A stretch of 64,000 nt of DNA from Lantana camara (taxonomy: Eukaryota > Streptophyta > Magnoliopsida > Lamiales > Verbenaceae), in assembly GCA_037501455.1 (NCBI GenBank), contig CM074856.1, positions 47,459,001 to 47,523,000 on the forward strand, written 5' to 3'. The notes beneath the pieces were generated by a model. That model made no database searches. It saw nothing but the letters and a program-made list of their open reading frames with translations, and was not told the origin of the DNA. Position 1 is the stretch's first letter, and each line of letters begins with the position of its first letter. This document shows positions 1-64,000 of the stretch, piece after piece. Position numbers and translations under genes: made by a program.

Positions 1-211
1 GGAAGCACCTTCAATCACAGCTCTGCTTTCATCTTCTACTTCCAGCATCCAGAAACACCATTGAGTTAACCTACGGTGTTAGCCTAGCTGGTAGAACCCA
101 TGCTCTTAACCTGATACCCATCTCCTGAGACCCTTTGGTCGATGATAGTCTTCCCCTCAAACAAATATTAAATGTTGGTGGTTTGAGCTTTTCTAGATTC
201 ATACCCCATCA
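1..211 (+). repeat. 3' end of an upstream Gypsy LTR copy
   Basis: These 211 bases recur almost unchanged at 2102-2313, which is the end of the LTR starting at 1152. Both copies end in CCCCATCA, the same terminus style (TG...CA) as the other Gypsy LTRs in this window. The window therefore opens inside the upstream LTR of an element whose downstream LTR is at 1152-2313. The rest of this copy lies outside the window. Confidence 0.75.
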
Positions 212-1010
212 TCATCAGGGTTCCCCTCGATTTCCCCTCGTCTTCATCATCAGGGTTCCCCTCGATTTCGACATCGGGGACCCCCTCGTTTTCATCATCA
301 GGGTTCCCCTCGATTTTGACATCGGGGTTCACCCTCGTTTTCAACAGCAGGGATCCCCTCGATTCCGACATCGGGGATCCCCTCGTCTTCATCATCAGGG
401 TTCCCCTCGATTTCGACATCGGGGACCCCCTCGTCTTCATCATCAGAGTTCCTCTCGATTTCGACATCGGGGACCCCCTCGTTTTCATCATCAGGGTTCC
501 CCTCGATTTTGACATCAGGGATCACCCTAGTTTTCAACAGCAGGGATCCTCTCGTTTCCATCATCAGGGTTCCCCTCGATTTCGACATCGGGATTCACGC
601 TCGTTTTCAACAGCAGGGATCCCCTCGATTTCGACATCGAGGATCCCTTCGTCTTCATCATCAGGGTTCCCCTCGATTTCGACATCAGGGACCCACTCGT
701 TTTCATCATCAGGGTTCCCTTCAATTTTGACGTCGGGGTTCACCCTCGTTTTTAACAGTAGGGATCCCTTCGACTCCGACATCGGGGATCCCCTCGATTT
801 CGACATCGGGATTTTCCTCTCACTTTTAATATCGAGGTTCACCCTCGTTTTCAACTTCGTGTTCCCCTTGATTTCAACATCGGGGTTTCCCCCTCACTTT
901 TAATATCGAGGTTTACCCTCGTTTTCAGCTTCGGGTTCTCCTTGATTTCAACATCGGGGTTTCCCCCTCATTTTTAATATTCCAGTTCCCCTCGATTTCA
1001 ACATCGGGGT
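212..1010. repeat. Minisatellite, 24-bp monomer in 48-bp pairs
   Basis: Tandem array of a degenerate 24-bp unit of the form TC..CATC.GGG..CCCCTCG.TT. Two monomer types (TCATCATCAGGG... and TCGACATCGGGG...) alternate to give a 48-bp higher-order period, with a third variant containing CAACAGCAGGGAT. The array is GC-rich and decays toward 1010. Because 24 is divisible by 3, it produces open frames on both strands that encode only simple repeats; I do not treat these as genes. Confidence 0.85.
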
Positions 1011-1151
1011 TTCGCGAGAAGGATCTTGCATTTAATGCTCTGCACAATGAGCGCTCGGGACGTCCATTGTCCCCCCTCCTTCACATCCTCTTGGAGTTCA
1101 AGTTCAAACTCTATATGCCACAACATTATGACTATAGAGTTGGGGGGCAAA
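1011..1151 (+). other. Gypsy internal 3' remnant with polypurine tract
   Basis: Non-coding remnant just before the LTR. It ends with a purine-rich tract (TTGGGGGGCAAA, about 1140-1151) directly before the LTR start TGATGG, as at the 3' LTR of the large Gypsy element (31062-31076). The phrase GCATTTAATGCTC near 1028 also occurs at 30850-30915 in that element's 3' non-coding region, supporting a common family. Confidence 0.6.
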
Positions 1152-2313
1152 TGATGGAGCATAAATATAACGAGGCCACGTCATGACACGTGGGCCCTCA
1201 TGGATTCGCCACTTATATCTTCGGGCCAACTCAACCACCCTCATAAAGTACTTGAAAATAACTAAAGCTTTGCAATTGGGAAAACTACAAGTCTCCCCTC
1301 GGGCTCATGTCTCCCCCCGGGCTCGAGTCCCCTCGGTTTCACGTCTCCCCTCGGGCACATGTCTCCCATCAGGCTCGTGCCACCTCGGGCTCGTGACTTC
1401 ACTTGGGCTTGAGTCCCCTCGGGTTGGAGTCTTCTCTCGGGCTCGAGTCCCGCGGGCTCATGTCTCCCCTCGGTCACATGTCTCCCATCGGGCTCATGTC
1501 TCTCATCAGGCTCGTGCCCCCTCGGGCTCGTGACTTCACTTGGGCTTGAGACCCCTCGGGGTGGTGTCCCCTCGGGTTGGAGTCTTCTCTCGGGCTCGAG
1601 TCCCCTCGGGCTCATGTCTCCCATCGGGCTCGAGTCTCTCCTCGGGCCCTCATTGGATTGCATAGAGATGAGTCCCCTCGGGCCCTCATTGGACTACATA
1701 AGGATGAGTCCCCTTGAGGCCCTCGGGCCCTCATTAGACTACATAAAGTTTGGACCCCTCAAGGTCCTCCATCCTAAAGGTGCCTCAAGCCTACTCACAC
1801 CGAGCGCGTCAACCCCTCAGTGACAACCATGTAGTGCTCTTTAACACTCCGTACTTAGCAGTGCACCTACCACCATTGCTTTATAGCCACCTTTATGGCA
1901 GGCCTACAGATGCTTTAACTCAGATCGCTCTCATTGAGCCACGTGTCTAGGGCAACATCAATTTTGGGACCACTTGGTATCAATTACCACTGTGCCCTCA
2001 CCCTCAACCTATAAATACCCAACGTACTCATCTCTCTCACTAAGCTATCTGGATAAAACACAGAGCATTCTACAGTAAACATAATGCATACACTCACCTA
2101 GAGGAAGCACCTTCAATCACAGCTCTGCTTTCATCTTCTACTTCCAGCATCCAGAAACACCATTAAGTTAACCTACGGTGTTAGCCTAGCTGGTAGAACC
2201 CATGCTCTTATCCTGATACCCATCTCCTGAGACCCTTTGGTCGATGATGGTCTTCCCCTCAAACAAATACTAAATGTTGGTGGTTTGAGCTTTTCCAGAT
2301 TCATACCCCATCA
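1152..2313 (+). mobile_element. 3' LTR of a Tat-like Gypsy element
   Basis: Starts TGATGGAGC after a polypurine tract and ends CCCCATCA; 1162 bp. The last 211 bp repeat the sequence at 1-211. A TATA box (TATAAATA, 2010-2017) lies in a context shared with the large Gypsy LTR (CCACGTGT-AGGGCAACAT upstream, CCCTCAAC just before TATA), so this is a diverged relative. It contains its own minisatellite at about 1281-1775. The sequence after 2313 is Copia pol, so the element probably landed in that Copia copy. Confidence 0.7.
1281..1775. repeat. 17-18-bp minisatellite inside the LTR
   Basis: Tandem degenerate repeats of CTCCCCTCGGGCTCATGT and variants (CTCGAGTCCCCTCGGG, CTCGTGCC), followed by three longer units containing GGGCCCTCATTGGACTACATA near 1650-1740. 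Open frames on both strands here are repeat artefacts. Confidence 0.8.
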
Positions 2314-2334
2314 AAACGAACATTGCAAGAACAC

Positions 2335-2395
2335 AATTCGCTTTTGGAAATTTTTTTTAAAATTCCGCTGCTTCAACTCTATGTTTTCCAACACA
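2335..2395 (+). repeat. Possible remnant of a Copia LTR terminus
   Basis: The segment with AAATTTTTTTTAAAATTCCGC followed by TGTTTTCCAACA resembles the last 55 bp of the nested Copia 3' LTR (22612-22665: AAAATTTTTAAATTCCGCTG ... TGTTTTCCAAACA). It lies between a Gypsy LTR end and a Copia pol fragment. This could be an LTR-end remnant or coincidence in AT-rich sequence. Confidence 0.35.
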
Positions 2396-2405
2396 AACCA
2401 ACAGC

Positions 2406-3955
2406 TTGTATCCCCTGTCTTCTCATTTGTCCTATGGCAATTTATCTCCATCATACAAACAATTTTCTCTCAATATTACAGTTAATTTTGAACCTCCCTT
2501 TTATATGGAGGCTATACAGTACCCTGAGTGGAGACAAGCAATGAAAGCAAAGCTAGATGCAATGGGGTCTAATAATACTTGTAATGTGGTAGCCTTACCT
2601 GCTGGATCTCACACTATTGGCTACAAATGGGTGTTTAAAACTAAGTACAAAACAGATGGCAGTTTGGAAAGACATAAAGTCAGGTTGGTGGCTAAGGTCT
2701 ATAGTCAGTTAGAGGGCATTGATTTCTTGGATACTTATTCTCCAGTAGCCAAACTTGTCACAATAAAGACAATATTGCCTCTGGCAAGTGAAAATGGTTG
2801 GCATCTTGCTCAATGGGATGTGAATAATATCTTCCTTAATGGGAATTTATTTGGTAGGTTTACATGGACCTACCATAAGGATACACACCTCTACATATGG
2901 ACTCTCTTCTTACTAGACAACTAGTTTGCAAGTTAAACAAGTCAATATATGGTTTAAAGCAGACATCAAGATAAGGGTATGTAAAGTTTTCAGCCACCCT
3001 TTGTTCAGTATGGTTTTTCACAATCCAAGTCAGATTACTCTCTCTTCACAAAGGGCACATGATCTAACTTCATTGCTCTTTTGGTTTATGTGGATGACGT
3101 TGTTATTACTGGACCTAATCAGAATCTTATTCATGAATTAAAGCTTTTCTTACATACACAATTCAAGCTAAAGGATCTTGGTCTTTTAAAGTATTTCCTT
3201 GGGTTAGAAATTGCACGTTCCAAGGCAGGAATTGTATTGTGTCAAAGAAAATATACACTGCAGCTTTTGAAAGATTCAAGATATCAAGGTTCAAAACCTC
3301 TACACACACCAATGGAACGTAGACCAGAAACTGTTTACAGACAACTCATTGGGAAACTTTTGTATCTTACATTAACTAGACCGGACATTTGTTTTGCTGT
3401 AAACAAGCTAAGTCAGTTCGTATCTCAAACAAGAACCATTCATATGGATGCAGTTCATCACTTGTTGAGATATCTCAGAGGAACACCTGGACAAGGAATA
3501 TTTGATCCTGCTCAATATGATCTGAAGCTGACTGCTTTTGTTGATGCTGATTGGGCTTCATGTCAGGACACTACGCGATCCATCACAGGGTTTTGTGTGT
3601 TTCTTGGCGCTTCATTGATCTCATAGAAATATAAGAAGCAATAAGTTGTTTCTAGATCATATGCGGAGACTGAGTATAGGCTCTTGCGGTTGTTACAAGT
3701 GAACTTGTTTGGTTGTCCCAATTGCTCAAAGATCCTCATGTGCCTCTTGCTGGACCAACAGTAGTGTTTTGTTATAATACTGTTGCCTTGCATATTGCAG
3801 AGAATTCCTTGTTTCATGAGCATACTAAGCACATAGAGATAGGTTGTCATTTTGTACGTGACAGTTTCCATTGGCTTCCTCAAACTACTTCCTGTTCGTT
3901 CTTCACATCAACTTGCAAATATGTTCACCAAGGCTCTGACCTCTCCACATCTTAA
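2406..3955 (+). pseudogene. Copia pol fragment (reverse transcriptase-RNase H), decayed
   Basis: The C-terminal half of a Ty1/Copia polyprotein. In order it shows the conserved entry region (EAIQYPEWRQAM), the RT core with KWVFKTK and ARLVAK-like segments, the YVDD catalytic box near 3084-3095, LGLEIARS, the RNase H junction TRPDICFAVNKLSQF, and the DADWA box near 3544-3558. The frame changes around 2900-3090. Stops at about 3624-3626 and 3642-3644 break the RNase H part. No gag, protease or integrase is present downstream of 2313; the 5' half is missing or displaced by the Gypsy LTR. It ends next to a polypurine tract and LTR. Confidence 0.85.
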
Positions 3956-3999
3956 AGCTTTAATGAACAAGATGGAAGTCAAAAATCTTTTCCTCCCAC

Positions 4000-4233
4000 C
4001 TTGAGGGGGTGTATTGTAATTACTTAAAACTACATTAGTTAGTCTAGTTAGCTCTTTTACGTGCCAACCGTAAGTAGTCTGACTTTAGGCCAGATCATGC
4101 CACGTGTAGGGCATTGATCTTTTAGTTAGATATTTATTTTCAGCTTTGAGTTTCCTGTATATAGCTGAACTTGATCCTTTCCTTTATTCAGTTGAAGAAA
4201 ATATTTCCAAATCTTACTGTTGTTCATCTTACA
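4000..4233 (+). mobile_element. Copia polypurine tract and 3' LTR
   Basis: TTGAGGGGGTG (4001-4011) is a typical Copia polypurine tract, immediately followed by an LTR starting TGTATTGTAATTAC at 4010. The probable end is TCATCTTACA at 4233, giving about 224 bp, a normal size for short-LTR Copia elements. It contains a CCACGTG motif near 4100. The 5' partner LTR is not in the window, so the end is inferred from the TG...CA rule. Confidence 0.6.
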
Positions 4234-4928
4234 AAACTCTATGTATTGTATTGGCTCATGTCGTGATACATAATAAAATTGGGAAATGATCCGACTTCTA
4301 ATACTGACATTGGGCGTATTTTGGCCAAACTAATATAAAAAGAGAAGCATGTGATGATTGATACAAACGCAGGTCACTATTGATAAGAAAAATTTTAATC
4401 TAAATACGTGTATAATATGTATATTATATTTATTATTAAATTGATTATCTTATTTAAAGTTTTCATAGATTACACGTAAAACACTCACGCTTTTGATTAA
4501 ATTAGACTCACTCTTTCGTTATACTGATTTAATTGAATTAGGTTGGAACTAAAATACCTCACGAACAAACATGTATTTTAGTCTTGTCTATTTTTCCTTC
4601 TTCATGTTCATGTCTTTTTCTTTTCTTTCTTCAACTCGTTTCCCGACTCAATTGAAAACAATAAGACAAGGGCATTATTTGACAGGTGTCAATAATTAGT
4701 ACCATGTCACGAGGATATTTAAATTTGCGTGTCTCGAAACTACAAATCTATGCTGATGGTGCCCATCTTGGATCATTTTGGCATTTATAGTGTGCAAAAC
4801 TGGACACGCCAATTCTTTCATTCATATCAAATATCGATAATACATATATGAAGGCTGAACCGCTGAAGCCAACTTTCTCTTCAAAAATTCAGGCCATAAC
4901 TATACAATCAATACACAAGCAAGCTAAG
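4234..4928. other. Intergenic and P450 copy 1 upstream region
   Basis: AT-rich non-coding sequence. A weak TATA-like TTTATAG lies near 4785. An in-frame upstream ATG at 4848 could add 27 residues to the P450, but paralogue copy 2 has no such extension, so I regard it as leader sequence. Confidence 0.5.
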
Positions 4929-6761
4929 ATGATTCTCCTTCTTCTCTTTGCACTCATCTTGCCTGCAGCCATTCTCATTGTCATTCACAGACACAAAACT
5001 CCTGCATCTCCACCAGGCCCTCCAGGCCTACCTTTCATCGGAAACCTCCACCAGTTTGACGCCTCCGCCCCTCACGTCTACCTATGGCGCCTCTCAAAGA
5101 AATACGGCCCTCTAATGTCCATGAAGCTCGGTTCGAAGCCCGTAATCGTAGTTTCCTCTCCGAAAATGGCGAAAGAAGTGCTCAAGAACCACGACCTCGC
5201 CTTCTGCAGCCGGCCCTCATTTTTCGGGCTGGATAAATTATCCTTCGGGCGCTTAGATATCGCTTTCGCCCCTTACAGTGAGTCATGGAGGGAACTGAGA
5301 AAGATTTCTGTTCTTCATCTCTTGAGTAGCAAACAGGTTCAGTCGTTCAGGCCCGTTCGCGAGGAAGAAGTGTCCCGTTTGATCCGAAAGTTGTCGCCCA
5401 TCGCCAAATCGGAGCAAGTTTCTAACTTGAGAGTGACATTGATGGCGCTCACGAGTAGGTTGATCTGTAGGGTTGCGTTTGGAAAGAGCTTTGATGAAGG
5501 AGGGTTGGAGAAGATGAGATTTGATGAGCTTATGACGGAGTCTCAGGCCATTATGGCGGGGTTATTCATCTCTGATTATATGCCTCTGTTTGGCTGGGTT
5601 GATAAAGTGTCCGGGATGATTGACAAACTCGAGAAGGTTTTGAAAGATATGGATGAGTTTTACAAGGAGATCATTGATGATCATCTGGATGCAACAAGGG
5701 AGAAATCTGGGAATACGAATATTCTTGATCTTTTAATCCAGCTAAAAGAAGGAAATTCGTGTCCGATTGATCTGACATGGGATCATATAAAAGCAATACT
5801 CATGGTAAGAGTTAATCAAACTTACTTATTTAGTATTGTGCGTCGTTTCTTGATTGATTCGATGAATAGTTCTTGTCGGTTACAGTTACCCATATTTAAT
5901 TGTTGTTAAATTAGTGAATGATGTTATTAAACATAGTTACGTAATGTTTTGAGTCAATTCTTTTTACATGAAAGAATGATGTGATGGATATGTTTCCCAC
6001 GGTTATGAATCGATTCCCATGATGAAAAGGGAGTTTTGGTAATTCTCATTTCTCAAGACTACAAGGGAAGTTTGTGTAATTATATATCTTGCAGGGGAAG
6101 TCAGTGCAATTAACACCGTTTCTTTATCTTTCACTGTATATAGAATTTATTCATTGCTGGAACAGACACGACCTCAGCAGCAATAACCTGGACCATGACT
6201 GCACTCATGAAAAATCCAACGATTATGAAGAAGCTGCAAAACGAAATCAGAGATCTCATTGGTTCAAAAGGCATAGTAGATGAGGACGATCTTTCAAAAC
6301 TCCCATATCTGAAAGCAGTAATCAAAGAGTCTTTAAGACTGTACCCCCCAGCTCCCCTCATACTACCTCGAGAAACCCTAGAAAAATGCACATTAGAAAG
6401 TTATACGATTCAACCCAAGACTTTAGTCTATGTAAATGCATGGGCTATTGCAAGAGACCCGGAGTCCTGGGAACATCCAAATGAATTTATTCCCGAGAGA
6501 TTCTTGAACACTAAAGTTGATATTCTAGGGCAAGATTTTCACGTGATCCCTTTTGGATCGGGGCGGAGAGGGTGCCCCGGGATTACAATGGGGCTCGATG
6601 CCGTGGAGCTTGCATTGGCGAATCTCGTGTACTCGTTCGATTGGGAGTTGCCTAATGGGGTGAAAACAGAAGATATTGATGAAGAAGTCTTGCCTGGAAT
6701 TACTATGCACAAGAAGAATCCACTTTGTCTTGTGCCTAAGAAGTATGAATGTTGTCCTTGA
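4929..6761 (+). CDS. Cytochrome P450, CYP71 clan (CYP71/CYP83-like), copy 1
   Basis: Two exons, 4929-5804 and 6144-6761, with a 339-bp GT-AG intron; 497 residues, normal for an A-type plant P450. Visible parts: an N-terminal membrane anchor (residues about 2-20, hydrophobic), the proline hinge PPGPPGLP, I-helix AGTDTTS (about 297-303), K-helix ESLR (about 354-357), PERF (about 409-412) and haem loop FGSGRRGCPG (about 429-438, Cys 436). All catalytic motifs are intact. The protein is expected in the ER membrane as a monooxygenase fed by NADPH-P450 reductase. The overall pattern is closest to CYP71/CYP83 proteins of specialised metabolism; the substrate cannot be read from sequence. The intron phase is 0, between the codon for M292 and N293. 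A near-identical paralogue lies at 33670-35520. Confidence 0.92.
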
Positions 6762-6834
6762 TTATCTAAGGATATTATTGCAGTGTCATAAAGTTTAGTT
6801 TCATTTTGACCTATTCTTGAGGTTGTCAACTTAT

Positions 6835-7215
6835 CCAGCATTTACTTGTCTTTTAATGTATGACCAAGAGATTTTCGGAATTAAAGAAAAGACCTCACGA
6901 ATGTCTTGCACAGCGTTACCTGTCTCGGAATAGTCCACGTTAATAGATATAACTTTATCAATCAAATTCTTACAATCACTTTCGGTAACAACTTTAGACC
7001 AACCTCGACGAAAACGCAAAGTTTAACAACCTCTAAAACTACAAAGGCCTTAGCAATTTCAGAAGCAAACAAACCACCCTACCGACAGGACGTCCAGCCC
7101 CCTTACACACCAAGAATATCTCTTGCAACAACACCACATCCAAGCTCACTTTGATTATTAAACATAGCACCATCAAAATTAATCTTAAGAAAATTAGCAC
7201 TAGGAGGGAACCTGA
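6835..7215 (-). pseudogene. LINE-type RNase H (RVT_3) fragment
   Basis: On the minus strand, conceptual translation gives a plant LINE / RNase H-like C-terminal domain: a LKINFDGA start with the first acidic residue, GCGVVARD, then after two stops and a deletion LKVVTESDCKNLIDKV with the third acidic residue. It ends in the ISWSYIKRQ-NA region. No complete reading frame survives. It could come from a LINE or from one of the many host RNase H-like genes; it lies just beyond the P450 3' end. Confidence 0.65.
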
Positions 7216-8077
7216 AAAATGATTTGTGATATTCTCAAAATTTGAAGGAATAAGCAATAAATACAAAGGAAAAGGAGTGAATGAGGGGTAGTAAGGACAA
7301 TTCCACCTTTTTATAGTAGTTTGTGACTTTTTTTTTTTCCCCCCCTTCGAATTTTGTGAGAATAATAGTGTAAATTTTAGTTATTTTCTCCTCATAGTAT
7401 AGTAGTAGTTTGTGACTTTTTTTTGTAAATTATAGCAAGTAGCGCATACGTCGCACATGTTATCTTTTTTATTACTATTTTTTTTTATTTAAACATATTC
7501 TTTGATATATAAACTTGCTCGAATATTGTTCTTTATTTTCTCCAAATGTAAGAGTAGCTCATATATGTATTTGAACTTTAGAATTGAAAACATGCATTTT
7601 TTTTGGTGTTTCCTACCATGGAGGGAGTATTGGTTAGTTTTTTTTCTATTTTTTAATATATTTTGTTGGATATTTTTTCTTAAGAAATGATATTATACTT
7701 TCATCATCTTTGTACGTTATCATTAGATTTGTTGTTCGTCTCTTTTTTTTTTATTGAAGAACTTTTGTTTTGTTTAATTCTTTTATTTACTTTGTCTCTT
7801 GTTCCTTTTATTTTTGTTTTTCTCTCTACCTTTGATATTACTATGCTTTTCTTCCATTCCAAGTTTAGGAACCTTTTTGTCCGTCAGTTCGTATTGATAC
7901 TTATATACTCATATATTTGGTCATCCTTCAAATTAAAAACAATTATTGATTAAAACAATATAAATATTGAAACTGTACATATCCCAAATAATGACAAATT
8001 ATGTCAAGACATGAAAAACTAATTGTATCGTCCAAATTCAACGAATTACAAAAATTTTCAAAATCTATTCTTAATTA
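7216..8077. other. AT-rich spacer, nothing recognised
   Basis: Low-complexity AT-rich sequence. The phrase TAGTAGTTTGTGACTTTTTTTT occurs twice (about 7316 and 7402). The open frames here are T-rich and show no codon structure. I see no gene. Confidence 0.5.
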
Positions 8078-8085
8078 TAAAATAT

Positions 8086-8594
8086 CTATGTTGCACGGAC
8101 ACGGACACGGCGACACGGACACGACACGACACGGACACGGCGACACGGATTTTTTCAAAATCTTAGGACACGATACGGCTCCGACACGGCTATATTTTAT
8201 ATAAATAAATATATTTTATATATAAATAAAGATATTTTATATAAAAATAAAAATATTTTATAAGTATAATCTATGTAACATAAAATATTTATATAAATAT
8301 ATAATATTAAAAACTAAAATAAGTTTTGTTATTTCAATTTTCTCTCCAAAAAATTCAAAAAATATTAAAAAAGCATAAAAAAATGATCAAATTTGCTCCG
8401 CCGTGTCCGAGCCGTGTCGGACACTCCACCTCGCCGTGTCCGACACCGTGTCCCAATTTTTTTTTTTTTTTTTTTTTTCGGACACTCCTTCAGCCGTGTC
8501 CGACACGTGTCCGAGCCGTGTCCGGGCCGTGTCCGTGTCCGACACGTGTCGGACACTGCACGGGCCATTTTTTAGGCGTGTCCGTGCTTTAGAG
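8086..8594. mobile_element. MITE-like element with GCACGGACACG terminal inverted repeats
   Basis: A 509-bp block starts CTATGTTGCACGGACACGG and ends in the approximate inverse (CCGTGTCCGTGCTTTAGAG). It is flanked on both sides by TAAAATAT (8078-8085 and 8595-8602), a possible 8-bp target duplication. Both ends consist of many iterations of a CACGGACACGG / CCGTGTCCG motif that fold onto each other, around an AT-rich middle and a T-tract (about 8459-8478). No transposase. Superfamily uncertain; an 8-bp duplication would fit hAT, but the flanks are AT-rich and could match by chance. Confidence 0.5.
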
Positions 8595-8745
8595 TAAAAT
8601 ATTCACCAACTAAGAATTTAAACTACCTTAAATATTGTTAAAAGATTAAACTGTTTGTCTAAATATACTAAAATTGAGATATAAATAGATAATTTGACTA
8701 TTTTCTGATTTTCTCTCTTTTTCATTTTTTTTTTCTTCTCTCTTA

Positions 8746-8900
8746 AAGCTTGGCCCCACCCAATTGAGTGAGAGACTAATATCCAAAAGTATTGAAGGTG
8801 CTTTTCATGGGGGCCTCTCCCAACATAGTCTTTTACATTCACAAGGTTCGAACCCGAGATGTTACTTAAATGAACTCAAACCCTTATTTTATTTTCTAAC
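8746..8900 (-). repeat. SINE-like element, copy 1
   Basis: Minus-strand copy of a dispersed element also seen at 32868-33010 (+) and 51912-52075 (-). It has a perfect pol III B-box core GGTTCGAACC (complement of 8845-8854), preceded by AAGGGTTTGAGT and followed by the conserved tail CTCACTCAATTGGGTGG. The A-box end is poorly preserved here. Probably a tRNA-derived SINE. Confidence 0.5.
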
Positions 8901-9508
8901 TATTATACTTCAGAATCAAATAACTAAATTTATAGCATATTGATAATCTAATACAGAAATATGTTATAAGTAAATTACATAAATATTTATAAAAAATCTA
9001 ATGAAGATACATACAACGTTACTAACAGTTAGGATTAGTTTAACTTTCTCTGGAACAACAAACTTTCTTTAAAAAAAAAATTCGTAGTGTTGCACCTAAC
9101 TATTCATGATTTGTCTTGCTCACTAAAACCAAGTTGAAAACTATAGAAAAAATTGAAATCTTTTGAAGAGAGTTTCAAAATCAATGTAAAACACAAAACA
9201 TCAAGAATTCATATTGATGAAAAAATAAATTATCCAAATAAAAAAATGTTAATTGTACCAAAAAATAAATAAATAAATAAATAAATGTTAATAATATCAT
9301 TGAATGAAAATATAAATAGTGGAAAAATGGGAAGAGTTAAAACTATTCAATAACATTAAATTAAATAGTTAAATTGAACTAAAGGCTTATTGATTATTTA
9401 TTTATTTATTTTTGGGTTAAATAAATTGAGTAATTAAGTTTTAATGGTCAATTTACAATAGAAAGAAATAATTCCACACTTTTATGTAGGTATAGATATA
9501 GGTAGATA
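8901..9508. other. AT-rich spacer with (AAAT)n
   Basis: Non-coding. A short AAAT microsatellite at about 9262-9286 and a complementary ATTT run at about 9395-9414 could pair. Nothing else is recognised before the Gypsy target site. Confidence 0.5.
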
Positions 9509-9513
9509 GATAT

Positions 9514-10344
9514 TGATGGGGGCAAAATGCGCTCGTCCCACGTTTGGACACGTGGCACCTCAAAGATGACGACACCTGTCCTGCGATTACGGTAGTCATG
9601 CACGAGCGCTGAAGCCCTCAAAGCACCCGCTTTCTTCAAAGACACGCGTCAACTCTGTCACATATGCACATGGTCAACGTTACCGTTCTCTCATGAGCGT
9701 CATTCCTACTATATGGCCAACGTTCCAATTTTATCAAGGGGGGCCCCTCTTCGAGCGCTACATTCCCTCAGGGAGGCTTCCACTTCAACTCCTTACACAA
9801 GCCCTGGCCCTCATCCCCTAGCGGATTTCTTGGCCTCCAAGGCTTTTGGTTGTCACGAGCGCCCTCTTTGGCCCTCGTTACCAACCTCCCAAACGGCTCT
9901 CTGACACACCGTACATGCCCGCGCACCTACCACTGTTGCCAACACTAACTTTCAGTAGCTTTTGCAGAAGATTCCTCCTAGGTTTCTCTCTTACAGCGCC
10001 ACGTGTTAGGGCAACATTCGGTCAGGACCACATGCGGCAAATGACCAAAGGGTCCCTGACCCTCAACTATAAATGGGAGTCTTCACCTCCTTCACTGTAA
10101 GCAACCTCCATTACTGCAATTCATACTTAGCTTACCTTTTCTCTTTCAGATCATCATCGGACTTGAGCGTCGGAGAGCCAAACTGGGCACCGCCCCCAGT
10201 TCTCCCAGCTTGGCCTTCTGACTTTGTCTGTGTGTTTGTCCTAACAGGTAGAATCCCTATCTTTTCCGGCGAACTTCGACTGGCTTCCCCCTCCTAAACA
10301 AATTCTAAAGTGATCGGACTCTGTACCATATTCAGAACCCATCA
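9514..10344 (+). repeat. Gypsy 5' LTR
   Basis: 831 bp, starting TGATGGGGGC and ending AGAACCCATCA; matched by 31076-31905. A TATA box (ACTATAAATG, about 10065-10074) follows CCCTCAAC, so transcription would start about 30 bp downstream. Open frames inside it are not genes. Confidence 0.95.
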
Positions 10345-10349
10345 TTTTT

Positions 10350-10367
10350 TGCGCCGTCTGTGGGAAA
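10350..10367 (+). promoter_or_regulatory. Gypsy primer binding site
   Basis: TGCGCCGTCTGTGGGAA begins six bases after the LTR end. The first part resembles the tRNA-Asp-type site (TGGCGCCGT...) used by many plant Gypsy elements, with a mismatch at the second or third base. The assignment to a specific tRNA is inference. Confidence 0.6.
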
Positions 10368-10432
10368 CCAGTTCTCAAGCCATTTATTTCCTTCTGCTAG
10401 TTGAAAAGCGAACACCCAGAATCCTCTCAACC

Positions 10433-12771
10433 ATGGTAGCTACAAGATCAGGAGCTGTGGGAGGAGGTTCTCAGGATGCCAACCTTGTGGTTTCCTCCAC
10501 CGCAGCTGGCGGCGCACTGCCTCTCTCCGTCGCCGATAGTGAAGCACCACCTACCGAAGGTGGGCCACCCCTTATCGAATCTTCAGTTCCACCGCTTGCG
10601 CCGCCGGCGCCACCAGTTTCCGGCACCGCTGGAGGTGTTTCTTTCCCCGCTCCTCCACAGTCTCCCCAGACACAGTGGGTCCACACCCATACGAATCCAG
10701 GAGGTCAGTCCTACATGATGCCGCCACCGGGTTACACGCTTACTCCCACCGTCATGATACCGCCGGTTCAGCCCTATCACGCCGGCCAGATCCAGCTCCC
10801 AGTGGTGATACCCAGGGAGATTGATGGAGTGGAGTTACCTCCTCTAACTCCTCAGCAATTAAGGGCCCTTTACGCCCAGTGTGAGGTTCAGGCGGCCCAG
10901 GGACATGGGAAAGATTCCACTCCATGTACTTCCCCTCTGGGCAGGCCATTCCAACTGCCGTCCCTTTGGGCGGACAGCACACTTACCCTCTAAAGGAGGC
11001 TCAGGCTGTCCTAAGGGCACAACCACCACCACCACCAGCCAAAGAGATACCCCACAAAGGTGACAACGAGTGTCCCCCTGTGGACAGGAACAGGGAGCCC
11101 ACTGAGAGAGTCAACGAAAATGAAGGGGACTCTCATGCTTCCAAGAGGGCTTCCCGTGCCACCAAGCGAGGGGACAGAGAAGGAGATGTAAATCCTAATA
11201 TCCTCGCAGCTGTGCAAGACCAGCTGCAGGGTTTAAAGGACATGGTCGGACAGCTCTCTCGAGCGCGGTCTCAGATCTCCCACAGCAGGGATGAACGAGC
11301 CGATGCCAGAGACGCTCGTCACAAAGACCGCCAGCTACAGGCCCCCACCATAAGGAGCAAGAGGAGAACTTCTGCACTTATGAGTACCATCCTTTGGCGA
11401 GAGGCTCTCCCCTCGTGGAAGAAGTTCTGATGGCCCAAGCAGGAACGGCCAAGATCCCCACCTCCATCAATCGCTACGATGGAACAACTGATCCAACTGA
11501 ACACTTGGATCATTTTCTGCACTTGATGCATCTCTACAAGCACTCGAGCAACTACTGGGCCAAAGTCTTTGTCACTTCCTTGGTAGGAATGGCCCAGGAA
11601 TGGTACAAGCGACTGCCGCCGCGCTCGATACACTCATATAGAGAGTTGGCTGACACTTTTCTCAACCACTTCAATTCTCTGAAGGCTCCAGTCATAGCTC
11701 CCACTGCCCTTTACAACGTAGTGCAAGGCAAGAGTGAGTCTCTTCGCTCGTTCTTCGCCCGCTTCAACAAGGAGATCCTGCAGGTGGAGAGGTCGTCTAT
11801 GGATTTCTTGATCCCAGTGCTCTTTCAGGCTGTGGATCACAAACAGTATGTGAGCAAGAAGTTTGCAGATGCTATTGTGGAGAGAAGGCCTGGGACACTC
11901 ATGGCCTGGAGAGAAGTTACCGAGCCGTTCTTTACGCTCGAAGATATGTATGGGACGAATGGACCCAGGCACCACAGCCCCACAAGAAACGAGCGCCATC
12001 AGGAGTGGGGTTGGGAAGTCATTGTCAAGAAGGAGCGTCATCAGGAACGCAAAAGATCGCCCCCGCCCCCTCGACGTCTCGAGCGCATCCCACTCACCAG
12101 GCCGAACTCAGAGGTTTATAACCTCTCTGACAAAAAGTTCTTCAAGAGGCCTGTCAAAATGAGGGAAACAGAGGCGTTGAGGCTCTCGAACAAATATTGT
12201 GCTTTCCACAAGCAAAAGGGGCATGACACGGATGAGTGTCGTCAGCTGGAAGTGGAAATCCAGAGGCTCGTCGCGGGGGGCCATTTGAAAGAATTTGTGA
12301 AAGTTCTGGAGCGCTATGACGAGCGATGTCATGACCGCTCCAGGGAGAGAAGGAGGAGTCCTTCACGTTCAAGAGGCCCACGAGAGAGAGGCCCTCCTGA
12401 GAACAGCCACCGTAACAAAGGAAAAGCCCCCGAGCAAGAAAACACTCCTTTTGTGGTTATCAACATGATAGCGGGAGGTTCTTCAGGGGGAGATTCCAAT
12501 GCTGCCCAGCAACGATACGTCAGGAGCTATGACCAACGCCCATCCAGGCCCAAATCCGTCTACGCCATTCAGGAGACGAATGATCAACGCTCAGAAGAAA
12601 ACGATGTAATATGCTTCGATGATAGGGACTTAGGGCACATTGTAACGCCCCATGGGGTCGGTGAAACCTCTGATTGCCCCATGGTGGTTAGCGTAGATGT
12701 CCACAATCACGTTGTAAAGAGGGTGTTAGTGGATAGTGGAAGTTCGGTTAATGTTTTGCCCTACACTACGT
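10433..12771 (+). pseudogene. Gypsy gag and start of protease, frameshifted
   Basis: Starts at ATG 10433 in a good context (ACCATGG). The first part (to about 10990) is proline-rich; the frame then shifts near 10920 and again near 11400. From 11394 the frame carries the Retrotrans_gag core (EHLDHFLHLM, AQEWYKRLPP, FFARFNKEIL), an arginine/serine-rich stretch, a zinc-finger-like YCAFHKQKGHDTDEC, and the aspartic protease active site VLVDSGSS near 12729. The reading frame is interrupted at 12771 by the Copia insertion, in the first part of the protease, and resumes at 22671. The two frameshifts mean it cannot make a normal Gag as it stands. Confidence 0.88.
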
Positions 12772-14631
12772 TGTTAGGAATAGTACCCTAGAAAGCCGAT
12801 TATATATCCGCTTTGTGCTTTTCCTTATTGTAATCGCAGACAATCTTTGAATGAAATAACGAATTGAGGCAACACTTCTTTATATGCTCTTGTTTGGTAT
12901 GCGTTTACTTTAGCTGTGCATGTATGAGAACTCCCCTAATCCTGATGACTTTAGGACTCTACCATTTAGGTGAAATGGTTCATGAAACGAGCCCTATATC
13001 ATATAAGTCATGATTAGTAAAATACTCCAAGCCGATGAGTCCTACAGACAGTGGGAGTGTCAACCTGACTTCTCTAAGGCTTGCTTATGGGATCACGCCC
13101 TTAAGAAGGACCACCTTGTTTCATGGAGGTGCAAAGTGTATAGTTGATACGTGCATGATACATGAGGGTGCCTACTTTAATAAGTAAGTTCACTAAGGTA
13201 CCCCGTGTGAGAACATTCCTAAATGGGAAAGGAAGTTTCTATTTCAGGAAATGGAAACTTCCAGATTAGAAAATATCTCACGAGTCATTGATGTGATTAA
13301 TTGATCCTTAGACTTGAGGTTCCTTGTCACTTTATGAGTTAACTCTGTAGTCTTAGGTATAAGCTTTAAAGGGTGTCGCCTTAGAAAAATGATTCAAGGC
13401 TTATGCTGGGGCTGCACAAGTGATTTATGAAAGTGAATGAGAATCAAGAAAGGACCTACACTTGCATTTGCAAGGTGATCTCTTATTGTGTAAGTCATTC
13501 ATATGCCATATGGAGTCCTTGGCCAAGGCAGTAGATCAAGACATCAAGAAAAGGGTTTCTTGGATTGAGATCAAATGGATATGAAATGCACTTAGCTTTA
13601 AGACCGGATTATTAGGGTTATGATTATTCCCTTACCCTAGATCTTGGTTGAGAGATAGTAAGTAGGAGGATTGTATCTCACATGAATCAATGACTTAAAG
13701 GTTCTGTCAAATCCGAACATTCCAATTCAGCTAGGGGTTAAACACCTGTTGCTAGACTATGGTCGTTTAATCTGTGGACTGATTAATTAATTGGTGAATT
13801 AATTAATTAGGGTCACTGCTAATTGAATTGAGAACCTAGAGGGTCACACACAACAACTTGGTTACATGAGTTGAGGCTTAAAAATGATTAAACGAGTTAA
13901 TCGGGCCTAGAGGGTTCCACACGTGTGAAACCACACGTGTGGCTCACGTGAGTGACACGTGTCCTTGTGACAAGTGTCCCACACGTGTGTGTATATATAT
14001 ATTGTATATATATATTAAACAATTAAATGTGTTAATTATTTAATAGACTTTGGTTTAATTTTGAATTAAAAAGAAAGTCTAATTTTGGAGAAAAATAATC
14101 TAGTTAATTAATTATGAATTAATTAATTAGATAAAATAAGTTATTTATTTTAAATAAATAAAGTATAAAATTATCCAAAAATAGTTTGGATATTTTTAGC
14201 TCTCTTGAAAGTTGATTTGAATTAGAATTCAAAGTCAAAATCAAAATTACTTGATGATCAAGTAATAGGAGAGAGAGAGACCAAAATCCCAGCCATTAAG
14301 GACTAGGAATTTCGGCACTCCCCCTCTTATAAATAGGGGAGCTCGAGCTCCTCTAGGGGCGAATTGGCAATTCTTTTGGTTCATGTGTTGAACACCTTCC
14401 TTTCTCCAAGATCAAATAAACCCTAAGTTAAGCCTAAACACTAACTAGAGAACTAGCATCCTTACTAGTTAGATTGTGATCAAGTTGGTGGACTATCTCT
14501 AGAGAGCTTCAAGTTAGAAGTTTGAAGATTCGAGCTTTACCAAGGAGAGGGGATTAAGCCGCGAGAAGAGCGTTCTTGGGTGGCTTGAAACGCTTCAAGA
14601 AAGAATAAAAGAAAAGTGTGTTTTCCAAACA
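12772..14631 (+). repeat. Copia 5' LTR
   Basis: 1860 bp, TGTTAGGAATAG to TTTTCCAAACA. TATA box TATAAATA at 14328-14335. It lacks a 91-bp block that the 3' LTR has at 22561-22651. It contains an array of CACGTG boxes at 13920-13987 and AT-rich repeats of TTAATTAATT. Confidence 0.95.
13920..13987. promoter_or_regulatory. Array of five CACGTG (G-box) palindromes in the Copia 5' LTR
   Basis: CACGTG occurs at 13920, 13934, 13945, 13956 and 13982, about 345-410 bp upstream of the LTR TATA box. The matching stretch of the 3' LTR (about 21862-21930) also has five, with the fourth mutated to CATGTG and a further one intact where the 5' LTR reads CAAGTG. The ancestor probably had six. G-boxes bind bZIP and bHLH factors (ABA, light and stress responses). 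Confidence 0.7.
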
Positions 14632-14633
14632 AG

Positions 14634-16793
14634 TGGTATCAGAGCCACCTCGTTAATCGTGTTTCTGATTCGTCTCAATTATACTGAATTTGGTAGAAAT
14701 TCTTAGGCTTGATGGGATTGAGTATTTGTAATTGTTTTAGAAAGCCTGAATTACGAAACTGTATTTTTTCCTGAAAGTTTCTGAAAATTGTTTTTTACAA
14801 AATTTAATTTTTTGAAAACTATTTAGATTTGAAACTGTATAAACTGTTTTTGGATTTCTTGGATTGGTTTTGCTTTTGAACGAAAACACGAAACAAAAAC
14901 CCGGATTACGACGAACACGCGAAACCCCGCGTGCGAAGGCGTCGCGCGCGAGGGCTTCACGCTCCACCGCCCCCCTGGCCTAGGCGTGCGCTGGGCATCC
15001 GCCCAGCACCCTCCTGCAACCGCGCGGGAGGCCTTCCGGGCACGCCTAGGTGTGCCCGCCCACACACGCCCGCACTCGGCCGGGAGGAGCGGCGCGCAGT
15101 AGCGCGCGGCGTTCGCGCACGGCTCTTCTCGCGTACGGGCTCCGTTTTTCCGTAATCCGTGTTTTTCGTGTTTCGTACAATCCAATCCCATTTTTTTTTA
15201 TTTTAATTTTAAAATTTTATTTTTTGAATATTTATTTTAATTTTTGAATAAAACTTAAAATTGGGATTTTTGAGAAATTGAAACGGTTTATATTTTGGGA
15301 AAATACAATCTTTGATAAAATTATTAATTTTCATAAATTAATTGGAATTTTATTTGTTTTGGTAATTTGGGATTTATTGAAAACTTTTATAAATAAGACT
15401 CGCATCAAGTCGTGTTTTAAGTCATTAGGACTTGAAACGAGAATTTTAATTTATTGGCTAAATTTAAATTCTCGCAAAAGCATGTTAGGTGATCATGGGT
15501 TTAGATCTATGTATGGTTTTAATTTATGCACATGGATGGTTTAAATTGGGGTTGGAGCCCTATAGTTGCGTTTTTCAATTGAGGTTGGAGCCTCACTTAT
15601 GTGCGTACTGTTATGTGATTTATTATGTGGCTTTCCATATTACTGTTTTTGAGGCCGGGGTATGCCCCGTGTAATTGTCTAAGGCCAATATGAAGATTGA
15701 GCCTTATTACTTTATGTCTTTTTCTTTTTATTGTAATTTGAGAGTAGAGATATGTGGTGAGGTTTTATTTTCATTTTGGAGACAATGCACCCATAGAGTA
15801 AGATGGACCACATTCAAGTAACAAGGAGGCCATAAGTGAAGACCCCTCAAAATGTTAGGGAGGGGAATCTCAATTGTTAAATGTAATAGAGATAGGGCTC
15901 GTATTTTGTTACCGCTTTCCCTTATGTGATTTAAACTATTTATGTGGTATGTACGTTAGAACTTGTGATTGTGGAGTGGCTCCCACATATCACGCATAAG
16001 ATAGGTAGAACCCATGATCATTACATGTTAGTATCATGCTAGTACATGTTATCTGTTGATGTGCTTGTTTGAAATGCATTTAAGTGTACTTGCATTAATC
16101 AAGACTAATAAAATTGGATAATATATATGTTGGTGAGGTCGAACCGGACAACTCTCCGGTTGATTCGAAAATTCCCATTAGATATTAAGCTAATTTCGAA
16201 CAAATAGGTATTTAATTCGAGATGCAAATTTTGAATTAGATTACTAGCATTCCATCAATAGGTTTTAAGTTTAGTAAGTGAAGCTAGTTATTGTCCGCGA
16301 GTCGTGGGATAGCTAGTGGAGCTTATTAGTTCTTAGTTACCTAATTGATCATTTTAAATGGTCAATATTTCATGGTTAATTTTAGCAAGGGCGATGTCCG
16401 CGAGTCGTGGGTCGTCCGAACTAAGTTTTGGTCATGATCTTATGATTGATGGGTCTAGCTTAACGCCTAAGTAAATATGGTTGTCGCACGAGTCGTAGGT
16501 CCATATTGAAAGATAGGTGATGCAAAAACAATTACTAAGAGTTCTAAAGGTGTTAGAATTGGTAAGTTGTACCTACCTAGGGTTCTTACTTAGAATGTCC
16601 GCCTAGGATCTTAGTACCCATTGGGAAACGTGTTCCTCTTAGATCTTTGGGAATTATAGATCTTTGAAAAACAATGGGAGCTACATTAGATTAAAGACCT
16701 TATCTTTTGTATATCGTTATAATTCAGCATGCTCACTAGTTCTCTGTTTTACCATTTAGGTTGTAGATTCTGTGATTCTCTACGTGTTTTGAA
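14634..16793 (+). other. Copia primer binding site and untranslated leader
   Basis: TGGTATCAGAGCC at 14634-14646 is the standard tRNA-iMet primer site, two bases after the LTR. The next 2.1 kb is leader. A GC-rich block at about 14925-15140 (CGCGCG-rich) contrasts sharply with AT-rich surroundings. The phrase CGCGAGTCGTGGG recurs near 16297 and 16390. Short frames here are not genes. Confidence 0.8.
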
Positions 16794-17788
16794 ATGGCAA
16801 CCAAAAACCCTCTTGTATCGATCCTCGAGTCAAACAAGTTGACCGGTCCCAACTATTCTGATTGGCTGAGGAATCTAAAAATCATTTTAGATTCTGAGAA
16901 GAGAACTTATGTTCTCTTCGAAGGGGAGCCTAGTCCCGAAGGGGAGGCTCCCACTCGGGCCGAGCGGGATGCGATTCAGAAGTGGAAGGATGATAATCTC
17001 CAAGTCCGTTGCCTTATGTTGGCTAACATGTCTCCGGACTTGCAAAGGCAACATGAGGCCATGGAATTTGCTTGGGAGATTTACGACCATACCGCCCTCA
17101 TGAACGTGTTACAAGGTATAACACTTCAAAGGAATTGTTCCACTTAAGAATGAGGGAAGGTTCAAGTGTCCATGAATATGGACTCAAGTTTCTTGCCCTT
17201 ACTGAGAAACTTGCCTCCATGGACATGCCACTGAAAGATGAGCTTTCAGTGGATTTGTTGCTAGCTTCGCTCCCTCCATCATTCAACCCATTTGTCCTTA
17301 ACTTCAATATGAATCATGTTGGTGCTACTGTAGCTGAGCTGATTAGTCAGCTTGTGACTGCTGAAAGCACGATCAAGAAGGACAATAAGGTTTTGATGGT
17401 GAATGCTCCATCTTCCTCTTCTGGGCCTTCTAAAGGTAAGGGCAAGAAAGCCCAAAAGAAGAAGAAGAAACCCCTTAGGCCCACTGGTGGCATTTCGAAG
17501 GGGAAGGCCCAAAAGAAGAAGCATGGTCAGAAAGAGGATGTTTGCTTCCATTGTGGCAAAGCGGGACATTGGAGGAGAAACTGCCCAGAGTATAAGGCTA
17601 CTCTAAAGAAAGGTATCTTTCTCGTTGAAATAAATCTTTCTATTAATTCTAGTTCTTGGGTACTTGATACCGGTTGTGGAACTCATATCTGTAATGATGT
17701 ACAGATGCTAAGTGAAGTGCAACAACTCAAAGAAGGAGAATGTGTCTTGAAGATCGGCGATGGCTCAACGTTGAAGCTCGAGCTTTAG
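16794..17788 (+). pseudogene. Copia gag and protease start, frameshifted
   Basis: Starts at ATG 16794 with the Copia gag N-terminus (LTGPNYSDWLRNLKIIL). A frameshift at about 17100-17120 moves it to the next frame, which continues through the gag core, a lysine-rich segment and the zinc knuckle CFHCGKAGHWRRNC (near 17545, CX2CX4HX4C intact). It then reaches the protease active site WVLDTGCGTHIC near 17657. A second frameshift around 17760 leads into the integrase part. Confidence 0.88.
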
Positions 17789-20697
17789 GCACAATTAGAT
17801 TAGATTTAGGTAGTTTTGAGTTAGTCTTAAATAAAGTCCTTTATGTACCGAGCATTATTCGTAATATAATTTCTGTTCGAATTTTAGATTGTGAAGGTTA
17901 TGAAACTTATATTAAGAATGGTAAATACTTTATCAAACGGAACAACTCTTCCGTTCACATCGGTACTCTAAGTAATGGACTTTATCTAACTCAGAATATC
18001 AATATCATGAATATACAACGAGAAACGAAGCGTAAGAGAGATGACAAAGTTTCAGCTCCCTTATGGCACGCTAGATTAGGACACATTTCCTAGAACAGAA
18101 TTAGCAAGATAAACACTTTAGGATCATTCTCTGAAAATGATCTCAAAGAGTTAACTTCTTGCGAATCCTGTCTCAAAGGAAAGATGTCCAAAGTTCCTTT
18201 TAAAGGAACTGTGGAACGTGCCACTAAGGTCTTGGATTTGATTCATTCTGATGTTTGTGGACCGCTCAGTGTAAGCACTAGAAATAATCATCAGTATTTC
18301 ATAACCTTTACCGATGACTTTAGTCGATATGGTTAAATATACTTAATGAAGTATAAATCTGAAGCTTTTGAGAAATTCTTGGAATTTCGAAAGGAGGTTG
18401 AGAACCAAACTAGTCACAAGATCAAAGCACTTCAATCTGATCGAGGAGGCGAATATCTTAGTGAAGAATTCCTTAATCATCTCAAAGATAATGGGATTAT
18501 CTCTCAGTGGACTCCTCCGGGAACTCCTCAGCTTAATGGAGTTTCTGAGAGAAGGAATCGAACCTTACTTGATATGGTTCGTTCCATGATGAGTTTCACT
18601 GGCTTACCACCTTCTTTCTGGGGTTATGCCCTAGAAAGTGCAGCAAAGATTTTGAATCTAGTTCCCTCTAAGTCAGTCCCTAAAATGCCCTATGAAATGT
18701 GGCATGGTAAAATCCCTAGCTATTCTTACTTAAGAATTTGGGGTTGTCCTGCTTACGTGAAGAGGACAGTGGGAGATAAGTTAGAATCTCGTTCTAACTT
18801 ATGCTACTTTGTAGGTTATCCTAAGGAATCCATAGGATACTACTATGATCAATCTGAGCAAAAGGTGTTTGTTTCCAGAAATGCCATTTTTCTTGAGGAA
18901 CCGCTCCTTAAAGAAAAGAAAGGCAAGATCATAGAATTAGAAGAAGTACAAAGTGATCCCACACCACCCACTGAAGAAACGTCTCCTCCTTATCAACCAC
19001 AACCAATCACGAATTTCGATACACACGAAAATCCTCCTCTGAGGCATTCTAAACGCACTCCTAGATAGCCGGAGAGATGGTATGGATTCTTCCATGAAAT
19101 CTCTCAAAAGGATAATGATCCTTTAACATATGAGAAGGCACTTTCAGATTCTGACTCTGAACAGTGGATAGAAGCCATGAAATCCGAAATGGACTCCATG
19201 AACTCCAACCAAGTTTGAACCTTGGTAGATTTGCCTGATGGGGTCAAACCCATAGGTTGCAAATGGATCTTTAAGAGAAAGCTTGGAGTTGATGGAAGCA
19301 TTGCAGCCTACAAAGCAAGATTGGTTGCAAAAGGATTCACTCAAAGACCCGGCGTGGACTTTGATGAAACTTTTTCGCCAGTTGCAATGCAAAAGTCTAT
19401 TCGGATCATGTTTGCCATTGCTGCATATTATGACTATGAGATATGGCAAATGGATGTGAAAACTGCCTTTCTCAATGGTGACATTGACAAAGACATTTAT
19501 ATGGAGCAACCCATAGGTTTCACATTCAGTGGGAGTGAGCAAAAGGTTTGCAAACTCCAAAGATCAATCTATGGATTGAAACAGGCTTCTACGAATTGGA
19601 ACATTCGATTTGATAAATCAGTCAAAGCGTTTGGCTTCATTCAAATTTCGAATGAGTCCTGTGTGTATAGAAAAGAATTGGAGACCTCAGTGCAATTCTT
19701 AGTACTTTATGTTGATGACATCCTTCTTATTGGGAATTCGAAGGATGACATGAAAGTGACTAAGTTATGGTTATCGAACCAATTCAAGATGAAAGATCTT
19801 GGTGATGCGTCCTATATCCTTGGAATTAAAATCTATAGAGATAGATCTAGAAGGTTAATAGGACTATCACAGTCGATGTACATTGACAAAGTATTGAAGA
19901 GATTCAATATGGAGTCAGCAAAGGTTAAGAACCTTCCTATGAGTGTAGGAACATGTCTTTCAAAGAAGATGTGTCCTAAGACTAACCTTGAGAAGGAAAG
20001 AATGACTCATACACCTTATGCATCAGCAATAGGTAGCATAATGTATGCAATGTTATGAACTCGACCGGATGTGGCTTATGCACTTAGTGTAACAAGTCGT
20101 TTCCAATCTGACCCTGGAGATGGTCACTGGGCTGCCGTGAAGAATATTCTTAAGTACTTGAAAAGTACTAAAGATTTACTCTTAGTTTACGGAGGTCAGA
20201 AAGATCTTAATGTCGAAGGGTACTGCGATACAAGCTTTGCATCTGACTTAGATGATTTTAAGTCAATGTCAGGATACATTTTCTGCCTAAACGGCGGAGC
20301 AGTGAGTTGGAAGAGTTCCAGGCAAACAACCACTGCAGATTCAACCACTGAGGCCGAATACTTAGCTGCAAATGATGCAGCTAAGGAAGATGTTTGGATT
20401 AGAAACTTCATTCAAGAATTGAATGTTGTTCCTAGCATGAAAGACCCCATTTCTGTGTTTTGTGACAACACTGGGGCGGTTGCTCAAGCAAGAGAACCAA
20501 GATCTCACCAACGGACCAAGCACATTATGAGGAAGTATCACCTAATCCGTGATATTATCAAAAGAGGAGATGTGCAAATTGAGAGGGTCACATCAGCAGA
20601 GAACGTGGCAGATCCACTTACTAAACCCCTTAGTCGAGAAGCTTTCCAAGGTCATCTTCAGAAGATGGGACTTAGAGTAGCTTTAGAATGGCTTTGA
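17789..20697 (+). pseudogene. Copia pol (protease end, integrase, RT, RNase H), stops in frame
   Basis: Continuation of the polyprotein. Recognisable parts in order: the GAG-pre-integrase LWHARLGH (about 18062), integrase core with DFSRYG and SDRGGEY, RT with QMDVKTAFLNG, the LYVDDIL catalytic box (about 19708), and RNase H with DTSFASD, EAEY and the ADPLTKPL end. In-frame stops at about 18091, 18334, 19066, 19216 and 20056 break it. Several fit single C-to-T or G-to-A changes from Trp, Gln or Arg codons, as expected from methylated-cytosine decay. Confidence 0.88.
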
Positions 20698-20698
20698 C

Positions 20699-20713
20699 GG
20701 GCAAGTGGGAGAT
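20699..20713 (+). promoter_or_regulatory. Copia polypurine tract
   Basis: GGGCAAGTGGGAGAT directly precedes the 3' LTR start TGTTAGG at 20714, the usual plus-strand primer position. Confidence 0.85.
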
Positions 20714-22665
20714 TGTTAGGAATAGTACCCTAGAAAGCCGATTGTATATCCGCTTTGTGCTTTTCCTTATTGTAATCGCAGACAATCTTTGAATGAAATA
20801 ACGAATTGAGATAACACTTCTTTATATGCTCTTGTTTGGTATGCGTTTACTTTGGCTGTGCATGTATGAGAACTCCCCTAATCCTGATGACTTTAGGACT
20901 CTACCATTTAGGTGAAATGGATCATGAAACGAGCCCTATATCACATAAGTCATGATTAGTAAAATACTCCAAGCCGATGAGTCCTACAGACAGTGGGAGT
21001 GTCAACCTGACTTCTCTAAGGCTTGCTTGTGGGATCACGCCCTTAAGAAGGACCACCTTGTTTCATGGAGGTGCAAAGTGTATAGTTGATACGTGCGTGA
21101 TACATGAGGGTGCCTACTTTAATAAGTAAGTTCACTGAGGTGCCCCGTGTGAGAACATTCCTAAATGGGAAAGGAAGTTTCTATTTCAGGAAATGGAAAC
21201 TTCCAGATTAGGAAATATCTCACGAGTCATTGATGTGATTAATTGATCCTTAGACTTGAGGTTCCTTGTCACTTTATGAGTTAACTCTGTAGTCTTTTGT
21301 ATAAGCTTTAAAGGGTGTCGCCTTAGACAAATGATTCAAGGCTTATGCTGGGGCTGCACAAGTGATTTATGAAAGTGAATGAGAATCAAGAAAGGACCTA
21401 CACTTGTATTTGCAAGGTGATCTCTTATTGTGTAAGTCATTCATATGCCATATGGAGTCCTTGGCCAAGGCAGTAGATCAAGACATCAAGAATAAGGTTT
21501 CTTGGATTGAGATCAAATGGATATGAAATGCACTTAGCTTTAAGACCGGATTATTAGGGTTCTGATTATTCCCTTACCCTAGATCTTGGTTGAGAGATAG
21601 TAAGTAGAAGGATTGTATCTCACATGAATCAATGACTTAAAGGTTCTGTCGAATCCGAACATTCCAATTCAGCTAGGGGTTAAACACCTGTTGCTAGACT
21701 ATGGTCGTTTAATCTGTGGACTGATTAATTAATTGGTGAATTAATTAATTAGGGTCACTGCTAATTGAATTGAGAACCTAGAGGATCACACACAATAACT
21801 TGGTTACATGAGTTGAGGCTTAAAAATGATTAAACGAGTTAATCGGGCCTAGAGGGTTCCACACGTGTGAAACCACACGTGTGGCTCACGTGAGTGACAT
21901 GTGTCCTTGTGACACGTGTCCCACACGTGTGTGTATATATATATTGTATATATATATTAAATAATTAAATGTGTTAATTATTTAATAGACTTTGGTTTAA
22001 TTTTGAATTAAAAAGAAAGTCTAATTTTGGAGAAAAATAATCTAGTTAATTAATTATGAATTAATTAATTAGATAAAATAAGTTATTTATTTTAAATAAA
22101 TAAAGTATAAAATTATCCAAAAATAGTTTGGATATTTTTAGCTCTCTTGAAAGTTGATTTGAATTAGAATTCAAAGTCAAAGTCAAAATTACTTGATGAT
22201 CAAGTAATAGGAGAGAGAGAGACCGAAATCCTAGCCCATTAAGGACTAGGAATTTCGGCACTCCCCCTCTTATAAATAGGGGAGGTCGAGCTCCTCTAGG
22301 AGCGAATTGGCAATTCTTTTGGTTCATGTGTTGAACACCTTCCTTTCTCCAAGATCAAATAAACCCTAGGTTAAGCCTAAACATTAACTAGAGAACTAGC
22401 ATCCTTACTAGTTAGATTGTGATCAAGTTGGTGGATTATCTCTAGAGAGCTTCAAGTTAGAAGTTTGAAGATTCGAGCTTTACCAAGGAGAGGGGATCAA
22501 GCCGCGAAAAGAGCGTTCTTGGGTGGCTTGAAACGCTTCAAGAAAGAATAAAAGAAAAGTAAGTTTTCTATCTCTACGAATTTGGTTACACGATTACGAG
22601 TCCAAGGTCCTTTTGTTGGGAAAATTTTTAAATTCCGCTGCTTTCTGATTCGTGTTTTCCAAACA
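20714..22665 (+). repeat. Copia 3' LTR
   Basis: 1952 bp, same ends as the 5' LTR, with TATA box at 22271. Carries a 91-bp segment (22561-22651, including AAATTCCGCTGC) missing from the 5' copy. Followed by the target duplication TACGT and then by Gypsy protease in frame. Confidence 0.95.
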
Positions 22666-22670
22666 TACGT

Positions 22671-25368
22671 TTCAAAAGATGAATGCCAACATCCCGCTCG
22701 AACCTCTCAGGACAGCCCTCATTGGCTTTGGAGGTTCGGAGGTCGTCCCACGAGGGCAGATTCGCTTGGCCACTTCTTTCAGCCGAGCCCCGCAGCGCAA
22801 AACACTCATGGTTACCTATGAAGTGGTGGAGATTGATATTCCCTTTAACATCATAATCGGGCGTCCAGCCCTCGTTGATTTGAAAGCCATCATCTCCACC
22901 TACCACCAGAAAATCAAATTCCCCACCTCCGAGGGCGTTGGAGAAGTGTTGTGCAACGTGCGGGAGGCCTGGGAATGCTACATGTTGTCCCTCAGAAAGC
23001 CTAAGGCAGAGAAAACATTCCAAATTGAGTCCACCAAGAAATCAGTTGACTTTCTCCATTTAGATGAGGATGGTCCCTTGCGCAAGAGGGCGAAGTTGAA
23101 CAAGAAAAAGAACAAGAAGAAGGACACCAGCATCAAAGACTCCCTCGAAAATGCCCCGCCGGGGACAGTCGAAGAATCTTCCTCAGAGGGAGACGAGCGT
23201 GAGGGAGACGAGCCCCTTAATGATGGAAACTTGATAGGAATGAAGAGGGCGCTTGAACTACCTCGCCCAGAAATGAGAATCGATCCCTCATAAAAGTTCC
23301 TTACTATTGAGCTAGAGCCTGGGAACAAGGATAAAACTACTCAGATTGGGTCCAACCTCTCTGGGCCCTCACAGATCATGATGATTGACTTCCTCAGAGA
23401 GAACATTGACGTCTTTGCGTGGAAAGCATCTGACCCTACAGGGATTGACCCGAGCGTCATAGTCCACAGGCTCAATGTGGATCCATCGTTTAAGCCCATA
23501 AAACAGAAGAAACGGAATGTACATGGTTTTCGGAAGAAGGTCATCGAGGAAGAAGTTAACAAGCTTCTGGAGGCTCAGTAGATTGAGCCCATCTTATACC
23601 CCGAATGGCTATGCAACGTGGTATTGGTGCCCAAGAGCGCAAAAAAATGGCGCATGTGCAATGATTTTACTGATCTTAACAAGGCTTGTCCTAAGGATCC
23701 ATACCCGCTGTCTCGGATAGACCAGTTGGTCGAGTCGACCGCTGGATGTGAGCTCATGAGCATGATAGACGCCTTTCAAGGGTACTATCAGATCTTCATG
23801 GCTCCAGAGGACCGCCCCGAAACTTCGTTTGTCGTCCACTTGGGGGTATATTGCTTCTTAGTCATGCCTTTTGAACTAAAGAACGCGGGAGCCACATATC
23901 AGCGACTTGTCAACAGGATGTTTGAGAAGGAAATTGGAGGATCCATGGAGGTGTACGTAGACGATATGATTATCAAGAGCGTCACGGCCCACATCTGGAA
24001 GATCTCAAGCGCACATTTTCAATTCTGCGCCAGTATGGGATGAAATTGAACCCTTCAAAATGTACTTTTGGAGTACGAGGGGGAAAGTTCTTAGGCTACA
24101 TGGTCAGTCAGAGGGGAATTGAAGCCAACCCATAAAAGATCAAGGCTATATTAGAGATCCCCTCCCCTCGAAACCTCCGAGAAGTGCAAGTGTTAGTGGG
24201 AAAAATCATCTCCCTGAACAGGTTCATTTCACAGTCGGCGGACAGGAACCTCCCTTTTTTTAAAATTTTGCGGAACGCACGAAATTTCGCTTGGACTGAG
24301 GAGTGTGAAAAAGCATTGCAAGACATGAAAGCGTACCTTTCGAGCGCTCCACTCCTAACCAAACCCGTTGAGGGTAAAAGACTGTTTATGTATCTCTCCA
24401 TTTCGACCGAGGCTACGAGCGCGGTATTGATAGTTGTACGAGAGCGAAAACACTTGCCTGTTTATTATTTGAGCAAGACGTTGCAAGGAGCCGAGAAGAA
24501 ATATTTGAAAATCGAGAAATTTACGTTTGCCCTCATCAATGCATCAAGGCGTTTGAGGCCTTACTTTCAAGCACACTCAATAACGGTCCTTACTAATCAA
24601 CCCTTGAGATAAGTTTTGTCCAAACCGGACATGCTAGGAAGATTGATAAAGTGGGCTATTGAGTTGAGTCAGTTTGACCTAAGTTTCGAGCCTAGAACTG
24701 CAATACAAGCGCAGGTGGTAGCGGATTTGTTGGTTGAACGCTTCGGTTTAGAACCCGTTGTTCCCGAGAGCGAGGGGTTATGGGTCCTGCACACAGATGG
24801 TTCCTCAACCTCTCAAGGGGGAGGAGCAGGGGTATCCCTTAGAGACTCCAATGGGATTGAGTTAGACTTTGCAATCAGGTTGGATTTCCAAGTCACCAAT
24901 AAAGAGGCAGAGTATGAAGCCCTTGTACAAGGATTGAAAATTGCTTTTCAGAACGGGGGTTCCAGGATCACCGCCTATGTGGATTCTCAGTTGATTGCGA
25001 GCCAGATTGAGGAAGTCTATGAGGCTCGAGAAACCACCATGGTGCAGTACTTAAGCAAAGCCAGGGAGACCATTAGGAAGTTCAAGGAATTCCATCTACT
25101 CCAGGTACCACGAGCAGAAAACGAGCGCGCTGACGCTCTATCTAAATTTGCTTCGGCATTGGAAGGCACTTCTGAACGTTCAGTAACGTTCCTTAGAACG
25201 AAAGAACCTTTGATCAAGGAGGGAATCGCCGAAGGGATGGTTGCTATGATTGATCCGCACGAGCCATGTTGGCTTGATGACATCATCAGATTTCTTAAAG
25301 ATGGTGTTTGTCTCACTGACAAGGTAGAGGCTCGGAAAATTAGAAACAAGGCCCTCGGTTTTCAATAG
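22671..25368 (+). pseudogene. Gypsy protease end, reverse transcriptase and two RNase H domains
   Basis: The Gypsy polyprotein resumes immediately after TACGT, in the frame left at 12771. Domains: protease C-terminal half (FNIIIGRPAL), RT fingers (KWRMCNDFTDLNKACPKD), the VYVDDM catalytic box near 23951, a frameshift near 24000, connection/RNase H (FAWTEECEKAL), then a second, archaeal-type RNase H starting LHTDGSS (about 24788) with EAEYEAL, VDSQL and RADALSK acidic residues present. Stops at about 23291, 23579, 24133, 24610 and 25366. The duplicated RNase H identifies the Tat lineage. Confidence 0.9.
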
Positions 25369-25399
25369 ATTCTAAAGGAAGGCTATTCAAGAAGTCATT

Positions 25400-26500
25400 T
25401 CAAGGACCTCCGATGAGATGTCTAAGGCCCTCGCAGGAGAAGGAGACGCTCGAACTCATTCATAGTGGGAGCTGTGGGCATCACTCAGGAGGGCGTATCC
25501 TGGCTAAGAAAATTCTGAGAAGTGGGTTTTATTGGCCCACAGTTCTCCAGGACGCCATTGAATTTTCCAGAAAGTACCCTAAGTGCCAGTTCCATTCAAA
25601 TCTCCCTCAACTGCCAGCCGCTCAAATGATCCCTATAGATGTCTCCTGGCCCTTTGACCAGTGGGGAATTGACATTGTTGGCCCCTTGCCCATCGCGGTC
25701 GGACAGAAGAAGTTTATCATGTTAGCTGTTGATTATTTCACCAAATGGGCCAAGGCCGAGGCCGTAGCAAAAATAACCTTTAGGGTCGTAAGGGACTTCA
25801 TTTGGAAAAACATCATTTGCAGGTATGGCATTCCAAGGGTGCTTATTTCAGACAATGGATCTCAGTTTATAGCGGCAGACACACGAGAGTGGTGTTCAGA
25901 GTTAGGGATTAAACAGCGTTTTACCTCTGTGGGCCATCCCCAAGCCAATGGACAAGCAAAAGTTACTAACAGGGTCATCTTGCAACATCTGAAAACAATG
26001 CTAGAGAGCAAAAAGAGTGAATGGGCAGAAGAATTGCAAGGGGCACTCTGGGCTTATCGCACTACTCCACGAGCAGCCACAGGCGAAACACCTTTCGCGC
26101 TCGTATATGGGTCAGAAGCAATGATACCCGCGGAAATTGTAAGCGAATCCGCTCGTGTAGCCTATTTCGAGCCCCCGCTTAATGAAGAAAACAGGAGCCT
26201 GGAGTTGGACTTATTGGAAGAAAGAAGAGACAAGGCCTGGGCTAAAATACACAAGTATAAGGCAACCGTGGCACAACAGTACAACAAGCGTGTAAGAGAA
26301 AGGACTTTCCAGCTAGGGGACCTGGTCTTAAAGAAGGTGGAAGTATCCAAACATGTGGGGAAATAGGACCCCAACTGGGAGGGTCCATTCAAAGTTATAC
26401 AAGTCAGGGCTAACAACACTTACACCCTGGAGACACTTCAAGGTGAGCGTTTGTCTCGCCCTTGGAACGCATGTAACCTCCGGCGGTTTTATGTTTAAAA
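25400..26500 (+). pseudogene. Gypsy integrase, catalytic Glu replaced
   Basis: Integrase with the H..H-C..C zinc region (HSGSCGHHSG ... KCQFH), the core WGIDIVGPLP (first Asp) and LISDNGSQF (second Asp). The third catalytic residue, expected 36 positions after the second Asp in a GQAxVTNR context, is Lys rather than Glu. An in-frame stop at 26364-26366 cuts off the C-terminal GPFKV-type domain, which is still readable to about 26498. No chromodomain is visible. Confidence 0.88.
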
Positions 26501-26896
26501 GCTCTCTCGAAACGATGATGTAACCACCCCGTTAATGGGCTCAATGTACTTCGAATCTCAAGTAAGTAACAATGCAGTCTCTTGAATATTTCTATACTTC
26601 TGCTCTTTTAGTTGCATGAATGAATAAGACCCACGTCCCTCGTCTTTACGAGTGTGGTTGGTCACTGTTATTGCACATGGGTTACGCTTGCCAGCACTCT
26701 ACTCCACAAGGGGGGACGCCCTCATAAGGATAGACTGGTAACGCTCACAACCAACTTGATGAATCGGAAGAAAAATACAAAGGAAATCCTAGTAGGCCTT
26801 GGCCGTTGACCACAACGCCTTGCGCTCGAAAATGGGATTGCTGGCAAACTCTGAAAGTCGAACAGGCACAGTAGCGCTCGTTTAACAGCGGTGCAG

Positions 26897-27260
26897 TTAA
26901 GAAGAAATTTCACAAGTCTGGAACGAGGGCAGTCCCCCAGTAAGACCCTCGTATTTCCTCAAGACTTAGCAAAATTTCCAAGATTAAGAAGAAATTTCAC
27001 AAGTCTGGAACGAGGGCAGTCTCCCAGTAAGACCCTCGTATTTCCTCAAGACTTAGCAAAATTTCCAAGATTAAGAGGAAATTTCACAAGTCTGGAACGA
27101 GGGCAGTCTCCCAGTAAGACCCTCGTATTTTCTCAAGACTTAGCAAAAATTTCCTAAGTATGAAAGCAATAATTTACACAAGTCTTAAGGGGGGGCAAGC
27201 TCACAATAAGACCCTCACGGTTACTCAAGACTTAGTGAAATTTTTCAAGTTTTACAAGAT
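26897..27260 (+). repeat. 87-bp tandem repeats downstream of Gypsy integrase
   Basis: Three near-identical 87-bp units start at 26897, 26984 and 27071 (TTAAGAAGAAATTTCACAAG...), followed by a degenerate fourth to about 27260. 87 is divisible by 3, so one frame stays open through all units, but no start or domain supports coding. Tandem repeats between pol and the 3' LTR are common in Tat elements. Confidence 0.9.
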
Positions 27261-27482
27261 TTAAGCAAAATCTTCTAAGTAGCAAAAGCCTATCTGAAAT
27301 ATGCAATCTTTACTAAGCATGTTACACACAATTTTATTACTACAAGATCTGTTCACAATAAGCAACAAGTAAAATTCCGCATTCAAGAAGTGGCAAAGAA
27401 CAGCATTATAAAAAGAAGGAATTTCATTTGATTGGGGTTCTTCGCCAGAAACTACAAAATAAAGGCTCAAAGGCCCATTAAC

Positions 27483-27488
27483 TTTATT
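27483..27488 (-). terminator. Poly(A) signal of the antisense gene
   Basis: AATAAA on the minus strand, about 65 bp beyond the antisense stop codon at 27553. Confidence 0.55.
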
Positions 27489-27552
27489 ACAAAAGGTGGA
27501 AGCATTGAATTGGAATAGTAAGGGTCGTAAGAAAAGCTAAAGGGGAGGAGCC

Positions 27553-30448
27553 TTAGGCCGCAGGAGCCACATCTTCATCCAAGATCACCAAAATGTTCTG
27601 GGCCACGGGTCCATAGATGGGGCCTTCCGGCTCTTGGTGCTGGGCAGCTTGATGCTCAGGCTCGTTGTCTGCAGGCACTTGAGGATCGTTGGGCTCGTTG
27701 GCATTGGAGGCAGGAACATTGGCATCCTCAGCGGCCGGAACAAGGGCATTTTCCATAGCAGGCGCTTGGGGCTCATTTTCAGAAGGATCATTTTGTGCGG
27801 CTTGGGAAGCATCTCCTACAGGATGGGCTTCCATGTACTCATCCTGGATAAGCTTGACCAGGAATTCATACTCCGGTTCAGAGATATGGTCCGCTGGATC
27901 GTCACGTTCGTCATCATCCTCCTCACAACGCTCATTAAACATGAGCCCCATGTCCTCTGCCCCGCGAATAGGCGGATCCGTCAGCCCTTTATGGATGCCT
28001 TGCTCGATGGCTAAGTTGAAGGCCTTTTGAGCCTCATCCAAGCAGTGCAAGGATGCTGCAAAGTTGAAGGCTTTGGAATGACAGAATTTGATGAGAGCCT
28101 CCTTGTTTGCTCGAGCGAGACTCTGGGGCCACTGGTTCATGGTGTCGGTGAATTTTCTTTCTGCCTCCAGAGCCCTCGTTTTCCAGTCTTCACGCTCGGC
28201 TTCGAGCTTTTTATAGCCCTCACTGAGTTGGGCCAACTTGTTGCTCAAGCTGCTCCGAACGCTCTCCACGCCCGCAAAGTCATCCTTCAGCTTCTTCATT
28301 TCCTCCTCTGCCTTCTTGTATACCTCCTTGAGGGAAGTATAATTAGCCTTCTCCGTGTCCAGCTCCACCTGGATTTGGGCAAGGTAGTTCGCGAGCGCCA
28401 TTTTCTTATACTTGGCCTTGCGATCAGCATAAACGGAGGCGCGTATTTGGATGTTCTTGGCCCTCGGGAGCACTTGCTGCACGGGCTCAAAAGAATGAAA
28501 GTGTTAGTGAAAATATGGGAAAGTAATACCTACCAGAGATAATGAAATTGCAAGGGAATGAGAACTTACAGAGATTAAAGCGTGCACCATATCATAGGCC
28601 ACCGTCTCTACGGACTCAGTGTACAAATGCCAGTGGTCCGCGGTAAATTGGGCCTTTTCGAATAAGTTCTCGCTGACAGTCTGAGCGAGCGTCCTGGGCC
28701 TCAGCAGAAATGCACCCCCATCCGTAGAGCCGGAGAAGTTCCTGGCGAACTTCCACAGATGTTCTTCCTCTGAAGAGGAAGTCTCTCCACTGCCCTTGGG
28801 ACCTTCAACTACTTGCTTTCCTTTGCCCGTTATTGCGAGGGTGCCGGGCATCCTCTGACTCTTACGGGATGACCGTTCAACGCTCGATTGAGCCTCATCT
28901 ATCACCACGTTGGCTGGGGGCCTCGCTTGGTTAGCATCACGAGGGTCGGCCACCCTCGAATCTATCGGAGGAAGTGGCCGCACCACTACTCTGTTCTCTA
29001 CATTGGTCGCTCGGCTATCCCCTCGGCCTCGTTGAGTTTGAGCGCCAGGAGCCGAACTCGAGCTGGCGCCATGCTGGCCAACACGAGCGTCCCCTCTTCC
29101 CGCTCCACGGCCTCGGGGACGTTGTTGTTCCTCTTGTTGGGCCTGGCGCCTGTTGGCATTTGCGAACCTGGCAGCGTGTCTAATTCCTCCAGCCATTTCC
29201 AAGATTGTTGCTCCTGCAAAGAAGGCAAAAACGAGGGTCTGAAACCCTTAGACAAATTTTGCAGAATGCAAGTTACAAATACAAAGGGACAGTTAGTATT
29301 CCTATCTACAAGTTAGGCCCTAAGAATCTAACCATCTCTCTCCATATCGCGAGCGGGAGGGTTATCAAGATAATGCGGGTCATTTGTGAGACCACAGAGG
29401 AACATAAGCTCCGCATTGTCTATCCAGTCCTTGGCACGAATCAAATGGCCTTCGTCCCTCAATGCCTCCACCAAACTCTTGGCCCAATCCTTTGGAAAGG
29501 AGGGTTCCAGGCGATTCTTTACAAGTGAACCCTTCCCATGCGAGATCCAATCTGATGACACCCCAAAACCTTCCTCCGTGGGGGCCTTAACAAAGATGAA
29601 TTTTTCCTTCCAGTTTGGACCGTAAGTGCTGGAGGGAGAGTTGACTAACTTCAAATGGGCCTTCGCTTGAATATAGTAGAAGAAGCCCGCTTCAGGTGAT
29701 GAGCGTGGCGAGCTGACCACTTGGAGAAGAGCGTTAAAGTTCCGCAGGTAGGGCTCGTAACCAACATATCTCATGAGTATCACAAAGCTCATTAACAATG
29801 CGAGACCGTTGGGCACGATTTGTGAGGGACAGAGGCCCAGATCGTTCAGAATGTGAGCCACGGGGAGTGGAATTGGGAATCTCAAGCCCCCAGAGCTGAT
29901 CGCATCAATATAAACCGCCATCTCACCGGGCGGTTGGCGCGCTCGTGGTTAGCGGGGATTCTCCATTGGAAACGCTCATCCCAATAAATGGGGGCCATGG
30001 CAGACTTTATCTCCCCCAAGGTTATTGTGCTGGGAGTTTCATCAGGGGTGCGGTCGATCGCTTGCATACCCGAGCCATCACCCTTGTTGGGCCCTTTGGC
30101 TTTCTTGGTCTTACTAGTTCTTTTGCCCTTTCCCTTGTCACGGGCTCTTTCAGAGGGCCCCGCTATTTCCTCGGCTTCCGGTGCCGGAGCTGCGATTGCC
30201 ACTATCACAGTATGGCGGTGAGGGTGAGTCGCACTCTCGGTTATCGGGAGAGTCACCCCCTGCCTCTCCGCCTCCATCACTAAGTTCATCTCTTCAAAGA
30301 TGTGTTCCACCCCATCTGGGTTTCTCTCATCCATGGCCATCACGGCCGCGCCCAACTCTTCGTCTCTAGGGGAATCCGGAGGAGATAAATTATGGACGGC
30401 CATCTCTTCAACTTCACGGGCAAATTCCTCTACGTGATGTTCGGCCAT
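27553..30448 (-). CDS. Antisense spliced gene of the Gypsy element (PF04195-like domain plus coiled coil)
   Basis: Oppositely oriented to the element. Exons: 30448-29333, 29213-28570, 28476-27553; introns 29332-29214 (GTTAGA...TTTGCAG) and 28569-28477 (GTAAGT...GTGCAG). Reading phases match across both junctions. One frameshift or one-base indel near 29950 separates the first 165 codons from the rest; spliced length is about 890 codons if bridged. The N-terminal region is acidic, then lysine-rich. Next is a segment with GEMAVYIDAISSGGLRFP and PNGLALLMSFVIL, which resembles the plant 'putative gypsy type transposon' family. An Arg/Gly-rich linker follows, then a long coiled coil (AEEEMKKLKDDFAGV...) and an acidic, proline-rich tail. 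Antisense genes of this type are known in Tat elements (Grande gene23, Retand); their function is unknown. Much less damaged than the sense gag-pol. Confidence 0.78.
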
Positions 30449-30736
30449 AGCGATGTTGGAGTTTGAAAGGGATTTGGGAATTTTTTCTGGGAAACGTTAT
30501 ATATCTAAAGAGATTCGAGATTTCTGGAGAGTAGAAGCCTAAGGAATCGCGGAATCCTAAATATGATTCTAAGGTTAGAAAAGTTATAGAGTTTCACCGG
30601 AGATTACCTTGAGATTTCTGAGAAAGCTTGAAGGAAGATTTGGGATGCTCTGAAACTGGAATACAAAGAGTTTTTCTGCTAAAGGATGCTTTGAGGATTT
30701 GTTCGCGTAAAAGATGGAATGGATGCAGAATCCCTC

Positions 30737-30743
30737 ATTTATA
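30737..30743 (-). promoter_or_regulatory. TATA box of the antisense gene
   Basis: CCCTATAAATGAGG on the minus strand, about 290 bp upstream of the antisense ATG at 30448. Position and sequence fit a pol II core promoter inside the element, facing away from the 3' LTR. Confidence 0.6.
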
Positions 30744-31061
30744 GGGATGGGAGTTGGTACGGTTTCTGGCAAAAATTCAAAATTATAATCATTTTCCGCC
30801 TAGGAAACCGTTCACTTTACTGAACCGTCACGTACTTCCCTAGACCCACGCGCATCGGCATTTAATGCTCAGACGCTCCAAGTGGTCAGAAGAAAGTACA
30901 GCATTTAATGCTAAAACGTTACAAGCGGTCAGACGAAAGGACCGCATTAATGGCGAGATCAGAAAGATAATTGCTCAATACGCTAAGCCTCATACGAGCG
31001 ACACGCACGATGGATGACGTTGGATAAAATTCTGCAGCCCTTATCACTAAGGGCTACCGAA

Positions 31062-31075
31062 TTGGGGGGGCAAAA
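31062..31075 (+). promoter_or_regulatory. Gypsy polypurine tract
   Basis: TTGGGGGGGCAAAA directly before the 3' LTR start TGATGG at 31076. Confidence 0.85.
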
Positions 31076-31905
31076 TGATGGGGGCAAAATACGCTCGTCC
31101 CACGTTTGGACACGTGGCACCTCAAAGATGACGATACCTGTTCTGCGATTACGGTAGTCATGCACGAGCGCTGAAACCTTCAAAGCGCCCGCTTTCTTCA
31201 AAGACACACGTCAACTCTGTCACATATACACATGGTCAACGTTACCGTTCTCTCATGAGCGTCATTCCTACTATATGGCCAACGTTCCAATTTTATCAAG
31301 GGGGGCCCCTCTTCGAGCGCTACATTCCCTCAGGGAGGCTTCCACTTCAACTCTTTACACAAGCCTGGCCCTCATCCCCTAGCGAATTTCTTAGCCTCCA
31401 AGGCTTTTGGTTGTCACGAGCGCCCTCTTTGGCCCTCGTTACCAACCTCCCAAACGGCTCTCTGACACACCGTACATGCCCGCACACCTACCACTGTTGC
31501 CAACACTAACTTTCAGCAGCTTTTGCAGAAGATTCCTCCTAGGTTTCTCTCTCACAGCGCCACGTGTTAGGGCAACATTCGGTCAGGACCACATGCGGCA
31601 AATGACCAAAGGGTCCCTAACCCTCAACTATAAATGGGAGTCTTCACCTCCTTCACTGTAAGCAACCTCCATTACTGCAATTCATACTTAGCTTACCTTT
31701 TCTCTTTCAGATCATCATCTGACTTGAGCGTCGGAGAGCCAAACTGGGCACCACCCCCAGTTCTCCCAGCTTGGCCTTCTGACTTTGTCTGTGTGTTTGT
31801 CCTAGCAGGTAGAATCCCTATCTTTTCCAGCGAACTTCGACTGGCTTCCCCCTCCTAAACAAATTCTAAAGTGATCGGACTTTGTACCATATTCAGAACC
31901 CATCA
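31076..31905 (+). repeat. Gypsy 3' LTR
   Basis: 830 bp, TGATGGGGGC to AACCCATCA, followed by the target duplication GATAT (31906-31910). Partner of 9514-10344. Confidence 0.95.
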
Positions 31906-32202
31906 GATATATAGATAAATCCTTTTAAAATTTTATTTTAAGGTAAATAAAACACTACCCAAAAAAGAAAAGTAAACAATATATTATTTAAACCAACCTA
32001 ATGTTTACTAGCTAGGTTGCATTGCTAGGGCAATGTCCATCCTAAAAAGTGAAGCAAACTCCTTAGACTGTGTTTACATCTTTACTAACTGAGAGTTTGG
32101 AGTTTTTATCTCATTTTCTTAGTTTAATTTCTTAATGTAAAAACCTAAGAAACTCGTACAAGCCTGAGTGATTTGAAGGATTTGGGCATTACTAGCAGAC
32201 AT

Positions 32203-32792
32203 GAGGATTTTTCAAAAATAATATTTAATTTTATTCGAATACATAAAGTATTATAGAAAAGAAAACGGGTTAAGATTTTGGCATAAAACACCACATGTTG
32301 TGGCGTTTTAGGGTATTTTTTATAATTATTTTAACGGGGACGCCAAATTCATTTTTTATTATTTTTTTAACTCGGTTGCCACAAGCTATGGCGTTTAATG
32401 ATTTTTATTTTTTTTTAAGAGTGGCAACCCAGATAAAAAAATGTTTTTTTTTATAATATTATATTAGCGGGTGCCAGAATATCTGGCAATCGAATTAAAA
32501 TTTTTATTTTTTTTTACAATTTGAGTAAGTTGGCAACCCTTAATAATTTTTATTAATTTTTTTTTTTTAAATTCTACAATTATTGTCACTCACTTTTTCG
32601 CATCGGATCCCCTACAATGTACGGTAACTTTGAAATTTTGTAAATGGATGTGACAATACACTGAAAAATGGACGATGGCATTTGATGAAGGACAATGTAC
32701 AATGGCATTTTATACCAAAGTCTTAACCCGTTTTTTTTCCATAACAATTTATGAATTCGAATAAAATTAAATATTATTTTTGAAAATTCCTC
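32203..32792. mobile_element. Mutator-type MITE with about 90-bp terminal inverted repeats
   Basis: 590 bp, starting GAGGATTTTTCAAAAATAA and ending in the inverse GAAAATTCCTC. The inverted repeats extend about 90 bp, through CGGGTTAAG on the left and CTTAACCCG on the right. It is flanked by a perfect 10-bp direct repeat TAGCAGACAT (32193-32202 and 32793-32802). Long inverted repeats plus a 9-10-bp duplication fit Mutator-like elements. There is no coding region. Confidence 0.85.
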
Positions 32793-32867
32793 TAGCAGAC
32801 ATGAAATTTTGGCATGCCCCGATAGCATGATTTTTAACATGCCATGTGAAATTATTATACATCCCAA

Positions 32868-33010
32868 GGAGCAGTTGGTTTAAGTGGAAAAGAGTTTGAG
32901 TTTACTTAATCAAAGTCTCGAGTTCGAGTCTTGTGATCCCCGTATAAACGTTTTCAATACCTTGAGAAATTAATCTTTCACTCAATTAGGTGGAGACACT
33001 CTAGGTGAAC
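32868..33010 (+). repeat. SINE-like element, copy 2
   Basis: Best-preserved head of the family: an A-box-like TGGTTTAAGTGG at 32876-32887 and a B-box-like AGTTCGAGTCT at about 32921-32931, spaced as in a tRNA, then the conserved tail CTTTCACTCAATTAGGTGG. Related copies are at 8746-8900 and 51912-52075. Confidence 0.55.
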
Positions 33011-33125
33011 CAAAAAATTAATGTCATTAGTTAAATTTTTATTAAGTCTGGAAGTAAAATTAGATTATATTAGGAAAAGATAACAAGAGGGATCATTAAT
33101 TGTGGTTTTTTCAAATTCAAATTCA

Positions 33126-33152
33126 AATAATAATAATAATAATAATAATAAA
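33126..33152. repeat. (TAA)n microsatellite
   Basis: About nine TAA/AAT units at the end of the spacer upstream of P450 copy 2. The remaining spacer to 33669 is AT-rich with nothing recognised. Confidence 0.9.
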
Positions 33153-33669
33153 TGTGGTTTTTGATATTTCCTTTTCTAGGATCATTTTTCCTTGTGTTTA
33201 GTTCAATAAATACATTCCAATTTAATTTAATGCTGAGTTGTAAATTAAAAGTACGTTTCGAATATCTTCTATTTAATATTTTTTTATTAATTTTGTTTTT
33301 CTTAATTTATTTGTATTTCTTTCTCTAGGAATGTTAATTCTAATTCTTATTTTGGTATTCCGAAATTAAAAACTATAATATTATAATCAATATTAAGGGC
33401 CATTTATATTTAAACCCCAAATGAATTTTTAATTAGGAATTTTTAGTACATTAAAAATACATTATGAAAGATAAGTTTAAAGTTTCTATCAAACATTATT
33501 ACAAAGAAAACTCCCCTTTTCGCCTCAAAAATAATTGAAAGTGAACCGAAGTTATTGACACTTAGAGTGGCTACACTAACATATAATTCATGACTTTCAA
33601 GATCTTTTTGCCAAAGTAAACAAGGCCTTAGGCTATAGCCACAACACTTACCATCAACACTCTGCCAAA

Positions 33670-35520
33670 ATGATACTCCTCCTTCTCTTTGCACTCATCT
33701 TGCCTGCAGCCATTCTCATTGTCATTCACAGACACAAAACTCCTTCATCTCCACCAGGCCCTCCAGGCCTCCCTTTCATCGGAAACCTCCACCAGTTTGA
33801 CGCCTCCGCCCCTCACGTCTACCTATGGCGCCTCTCAAAGAAATACGGCCCTCTAATGTCCATGAAGCTCGGTTCGAAGCCCGTAATCGTAGTGTCCTCT
33901 CCGAAAATGGCGAAAGAAGTGCTCAAGAACCACGACCTCGCCTTCTGCAGCCGGCCCTCATTTCTCGGGCAGGATAAATTATCCTTCGGGGGCTTAGATA
34001 TCGCTTTGGCCCCTTACAATGAATCATGGAGGGAATTGAGAAAGATTTGTGTTCTTCATCTCTTGAGCAGCAAACAGGTTCAGTCGTTCAGGCCGGTTCG
34101 CGAGGACGAAGTGTCCTGTTTGATCAGAAAGGTGTCGGACATCGCGGAATCAGGGCAAGTTGCTAACTTGAGCGTGACATTGATGGCGCTCACGAGTAGG
34201 TTAATCTGTAGGGTGGCGTTTGGAAAGAGTTTTGATGAAGGAGGATTGGAGAAGATGAGATTTGATGAGCTTATGATTGAGTCTCAGGCCATGTTAGGGG
34301 GATTCTTCTTCTCTGATTATATGCCTCTGTTTGGCTGGGTTGATAAAGTGTCCGGGATGATTGACAGACTTGAGAAGGTTTCGAAAGACATGGATGAGTT
34401 TTACAGGGAGATCATTGATGAGCATCTGGATGCAACAACGGAGAAATCTGGGGATACAAATATTCTTGATCTATTAATCCAGCTAAAAGAAGGAAATTCG
34501 AGTCCGGTTGATCTTACATGGGATCATATAAAGGCAGTACTCATGGTGAGAGTTAATCAATCTTACTTATTTTGTATTCTGCGTTGTTTCTTGATTGATT
34601 CTTGCTTGCTGTGATGAATAATTCTTGTAGGTTACAAATACCCCCTCATGTGATTACGCATATTTAATTGTTGTTACATGAGTGAATGATGTTATTAAAC
34701 ATAGTTAGTAATATTTTGAGTCAATTCTTCTTACATGAAGGAGTGATGTTATGTATGTTTCCCACGGTTTTGAATCGATTCCCAAGATCAAAAGGGGAGT
34801 TTTGGTGATTCTCAAAACTACAAGGGAAGTTTGTGTAATTATATATACTTGCAGGGGAAGCAGTGCAATTAACACCGTTTCTTTGTCTTTCATTGTATCT
34901 AGAATTTATTCATTGCTGGGACAGACACAACCTCAGTAGCAATAACCTGGACCATGACTGCACTCATGAAAAATCCAACGGTTATGAAGAAGCTGCAAAA
35001 CGAAATCAGAGATCTCATTGGTTCAAAAGGCATCGTAGATGAGGACGATCTTTCAGAACTCCCATATCTGAAAGCAGTAATCAAAGAGTCTTTAAGACTG
35101 TACCCCCCAGCTCCCCTCATACTACCTCGAGAAACCCTAGAAAAATGCACATTAGAAAGCTATACGATTCAACCCAAGACTTTAGTCTATGTGAATGCAT
35201 GGGCTATTGCAAGAGACCCCGAGTTCTGGGATCATCCAAATGAATTTATTCCCGAGAGATTCTTGAACACTAATGTTGATATCATAGGGCAAGATTTTCA
35301 CGTGATCCCGTTTGGATCGGGGAGGAGAGGGTGCCCCGGGATTACAATGGGGCTCGGTACCATGGAGCTTGCATTGGCAAATCTCGTGTACTCGTTCGAT
35401 TGGGAGTTCCCTGATGGTGTGAAAAAAGATGATATTGATGAGGAAGTCTTGCCTGGACTTACTATGCAGAAGAAGAATCCACTTTGTCTTGTGCCCAAGA
35501 AGTATGAATGTGGTCCTTGA
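33670..35520 (+). CDS. Cytochrome P450, CYP71 clan (CYP71/CYP83-like), copy 2
   Basis: Exons 33670-34545 and 34903-35520, intron 357 bp; 497 residues, the same exon sizes as copy 1. The first 100 or so residues differ from copy 1 at only a handful of positions, and the introns also align. Motifs intact: PPGPPGLP hinge, AGTDTTS, ESLR, PERF and FGSGRRGCPG. The ATG chosen is the first one and has no in-frame upstream ATG nearby. Differences from copy 1 concentrate in the middle (about residues 100-260), which includes substrate-recognition regions, so substrate range may differ; this is inference. Both copies look functional. The pair is separated mainly by the 22.4-kb nested retroelement. Confidence 0.92.
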
Positions 35521-36471
35521 TTATCTAGGGATATCATTGCAGTGTAAAAAAGTTTAGTTTCAATTTGACCTGTGCTCGTGGTTGTTTGGTGTGTCTACGC
35601 AACTTATCCAGCATTTAAGTGTCACGTTGTGTAACATATTATTCGACAATAACGGTGTCATAATCAATCTAACAACATTAGATTTGACCAATCGAGAGTG
35701 CCTTCTCGTTCAGGCAAGCTTGATTTTGTAGTTTCATAAGCAACCATTGATCCTATTCGATATGGAATAGAAAGAACCGGGGACAGGACAACCTAATGGT
35801 TAATGTCCTATGATAAAATGATGTAGGTATACAACCACACCGAAGCCAGCTGCTGGTGTTATCCCATCCCAGCTACTGGTGTACGAGGCCGGGTAAAATC
35901 TCACCCCGACCAGAAGTACGTGGGACGGTTAATGAATGATAATTTCTTCAAATCGAGTGGTTCGAGTTGAGCAGGTACAATTCATATAACTAATGAAGTA
36001 GCGGATAGGTACAATTCTTGGAACTGCTGGAGTATCGAATATCAATTTAACCGAACCACACAAGGACCCAAACAAAGAATGATATTAATCACATAGTATA
36101 GCTCGTTTGGCTCAAACTAGTCATTCTTGGGCCATATAACAACATTTATTTTGAGTTCGAATCAGATCGGATCGAACCATCCTCGTATAAGCTTGAGAAT
36201 GGATTATGGAGCTGAGATTTGAAGTGTTGCCCAAATATCAATTCTAATAGACTATAATATTCCAACTATTTCAAGTTTCAACAATTCACCTGACTGGGAG
36301 TCCAATTCTACAAGAACAAGAACGACAGTACTCATCATAACACCAGCAAACTGTAAACTAAACACAAAAACCAACCATCCTTCAATAATATCACAACTTT
36401 AAACAAAGATTGCAATGTTTGGAATCAACCAACAGTGTAGCTATAGAACTCATGATGAAGAATGATTAAAC
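35521..36471. other. Spacer between P450 copy 2 and P3
   Basis: No gene seen. A stretch at about 35780-35950 (GGGGACAGGACAACCTAATGG ...) is less AT-rich and could be an old repeat, but I cannot classify it. Confidence 0.45.
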
Positions 36472-36953
36472 CTAATCGAAAAGTGAGAATCCCATGTCGT
36501 CATCGCTCTCCTCCTTCTCTTCCTTCTTCTCCTCCGCTGGCGGAGCTTCGGCAGCCGCACCTCCACCTGAAGCGGCAGGAGCAGCGGCTCCACCTCCGAT
36601 GAAGCCACCACCGCCTCCACCGCCAATAATCACCTGCGTTATTCATAAGCTCTGAGTTAACATTATACCAAAGGGAGAAAACATCAATCGTAGCAAAGAT
36701 GACGCATTGACAAATTAGGAACGCAAAATCAAGCAAAAAAAGAAAGGGGGGAAACCTGAAAGACGGCGGATGAAGGAGTGACATAGGAGAAGGAGGACTG
36801 AACAGCGCCGGAGGAATCGGAAGAGAGAGCAGCTTGAACGAGCTTGCGCTGAAGGGCGAAAGTGCAGTCGGCGGAAGCCTCGAGATCGCCGTTGAGCTGC
36901 TTCGCCGTCCAATCATCGCCGGATCCTTTGCAGACGAAGGTGAATACTCCCAT
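36472..36953 (-). CDS. RPP3: 60S acidic ribosomal protein P3
   Basis: Exons 36953-36756 and 36633-36472 with a 122-bp GT-AG intron; 119 residues, the usual P3 length. The N-terminus MGVFTFVCK and the segment [25 protein letters not shown] are characteristic of plant P3. An alanine/glycine hinge follows, then an acidic tail ending [10 protein letters not shown], the P-protein C-terminus contacted by elongation factors. P3 is a plant-specific member of the ribosomal stalk, acting in the cytosol alongside P0, P1 and P2. The start is fixed by homology; an open frame beginning further upstream is a shadow. The promoter carries telo-box and site II elements (see 37041-37160). Confidence 0.95.
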
Positions 36954-37040
36954 TTTTGGCTGATTTCGATTGATCGGAGATGAGTGCTTGGGAAGAGAGA
37001 GAGCTGCAACGGCTGCTGAAGGTGTAAACCAGAACAGGAT

Positions 37041-37160
37041 TTAGGGTTTTTACTTTTGTGGAAGGGGTTGGATGTGGAATGACTTTTCTACCCTTCGATT
37101 TTCATGGATTAAATAATTGATTTAATTAGCTTCTCTTATGTGATGGGCTGGGGCTGGGCT
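37041..37160 (-). promoter_or_regulatory. Telo-box and site II elements upstream of P3
   Basis: AAACCCTAA (complement of 37041-37049) and two TGGGCT motifs (37144-37149, 37155-37160) lie 88-207 bp upstream of the P3 start. This combination is well known in plant ribosomal protein and other growth-related genes (site II bound by TCP factors). Confidence 0.65.
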
Positions 37161-37741
37161 AATCAACGGAGATTTAGATTGGGTCACTAACAGAGGCTTT
37201 TATTTGTTTTCATGCAAGTCCAGTAACGTATGGATACGAATACGGTTATTTGAACACCGAATACGATAATATAATTTTATTTATTTATTTTTACATGACA
37301 AGTATTGGATATAACACGAAAAAAATAATAATTTTAGAAATGTTTCTTTGTTAAAATGTGAGTCCTATTATTTTTATTAATTTGAGTAAGGCTTAAATAT
37401 TAAAATTAGAAATATTTTTGCTCAAAACCCCCAATATTTAGCTACTGATATTTGCGATTTTTTATTGTCAATTTATAAAAGAAAGGGGAAATAAGGCAAA
37501 ACTCCCCGGCGCATAAAGCAAATTTGACATTACTCCTCCATAAAAAAAGAATATTAATACTAACTCCCATATTCAAATTTGTAATTAGATTTCATTCCTC
37601 AGTGTACAAACCAAGATAAATTCCAGATATATTGCAAAAATATATCTCTTGAATCCGTATTTCTAATAACCGGTTTTAAGGAGAATAATGGTCTCGTTTG
37701 GAATTGTATTGTATTCCAAAAATATGGGTTTATAATTTATT
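37161..37741. other. AT-rich spacer, nothing recognised
   Basis: Non-coding, low complexity. No supported gene. Confidence 0.45.
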
Positions 37742-37915
37742 GATTGATCTACAATGGTACCGGATCTTCTACTCCATTTTGGTGTTTCATCTCATACTCC
37801 ACCGACTGGATGCGTGACACGTGTATGATTTTGTCAGATTTTCTAACACAGAAAATTATGGTATTATCGATAAAAGGAAAAAAAATTCTTTATATATCTA
37901 ATATTAAAAATATTA

Positions 37916-38366
37916 TATATCCAGTAAATTAAAAAACAAATCCTACTTTTTATTCGGATTATTTTATAATATCCAAAGTAAAAATATTAAATTAGTATCG
38001 TCTTTTTTAAATTTTTATTTTTAAGTTATGAACTTTTTTAAGAGCAAAATATTAATATTAAATATATTTTGTAATATTCAAACTGAAAAATATTTTATAA
38101 TATTCAAAGTAAAAATATTAAATTGATATTCAAAGTTGTTATATTTAATATTAAGTATATTTTATAATATTCAAACTTTAAAAAATATAAATTTAATATT
38201 CAAACGTTGATAATATACTTTAAAAAATATTTTGCTCTTAAAAAATCTTTTATAACTTGAAAATAAAAATTTTAAAAAACAACAGTAATTTAATATTTTT
38301 ATTTTGGATATTATAAAATAATCCCAATAAAAAGTAGGATTTGTCTAATTTATTGGTTATATAAAT
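37916..38366. repeat. 450-bp AT-rich palindrome
   Basis: Left arm from AAATCCTACTTTTTATTCGG, right arm ends in its inverse CCAATAAAAAGTAGGATTT. Inner landmarks AAGAGCAAAATATT / AATATTTTGCTCTT pair, and the centre is near 38140. Confidence 0.75.
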
Positions 38367-38383
38367 TTTGCCTTTTTTTTTAA

Positions 38384-39229
38384 GGGTTAATTACATATAG
38401 ACCCTATGGGAGTATTAGAAACTACAACTTGTGACCGTATTTACATACACCGATTGAGGAATTTGAAAATTACACAAGACGCCCATGAATTAGGATTCTT
38501 TTAAATTTTTGATGACATCATCAAACTTTTATTTTGCCCCTTCATTTAGTATAATAATTTTTATTTCAAGAATTACCCCTTGTTATATTGAATTGTTATT
38601 GAAAATCTGAATTTAATAAATTAAATTATTAATTAATAAAAAATGATATGATTTTTTCATTTCAAATATTAAATTATATATAATAAATTTGAATTTAATG
38701 GATTAAATATAATATTTAAAAAACGTAATATATATAGATTATGATATATAATTAATATATATAATAAAGTAATATTTATATATATTATATATCATATATA
38801 TTAAGTTATAAATACGTTATTATAACACGTAATATATATGATATATAATATATATAAATATTAATATATATTAATTATATATTATAAATCTATGTATATA
38901 TTACGTTTTTTAAATATTATATTTAACCCATTAAATTTAGATTTATTATATATAATTTAATATTTAAAATGATAAAATTATAAAATTTTATATTAGTTAA
39001 AATTATTAAATTCAAATTTTCAATAACAATTCAAATATAACTACAAGTAATTCTTGAAATAAAAATTGTTATACTAAATGAATGGGTAAAATAGAAAAAC
39101 CAAGTTAAAAATTTGATGATATCATCAAAAATTTAAAAGAATCCAAATTCATGGGTGTCTTGTGTAATTTTCAAAGGGTCACAAGTTGTAGTTTATAATA
39201 TTCTCATGAGGTCTATATGTAATTAACCA
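38384..39229. mobile_element. Foldback MITE, Mutator-type
   Basis: 846 bp. GGGTTAATTACATATAGACC at the left matches the inverse end TCTATATGTAATTAACC(A). The arms stay paired for about 200 bp (CTACAACTTGTGACC, CCCATGAATTAGGATTC, TTTGATGACATCATCAAA). Flanks are T-rich (TTTTTTTAA-like both sides), compatible with a 9-bp duplication blurred by slippage. Length and ends resemble the element at 60961-61803. Confidence 0.75.
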
Positions 39230-39411
39230 TTTTTTTTAATATTAGATATATAAAGATTTTATTTTCCTTTTATTAACAATATCATAATTCTCTGTTTTAA
39301 AAAATCTGACAAAATCTTACACGTGTCACACATTCAGTCAGTGGAGTATGAAATGAAGCACCAAAATGGAGTAGAAGATCAAGATCTGGTGCCATCTACA
39401 ATCACTTATGA

Positions 39412-40720
39412 AGTATGAAAGAAGATAAAAGGAGAAATAGACACTACACAATAATGTTTCTTTTTTTTCAAATTTATCTGGTGAATGGTATCGATATGAT
39501 AAAATAATATTTTAAAAAATATCATAAATACACAAATTACGGAAGTACACATAATAGTTTTAAGAAAATAAGTTAATAATGAAGAACTGGGCTATACTTT
39601 TAAGAATATCATTTTGTCGTGTCTTATCATTTCATATCCATCACTTCTAACGTGAAAATTTTAAGAAAAAATATGTATCACTGTATCCATATCATATTGT
39701 ATTGTGTTCGTATTATTGTATTCATATATCACGGCCATTTAGTGTCCATCAGACTCAACATGGATCATTCCTCATCCTTAGACATATAGATTCTATTCCC
39801 ATAACAATACTACAAGGTTTGGAACCAATCACAAGTTACAACCTCTTTAATCTTATAACGGATACCCATTATGACCAATATCTCCATATATATGAGATGA
39901 ACACCTGGCGACAACTAGAATTATTTAGATGCAAATTGACCCCTTATGAGGATCTATTCTTGGAAAGTTTGATACTGTCCGTGTCTTTGACATTCTTATA
40001 AGTTGAATTATTGAACATCAATTAACCATCTAAAAGCTTTCAAACATGAATTAGTTAAATTATATGTGCCCCTTTAATTTGCTTAGGTATTGGGTGAGTT
40101 ATTTGATTTGAACTCTAAAAGTTTAAAACGAGCAGATGACTTAATAATAAGCATCTGCACCTGTAAGTTAGTAGGTACGCAATTGCTATCAGTAGAAAAA
40201 ATTTTATTCGACTTAACTCGAACCCATAATGGGATACAAAATCAAATTTTTGAGGGTAATCAAATTTCCTCTCTCTCCCGACTAAAAATATTTCGCTGAT
40301 TAGTTTCTCGACTTCACTTGTTTGAACGGTGTTTAGAATTTTTCATAAATTTTCCTCACCTCCCACTCAACATAGAATGACCTTCCAACCCTAATTGTGC
40401 TATAGTACATAATTGATAATTCCATGCAAGAGTGCAAGACATATAAAACTTCATGTTCACGACATGAGATACTCATGAATAGCATTAATAATGTCTTTAA
40501 ACATAATGTCTATTTCTCTTCTTGTGATAGAAGAGAATATAGTTTCCAAAACTTTCTTATTTTCATGACCCTTTTCCTTTGCCTCGCGTTGCTATTTTTT
40601 TTCCTGAATTTTCCAAGTGAAGAGTGTCGGGACACCGACATGAGTGTCCGACACAACACAATAAAATGATATTTTTAGAAGTATTTGTGCATCATAAATT
40701 ATTGTTCATGTCCCCTGCAA
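39412..40720. other. Spacer upstream of the miRNA locus, nothing recognised
   Basis: AT-rich sequence with short unsupported open frames. No domain or splice structure seen. Confidence 0.45.
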
Positions 40721-40723
40721 GTC

Positions 40724-40731
40724 TATATATA
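40724..40731 (+). promoter_or_regulatory. TATA box for the MIR169-like locus
   Basis: TATATATA about 50 bp before the foldback base and about 90 bp before the mature sequence, a plausible pol II core promoter for the primary transcript. Confidence 0.45.
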
Positions 40732-40776
40732 TCTTTGCCCAATGATCTCTGCCAAAGAATCAAGTTTTTCATGTAG

Positions 40777-40916
40777 TGGTCTTTTCTTTTGCATGAAGAG
40801 GCAGAGAGATGAATGTAGCCAGGGATGATTTGCCGATAATGGGGATGATTAACTTATTCTTACCAGCAAATTATTCTTGGCTACATTTAACTCCATCCTT
40901 CTCATGCAAGACCATG
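40777..40916 (+). ncRNA. MIR169: MIR169 family microRNA precursor
   Basis: A 140-nt foldback. The 5' arm carries a 21-nt miR169-like sequence at 40816-40836, beginning TAGCCAGGGATGATTTGCC; family members typically read (C/U)AGCCAAGGAUGACUUGCC. The 3' arm (about 40862-40886) pairs with it almost fully. Three of the differences from perfect pairing are G:U wobbles only when the plus strand is transcribed, which sets the strand and matches the 5'-arm position of miR169 in known precursors. Pairing continues below the duplex (GCATGA at 40791 with TCATGC near 40907, and GGTCTT with AAGACC). miR169 guides cleavage of NF-YA transcripts and responds to drought and nutrient stress in many plants. Mature and star lengths are inferred. 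Confidence 0.8.
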
Positions 40917-41419
40917 GAGATGCATGCACTCATTCAAGTAAATCTCTCCCATACTGCTTCAACTTCATAAGCTTAGATCAACTTGACAACCAATCGACGA
41001 AGCTGAGATCTATCGAGTGAAGAAGGTAAGACGAACTTGCAACTTATCCTGTTAAAAAACTGCTTAGAAGGGTGCACAAATATTACTTTTAGCCAGAAAA
41101 AGAGAGATGGTTGTGTATGTGATTCTTTCATAAACCTGTGAATAAGTTGGTACATGAAATACTACGATTCTGTAACGTGTGTAGATATAAGCCTAGACAA
41201 GTAAGGAGCACCCTCTCAAGATGGTGCGTACTCTCCAAGATGAAAGTTTCAGACATATTTCTAAAACTCCAAGGAACAAAATTTCTTAAGTGAGTCGTTT
41301 ATGATTCGGCTCGTGAGATTTAAACCTGATTTAGAAAGCTCGATCCATCTTCACTTGAACTGCGTGCATTTGAACCCTTTGAGTCATATGCATCAACTTA
41401 GGCAGCTTCAAGTAATCTT

Positions 41420-44400
41420 CTAAGCGAAAACAAAGATGCCCTTCTCTGATTCGACCATCCTTTTTGCAGCAGTGGAGCCAACTATTCTCTCCAGCTAAAT
41501 GTTGCCAAAACAAGAAAAAATGAAAACAGTGGTTAAACTGCAGGAATCTCCCAAAAACTCTTCAAATATTTTGACAGACTAAAATAGAACCGGATTGATA
41601 CCCGAAGATGATCCAGACGAGAAAATAACACTCTGCAATTCATGCTGTCAGACTCTTCCAGCAGGTTAACAATCTGCAGAATAAGTTAAAAACACCAATA
41701 AATATATATATCAAAAAAAAAAAAAAAAAAGGAACCCAGAAAATTACAGTTAAGAGGAAAAAATTAAAAGGTATAGCCACGAAAGATGATTCACCTCTGG
41801 GTAAAATTCTTTTCTCTCTGGCAGGGAGTAGATAATTAGATTCTGCACACCGCGAATCTATTTGAGATGGAGAAAAAACAGTAAGGAAATAATGAAGGAA
41901 GAAAAATCAAAAGACATTACATTCACTTGAGCACAATTAGAAAGACAACCTTGTATCTGTAGTAGAAATGGGCTCTTTCAGTGTAGAGCATAATTTTCTT
42001 TTCTCCTCTAAAAAACTGACCCCGCACGTGTGATATATCATTTCGCTTTATATACCTATATAATCAAAGAATGAATAATTTCTTAAAAACGTGTGCTAAA
42101 CAGCAAATAAAAACCACTCGAAAGATAAAAATACAAAAATCAATAAAGGACGTAAAAGAGATGACATTTTCTTACTCTCCAAACAAGCAGAACGAAGCAG
42201 ATTGTGACTTCAAATAATTTCGAATTCGGACAAACTCGAAGTAAGAACTGATAAATATCATCACCCCATTCTGCATAAGAAAGAGTACATGAAAATAGTC
42301 ACCGACTAGTAGATGATAATTAGAACATATGAGCACGGATGTATCAACAACCATATTACCTGAACAGAATCTTTGATCTTGGGGAACACCTGCAAATAAA
42401 ATTTCACCTCAGTCAATCTGGCCATTCTTGAAATTTGGTGAGGGCAGAAAGTTTCAATTGGTTCCATCAATGTAAAAGGAAATGTGTAAGACTCGACAAC
42501 ATATAACTGGGCCGTAAAGGTGATATTGGACAAACCTTTTCACAGAAGTATTTAAGCCGTGCATCATCGGCTTCTGCTATTGATTCTACATCAAAGCGTT
42601 CATAAATCTGCAGAATGAATATTGTGAATTAAAATAATATGAACTAATCAAGTGAAATTTTTGGATTTTGGACTTCTTACATAATTACAGAAGCTAATGC
42701 CATGGGACATGGAAAACACTCACCTGTCGCACTGGCATTAATATTTTTGGAAGAACACCTTTATACTTGCACTCCAATTTGACCTGAAAAAGTAAAAAAA
42801 GATATCGAAAATTATCAATGACCACAAGTTAGAAGATTATAGCAGTCACATTAAACCTGAGTATTATTTAGTTGATTTATCTTATTTAACCAAAATTAAC
42901 ATGGCGACACCAGCTCTGCAATTACTTCCCAATGTGACAATATTAGTATAAATATCTCAGTTTAAGATGGCTAAAGTTCTAATTGGAAAGCCAAGGAGAT
43001 TTGACAAAATGGTTGAACTTGGAAATCGGTTGATATACATATAGAAACTACAGTACGAAATTGACACAATTGGTCACAAGTAGATACCAAACTACTTATT
43101 GGCCATATTTTCAATTTGTAGCACTTGAAACAGATTTGAAAAGAATTGTTCGCACTCACTAGGATTGCTATCGGTTGTGGTTTCAAAGATATTACTGGAA
43201 CAAAGAACATCTACGTCATGCAAATGTTTCTATAGACATACTAAGGGAAATCAAGGAGTTTCAAGTATTTGAAAACAGAAGAACAGGGATGAATAAGATT
43301 ATGATAGTGATTCTAATGGAAATGTGCAGTTGCCCTCACAAGATCCCAAAGTAAAACAAATAACCAATCATGGCATTTAAATACTCTCTTTTAGAGGATT
43401 CCTATTTCCATTGGAAACTAAAAACCAGGAATATATTAACAAAGGTGGATAGCAAAATATATATATACAATAAGGAACAATGTAATAGCAATTCCAGAAC
43501 CAGTTTCTCTCCTAAGCAAGGGGAGAAAAAAGCATTTAACCATTCCAGAAATACAGAGGAGAATGTAGCACAAAATCAAAATACATCCAGTATATGTACA
43601 AACCTTTCCTCGGTAATTAAGGCAATGCTGATTAAATAAGGAGTTAATTTCTGCAAAAGTGAAACCAAATGGAAGTTAACGGAGAAGCCAAACCTAATAA
43701 GTGTAATATAATATTAGGTAGAAAGAGCATATAAAAGATATCTACCAAGCTACACTCGCGTTAAAACAGATTCTGCTTAAATTAACTATATTGTGAAGGG
43801 AAGAAGTATAAGAAGTGAATCATCTCTATAACATCACTACAAGCAAAGAATAAAATAATTCCAAATTATATTACCCGGATTACTATGAGAACTCAAAATT
43901 ATTGTTTGCCTATAGTATCGTGCTTGTCCATCTAGATACCTGAAACAAAAATGCAGAAAATGTAGCCAAAAAGGTAAGACGCCACCTGAGGAACTCAACT
44001 TGAGATGCTATAGATCATCGCTCAACCTAATACCAATTTATTTTTATCATGTCTTCTATTTTTGGTAAAGTGCAATTCAAAATTCTCTCTTAAAAAATGT
44101 TGTTGCTTAAAGATCAAGAAATGGCGGGATAGGAGAAATATTTGACAACAGAGTGGCGCAAAACCATACCATGGTCTTATGCGCATAATGTCAGTTCCGT
44201 GCTGCTTAGAAGGTAGTCTATTCATGTGTTCAACAACTGTTTTCACATGGGACCAATTCTGGAGATATTGAGCAACATGCATAATTGTCAGTAATAGCAA
44301 AATATAATATGATTATGAAAGCAATAGTTGAAGAGATAAATTACAAAACCTGCATTAGCATGACATCTGCATGGTCAATGACTAAGATCTGTCGTACAAA

Positions 44401-47400
44401 TTTTACAGCCAATCAGCATAAAATATAGAATTATTCTGAAAGTCATTCAGGATAACTAAAGATGATGTGCTTACTTCTATTGAAGAAAGATAGTCAAAAT
44501 CTTTTTCTTTCTCAACTTCTGCCTCTCCTATTTTCTGCAACATAATAATTGGCTTTTTTTAAGAAAAGAATGCCTATGGATGCTTAGAAAGCAGGGAAAA
44601 AAACATCATATTATGACGTAAAAATGAGCAGATAAGTACAATTTTCACTATATGAATTTAAGAACTCAGAAGATATCAGATCTATTTCTGGGACATCTCA
44701 AAAAAGATACTTGGGTACATCTGTGAGCGTATTTAAAAAATTAACCCATCCCAAGAGCTCGTAAGTTCATAATATCAACATGGATAGTTCATAGAGAAAG
44801 CATTACAGTGATCAAACCCAGAGGAGAAGCAACAATTGCATCTGATGTATAGAAATCACCGTACAACTTTATACCCCTACACAAAAACATTAGCAAAAGT
44901 TGTTAGGTATGAACTATTGACAAGCTAGCTGGAGTTTTTCTAGTACTCGATAGTGAACAACTTAGTCAGATTCTTACAAAGCAAAATAAGAGACATGTGG
45001 CTCAAATACAATGCAAATTTGTCAGAGAATTTGGATCGTGATAAGTCAAAAGCTATATAACTCGGTGTATGCTGTATCAATGAACATGCATCTGTTGAAT
45101 TAGGAATCATTTCACACACACATATGCATGGGAACAAATATTAAGCAAGTCGGCATTGCATTTTCAATAACGTAACACTCATCAAATTCTAGTTTTATGC
45201 AACAGAAAAATAGTTCTCTATAGTACAAATAGCTGGGATAGATGTAAAACTATCTTAACTATGCTCAAGTCCACAGTGGAATTAGAATACAAGAATTTGA
45301 ACTTGAGGGAAGGATTCAGCGTTCAATATTTCAAATGACTCAAATGCATCCTAATAATGATCCGAAAAATTCATGTTTGTAAGGTATTTGAAGTTCCTCA
45401 TAAGTCAACATTGCCCAAAAACATGCAATTTTGTTACCATAAACATTAATATTAGCAGCCTGACATGTAAACAGTATGTCAAACATGGGATACTATTATA
45501 TACAGAATCAACATAATGAACTACAAGAAAATTCAGTTTCACATAAAGCTAAAGTTAACGTCGTGAATCTTACCTGCTGGTGAACTTTAAGCCTACCATA
45601 AAGTGATCATTGTCATTATCCCTACCAAGTAATGCCTGGAAGTCGGGAGGTTTTGTAGATGTTTTCGATTTAGGTATTTCAGATCCATCATCATCGTCTT
45701 GGCTCTCAGTTTTTCCAGAACCAAACTCGTCATAAAAACGATCCAAATTTTCCACATTAGACTGTTGGGAGCAGGAAAAAAAAGTACATGAGTTGGGAAA
45801 TCATGAGTTCCAGAAATAGCACCAATCCATACGTAATAAGGACAAGGGATATTTTACAAAGTAAAAGATGTTCACAATGAACTCCAATTTGAAGCGCTAG
45901 CATGAATTATATATCTTTGAGAAAGAAGCTAAAGTTTAAGATCAAAAGCAGAAAGAAGCCAAGCGAAAAGCACTTTTGCAGAATTGAACACAACCAAAAA
46001 TCAAAAGATAGTTGTCGAAATCCTAGCTATAAAGAGGAATAATCTTTGGAACTCAAAATGCTCCATTAAAGCACAGAAGCAGTTTCAAATTCAAGAATAA
46101 CTGGAGAGAAAATAACTACCTTCTGCTTGGATGGAGTCAAGTGGATCAACCTCTTGACTACCCGACGTGCAATGCCAGCTAGCGGTAAAAGGATTAAAAC
46201 CTGAACACGACCAAAGGATGGGTAAGTTTCACTTAAAGCCACAATCATATTGAAGATACATGACAGGGAGAAGCATTGGTCAATTCAAAGTATGAAAAGA
46301 AGAAATTGATAGGTTATAAGGTGCAGATGGCTATTGCAAAATATCACAGCCAAACAACAAGATTGAGCATGTCGAGCGAAGTGTTAAAAAATGTATATAC
46401 TGTGTCTGGTAGTTTGTGTTTCCCCATTTTCTTAACATTTATGTGTTTTTGTGGGAAAGAAATCTAGCACAAAAAATATTCATGTACCTATCATTTCAAG
46501 TGATAATCATTCTATAATAAACAAAATGCAAATATCATATACAAACACATAGTGGACACCACAGTTGAAAAGCATTTTCAATCCGTTAAACAATAGGCGA
46601 TAAATATGTAAAGCTATATGGAGTGTTCTTTTCAGGAATGACATACGCAGGACAATTATATTTCTTATAAATCGACATAAAGGGAACAAGAGAACAACTC
46701 TCATAAGTATAACTATCAGGTATGAAAAAAAAAAAAAACACAACTTAAATGCAACTAATTAGATGATGTATTCAACCACACTGTCCGAGAAGTGCACAAA
46801 CTTACCTTAGGACGAGTAAACCCGCGATCAAGATAAGCATCACCATCAAGATTTTTTCCCTCCACATTCTCTTGATTCTTAGCCAATTTTCTTTCATTTT
46901 TCAGTACAAGATCTCTACTCTTAAAGATATGATTCAACTGCACAACATAATCACGACATTTGTTAAAAGGCAATGGCAGCTAAAATTTGTAACTATAAAC
47001 ACAAAAAAACCAACACGCAGACCCACGAATATGCCAATGGGTTGGGACCGAAAACCTGTACAAGCTCACGAAAAATAAAAAATTGTGTACTTACAGAATG
47101 CAGGAGATATGCGTCCATAATACTTAAATCTTCTTCCGATCCTTTGAGGTAAAAAGGCTTCTTGTTATGGTGCATAATATCATAGTAGCTGTTGCCTTAC
47201 AAATAAACCACAGAGTTGAAAGTAGCATTAAGCACTGATCCATATTTGCCAGATAAATCATCACTTCTAAGGACAGAAACTAAGTAAGCAATTTAAAAGG
47301 GAAGTTATGTGGAATAGTGGAAGAGCATTCGAAGGGAATTGCTAAGCATGCAAAACCACCCCCTCCCATCCTCTTCCATTCACTTGAAGAGAAAGCAAAG

Positions 47401-50400
47401 ATATGAGAAGTGATAAAAAAATAAAATATATCTCTGGATTGCCTAGAAATTAAAAGCAGCAGTGCTATATGGATCAGATGAGATGTATGCTCAAATGATA
47501 TATTTCAAACAGAAGATATCTTCGATGTAAAACATAAAAATATATTTAGGATGCTCAATATAAATCTGCTCGATGACAACTTGCTTAACTCACTTACAGA
47601 TGGAGAAAAATGATCTCTGTTTAGATTGATCAAATTGAGTGCCTCCAGAAGCCTTGTAGCTTTCCAAGTAATGGTTGTACAACCTAGGCTTGATATTATA
47701 ATACAAATTTGTGTCTGGTTCCTACATGCAAAATCATTTTGTTACAGGTGAACTTATGCATTCAAAGGAAATAGAAGGAGAGGTATATAATTCAAATCTT
47801 CACTTGCTAGTCCAGATCCTTTCACGTGTAACCCAAACAGACAACCATCAATAACTTAGTTCTTTAGAAAGAAAAAGGGGATGAGAAGTTCTTAAGTTAT
47901 ATATCACTATATCAGGTGGCCTTACAAAAATTGTGGTAGAAACAAGATATAATAAAGTTTTGTGTCAATCGAACCATATAGTTGATTAAGCTGACATTGA
48001 ACAAAGCAACCAAAATTATGCCACATTCCAAGGCAAATGGAAGAGACTAGGGAACATCATTCAGCTACTCCATCAGACTCACCAGCATATTTCCCACCAT
48101 GCTTGTAGTTGTAAGACCCAGCCCCATGTTACTCCAATCAAATGGTGCAAAATATACGAAAATAGACTAGCTTAATGTGATTAAGCTATCTATATTCCTT
48201 CTTTTCTGATCATTGTTTTATACAAGTTGGATAACTACCAATAGATGAGCTTACTCACCTCAAAAATGGAATCCTTTAAATGAACACTATAACATTGAAA
48301 TTAAAAAGTCATCTCTGGACAAAAAGTAAGGACCCTTCACCAAGATCTTAGAGACCTTTTGCAAATATCTATATCTAATAAAACTTATATATCTAGCATG
48401 AACTCAAACTTTCACGTCTCCCACATTCTAACCTCTTTCAAACCATTGGAAGAAATTTTTAAAAATATCACCTCATATAGCCAATAAGTAAAAGAGGACA
48501 TCATATCTGTTCAATAGGCAATTCCGCATAACAGCCAAGACGATGATTAGAGATGCAATATTTATTGTTACAAGAGCAAAAGAGCATTTCAGTTTCTGTA
48601 CTATGCAACTTTTGCTGGAAACATACAAAAGAAATAAGCCTACACATTGATCAATTAGGAATTTAGGACTTCGATGCTGCTAAGGTGAAAAAGTAAACTA
48701 GACAGCTCGTATTATTTTAATCAAATAACTTCACAAACAAACACCATGAAATATAACTGATTAAACTGAGGAAAAACTTAACACAAGGTAATAAGGCAAA
48801 AGGCAAATGAAAAGAAAAAAAAAAGAGACCTTAATAAAGCATTCCCCAGTTCCTCTCCAATTGCAATTTGGCGTGTTAAGAGCAGGCATCTTCCATGTGT
48901 ACACCCATTTTCTTTTTAATAAATCATTAACCTCTGTTGAAGCTAGTTTGTAGCTCAAATGATTGCTAAAGGTACTGCAACCAAAATAACCACAGTTAAA
49001 GTTTTAGTGAGTGACCCAATAACACTTGGAAGAATAATTGACATATAAGCAAAAGCAACGAATAATAAAAGAAAGACCATTGACACTATCTTCACCCATT
49101 TCAGGAAGGACGGCCCAAGTTCCAGTTTTAGAACACAGTCAAATTTCAACACTACCATCAGGAAGAAAGTTTTTAGTTCATTCATAAATGTGACAAACAT
49201 TGTTTTCCTCGATCTCATGCTTAATCAAACCCTTGGATTCATATTAAAATAGACACATCCAATATCCAAAGAATTATAAGCAGAAAGGAGGTGTTAACTA
49301 GATTTAAGTGAGTTTACAGGAAACCTTACTCTGAAGTAAGTTGAGCGGTCACTCTCAAGTCAAATTCTTCATCTGTATCAGACAGCACATCTTCATCATC
49401 ATCTGTTCCCACAACCTCACCCTGCTCAACATCAGATTTTGGGCCATTTCCAACAGTGTGACTGCTGGGAGACTTATCATCATGTCCTAAATTCACAAAG
49501 AGACAGAACAAAGATTAGACAACAAAAAATTCTTATTTTCAGCATGGAATTAGAAGTATATGAAGCATCCGAAGAGCAATCAGCAAATTTAAGCTTCAGA
49601 ATTTTGAAAATCCTACGGACATAAGCCAAACAAGGAATTAAATTATTACTATTCTCTTCTCTAGCGCGGATGAACGACTCAATCGATTATATAGCATCTA
49701 TCATGGCCAGAATATTCAGCAGCACCTTTGAAAGTTTAGTACGACACATTACTTCAATATATTGAGACTAGAACAATCATATGTTTCTCAATAACCTTGT
49801 CTGATAGGCCATCAAAGAGATGTCTTGCAATTTGAGATTCATTAAGTAGTAAGTGCCACATTACTTTAAATGTTTCACCTTTCAAAAAGATTGTACCCAC
49901 AGGATCGGGACTGTGACCTAACTAATAATGGGAAAGTGTAAATTTTTAGGCCACGTATTACCTTCCTCATCCTCATCATTTTCCTCCTCACTCAAAGATT
50001 CTGGATCACTATCATCATCTTCATCTGTATCACTTTTGCCTTGTTCTTCTCTTTGCCTACTCAAACAAGAATAGTGAAAGTATATAAGCAAATTAAAAAG
50101 AAAAGAAAAGTTCATGCCATTAAACCATTAGGTACTTATATATGTAACTTGATTGGTTTGCCATGAAAATCCAACATTGCTACCTATGTATTTGCTTGTA
50201 GATAAAGAATTACAAGGAATATAAACTTCATAAAGCAGCAAAAGTATAATTATTCCATATTGTGCAGGCTATCTTAAAGTTCAAATTTGGACCCAGTTAA
50301 TGGACCAAATAGTGCCAGCCAGGGAGGGATTAGCCAAAGTTCCTACTTAAGGGAAGTGGATGCTAGCTGAAGGGTGGATGCAAATTTTCCTTTCCCAAAC

Positions 50401-51505
50401 AGGTCATTGATCCAGAAAGGTCATTTTGATGAATGAAGGAATTGAAAGGTCAAACAGGCATATGCAAATGCAATGCCATGAAAATTTCAAGAATTTCAAA
50501 TACTCCTTCAGCCTGAAATCTTTTGTGTGGTTATGCAATCGAGTATCGACTGACAAATGGCATTCCAGTTTCTGCAACTTGTAAGTACAAATATATACCT
50601 CATGTTTATACTTCATAAAGCCTTTCACTTCACCGTAGACTATCAAATTCCATCTAACAATCTTCCCAAAAAGTCTTATTGCTATCCCTTGATCCTAAAA
50701 ACTCTGCCTACTCAAGCACATGTTTTCATGTTTGAGACTTGAGAGGGTATGTTTCATGTTTTCCAATTTTTCTTACTTATGCTCCTACGCCTAACTTCTA
50801 ATTCAATTTACAATTCAGTGTATTTACTTAGACACATGTCAGCAAAGTTTCCCTCACCCAATAAACAGTTTTTAAATAGATTTCTGGTTCACGAGGACAG
50901 ATATTCAAATCTGAATATGAAAATCATTATCCAGTTCATAACTAAAACAAGAAAGCTTTGGGAAAAAAAAAAGAAGAAACTGACATAAAAGTTCCATCTT
51001 ACCTTCTTCTCAAAGCATCCGCAACGGACACATTATGTGACCCTAATTTCTTCACCAAATCATCGTACATTGTTGGCTCTCTATAAGCAACTTTCTCGAC
51101 TTCTTCCACCTCGAAATCCCCATTCATATTATCCTCATTGAAGTCCCCTATATTCATAATGAAAAAATAACCACCAACAAGAAAAGAAAACACTAAATAA
51201 AGTAGTAGAATTTTTATTTTCCACTTCATTTTTCAGTCAACTCACCGGAGGCTTCACTCTCGCTTCCGGAAGCCTTCTCCTCATATCCAGCTCGCTTCTT
51301 GTTAGGAAATTTTGTTCTCTTAAACCCTATTCCACAAATTCACATATCCAACTCTTCACACAATTTACAAATTCAACTCCAAGGAAAATAAAAAATTGGA
51401 AATATGTAACCTGCTATACATACCGCTTCTCTCCACTTTCTTCAATTTCGCCGTTTGACCATCCTGCTTGGACCTTCCAGAACTGCGCCTTTTCAGGGTT
51501 TTCAT
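41420..51505 (-). CDS. UTP25: U3 snoRNA-associated protein 25 homologue (UTP25 / NOF1)
   Basis: Twenty-five exons on the minus strand, all with consistent phases: 51505-51424, 51326-51246, 51147-51003, 50059-49962, 49486-49330, 48974-48830, 47721-47598, 47195-47095, 46937-46806, 46200-46120, 45761-45574, 44876-44807, 44534-44475, 44388-44350, 44258-44170, 43939-43875, 43650-43604, 42783-42724, 42607-42536, 42389-42360, 42270-42176, 42055-41950, 41857-41795, 41673-41602, 41494-41420. Product 758 residues. The N-terminal third is acidic/serine-rich (DEDDDSDPESLSEEEND). The remainder is the UTP25 family: KKPFYLKGSEEDLSIMDAYLL, RGFTRPKVL, VASPLGLI, VIDHADVMLMQNW, QNLIIYSLPER and the end KGIFVFA. 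It is a degenerate DEAD-box-like protein of the SSU processome, acting in nucleolar 18S rRNA maturation (Arabidopsis NOF1, zebrafish Def). DHAD stands in place of DEAD, and I see no Walker A, as known for the family. Both 3' and 5' ends are complete. Confidence 0.93.
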
Positions 51506-51911
51506 GGTGGAGCTACGGTGGTTACAGGAAGAATGACGCCGGCGGCAAGTAGCCCTGCTTCTTAAACCCCGGCGATCTCTTTATTGGACCAGCGATGGGA
51601 ACCGCGCTCTTAAACCCTCAACTTTCTCTTTCAGACATTATTTCAATATTTTCTAATAAATTTATACATATACAAACTATTTTATTTAAAAAAAGTGAAA
51701 TTTCACATTATTAAGATTTAAAATAGAAGGTAACATACGAGTCCTCGAGACTTTTTTTTTATTTTTTTTTTTATTTTGAAACTTAAATTCGAATCAAATT
51801 GATCATTTGATTGGAGCTTGAATTTGGATCCGAACGGGCTTAGAACAATTGGGTCCAGCTAGATTCAGAATCGAAAATAAAATCACTCTTTTTTTTTTTA
51901 ATATCTCATAG

Positions 51912-52075
51912 TTTCGCCCCACCCAATTGAGTGAAGGATTAATTTCCCGAGGTAGTTGAAGAAGCTTATTATCGGATCTCTCCCAATGTAGTTTTTTACA
52001 TCCATAAAGTTCAAATTCGATAAATTATTTAAATAGACTCAAACCCTTATCGCTTAAATCAAATGTTCATTAGTA
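51912..52075 (-). repeat. SINE-like element, copy 3
   Basis: Minus-strand relative of 8746-8900 and 32868-33010. Head ATTTAAGCGATAAGGGTTTGAG, B-box region degraded (ATCGAATTTGAAC), conserved tail CACTCAATTGGGTGGGGC. Confidence 0.5.
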
Positions 52076-53034
52076 AAATCACTCATTATAAGTAAAGAGG
52101 AAGAACCTCTTGTCTAAATAAATAAATAAAAAAAAATAGAACCTCAACAGTGGTGGCGACGGCGGCGTTGTCAGCTTGAATTGGTGGGGAAAGGGTTTTT
52201 TTTTTTTTTTTTTTCCCCAATGGGCTGTACGGTGTTTTTCTAATTTTAGTGTTTTTTTTTTTTTTTTTGATATTGTATTTTTTATGTATTTTTTTGGTGT
52301 ATTGTAATTTTGGGATTTTTTGCTTTTCCAAAAAGCGAATTCAATATAAAAATTTATGAGTGTGTACGTTGTAATCATAAATTTGGTATTGAATCAGCTT
52401 TTTGAAAAAAACGAAATCACTATTCACTACGGTGATTCCGCTTTTTCAAAAAACGGAAAACCCCAAAATTGTAATATCCCAAAAAAATACACCAATGGTA
52501 CACTATAAAAAAAAAAAAGACATCAATTTTAGAAATTCACCTGTATTCCCACCGTAGCCAAATATTTGGAATGTATTTTTTTTTTAAATCAGGGTATAAT
52601 ATTTTTCTGTAATGAGTTTAAATTGGAAACAATAACCATTATTCAATAAAAATTTGCACCCTCAATGACCGAACACACTATTGAAAATTAATTAAACTAA
52701 TAATTACGTACCCTTCCCAAAAAAAAAAAAAAAAATTAATTTTTTATATTAAATAATTATTAAATTATGATAAATAAATTTAATAGCACCAATGGTTTTT
52801 ATTTTATGTTTAATATAATAATATAAATAATCGAAGCGAAACTGCAGAAGAATATAAAGAATAAAGAAAATATATAAACATAACATTATTAAATAAATCA
52901 TCATCCAGAAAACTAAAGATTATTGCAGCATGATACATAACATTATTAAATAATTATATACATAATAGAATATGTTTATTAATCAATAGAAAAAATTATT
53001 AAATTTTGATATAGTTTTAACAAATGGAGCTGTA
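52076..53034. other. AT-rich spacer with homopolymer runs
   Basis: Many A or T tracts (about 52195-52215, 52252-52270, 52722-52735). Open frames on the minus strand are lysine-rich artefacts of these tracts. No gene recognised. Confidence 0.45.
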
Positions 53035-53043
53035 TAATATTTA

Positions 53044-53413
53044 GGGAGAATTATATCTAACTACTCTTAGTTTTAACCTAATTATAATTTTTATCTTTTA
53101 TATATTTACCATGTAATTCCTAAATTTTATATTTTTTAGGGCTCCGTTAGGTTGGTTAGTTGTTCTTCTCAAATTACTCCTGAATTTATTACAAATACAT
53201 CCCTACAGACTTCAGTTTATTTTTAATAAAAAGATAATTTATGTACTTTTTAGAATTTGGGAAGGATAATTAACCAACCAATCTAACGGAAACCTATCAT
53301 ACATCAGGACCTTAAACGGAATGTAAAATTTAAGAACTATATGATAAATATGCAAAGAATAAGAATTGAATTATAATTAGATTAAGTTGAAGGTAGTTGG
53401 ATATAATTTTACC
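53044..53413. mobile_element. Short MITE, Mutator-type
   Basis: 370 bp with inverted ends GGGAGAATTATATCTAACTA / inverse of GGTAAAATTATATCCAACTA, pairing for about 120 bp. Flanks TAATATTTA (53035-53043) and AAATATTTA (53414-53422) match at eight of nine positions, compatible with a 9-bp target duplication. Confidence 0.65.
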
Positions 53414-53512
53414 AAATATTTATACTTGGTACTTCATTCAACCAAACTAATACAATGAATGGGGACCTCATGACCATCTTATAACAATGTAGTACTTATA
53501 ACACCTCATGAC

Positions 53513-55283
53513 CTAATTACCATATTTTACAAGTCCTTCATTTCCAGCCAAAATCATATACTTATCCTTCCTAGTAAGCTCTGTGCATGTAAAACCTAAG
53601 GCCTTAGCTATCTCATTTTGAACCAAATTGGCCACCTTAAACCCTAAATTTTCATCCTCATCGCCGGTCTCTTTCGCATCATCACGACGAACCATGTCCA
53701 AGAAACAAAGCGAATAACAAGGCTGTGGATTCATAGGGAAGAACAAGGGATCCAACAACTTTAGTCCGCTTGCAGTCATACCATAAAACATAGTAACGTG
53801 ACAATTCACTGCAACAGGAAGAACTCCATTGCTTATTTCCGCAAACAAAGGACTAAATCTCAGTAGATAGGGCTCCCTGCAGGTCGTGCCCTCAGGGCAC
53901 ACGACGACATCTCCTTGGCTTAGCAACTTGTGCATCAACTTGGCATCTTGATCTCTATTCCTTGTTAGACGAACTATTTTAATTGGTGAGATCATCTCCG
54001 ATATTCTGCTTACACTATATGTGACTGCAGTTAACGGCCTCCTCGTGCCATAAGAGATCACTATGGGATCAAGTAGGGTTCTGTGGTTGCAAACATATAA
54101 AATGTTCCTCTTAGCTTTATGAATAGTGTTATCCTTGGTATAAAAAATCCTGATTTTTACACCGGTGAATTGTAGGATGGGAATGGGAATGACGATCTGG
54201 AAAGGCAGAGTCGAAGCTACTATGAGTCTAATGAGGCCAAGAGGGACACCTATTGGAAGCCACATGAACATGGCTAGGGTTGCCAAGAAAGTTGGTTTGA
54301 ACGCCAATCTTCCATCGTGGAAAATGAAGGGCTTGGGGTATGAAGGGCTTGGTAATTGATGCTAATTCCTCCTTTCTTGTTCATTAACCAAGTAAATCTC
54401 CTGTTTCAACACATTCATATATCAATATCAAGAAGAAATACACATACAATTAGATTTTCATGTTACAAGTTTTTTTATTTCTTAATGTCACCGTTTATCA
54501 ATACATGTACCATATCCGACAAATATGATAGAAATATGAAAGAGATCCAGAATCGGAAAATGAAAATTTCACCTTGCAATAAGAAAACCAAGGGCAGCCA
54601 AGAGAGTTTGCGAACCCACTAATCCCAATGGCATTCAAATCTACTCCAATGTCCCGAAAGGCCTCGTCATCTAGATCAAAGCCCCCTTTTTCTTCCATAA
54701 CTCCCACAAAATACCCACAAAAAACTTTCAAATCCTTCCCCACAACAAGATCAATATCCAGGTGATCTTTCAAGAAACTCTCCACCATTACATGGGGCAA
54801 GTTGCTCAAAGCCACTGTTTTCTTCCCCCTCCTCAACACCTCAAAGCACTCCAACCCAACATCCTCCAAGAAAAACTTAGGCAAAACAGTTTTTCCTTCT
54901 CTAAATCTCCCTTCTCTAAGCCCAACAAAGCAAACCATCACCATAACCTTCAACGCGAGATCTTCGCTGCAGAGGGCGATAAAAGGGTAAAGAGCAAAGA
55001 GAACAAAAGCCCTTACCGGGCTGCCGACTTCAAACGCTACAAGCATGAAGTAAGGAAACAGCGAAGAAGATCTCAGCAAAGACGTTTCCAAATTGAAGAT
55101 TATAACCTTTTCCTCCAGGCCCTGTTTCTGTTCAAGAACCTGGAATTTCTCAAACCCGAATCCGTAACGATAGTGGTAGCTTTTCTCAAGTATATTTCTT
55201 TTGGGGTTCTTGAAATGTTCAAGAATCCATCTGGAGAGAAAATGGGAGAGCTTCTGCAGGCAGGTAGCTCTCAAGAGAGCCAT
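53513..55283 (-). CDS. Glycerol-3-phosphate acyltransferase, GPAT2/GPAT3-like
   Basis: Exons 55283-54573 and 54361-53513 with a 211-bp GT-AG intron in phase 0; 519 residues, normal for land-plant GPATs. The N-terminal half is the HAD-like domain (FNLETSLLRSSSLFPYFMLVAFE, VLPKFFLEDVG). Its first motif reads NLETS instead of the catalytic DxDxT, so phosphatase activity is not expected, unlike GPAT4/6/8. The C-terminal half is the acyltransferase with NHRTLLDP (His and Asp at about 330 and 335) and PEGTTCREP (about 393-401). Wording of the conserved blocks (KPLIFHDGRL-type, SLFPYFMLVAFE) is closest to Arabidopsis GPAT2/GPAT3, whose physiological roles are poorly defined. It is probably an ER membrane protein. 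The ATG chosen is the first in the frame after an upstream stop. Confidence 0.92.
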
Positions 55284-55832
55284 TTTTTCTGGTGTTTTTC
55301 CTATTTTGGTTGCAGGGTGAATCTCTTATGTGCATAAAATTTATTGTGCATGATAATTGGAGGGAAAACATGACAAAGTGCGTGAATGAATGAAACTTGT
55401 TCAATATTAGCAGCTCATTTAATTACACTCAACTGTCGCACCAGAAAAGAATGCGACTTTGGCTTCTTTCAGATCACATAGAACAATTGCAAGCCATACC
55501 CGTGGCACTCCAGAAGCCTTCTGAGTTTCTTGATCCTTCCAGGTGAAACACTGACAATAACACTTGAATGTGATTCACTAATCAAAGTTATGAACTCCTA
55601 ACATTTTACTACAAATGTTGGATTATTTATCACTTGCATGAAAAAGAATTGGTAGTTGATCCCTGACGACATTTGGAGGAAAAATGATTAATTTTGATTG
55701 AAAGTCTGACAGGCTACCAGCAACATACATGGTAGAGTGCCAGATTTATGGCACCTGACATAGGGTTTCTCTGTTATTGCACGATACATTTAGCCTTTGG
55801 AAAATTCTAATCCAAAATACACTTTGCGCTAT
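55284..55832. other. Spacer between GPAT and the NB-ARC pseudogene
   Basis: No gene, repeat or hairpin recognised. Probably the GPAT promoter plus the 3' region of the resistance pseudogene. Confidence 0.45.
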
Positions 55833-57538
55833 TTAATTGGTTATTTTTCTAAATTTTTCACTACAATTGCAAGTGGAAGTCCTCCACTTTTTCTTGCTAT
55901 CGACCTTCCAATATCCTCCAATTCACGGGGGCAAAATTCCCTATCACAAAATAGATCTCAACTTTGAAGCTCATCAAGAAGTGGAATATGGTGAATTAAG
56001 TTAGACGTACTAGTATAAAAGGCCACATTTGATTGCCTAGTGGTTATCATTACCCGACTCCGGTTTGGTAAATCTGGAAATATGTTCTTTATTTCATCCC
56101 AAAAGCTTGTATCCCACACGTCATCCATTATGATGAGATACCTCCGTCCAAACAAATGTTTATACAAATGTTCTTTGAGAACTTGCTCCCCAACTCCACG
56201 TAATTCCTCATCAATATTGTTCATATTCAATGAGCTGACAATATCTAGAAGAATATTTCGCAGGTGATGATCTTGAGATACAGTAACCCAAGCACGACAA
56301 TCAAATTTCTCGCATATAAGCTTATCATCAAAAATATATCTCGCCCAAGTAGTCTTACCGACACCCCCCATCCCGACAATTGAAACCACCTGGAATTTGG
56401 ATGGGTTTCCACACAGTTGCGTTTTTATTGTTGTCATGAGGCGTTGATCCAGCCCCACTAAGGTATTTTTACCACTCACTGCTCGCACTTTTGATGCTCC
56501 TGCCGTACTATCTGCAGAAATATAAAATTTGGTTACATTTATACTTTATAGTTTATACATTATATTCAAGGAATCAACAATAGTCAAAAGAACACATTGC
56601 AAAAGATAATCTTGAGATGAATAAGTGATACTATATACTTATCATCAAAATTAAGTCTAGCGAAATTAGTCATACCGAAATTCGGTGCTTGCGTTGACGC
56701 TCCAGCATTATCTGCAGAATAACAGATTGCCTGCAAATTATCTTGATTAGTTGTGAGGCTTTCCACAACGGAACCAACAACTTACTTTGCCTTCTTCCAC
56801 TTTTGATACTCCTTTGGTTTGTGACTTGTCATGGTTTCCAAAATCCAAAATAATGGACCTAACTTCTTCTCTCACCTCCCTTAAACTTCCAAAACAATTC
56901 CTTCACCTATTCTCTTCCAAACTTGTTGAGATATTAGACATAATGACACGAATTGCTTTAAAAGTTGCATGTTCGATTCGGCTTTCCAAAGACCCCATTA
57001 ATATGGTTTGGTGAATAACTTCGGAGTACCACTCGAAAATTACTCATTTTTTCGATAAGAGAGGTAATTTGTTCTTTACCCCGGAAATAGCCTTGATCTG
57101 AGTAGCCATATTGGATTTTGCTCTGAAGTAAATGGATAGTTCTAGAAAGTTTATCGGCACAGTATTGGACTTTTGATCTTACTGAGCTACTTCCATCTTT
57201 TGGTGATGATGCTCCAGCAGTACCTGCAGACTGATCTTGATGAGATGTGTAGCTTTCTTTGATCCTCATCAGCTCCTTCATGATGGAACCCGCTCCAATT
57301 CTTCATCAAAATACTCAGCATATCCTGGCCATGACATCTCAGTTTCAATCATATCCTCTGCTCCATATGCTACATCTCTGATTCGCCTTTCTATGGCATC
57401 AGCTGCTGCTTTATCTTCTGGGGAATTATTTTCCAGCGAAAATTTCAGCTTTCTCAAATCTTGATAGAGAGAGTTATAAATACCATACTTACCCTCTAGC
57501 TTAATATCCTCCACTACAAGAGCAGCAAAATAAGCCAT
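55833..57538 (-). pseudogene. CC-NB-ARC disease-resistance gene (R1-like), broken and truncated
   Basis: Starts at ATG 57538 with an R1-type N-terminal helical region (MAYFAALVVEDIK ... IRDVAYGAEDMIE). A frameshift near 57280 follows. The NB-ARC part (56488 down to 55958) has P-loop GMGGVGKTT, RNBS-A-like FDCRAWVTVSQ, kinase 2 YLIIMDDVWD and RNBS-B SRVMITTR. A TGA stop at about 55958 replaces the Trp of the SWDLF motif. The GLPL motif GGLPLAIV is still readable beyond it (about 55870), and the sequence ends a few codons later with no LRR. It cannot encode a full NLR immune receptor. The internal region 56580-57000 contains repeated exon starts. Confidence 0.85.
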
Positions 57539-58049
57539 ATCATCGATCTTCTTCCACAGTCCTCAGTAATTGGTTTTGTATTAAAGGCTCTTAATGGAAA
57601 TTAATCAATTATAGCTAATGAGAAGAGCGTATGGATATGGAGGACGCATGATTAAAGAAAATAGTTTTCAAATATTATTATATACCCTTGCTTTACCTTT
57701 TTTTTCCCCCTAATATTTTATTTATATAAATTTGAGTTGGCTCTAACTTTTGCATGTTATTATATGAATTTGTGTTGGCTCTAACTTTCGTGGTTTAGTG
57801 GAATCAAATTACTTAAGAGAAGTGTTTCTCATAAGTGATAACTTTTGAATTCAGATAAATCCGGAAATAATAATGGGCAGTCCTGATAATCTGTCTTAAA
57901 TGTTGTAGTAGGTAAGCAGATTAATGAAACAGAAAGGCTAATTATTAATTATTGCTTGCATTCATCAAATTTGAACAACCAGGAATGGTTGAAAGCATAA
58001 GAGGGTTAAAATCCGGAAATAATAATGGGCAGTTTCTCATAAGAGGAAT
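57539..58049. other. Spacer upstream of the NB-ARC pseudogene
   Basis: AT-rich. The phrase AATCCGGAAATAATAATGGG occurs twice (about 57858 and 58011), a short direct repeat. No gene. Confidence 0.5.
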
Positions 58050-58208
58050 GTTCTTCTTGATGAGCTTCAAAGTTGGGATCTATTTTGTGATAGGGTGTTT
58101 TGCCCCGTGAATTGGAGGATATTGGAAGGTCGATAGCAAGAAAATGTGGAGGACTTCCACTTGCAATTGTAGTGAAAAATTTAGAAAAATAACCAATTAA
58201 ATAACAAA
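58050..58208 (+). pseudogene. Inverted copy of the NB-ARC GLPL segment
   Basis: About 155 bp nearly identical to the reverse complement of 55833-55985, i.e. the region around SWDLFCDR to GLPLAIV of the neighbouring resistance gene. This copy keeps the Trp codon TGG where the minus-strand gene has TGA, but has its own one-base indel just after CCCGTGAA-TTGG. It stops abruptly at about 58208, where an unrelated GC-rich fragment begins. Confidence 0.85.
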
Positions 58209-58210
58209 GC

Positions 58211-58270
58211 TGTCGGGGGAAATGCTAGCAATGCTCGGCCCCTCCGGCAGCGGCAAAACCACACTCTAGA
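58211..58270 (+). pseudogene. ABCG-transporter Walker A fragment
   Basis: A 60-bp GC-rich island that translates as SGEMLAMLGPSGSGKTTL followed by a stop. This is the Walker A (P-loop) region of plant half-size/full-size ABCG (WBC/PDR) transporters. Codons are C/G-ending, unlike the AT-rich neighbourhood. Nothing else of the transporter is present, so it is a captured or filler fragment. Confidence 0.75.
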
Positions 58271-58286
58271 TATGTGACACAGACAC

Positions 58287-59739
58287 TGATATGTTGCATA
58301 TTCACCTTATAATTGAGCTTAAAAAATATGATATTTTGGGCCCTTGATTTAGTTTCATGATGGATTATTGATTGGTTTAATGTTCTCTTGTAGGGAATTA
58401 TTTCTTGCATGAATTTGAGGGAAATTGGGCTCAATTGTGTTACAACTCCTTCAGCTCCAAATCAAGCCCATGACTCCTCATTTGGAAGGCCAAGTTTAGG
58501 GAAAGCCCACAAGATCAACCCTTAAGTTGATAAGAATTTTCAGGCGTTACACACGTTCAGCACGTTTCTTGGGACTTATGGCATTATATGAAAAAGTTAG
58601 TGGGCGTTCATTGAAGAGAGAATGTGGAAAAACAGTGAAGAAGCTTGCCTGAGGTCACGGTCAGGGTTCCTGACCCGTTTTTCTGGCAATAACTTGGGCG
58701 CATTCATTGAGAACGTGGGAATTAGTGGTCATCAATTCCGGCAGAACGTGGAAGGAGGAGTGGGAGAGGAATTCATGCCTATTTCACTACAAATATAAGA
58801 AGAACCGAGAGCTTAGGGGACAACAGGCTTGGAGGAAGAGAAATACGCAGCAATACGGGAGCTTCCTTTCTTCCTTTTCTTTATTTTTAGACCTTGTTAA
58901 TTTCCCTTGTTAGTGATTTTCTAGTTTCGTTTTAGTAGGGATTTTCCTAGCATGCATTAGATGTTGTGAGACTACTTCTTTTTGTTGATTAATTCAAGTT
59001 ATCCGTTTTATTTCTGATTTCACGTCATTGAGTGTTGGTTTATTCTTTGATTAGTGCACGAGTCTTAGAATTATCAATACACATACAGCTAGTTAATTCG
59101 TTTGGTGGAGTCTAGCCGGACAACTAACGAAGTGGCAATCAACACTAGGTTGTTAAGTTCGGCTGATTTTGTGTTGTGGGATATTACGGTCTAATTAGGC
59201 GAAGTAGGAGTTTCTACTTAGTCGGTTAGGGCTAGTGTTTCTTTAGTACGTAAAGCAATTATCCGGTTGAATCTTAGAAGGAGTTTCTGATAGGGTTATC
59301 GGTTAATTAGGGGACGACTATTAGGAGTTTCTTCTAGTCGTTCTAAAAAGTAAGAAGAAACGAGGGAGCCTAAGGTAACTGGTAACTATAGCTAGCCTAA
59401 CATGGAATTAATCACGCAGTCAATGATCATAGTCTGATGCATGCGTAGGAAAATCCCAACTATTTGTCATCTACTAAATTAGTCTAAGTGTTTACTGTGC
59501 TTAATTATTTTATTTGCTTACTTAGTTAATCTCGTTTTATTTAATTCATTATTAGTATAATCACAATCTCAAACCCCCCCCCCCCCCCCCCCTATTTTAA
59601 TCACTTTATTTCATTTCCTTGGCATATTGAGAGGTACAATCTCACCCAATCTTTGAGGATCGATACCCTTTTACCACTATTTACAAGTTATTTATATTCG
59701 GTACTTGGGATTTATTATTGGTGGTCTCGACACCCATCA
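58287..59739. mobile_element. Solo LTR (Gypsy type)
   Basis: 1453 bp, begins TGATATGTTGC and ends GACACCCATCA. It is flanked by a perfect 5-bp duplication GACAC (58282-58286 and 59740-59744). The TGAT...CCCATCA ends match the style of the Gypsy LTRs elsewhere in the window. A TATA-like AATATAAG (about 58793) and a C-tract (about 59573-59592) lie inside. There are no internal sequences, so it probably arose by LTR-LTR recombination. Small open frames inside are not genes. Orientation is not certain. Confidence 0.8.
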
Positions 59740-59744
59740 GACAC

Positions 59745-60951
59745 ATTTACAAACACTTTGTGGACGTGGATACATGATGCATAACCACTCATTTATTCCA
59801 CTACATTCATCCAATTGGCAAAATATATCACCAAATACAAAAAGTGAAACATAAGATTTAATTCACTTATATACCATGTATAGCGCATAACGACAAACAA
59901 TGACCGAGTTGGAAACGACAAACAGTGGCGCGGAACTAGAAATAGTACTTATTTAGTGGATACAATGTTTTAAAGTTCTAATATAAAAATCTCAAAAATA
60001 TATATTTTAAGTTCACTGAACAACTCTGTTTGTGCCTCCTGACAAGTCTACAAAGAAAGTAAATATCAATTCATGCATATTTGGCATCAAATATACATAT
60101 ATTATAGAGAAATAAAAGGGAAGTTTATTATATACTTCTTACTTCGCTAGGGCTTACGGTCATATTTTCTTTCTCAATCTGACATGAATACCGAGCTTTT
60201 CTCTACCTACATTTGATTATATTTTGGTGAATTGCTATCTTGTCTGTCGTCATGTTGTCTCTCCCTTTACAAGCCGTTAACGCCTCGTCGAGACACGGTG
60301 GTAACAAAGGCCGAGGATGTGATGGAGCCGGAGACGAAATTATCTCCGTTCCTTCATTTTCAAAGAAAATAAGGGAAGAAGAATTATGTTTGTTGTAAAG
60401 GTGGAGAGAGAGTTTTCTGGCTAACGGTGAGATTTTCCTTTCCTAAGGTCAGTTAGCACATACCATTATCCCCTATTTTGGTGTGAGAATTTTATCGCCA
60501 CGTGTCAAAGATTCAACGGCAAAACGGGGAGATGTAACAGGATGGTGAAACAGGGGATCCCGTGCCTCCTATTTCACTCCCATAAATACACGTAAGATTA
60601 TTTACACACGTCAAGTATTAATAAACCACTAAAAACAATTGTAATATGAAGAAAAATTAAAAGGGTCTCTCACTCTCTTAATTCGAACCTGCCACAAATA
60701 AAGTGGCGCGAAGGGTTGCGTGAAACGGGGTCTAACGTGCGAGTGAATTAACATTTACACTTAGTGCCCAACCACTAAAGTGTTCCATGATATTTGCCAA
60801 TGCCATCTTTAAGTTTTGATGGTGATTCCAGTTACCACTTGCCAATAAAGATAAAATCTTGTGCTTTTTTCCCGACAGAAACAGAACCGCGCGGAGATAT
60901 ATCATGACCAGATCGTATCCGTACATTATAGGCACACAACAATCTATCTAT
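59745..60951. other. Spacer, nothing firmly recognised
   Basis: A less AT-rich patch at about 60240-60360 could be a decayed exon on the minus strand, and CCCATAAATACA near 60582 resembles a TATA box, but I find no domain or continuous frame. Confidence 0.4.
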
Positions 60952-60960
60952 TATAAATTA

Positions 60961-61803
60961 GGGATAATTACGAACGATCCCTTGAAATATGACGAAATTA
61001 CAGATTACCCCTGAGATTTAAGAAATTACGAACACCCCCCTGAGGTTTACATTCTATCTCACAAATTCCCCCAACCGTTATTAACGGTGTTAAGTTTTGA
61101 TGATGTCAGCAATATTATTTTCAAAAATTTCAATCTTATCCTTGGGGGGTATATTGTAATAATATTGAAACTTTGGGAGGTATTTTGTAATACTATTGAA
61201 ACTTAGGGGGTATTTTGTAATACTATAGAAATTGTAAGGATATATTTGTAATGTTGGTTGAATTTGTATTTTTTTATTTGAAAATTTGTAAGTTCACTTA
61301 AACTTTGTTTGTTTAAAATAATAAAAATTTTCAATGAAAAAAATATTTCAAACATTGGTGATTTCTAATACATGTACTTTAAATACGAATAAACATTCCA
61401 ATATAAACATATGCATGCCTAATTTTTTTTTTTCAAAAAAATATTTGGTATCCATAAACTTTAGGAATGAAATTAGTGCATTATTAAAACATCAAAATAT
61501 CATTAAATAACATTTTTTGGTAAACCAAAAAAGAAAGAAAAAAAAGAAAAAAAAGATGCTAAATAAACACAAAATTCAAGTACTTACATCAAATCCCCCA
61601 AGAATTTCAATACCTATATTAACCTCCTTAGTTTTGGACTTTTATTACATAAACCCCCCTGAATTTTAGAATATGAAGGGTACAATAGTAAAATCATATA
61701 TTCTGTTAAGTTTAACAAATGAGATAACGGATGTTCTTAATTTCTCAAATTTCGGGGATAATCTGTAATTTCGTCATACCTAAAGGGCGTTCGTAATTAT
61801 CCC
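60961..61803. mobile_element. Foldback MITE, Mutator-type, with perfect 9-bp duplication
   Basis: 843 bp, GGGATAATTACGAACGATCC at the left, inverse GGGCGTTCGTAATTATCCC at the right. Flanked by TATAAATTA on both sides (60952-60960 and 61804-61812). The arms pair for about 130 bp. The interior has three iterations of a GGGGGTATTTTGTAATA phrase (61145-61230). No coding region. Confidence 0.9.
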
Positions 61804-61812
61804 TATAAATTA

Positions 61813-62719
61813 TAATGGGATACTGAACTTTCAAAATATTGGAAAATGATGGGTTTTTTTTTGGAATGCTAACTAGTTTATAAATAATTAAGTTACTGAC
61901 TAGAGTTATATACTACCTTAAGAGAGCATTTACTTCTATTGGAAAGGGGTGGTTGTGTAATTAAACCCCCCTTTACTGTCTTTTACTTCGTTAGTTATAT
62001 AATTGAGATTTAACATGGAGCCCCGGGAAAAGCTTTAGAATTGATGGGTTATTTGTCTTCTCAAAATTGAGCCGTTATTTAGATTAGTAGTAATGGTTGG
62101 GATAAAAGGACCTTTATGTCCTCCATATTGGACTTCAATTTACCCATTTAACCTCGAAATTTTTTGGCGGAAATGACTTCCAGAAATTTCCCTCGCCCAA
62201 TTCACGTTCCCGCCAGCAAACGCGAGGGTTTTTTTTAACAAAACCAAATTCAGACATGTAATTCGCACTCCTTCGCTCTGTTAATCGGTGCGCAGCCTCT
62301 CCACAAATTTCACTCCAGAAAATAATTGTAAAGGCTAGTGCAATTTTCTGTTGTGCTGAACTTGCTCATTTATTTACTTTGCATAAAAAAGTTGTGATTT
62401 GTTGCTAATTTGATGGCCGAATAATCTGTACTCATAGAAATTAAGATGTTGGTTTATGTTGTGTTTTACTTTTCTTGATAATGCTATTTCGTTGTGATAT
62501 AGGTCAGGCAGATTTACGATTCCGGTGATCCAAGAGGTTAGGCCACTCATTGATATTATTTATTTGTTTTTGTGTTCGTAATTATCTAATTGTTATGTTG
62601 AGTGATTTAAATTCTGAGCTTATTGTGACATCCTTTTGCCTTGGCATGCTCCCCTGTGCTTTGTATATGTTGTTCGTGATGTTATCCTATTGGTTTTATT
62701 TATTGGAAGTGGGCTGAAG
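61813..62719. other. Upstream region of the Harbinger-like gene
   Basis: Probably contains the promoter and 5' leader of the gene at 62720. A short segment 62504-62538 between ATATAG and a GT looks like a non-coding leader exon. I did not find terminal inverted repeats that would mark a transposon end. Confidence 0.4.
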
Positions 62720-63863
62720 ATGGATTCTAGGAAAGCATTAGTGGTGTTAGAGATAATGAGATTCTTTATGATAGCTATGCTCATGGACACGGTAGTCATT
62801 CTGACTGTTGTAAGCCGGAAAAGACGTAAACTCACAGACGGTTCGTCAAGCTCATATAGCCTGTTGGATAGGATGCCTGCGCGCATGAACCTACTTGATA
62901 GATTGACTAATAGGTCAGAAAGAAAATGCATTAAATTACTACGCATGGGTAGAGATGCACTTGGTCGACTTTGTGTTATTTTACGTGAGTTGGGTGGGTT
63001 GTCGGATACACGGGAGGTGACTGTAGTAGAACAGGTTTGCATTTTCTTGGGCGTGCTTTCACATCACAAGAAGAATTGCATTGCTGAATTTGACTTTGAA
63101 AGATCCGGACGTACTGTTTCGAAGTATTTCCATTTAGTTCTCAAGACTGTGTTGAAACTTCATAGCATTTTCGTTTCTAAACCTGCACCTGCCAACGGTA
63201 GGGTGCTACGAGATGCAATACAACGCCCAAATGGCTTCCGCGTAAGAGAAGGCACGTATCTTATTATGCAAATACAACTGTCCATAATAATTCCCCCCTT
63301 TTCATATTTACTCAGTTCTGTTTTCATAAGTTTATTTATGTACTTAGTTTTAGGTTTCTGTAAAATGTGTTTAATATGACTACTTTATTAACTTTTGTTT
63401 GCATTTAGGTAATTACTATTTGTGTGATGCCGGTTATACAAATGGGAACGGGTTTCTTGCACCTTATCGAGGAGTGCGATATCACTTGCAAGAGTGGGGA
63501 AGTAGAACTCCGATTAATTCTAGGGAGTTGTTTAACAAACGTCATTCTTCGGCGCGCACCACGATAGAAAAGGCATGGGGAATATTCAAGGGAAGATGGG
63601 CAATCCTTCGGAGTCCATCTTTCTATGATATAAAGACGCAAAACCAAATTATTATGGCTTGTGCTCTCCTTCATAATTTTATACGTGGTGAGATGATTGT
63701 TGACCCGATTGAGATTGAGTTGAATGAGGCTGGTTTATTGGTTGAAGCTGACGATGATTTGGGAGAGTACATTCCTCACATAGAAACGTCAGAAGCCTGG
63801 ACCAATTTTCGTGACACGCTATCTAATGACATGTGGGAAACCTACAGCAGCCGGCGAAGATAA
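62720..63863 (+). CDS. PIF/Harbinger nuclease-like protein, internally shortened
   Basis: Two exons, 62720-63251 and 63409-63863, give 328 residues if a GC-AG intron (AAG|GCACGT ... TTTAG|GT) is used; the frames then join at G-NYYLCDAGYTNG. The start is the first ATG in the frame (MDSRKALVVLEI). The N-terminal half is the helical leader of plant Harbinger nucleases (ALP1/HARBI1 type). The C-terminal half has CDAGYTNG (second catalytic Asp), GVRYHLQEW, and ARTTIEKAWGIFKGRW (catalytic Glu). Between LHSIFVSKP and ANGRVLRDAI, the segment that normally carries the GxxDGTH/Y first Asp and the TGxxxN region is absent, so nuclease activity is not expected. It could be a decayed transposase or a domesticated nuclease-dead protein; the lack of stops favours recent or constrained sequence. 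Confidence 0.75.
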
Positions 63864-64000
63864 ATCTGTTTTTTTTTTCCAGCTTTGAATCTCAAAAAAC
63901 CAGAATAAGATGCATAAGTATTATCTGTTGATGTTGCTTTCTTCCTGTTGTACTGATTGTCTGATTCCATGGTGTGAACAATTTTTGTTAACCCTCGTTC
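63864..64000. other. 3' flank of the Harbinger-like gene
   Basis: Non-coding; presumably 3' UTR. No further feature. Confidence 0.5.

Follow-up and report, generated by a model that had tools for sequence, protein, structure and literature searches.

The analyzed window, i.e., the whole stretch of 64,000 nt of Lantana camara DNA (assembly GCA_037501455.1, CM074856.1, positions 47,459,001-47,523,000, forward strand), contains a Ty3/gypsy element of the Retand (Tat) type, about 12.5 kb long and 1-2 My old, which hosts an antisense gene. Both LTRs are present: the 831-bp 5' LTR (9514..10344, plus strand), which begins with TGATGGGG and finishes with CCCATCA, and the 830-bp 3' LTR (31076..31905, plus strand), which carries four CGAGCG words. 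In a self-BLAST comparison they matched at 97.5% (the edges were read from the sequence), their divergence is 0.0247, and a 5-bp target duplication, GATAT, lies directly before the former (9509-9513) and after the latter (31906-31910). The gag region (10345..12765, plus strand; PF03732 match within 11295-12740) contains the two frame changes reported in the initial annotation, as confirmed by the ORF pattern, and is interrupted by a nested Ty1/Copia element (12771..22665, plus strand) with TACGT on either side and an LTR pair (12771-14625 and 20713-22568) matching at 98%; the edges of this insertion were also read from the sequence, its right end, 22665, by hand count. The remaining polyprotein (22671..26500, plus strand) comprises RT (PF00078), RH (PF17919, within 24136-24609), a second RH (PF13456, within 24613-25365), and integrase (PF00665, within 25344-26363). 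At least six stops had been claimed for gag-pol; in pol, the ORF boundaries indicate at most five, together with two frame changes, which comes near the claimed count. A stop separating gag-protease from RT could be a natural one. The spacer separating pol from the antisense gene holds a tandem array of 3.9 units of 87 bp (26897..27243, plus strand), and arrays with a period of 87-90 bp were found at the equivalent place in 18 of 20 copies.

A three-exon gene occupies the minus strand (30448-27553) in the region that separates pol from the 3' LTR. Its TATA box (TATAAA, 30733..30745, minus strand) is localized outside the LTR, between the gene and the LTR start at 31076, and downstream of a 43-bp tandem repeat (2.2 units, 30858..30952, plus strand). 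Exon 1 (29333..30448, minus strand, ATG at 30448) encodes an N-terminal part and a putative, PF04195-related TRP28 domain, exon 2 (28570..29213, minus strand) an RG-rich linker, and exon 3 (27553..28476, minus strand, stop TAA) an acidic tail preceded by a coiled coil, predicted from sub-threshold Pfam matches only. Intron 1 (29214..29332, minus strand; 119 nt, 39% T) and intron 2 (28477..28569, minus strand; 93 nt, 42% T, CTAAC 31 nt before its end) are both of the GT-AG type, and the phases are compatible, as a codon begun by the last base of exon 1 is completed by two bases of exon 2, and exons 2 and 3 join in phase 0. An AATAAA signal (27476..27489, minus strand) follows the stop after 65 nt. 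The TATA box, ATG, exons, introns with their phases, stop, and AATAAA had been listed in the initial annotation and were recovered here, as was the single frame break in about 890 codons, which falls within exon 1 between approximately 29945 and 29888; elsewhere the frame runs without a stop. In the Pfam search with E up to 1, the second piece of exon 1 matched TRP28 only and exon 3 gave only sub-threshold matches, with no match for the first piece of exon 1 or for exon 2.

The element has the organization of Retand. A second RNase H (aRH) sits between RH and integrase, a criterion that applies also to Ogre (PMC6317226), and the antisense ORF is located between pol and the 3' LTR. The distance from pol to the 3' LTR (about 4.6 kb), the LTR length of 831 bp, and the internal region of about 10.8 kb (obtained by subtracting the Copia insertion) lie within the ranges given for Retand in PMC11963269 (2.9-6.6 kb, 315-1194 bp, and 7.4-12.9 kb, respectively). 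Antisense Transposase_28 (TRP28) genes have been published as typical of this group (Vicient 2025, PMC11963269), and the ORFs described there resemble the window gene in orientation, position, putative TRP28 domain, adjoining tandem repeats, and the sizes of the LTR and the internal region. The window piece scored 22.7 bits against PF04195 (E 1.2e-4), below the curated cut-off of 26.2, while the corresponding piece of a sister element of the same clade, clade A (L033), 51% identical to the window over TRP28, reached 39.5 bits; among family copies, L004 scored 16.9 bits and L017 gave no match. Both the relationship to PF04195 and the attribution to the antisense genes of the Grande/Retand sort, as initially proposed, are supported by these data, and the gene is of a known kind.

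An antisense gene occurs also in HTLV, and it is spliced. By description, the window gene may be likened to it as an antisense gene within a retroelement, the difference being that the HTLV antisense promoter is inside the 3' LTR (PMC7264820) and the TATA box found here is outside. The same source describes maize Grande gene23, likewise similar by description, as an accessory gene in antisense orientation, driven by a promoter of its own, with a protein reported as nuclear. Plant LTR elements are generally intron-free, Ogre and EVADE being exceptions (PMC12786077). The introns of the window gene are opposite to the sense genomic RNA and therefore stay in when the element is copied, so that spliceosomal introns can be kept in a retroelement. 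The main text of PMC11963269 treats the Retand genes as ORFs, the word "intron" being absent from it in a word search, and no report of introns in such genes was found in the titles and abstract openings of the literature searched; the three exons, conserved splice sites, dN/dS values, and dispersed clade-specific words described here go beyond that work. In a protein database search, 7992 candidates were scored and not one passed E 0.001; viral contigs yielded two pattern matches and no relative, PDB sequences a single match (E 0.21), and a single-sequence AlphaFold model of the TRP28 piece (pLDDT 35) no usable fold.

For the family-level analysis, 30 of 81 chosen places, taken from 129 scored matches among 8697 candidates, were used as rows (the 20 ranking directly below the window, plus 10 lower ones, five of these chosen for long open frames). 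L015 was left out of the gene alignment (insertion), and L002, L004, L008, L017, L019, and ten short loci had no usable pol stretch. The median dN/dS was 0.19 for exon 1a, 0.13 for TRP28, 0.22 for exon 2, and 0.16 for exon 3 (30 rows); for exon 3 this value and the stop rate are biased low because this exon served as the query. Over 16 rows, pol gave medians of 0.07-0.15. In the 15-row set, the off-frames of the same strand gave 1.0-1.7 and two opposite frames 1.0-2.0, with the mirror frame of the opposite strand also low (0.22-0.34), and stops numbered 1-7 per 1000 codons in the gene's frame and 6-86 in the others. It should be stressed that the introns differ by 0.31-0.39, roughly half of the dS (0.67-0.89), so that dS may be inflated and dN/dS underestimated; with the introns as yardstick, exon 1a (dN 0.30) is under little constraint. 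Its gap runs were multiples of three at chance level (16/46), with 10/24, 12/25, and 8/9 in the later exon parts and 2/12 and 2/8 in the introns. Intron 1 has GT in all 29 rows with letters and AG in 29 of 30, and intron 2 has GT in 29 and AG in 24 of 30 rows, the acceptor of the remaining six being AA. The length class was kept in 25 (exon 2) and 29 (exon 3) of 30 rows, and the lengths of intron 1 are spread over all three classes. Of 31 rows, 24 allowed the start to be located, and 21 of these have a TATAAA box 288-315 nt upstream of it, in agreement with the promoter initially proposed; AATAAA lies 123-135 nt past the stop in 17 of 20 copies (none within 300 nt in three). Five matches with open frames of 558-571 aa were considered as intron-less copies and rejected, as their intron 2 is simply readable.

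The codon comparisons show frame-specific purifying selection on the antisense gene at the family level, as estimated from aligned genomic copies; a dN/dS near 1, regarded in the initial annotation as evidence against the gene, was seen neither in it nor in pol. This selection and the conservation of the introns speak for a protein translated from a spliced transcript, and we infer that the gene is transcribed, spliced, and translated. An alternative is that the transcript rather than a protein matters, i.e., that antisense RNA of the 3' region, by pairing with the sense RNA, modulates or silences the element, as proposed in PMC7264820. The opposite orientation and the widely kept TATA box would fit this; since frame-specific selection and preserved phases and splice sites call for a translated product, such RNA as the sole function is largely refuted by the codon pattern and quite improbable, and it may act additionally.

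According to the initial annotation, the gene had survived while gag-pol died. At the LTR divergence of this copy, 0.8-1.3 stops would be expected in the antisense gene, and the probability of observing none by chance is 0.27-0.43; with the originally given counts, Fisher's test showed no significant contrast with gag-pol, either for stops (p 0.09) or for all lesions (p 0.17). We have therefore rejected this survival as a sign of function. That the gene was specially preserved at this locus, as a domesticated or recently selected copy, is hardly credible: zero stops against up to five in pol would favor it, yet the gene has a frame break, and stop rates across copies are alike (2.9-4.8 per 1000 codons in exons 1-2 and 2.6-5.2 in pol). 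The window copy is an ordinary decaying one.

A second feature of the element is the word CGAGCG, which occurs 33 times against 3.2 expected, on both strands in balance (18/15), in the LTR, gag, pol, spacer, and antisense gene, and in all 10 bins of the element. With both LTRs counted, there are 37 dispersed words in the Gypsy element (9530..31422; 21 on the plus and 16 on the minus strand), out of 42 in the whole window. The 11 other hexamers with the same letters and two CpGs occur 0-7 times each. Compared with synonymous-codon shuffles, which preserve codons and not codon-pair context, the word was enriched in gag (7 vs. 1.9), pol (8 vs. 1.6), and the antisense gene (8 vs. 2.6; p 0.005 each), and not in the comparison ORFs of Copia (1 vs. 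0.3, p 0.30) and a P450 (0 vs. 0.3). Across the family, it was found 101 times in pol of 16 rows (12.8 expected, p < 0.05 in 15) and 207 times in the gene of 30 rows (63.1 expected, p < 0.05 in 27), and among copies the words were retained more often than other CGNNCG (0.64 vs. 0.39 in pol, 0.53 vs. 0.20 in the gene region).

Ten further loci (L031-L040) were chosen by long open frames, blind to the words, among 150 PF04195 places listed (7705 candidates); as the pairs L031/L036, L034/L040, and L037/L039 are near-duplicates (88-92% identical), they represent few independent lineages. In L032, pol and an antisense exon share one strand, so this locus seems to hold two elements and was treated as split, and the idea of a pol/antisense recombinant was abandoned. 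Integrase pieces are 68-91% identical to that of the window in clade A, 54-56% in clade B, and 57% in L035. Both introns with GT-AG were found again in four further loci of the window's clade (L033, L037, L038, and L039), with antisense protein identity of 51-76% in L038 and 30-51% in the other three. The four clade-B loci contain no CGAGCG and instead 36-46 copies of CGA[AT]G[CT] (11-14 expected), and CGACCC is enriched in L035 (20 vs. 5.2) and in pol of L032 (16 vs. 2.4). The top CpG word occupied 6-10 of 10 bins in 11 Retand rows and 2-4 in Copia and two Athila-search loci. Among L031-L035, synonymous shuffles reached significance for just part of the ORFs in L031, L033, and L034 and for none of the five in L035. 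The words are present, dispersed, clade-specific, and retained, with CGAGCG strand-balanced, and in Retand such words are new; no report of them in LTR retrotransposons was found in titles and abstract openings.

These words look like protein landing sites. That they arose without a binder, through an element-specific mutational or codon-pair bias or through shared descent of sites, we consider unlikely. Codon-pair bias would escape the shuffles, words one change away, such as CAAGCG, are frequent as well (15 vs. 5.2), and several clade-A pairs have at least half of their pol sites in common (turnover is mixed: 4/4 for the window and L038, 4/6 for L033 and L037, and 3/6 for the window and L037). 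On the other hand, the identical word is found on both strands and in more than one reading frame, and the spacer and LTR carry it too; the words are clade-specific and dispersed in Retand, as compared with the clustering of the top CpG word in Copia and the Athila-search loci, and between the two clade-B pairs the majority of sites is unshared.

The reading which we favor, with a probability of roughly 40%, is that the TRP28-type accessory gene of Retand encodes a protein binding the CGA-words against silencing. The gene would use its own TATA promoter between the gene and the 3' LTR, and the TRP28 coiled-coil protein would move into the nucleus, bind in trans to the dispersed CGA-words (CGAG[CG]G in the window's clade) in the double-stranded DNA of the element itself, and counteract host silencing by opening the chromatin of the family, in the manner of VANC21 on VANDAL21. 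Its broader form, that Retand TRP28 proteins are sequence-specific anti-silencing factors and that each clade spread its own word (CGAG[CG]G, CGA[AT]G[CT], or CGACCC) throughout the element, coding parts included, is more tentative still. About as plausible as this broader form, and likewise short of even odds, is a protein kept by selection for a structural task or for replication (e.g., importing the pre-integration complex into the nucleus or packaging the cDNA), the words belonging to another partner such as integrase or a host DNA-binding factor. The same dN/dS data fit such a protein, the Grande protein is reported as nuclear (PMC7264820), and integrase divergence tracks the clades too; because the genes of a clade are inherited together, the words could belong to a host factor, Gag, or integrase as well as to the antisense protein. 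A host factor alone, though, would not readily account for three different clade-specific words within a single genome.

The assignment of binding and anti-silencing to TRP28 draws on analogy with VANC/VANDAL21 (Hosaka 2017, PMC5735166), where an element-encoded protein is likewise accompanied by short repeated family-specific words. VANDAL, however, is a DNA transposon with demonstrated binding, and its VANC21 sites are in non-coding parts, whereas the Retand words contain CpG and extend into the coding sequence of gag, pol, and the antisense gene. The Retand system may work like VANC-type anti-silencing and is not classed here as a member of it. If true, the Retand antisense gene, whose role was called unknown in both PMC7264820 (2020) and PMC11963269 (2025), would gain a function as a retrotransposon counterpart of VANC/VANDAL, and self-recognizing DNA signals would have evolved in retrotransposons too, which bears on silencing and on the invasion of large plant genomes. 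The clade-specific words turn the matter into a direct question, i.e., whether the TRP28 of each clade binds its own word. As in VANDAL21 (PMC5735166), the words differ from one related family to the next and are found within tandem arrays: the 87-bp array of the window contains six CGAGGG words on both strands, and in three of five loci CGAGGG was biased to the antisense strand (p 0.01-0.05, uncorrected).

The Ty3/gypsy element of the window was found to be complete, with LTRs at 9514-10344 and 31076-31905 (self-comparison) and a flanking target duplication, GATAT. The LTRs differ at 20 of 830 compared bases, 19 of these being transitions (K2P 0.0247), which gives the element an age of 0.95 My if 1.3e-8 substitutions per site per year are assumed, and of 1.76 My with a rate of 7e-9. 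A Copia element with LTRs 98% alike is nested in its gag-pol; its 3' LTR (20713-22665) seemingly extends ~90 bp further at the right end than the 5' LTR. The pol pieces of the Gypsy follow the order RT, RH, second RH, integrase, the same as that given for Ogre and Retand in PMC6317226. Pol and the 3' LTR lie ~4.6 kb apart, and the interval includes an 87-bp tandem array.

The initial annotation placed a three-exon antisense gene here, and reading of the sequence bears this out: the gene occupies 30448-27553 of the minus strand (exons 30448-29333, 29213-28570, and 28476-27553). The second piece of exon 1 matched the proposed PF04195 domain at 22.7 bits, below the cut-off of 26.2; of two copies of the window's family, one scored 16.9 bits and the other gave no match. 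In L033, a further TRP28 locus of the same genome, the corresponding piece, 51% identical to that of the window, reached 39.5 bits, and the window family seems to be a divergent TRP28 branch. The gene is of a known kind, since PMC11963269 reports that 97% of the Retand clusters with recent activity carry antisense TRP28 ORFs.

The genome (1.27 Gb) was searched with the window's own exon 3, which yielded 130 rows of matches, the window's own included, with 129 of 8697 candidates scored; the window and 29 copies were aligned (30 rows). Median pairwise dN/dS across the family (Nei-Gojobori) was not near 1, the values being 0.191 for exon 1a, 0.127 for the TRP28 part, 0.224 for exon 2, and 0.162 for exon 3, the last being biased low as the search query; the pol parts gave 0.068, 0.149, and 0.074 (16 rows). 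Within the 15 rows common to both sets, the same-strand off-frames of the gene showed 1.0-1.7 and two opposite-strand frames 1.0-2.0. The mirror frame, in which third positions coincide with those of the gene's frame, gave 0.22-0.34 and carried 26-45 stops per 1000 codons; the mirror effect recurs in pol (0.13-0.22). The mean-based ratio for exon 1a was 0.34. Introns differ by 0.31-0.39, roughly half the dS of the gene (0.67-0.89), therefore the constraint is weaker when set against introns, and least in exon 1a.

Splice sites were conserved as well: GT stands at donor 1 in all 29 rows that have letters there, and acceptor 1 is AG in 29/30, donor 2 GT in 29/30, and acceptor 2 AG in 24/30 (AA in the remaining six). 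The phase class is kept for exon 2 in 25 and for exon 3 in 29 of 30 rows, intron 1 lengths spread over all three phase classes (30 rows), and 16 of 46 gap runs in exon 1a are multiples of three, i.e., the chance level. The GT-AG borders of both introns were found again in L033, L037, L038, and L039, whose exon proteins are 30-51% (51-76% in L038) identical to those of the window. No precise intron loss was found in the 30 rows (L007 retains 36 nt of intron 1). Being antisense, these sequences would not be introns in the genomic RNA, and would for that reason be preserved through reverse transcription. In five copies (L021-L025), the length of intron 2 is divisible by three and its frame is uninterrupted, thus their unspliced form could be translated across it. 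We put the probability that this is a selected, spliced gene at about 0.9.

The window copy itself is ordinary. Its gene had been regarded as surviving in a dead element, but LTR divergence predicts 0.8-1.3 stops in the gene, so that the zero observed (P 0.27-0.43) is unremarkable, and the alleged lesion contrast with gag-pol is not significant on the annotation's own counts. Pol has up to five stops, above its own expectation of 1.2-2.0.

A word search aimed at targets of a DNA-binding protein revealed enrichment of CGAGCG in most parts of the Gypsy, which holds 37 of its 42 occurrences in the window. With one LTR counted, there were 33 versus 3.2 expected from dinucleotides, while 11 further hexamers of the same letters with two CpGs occurred 0-7 times each. 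Against synonymous-codon shuffles (n=200, p floor 0.005), p was 0.005 separately for gag, for pol, and for the antisense gene; neither the Copia (p 0.30) nor the P450 exons (p 1.0) were significant. The word is present in 10 of 10 equal bins of the Gypsy, and its strand balance (18/15) favours a double-stranded DNA target over an RNA signal. Across copies it numbered 101 vs 12.8 in pol (16 rows) and 207 vs 63.1 in the gene (30 rows); compared with the remaining CGNNCG words it was also kept more often, at 0.64 vs 0.39 for pol and 0.53 vs 0.20 for the gene region, although these observations are not independent.

Ten more TRP28 loci were taken from the same genome. The four whose pol is closest to that of the window (L033, L037, L038, L039; clade A) hold 21-28 CGAGCG and 15-34 CGAGGG. 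CGAGCG is absent from L031, L034, L036, and L040 (clade B), where CGAAGC, CGAAGT, CGATGC, and CGATGT sum to 36-46 vs 11-14 expected, not uniformly (no excess of CGAAGC and CGATGC in L034, or of CGATGT in L031). CGACCC marks L035 (20 observed/5.2 expected) and L032 pol (16/2.4). On one strand, L032 combines this clade C pol (1-4600) with a clade A antisense exon (8071-9255), and is apparently two neighbouring elements. The case for the words is weakened by the synonymous shuffles (L031-L035), which reached significance in some but not all ORFs of L031, L033, and L034, and in 0/5 ORFs of L035, and by a bias of CGAGGG towards the antisense strand in three of five loci. In 11 Retand rows the top CpG word occupies 6-10 of the ten bins, compared with 3 in Copia, and 4 and 2 in two Athila-search loci, of which L041 is a weak control because it has no match to the window's pol; for second and third words the bins overlap more (Retand 3-10, controls 1-6).

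Within clade A pol, the word sites shared numbered one for window/L033 (of 6 and 6), window/L039 (6 and 7), L033/L039 (6 and 7), L033/L038 (3 and 6), and L038/L039 (6 and 2), three for window/L037 (6 and 10) and L037/L038 (4 and 6), four for L033/L037 (6 and 9) and window/L038 (4 and 6), and five for L037/L039 (9 and 7). In clade B pol, 8 sites are shared within lineages, and 2 (of 11 and 16), 2 (13 and 17), 1 (9 and 16), and 2 (11 and 17) between its two lineages. Sharing is thus mixed, as the sites are partly inherited and partly gained or lost anew.

According to PMC5735166, the short words bound by VANC, the protein of VANDAL transposons in Arabidopsis, accumulate via tandem repeats and differ among related families, and the binding brings methylation loss. 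Retand is alike in combining an element-encoded protein, here under selection, with repeated family- or clade-specific words; unlike VANC words, as described there, those of Retand also lie in coding DNA and contain CpG. Some of the words lie in a tandem array, with six CGAGGG in the window's 87-bp array. Of five other loci examined for arrays, four have tandem repeats (L035 has no array), and in none of the four do these contain the clade's own word, which speaks against a general link between words and arrays. We consider it quite probable that the words are sites of some binder. TRP28, for which PMC11963269 gives DNA binding predicted by program only, would be the candidate; the whole mechanism, in which it would bind its own clade's words and counter silencing as VANC does, is tentative and somewhat more doubtful than credible.

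Several features were noted around the Gypsy. It separates two stretches, 4923-6850 and 33664-35623 (91% identical), which from their ORFs we take to be cytochrome P450-like and which are one duplicate pair. Long imperfect inverted repeats (37763-39380) adjoin DNA of very high AT content (GC 0.21 over 38001-40000), and a MITE-like segment of ~480 bp (8098-8577) consists of two blocks of CGTGTCCGACAC-like words flanking an AT-rich core; their hexamer CGTGTC is also clustered in the Athila-search locus L042. An Rfam MIR169_2 precursor match is located at 40803-40896 (56.3 bits on the plus strand, 51.6 on the minus strand).
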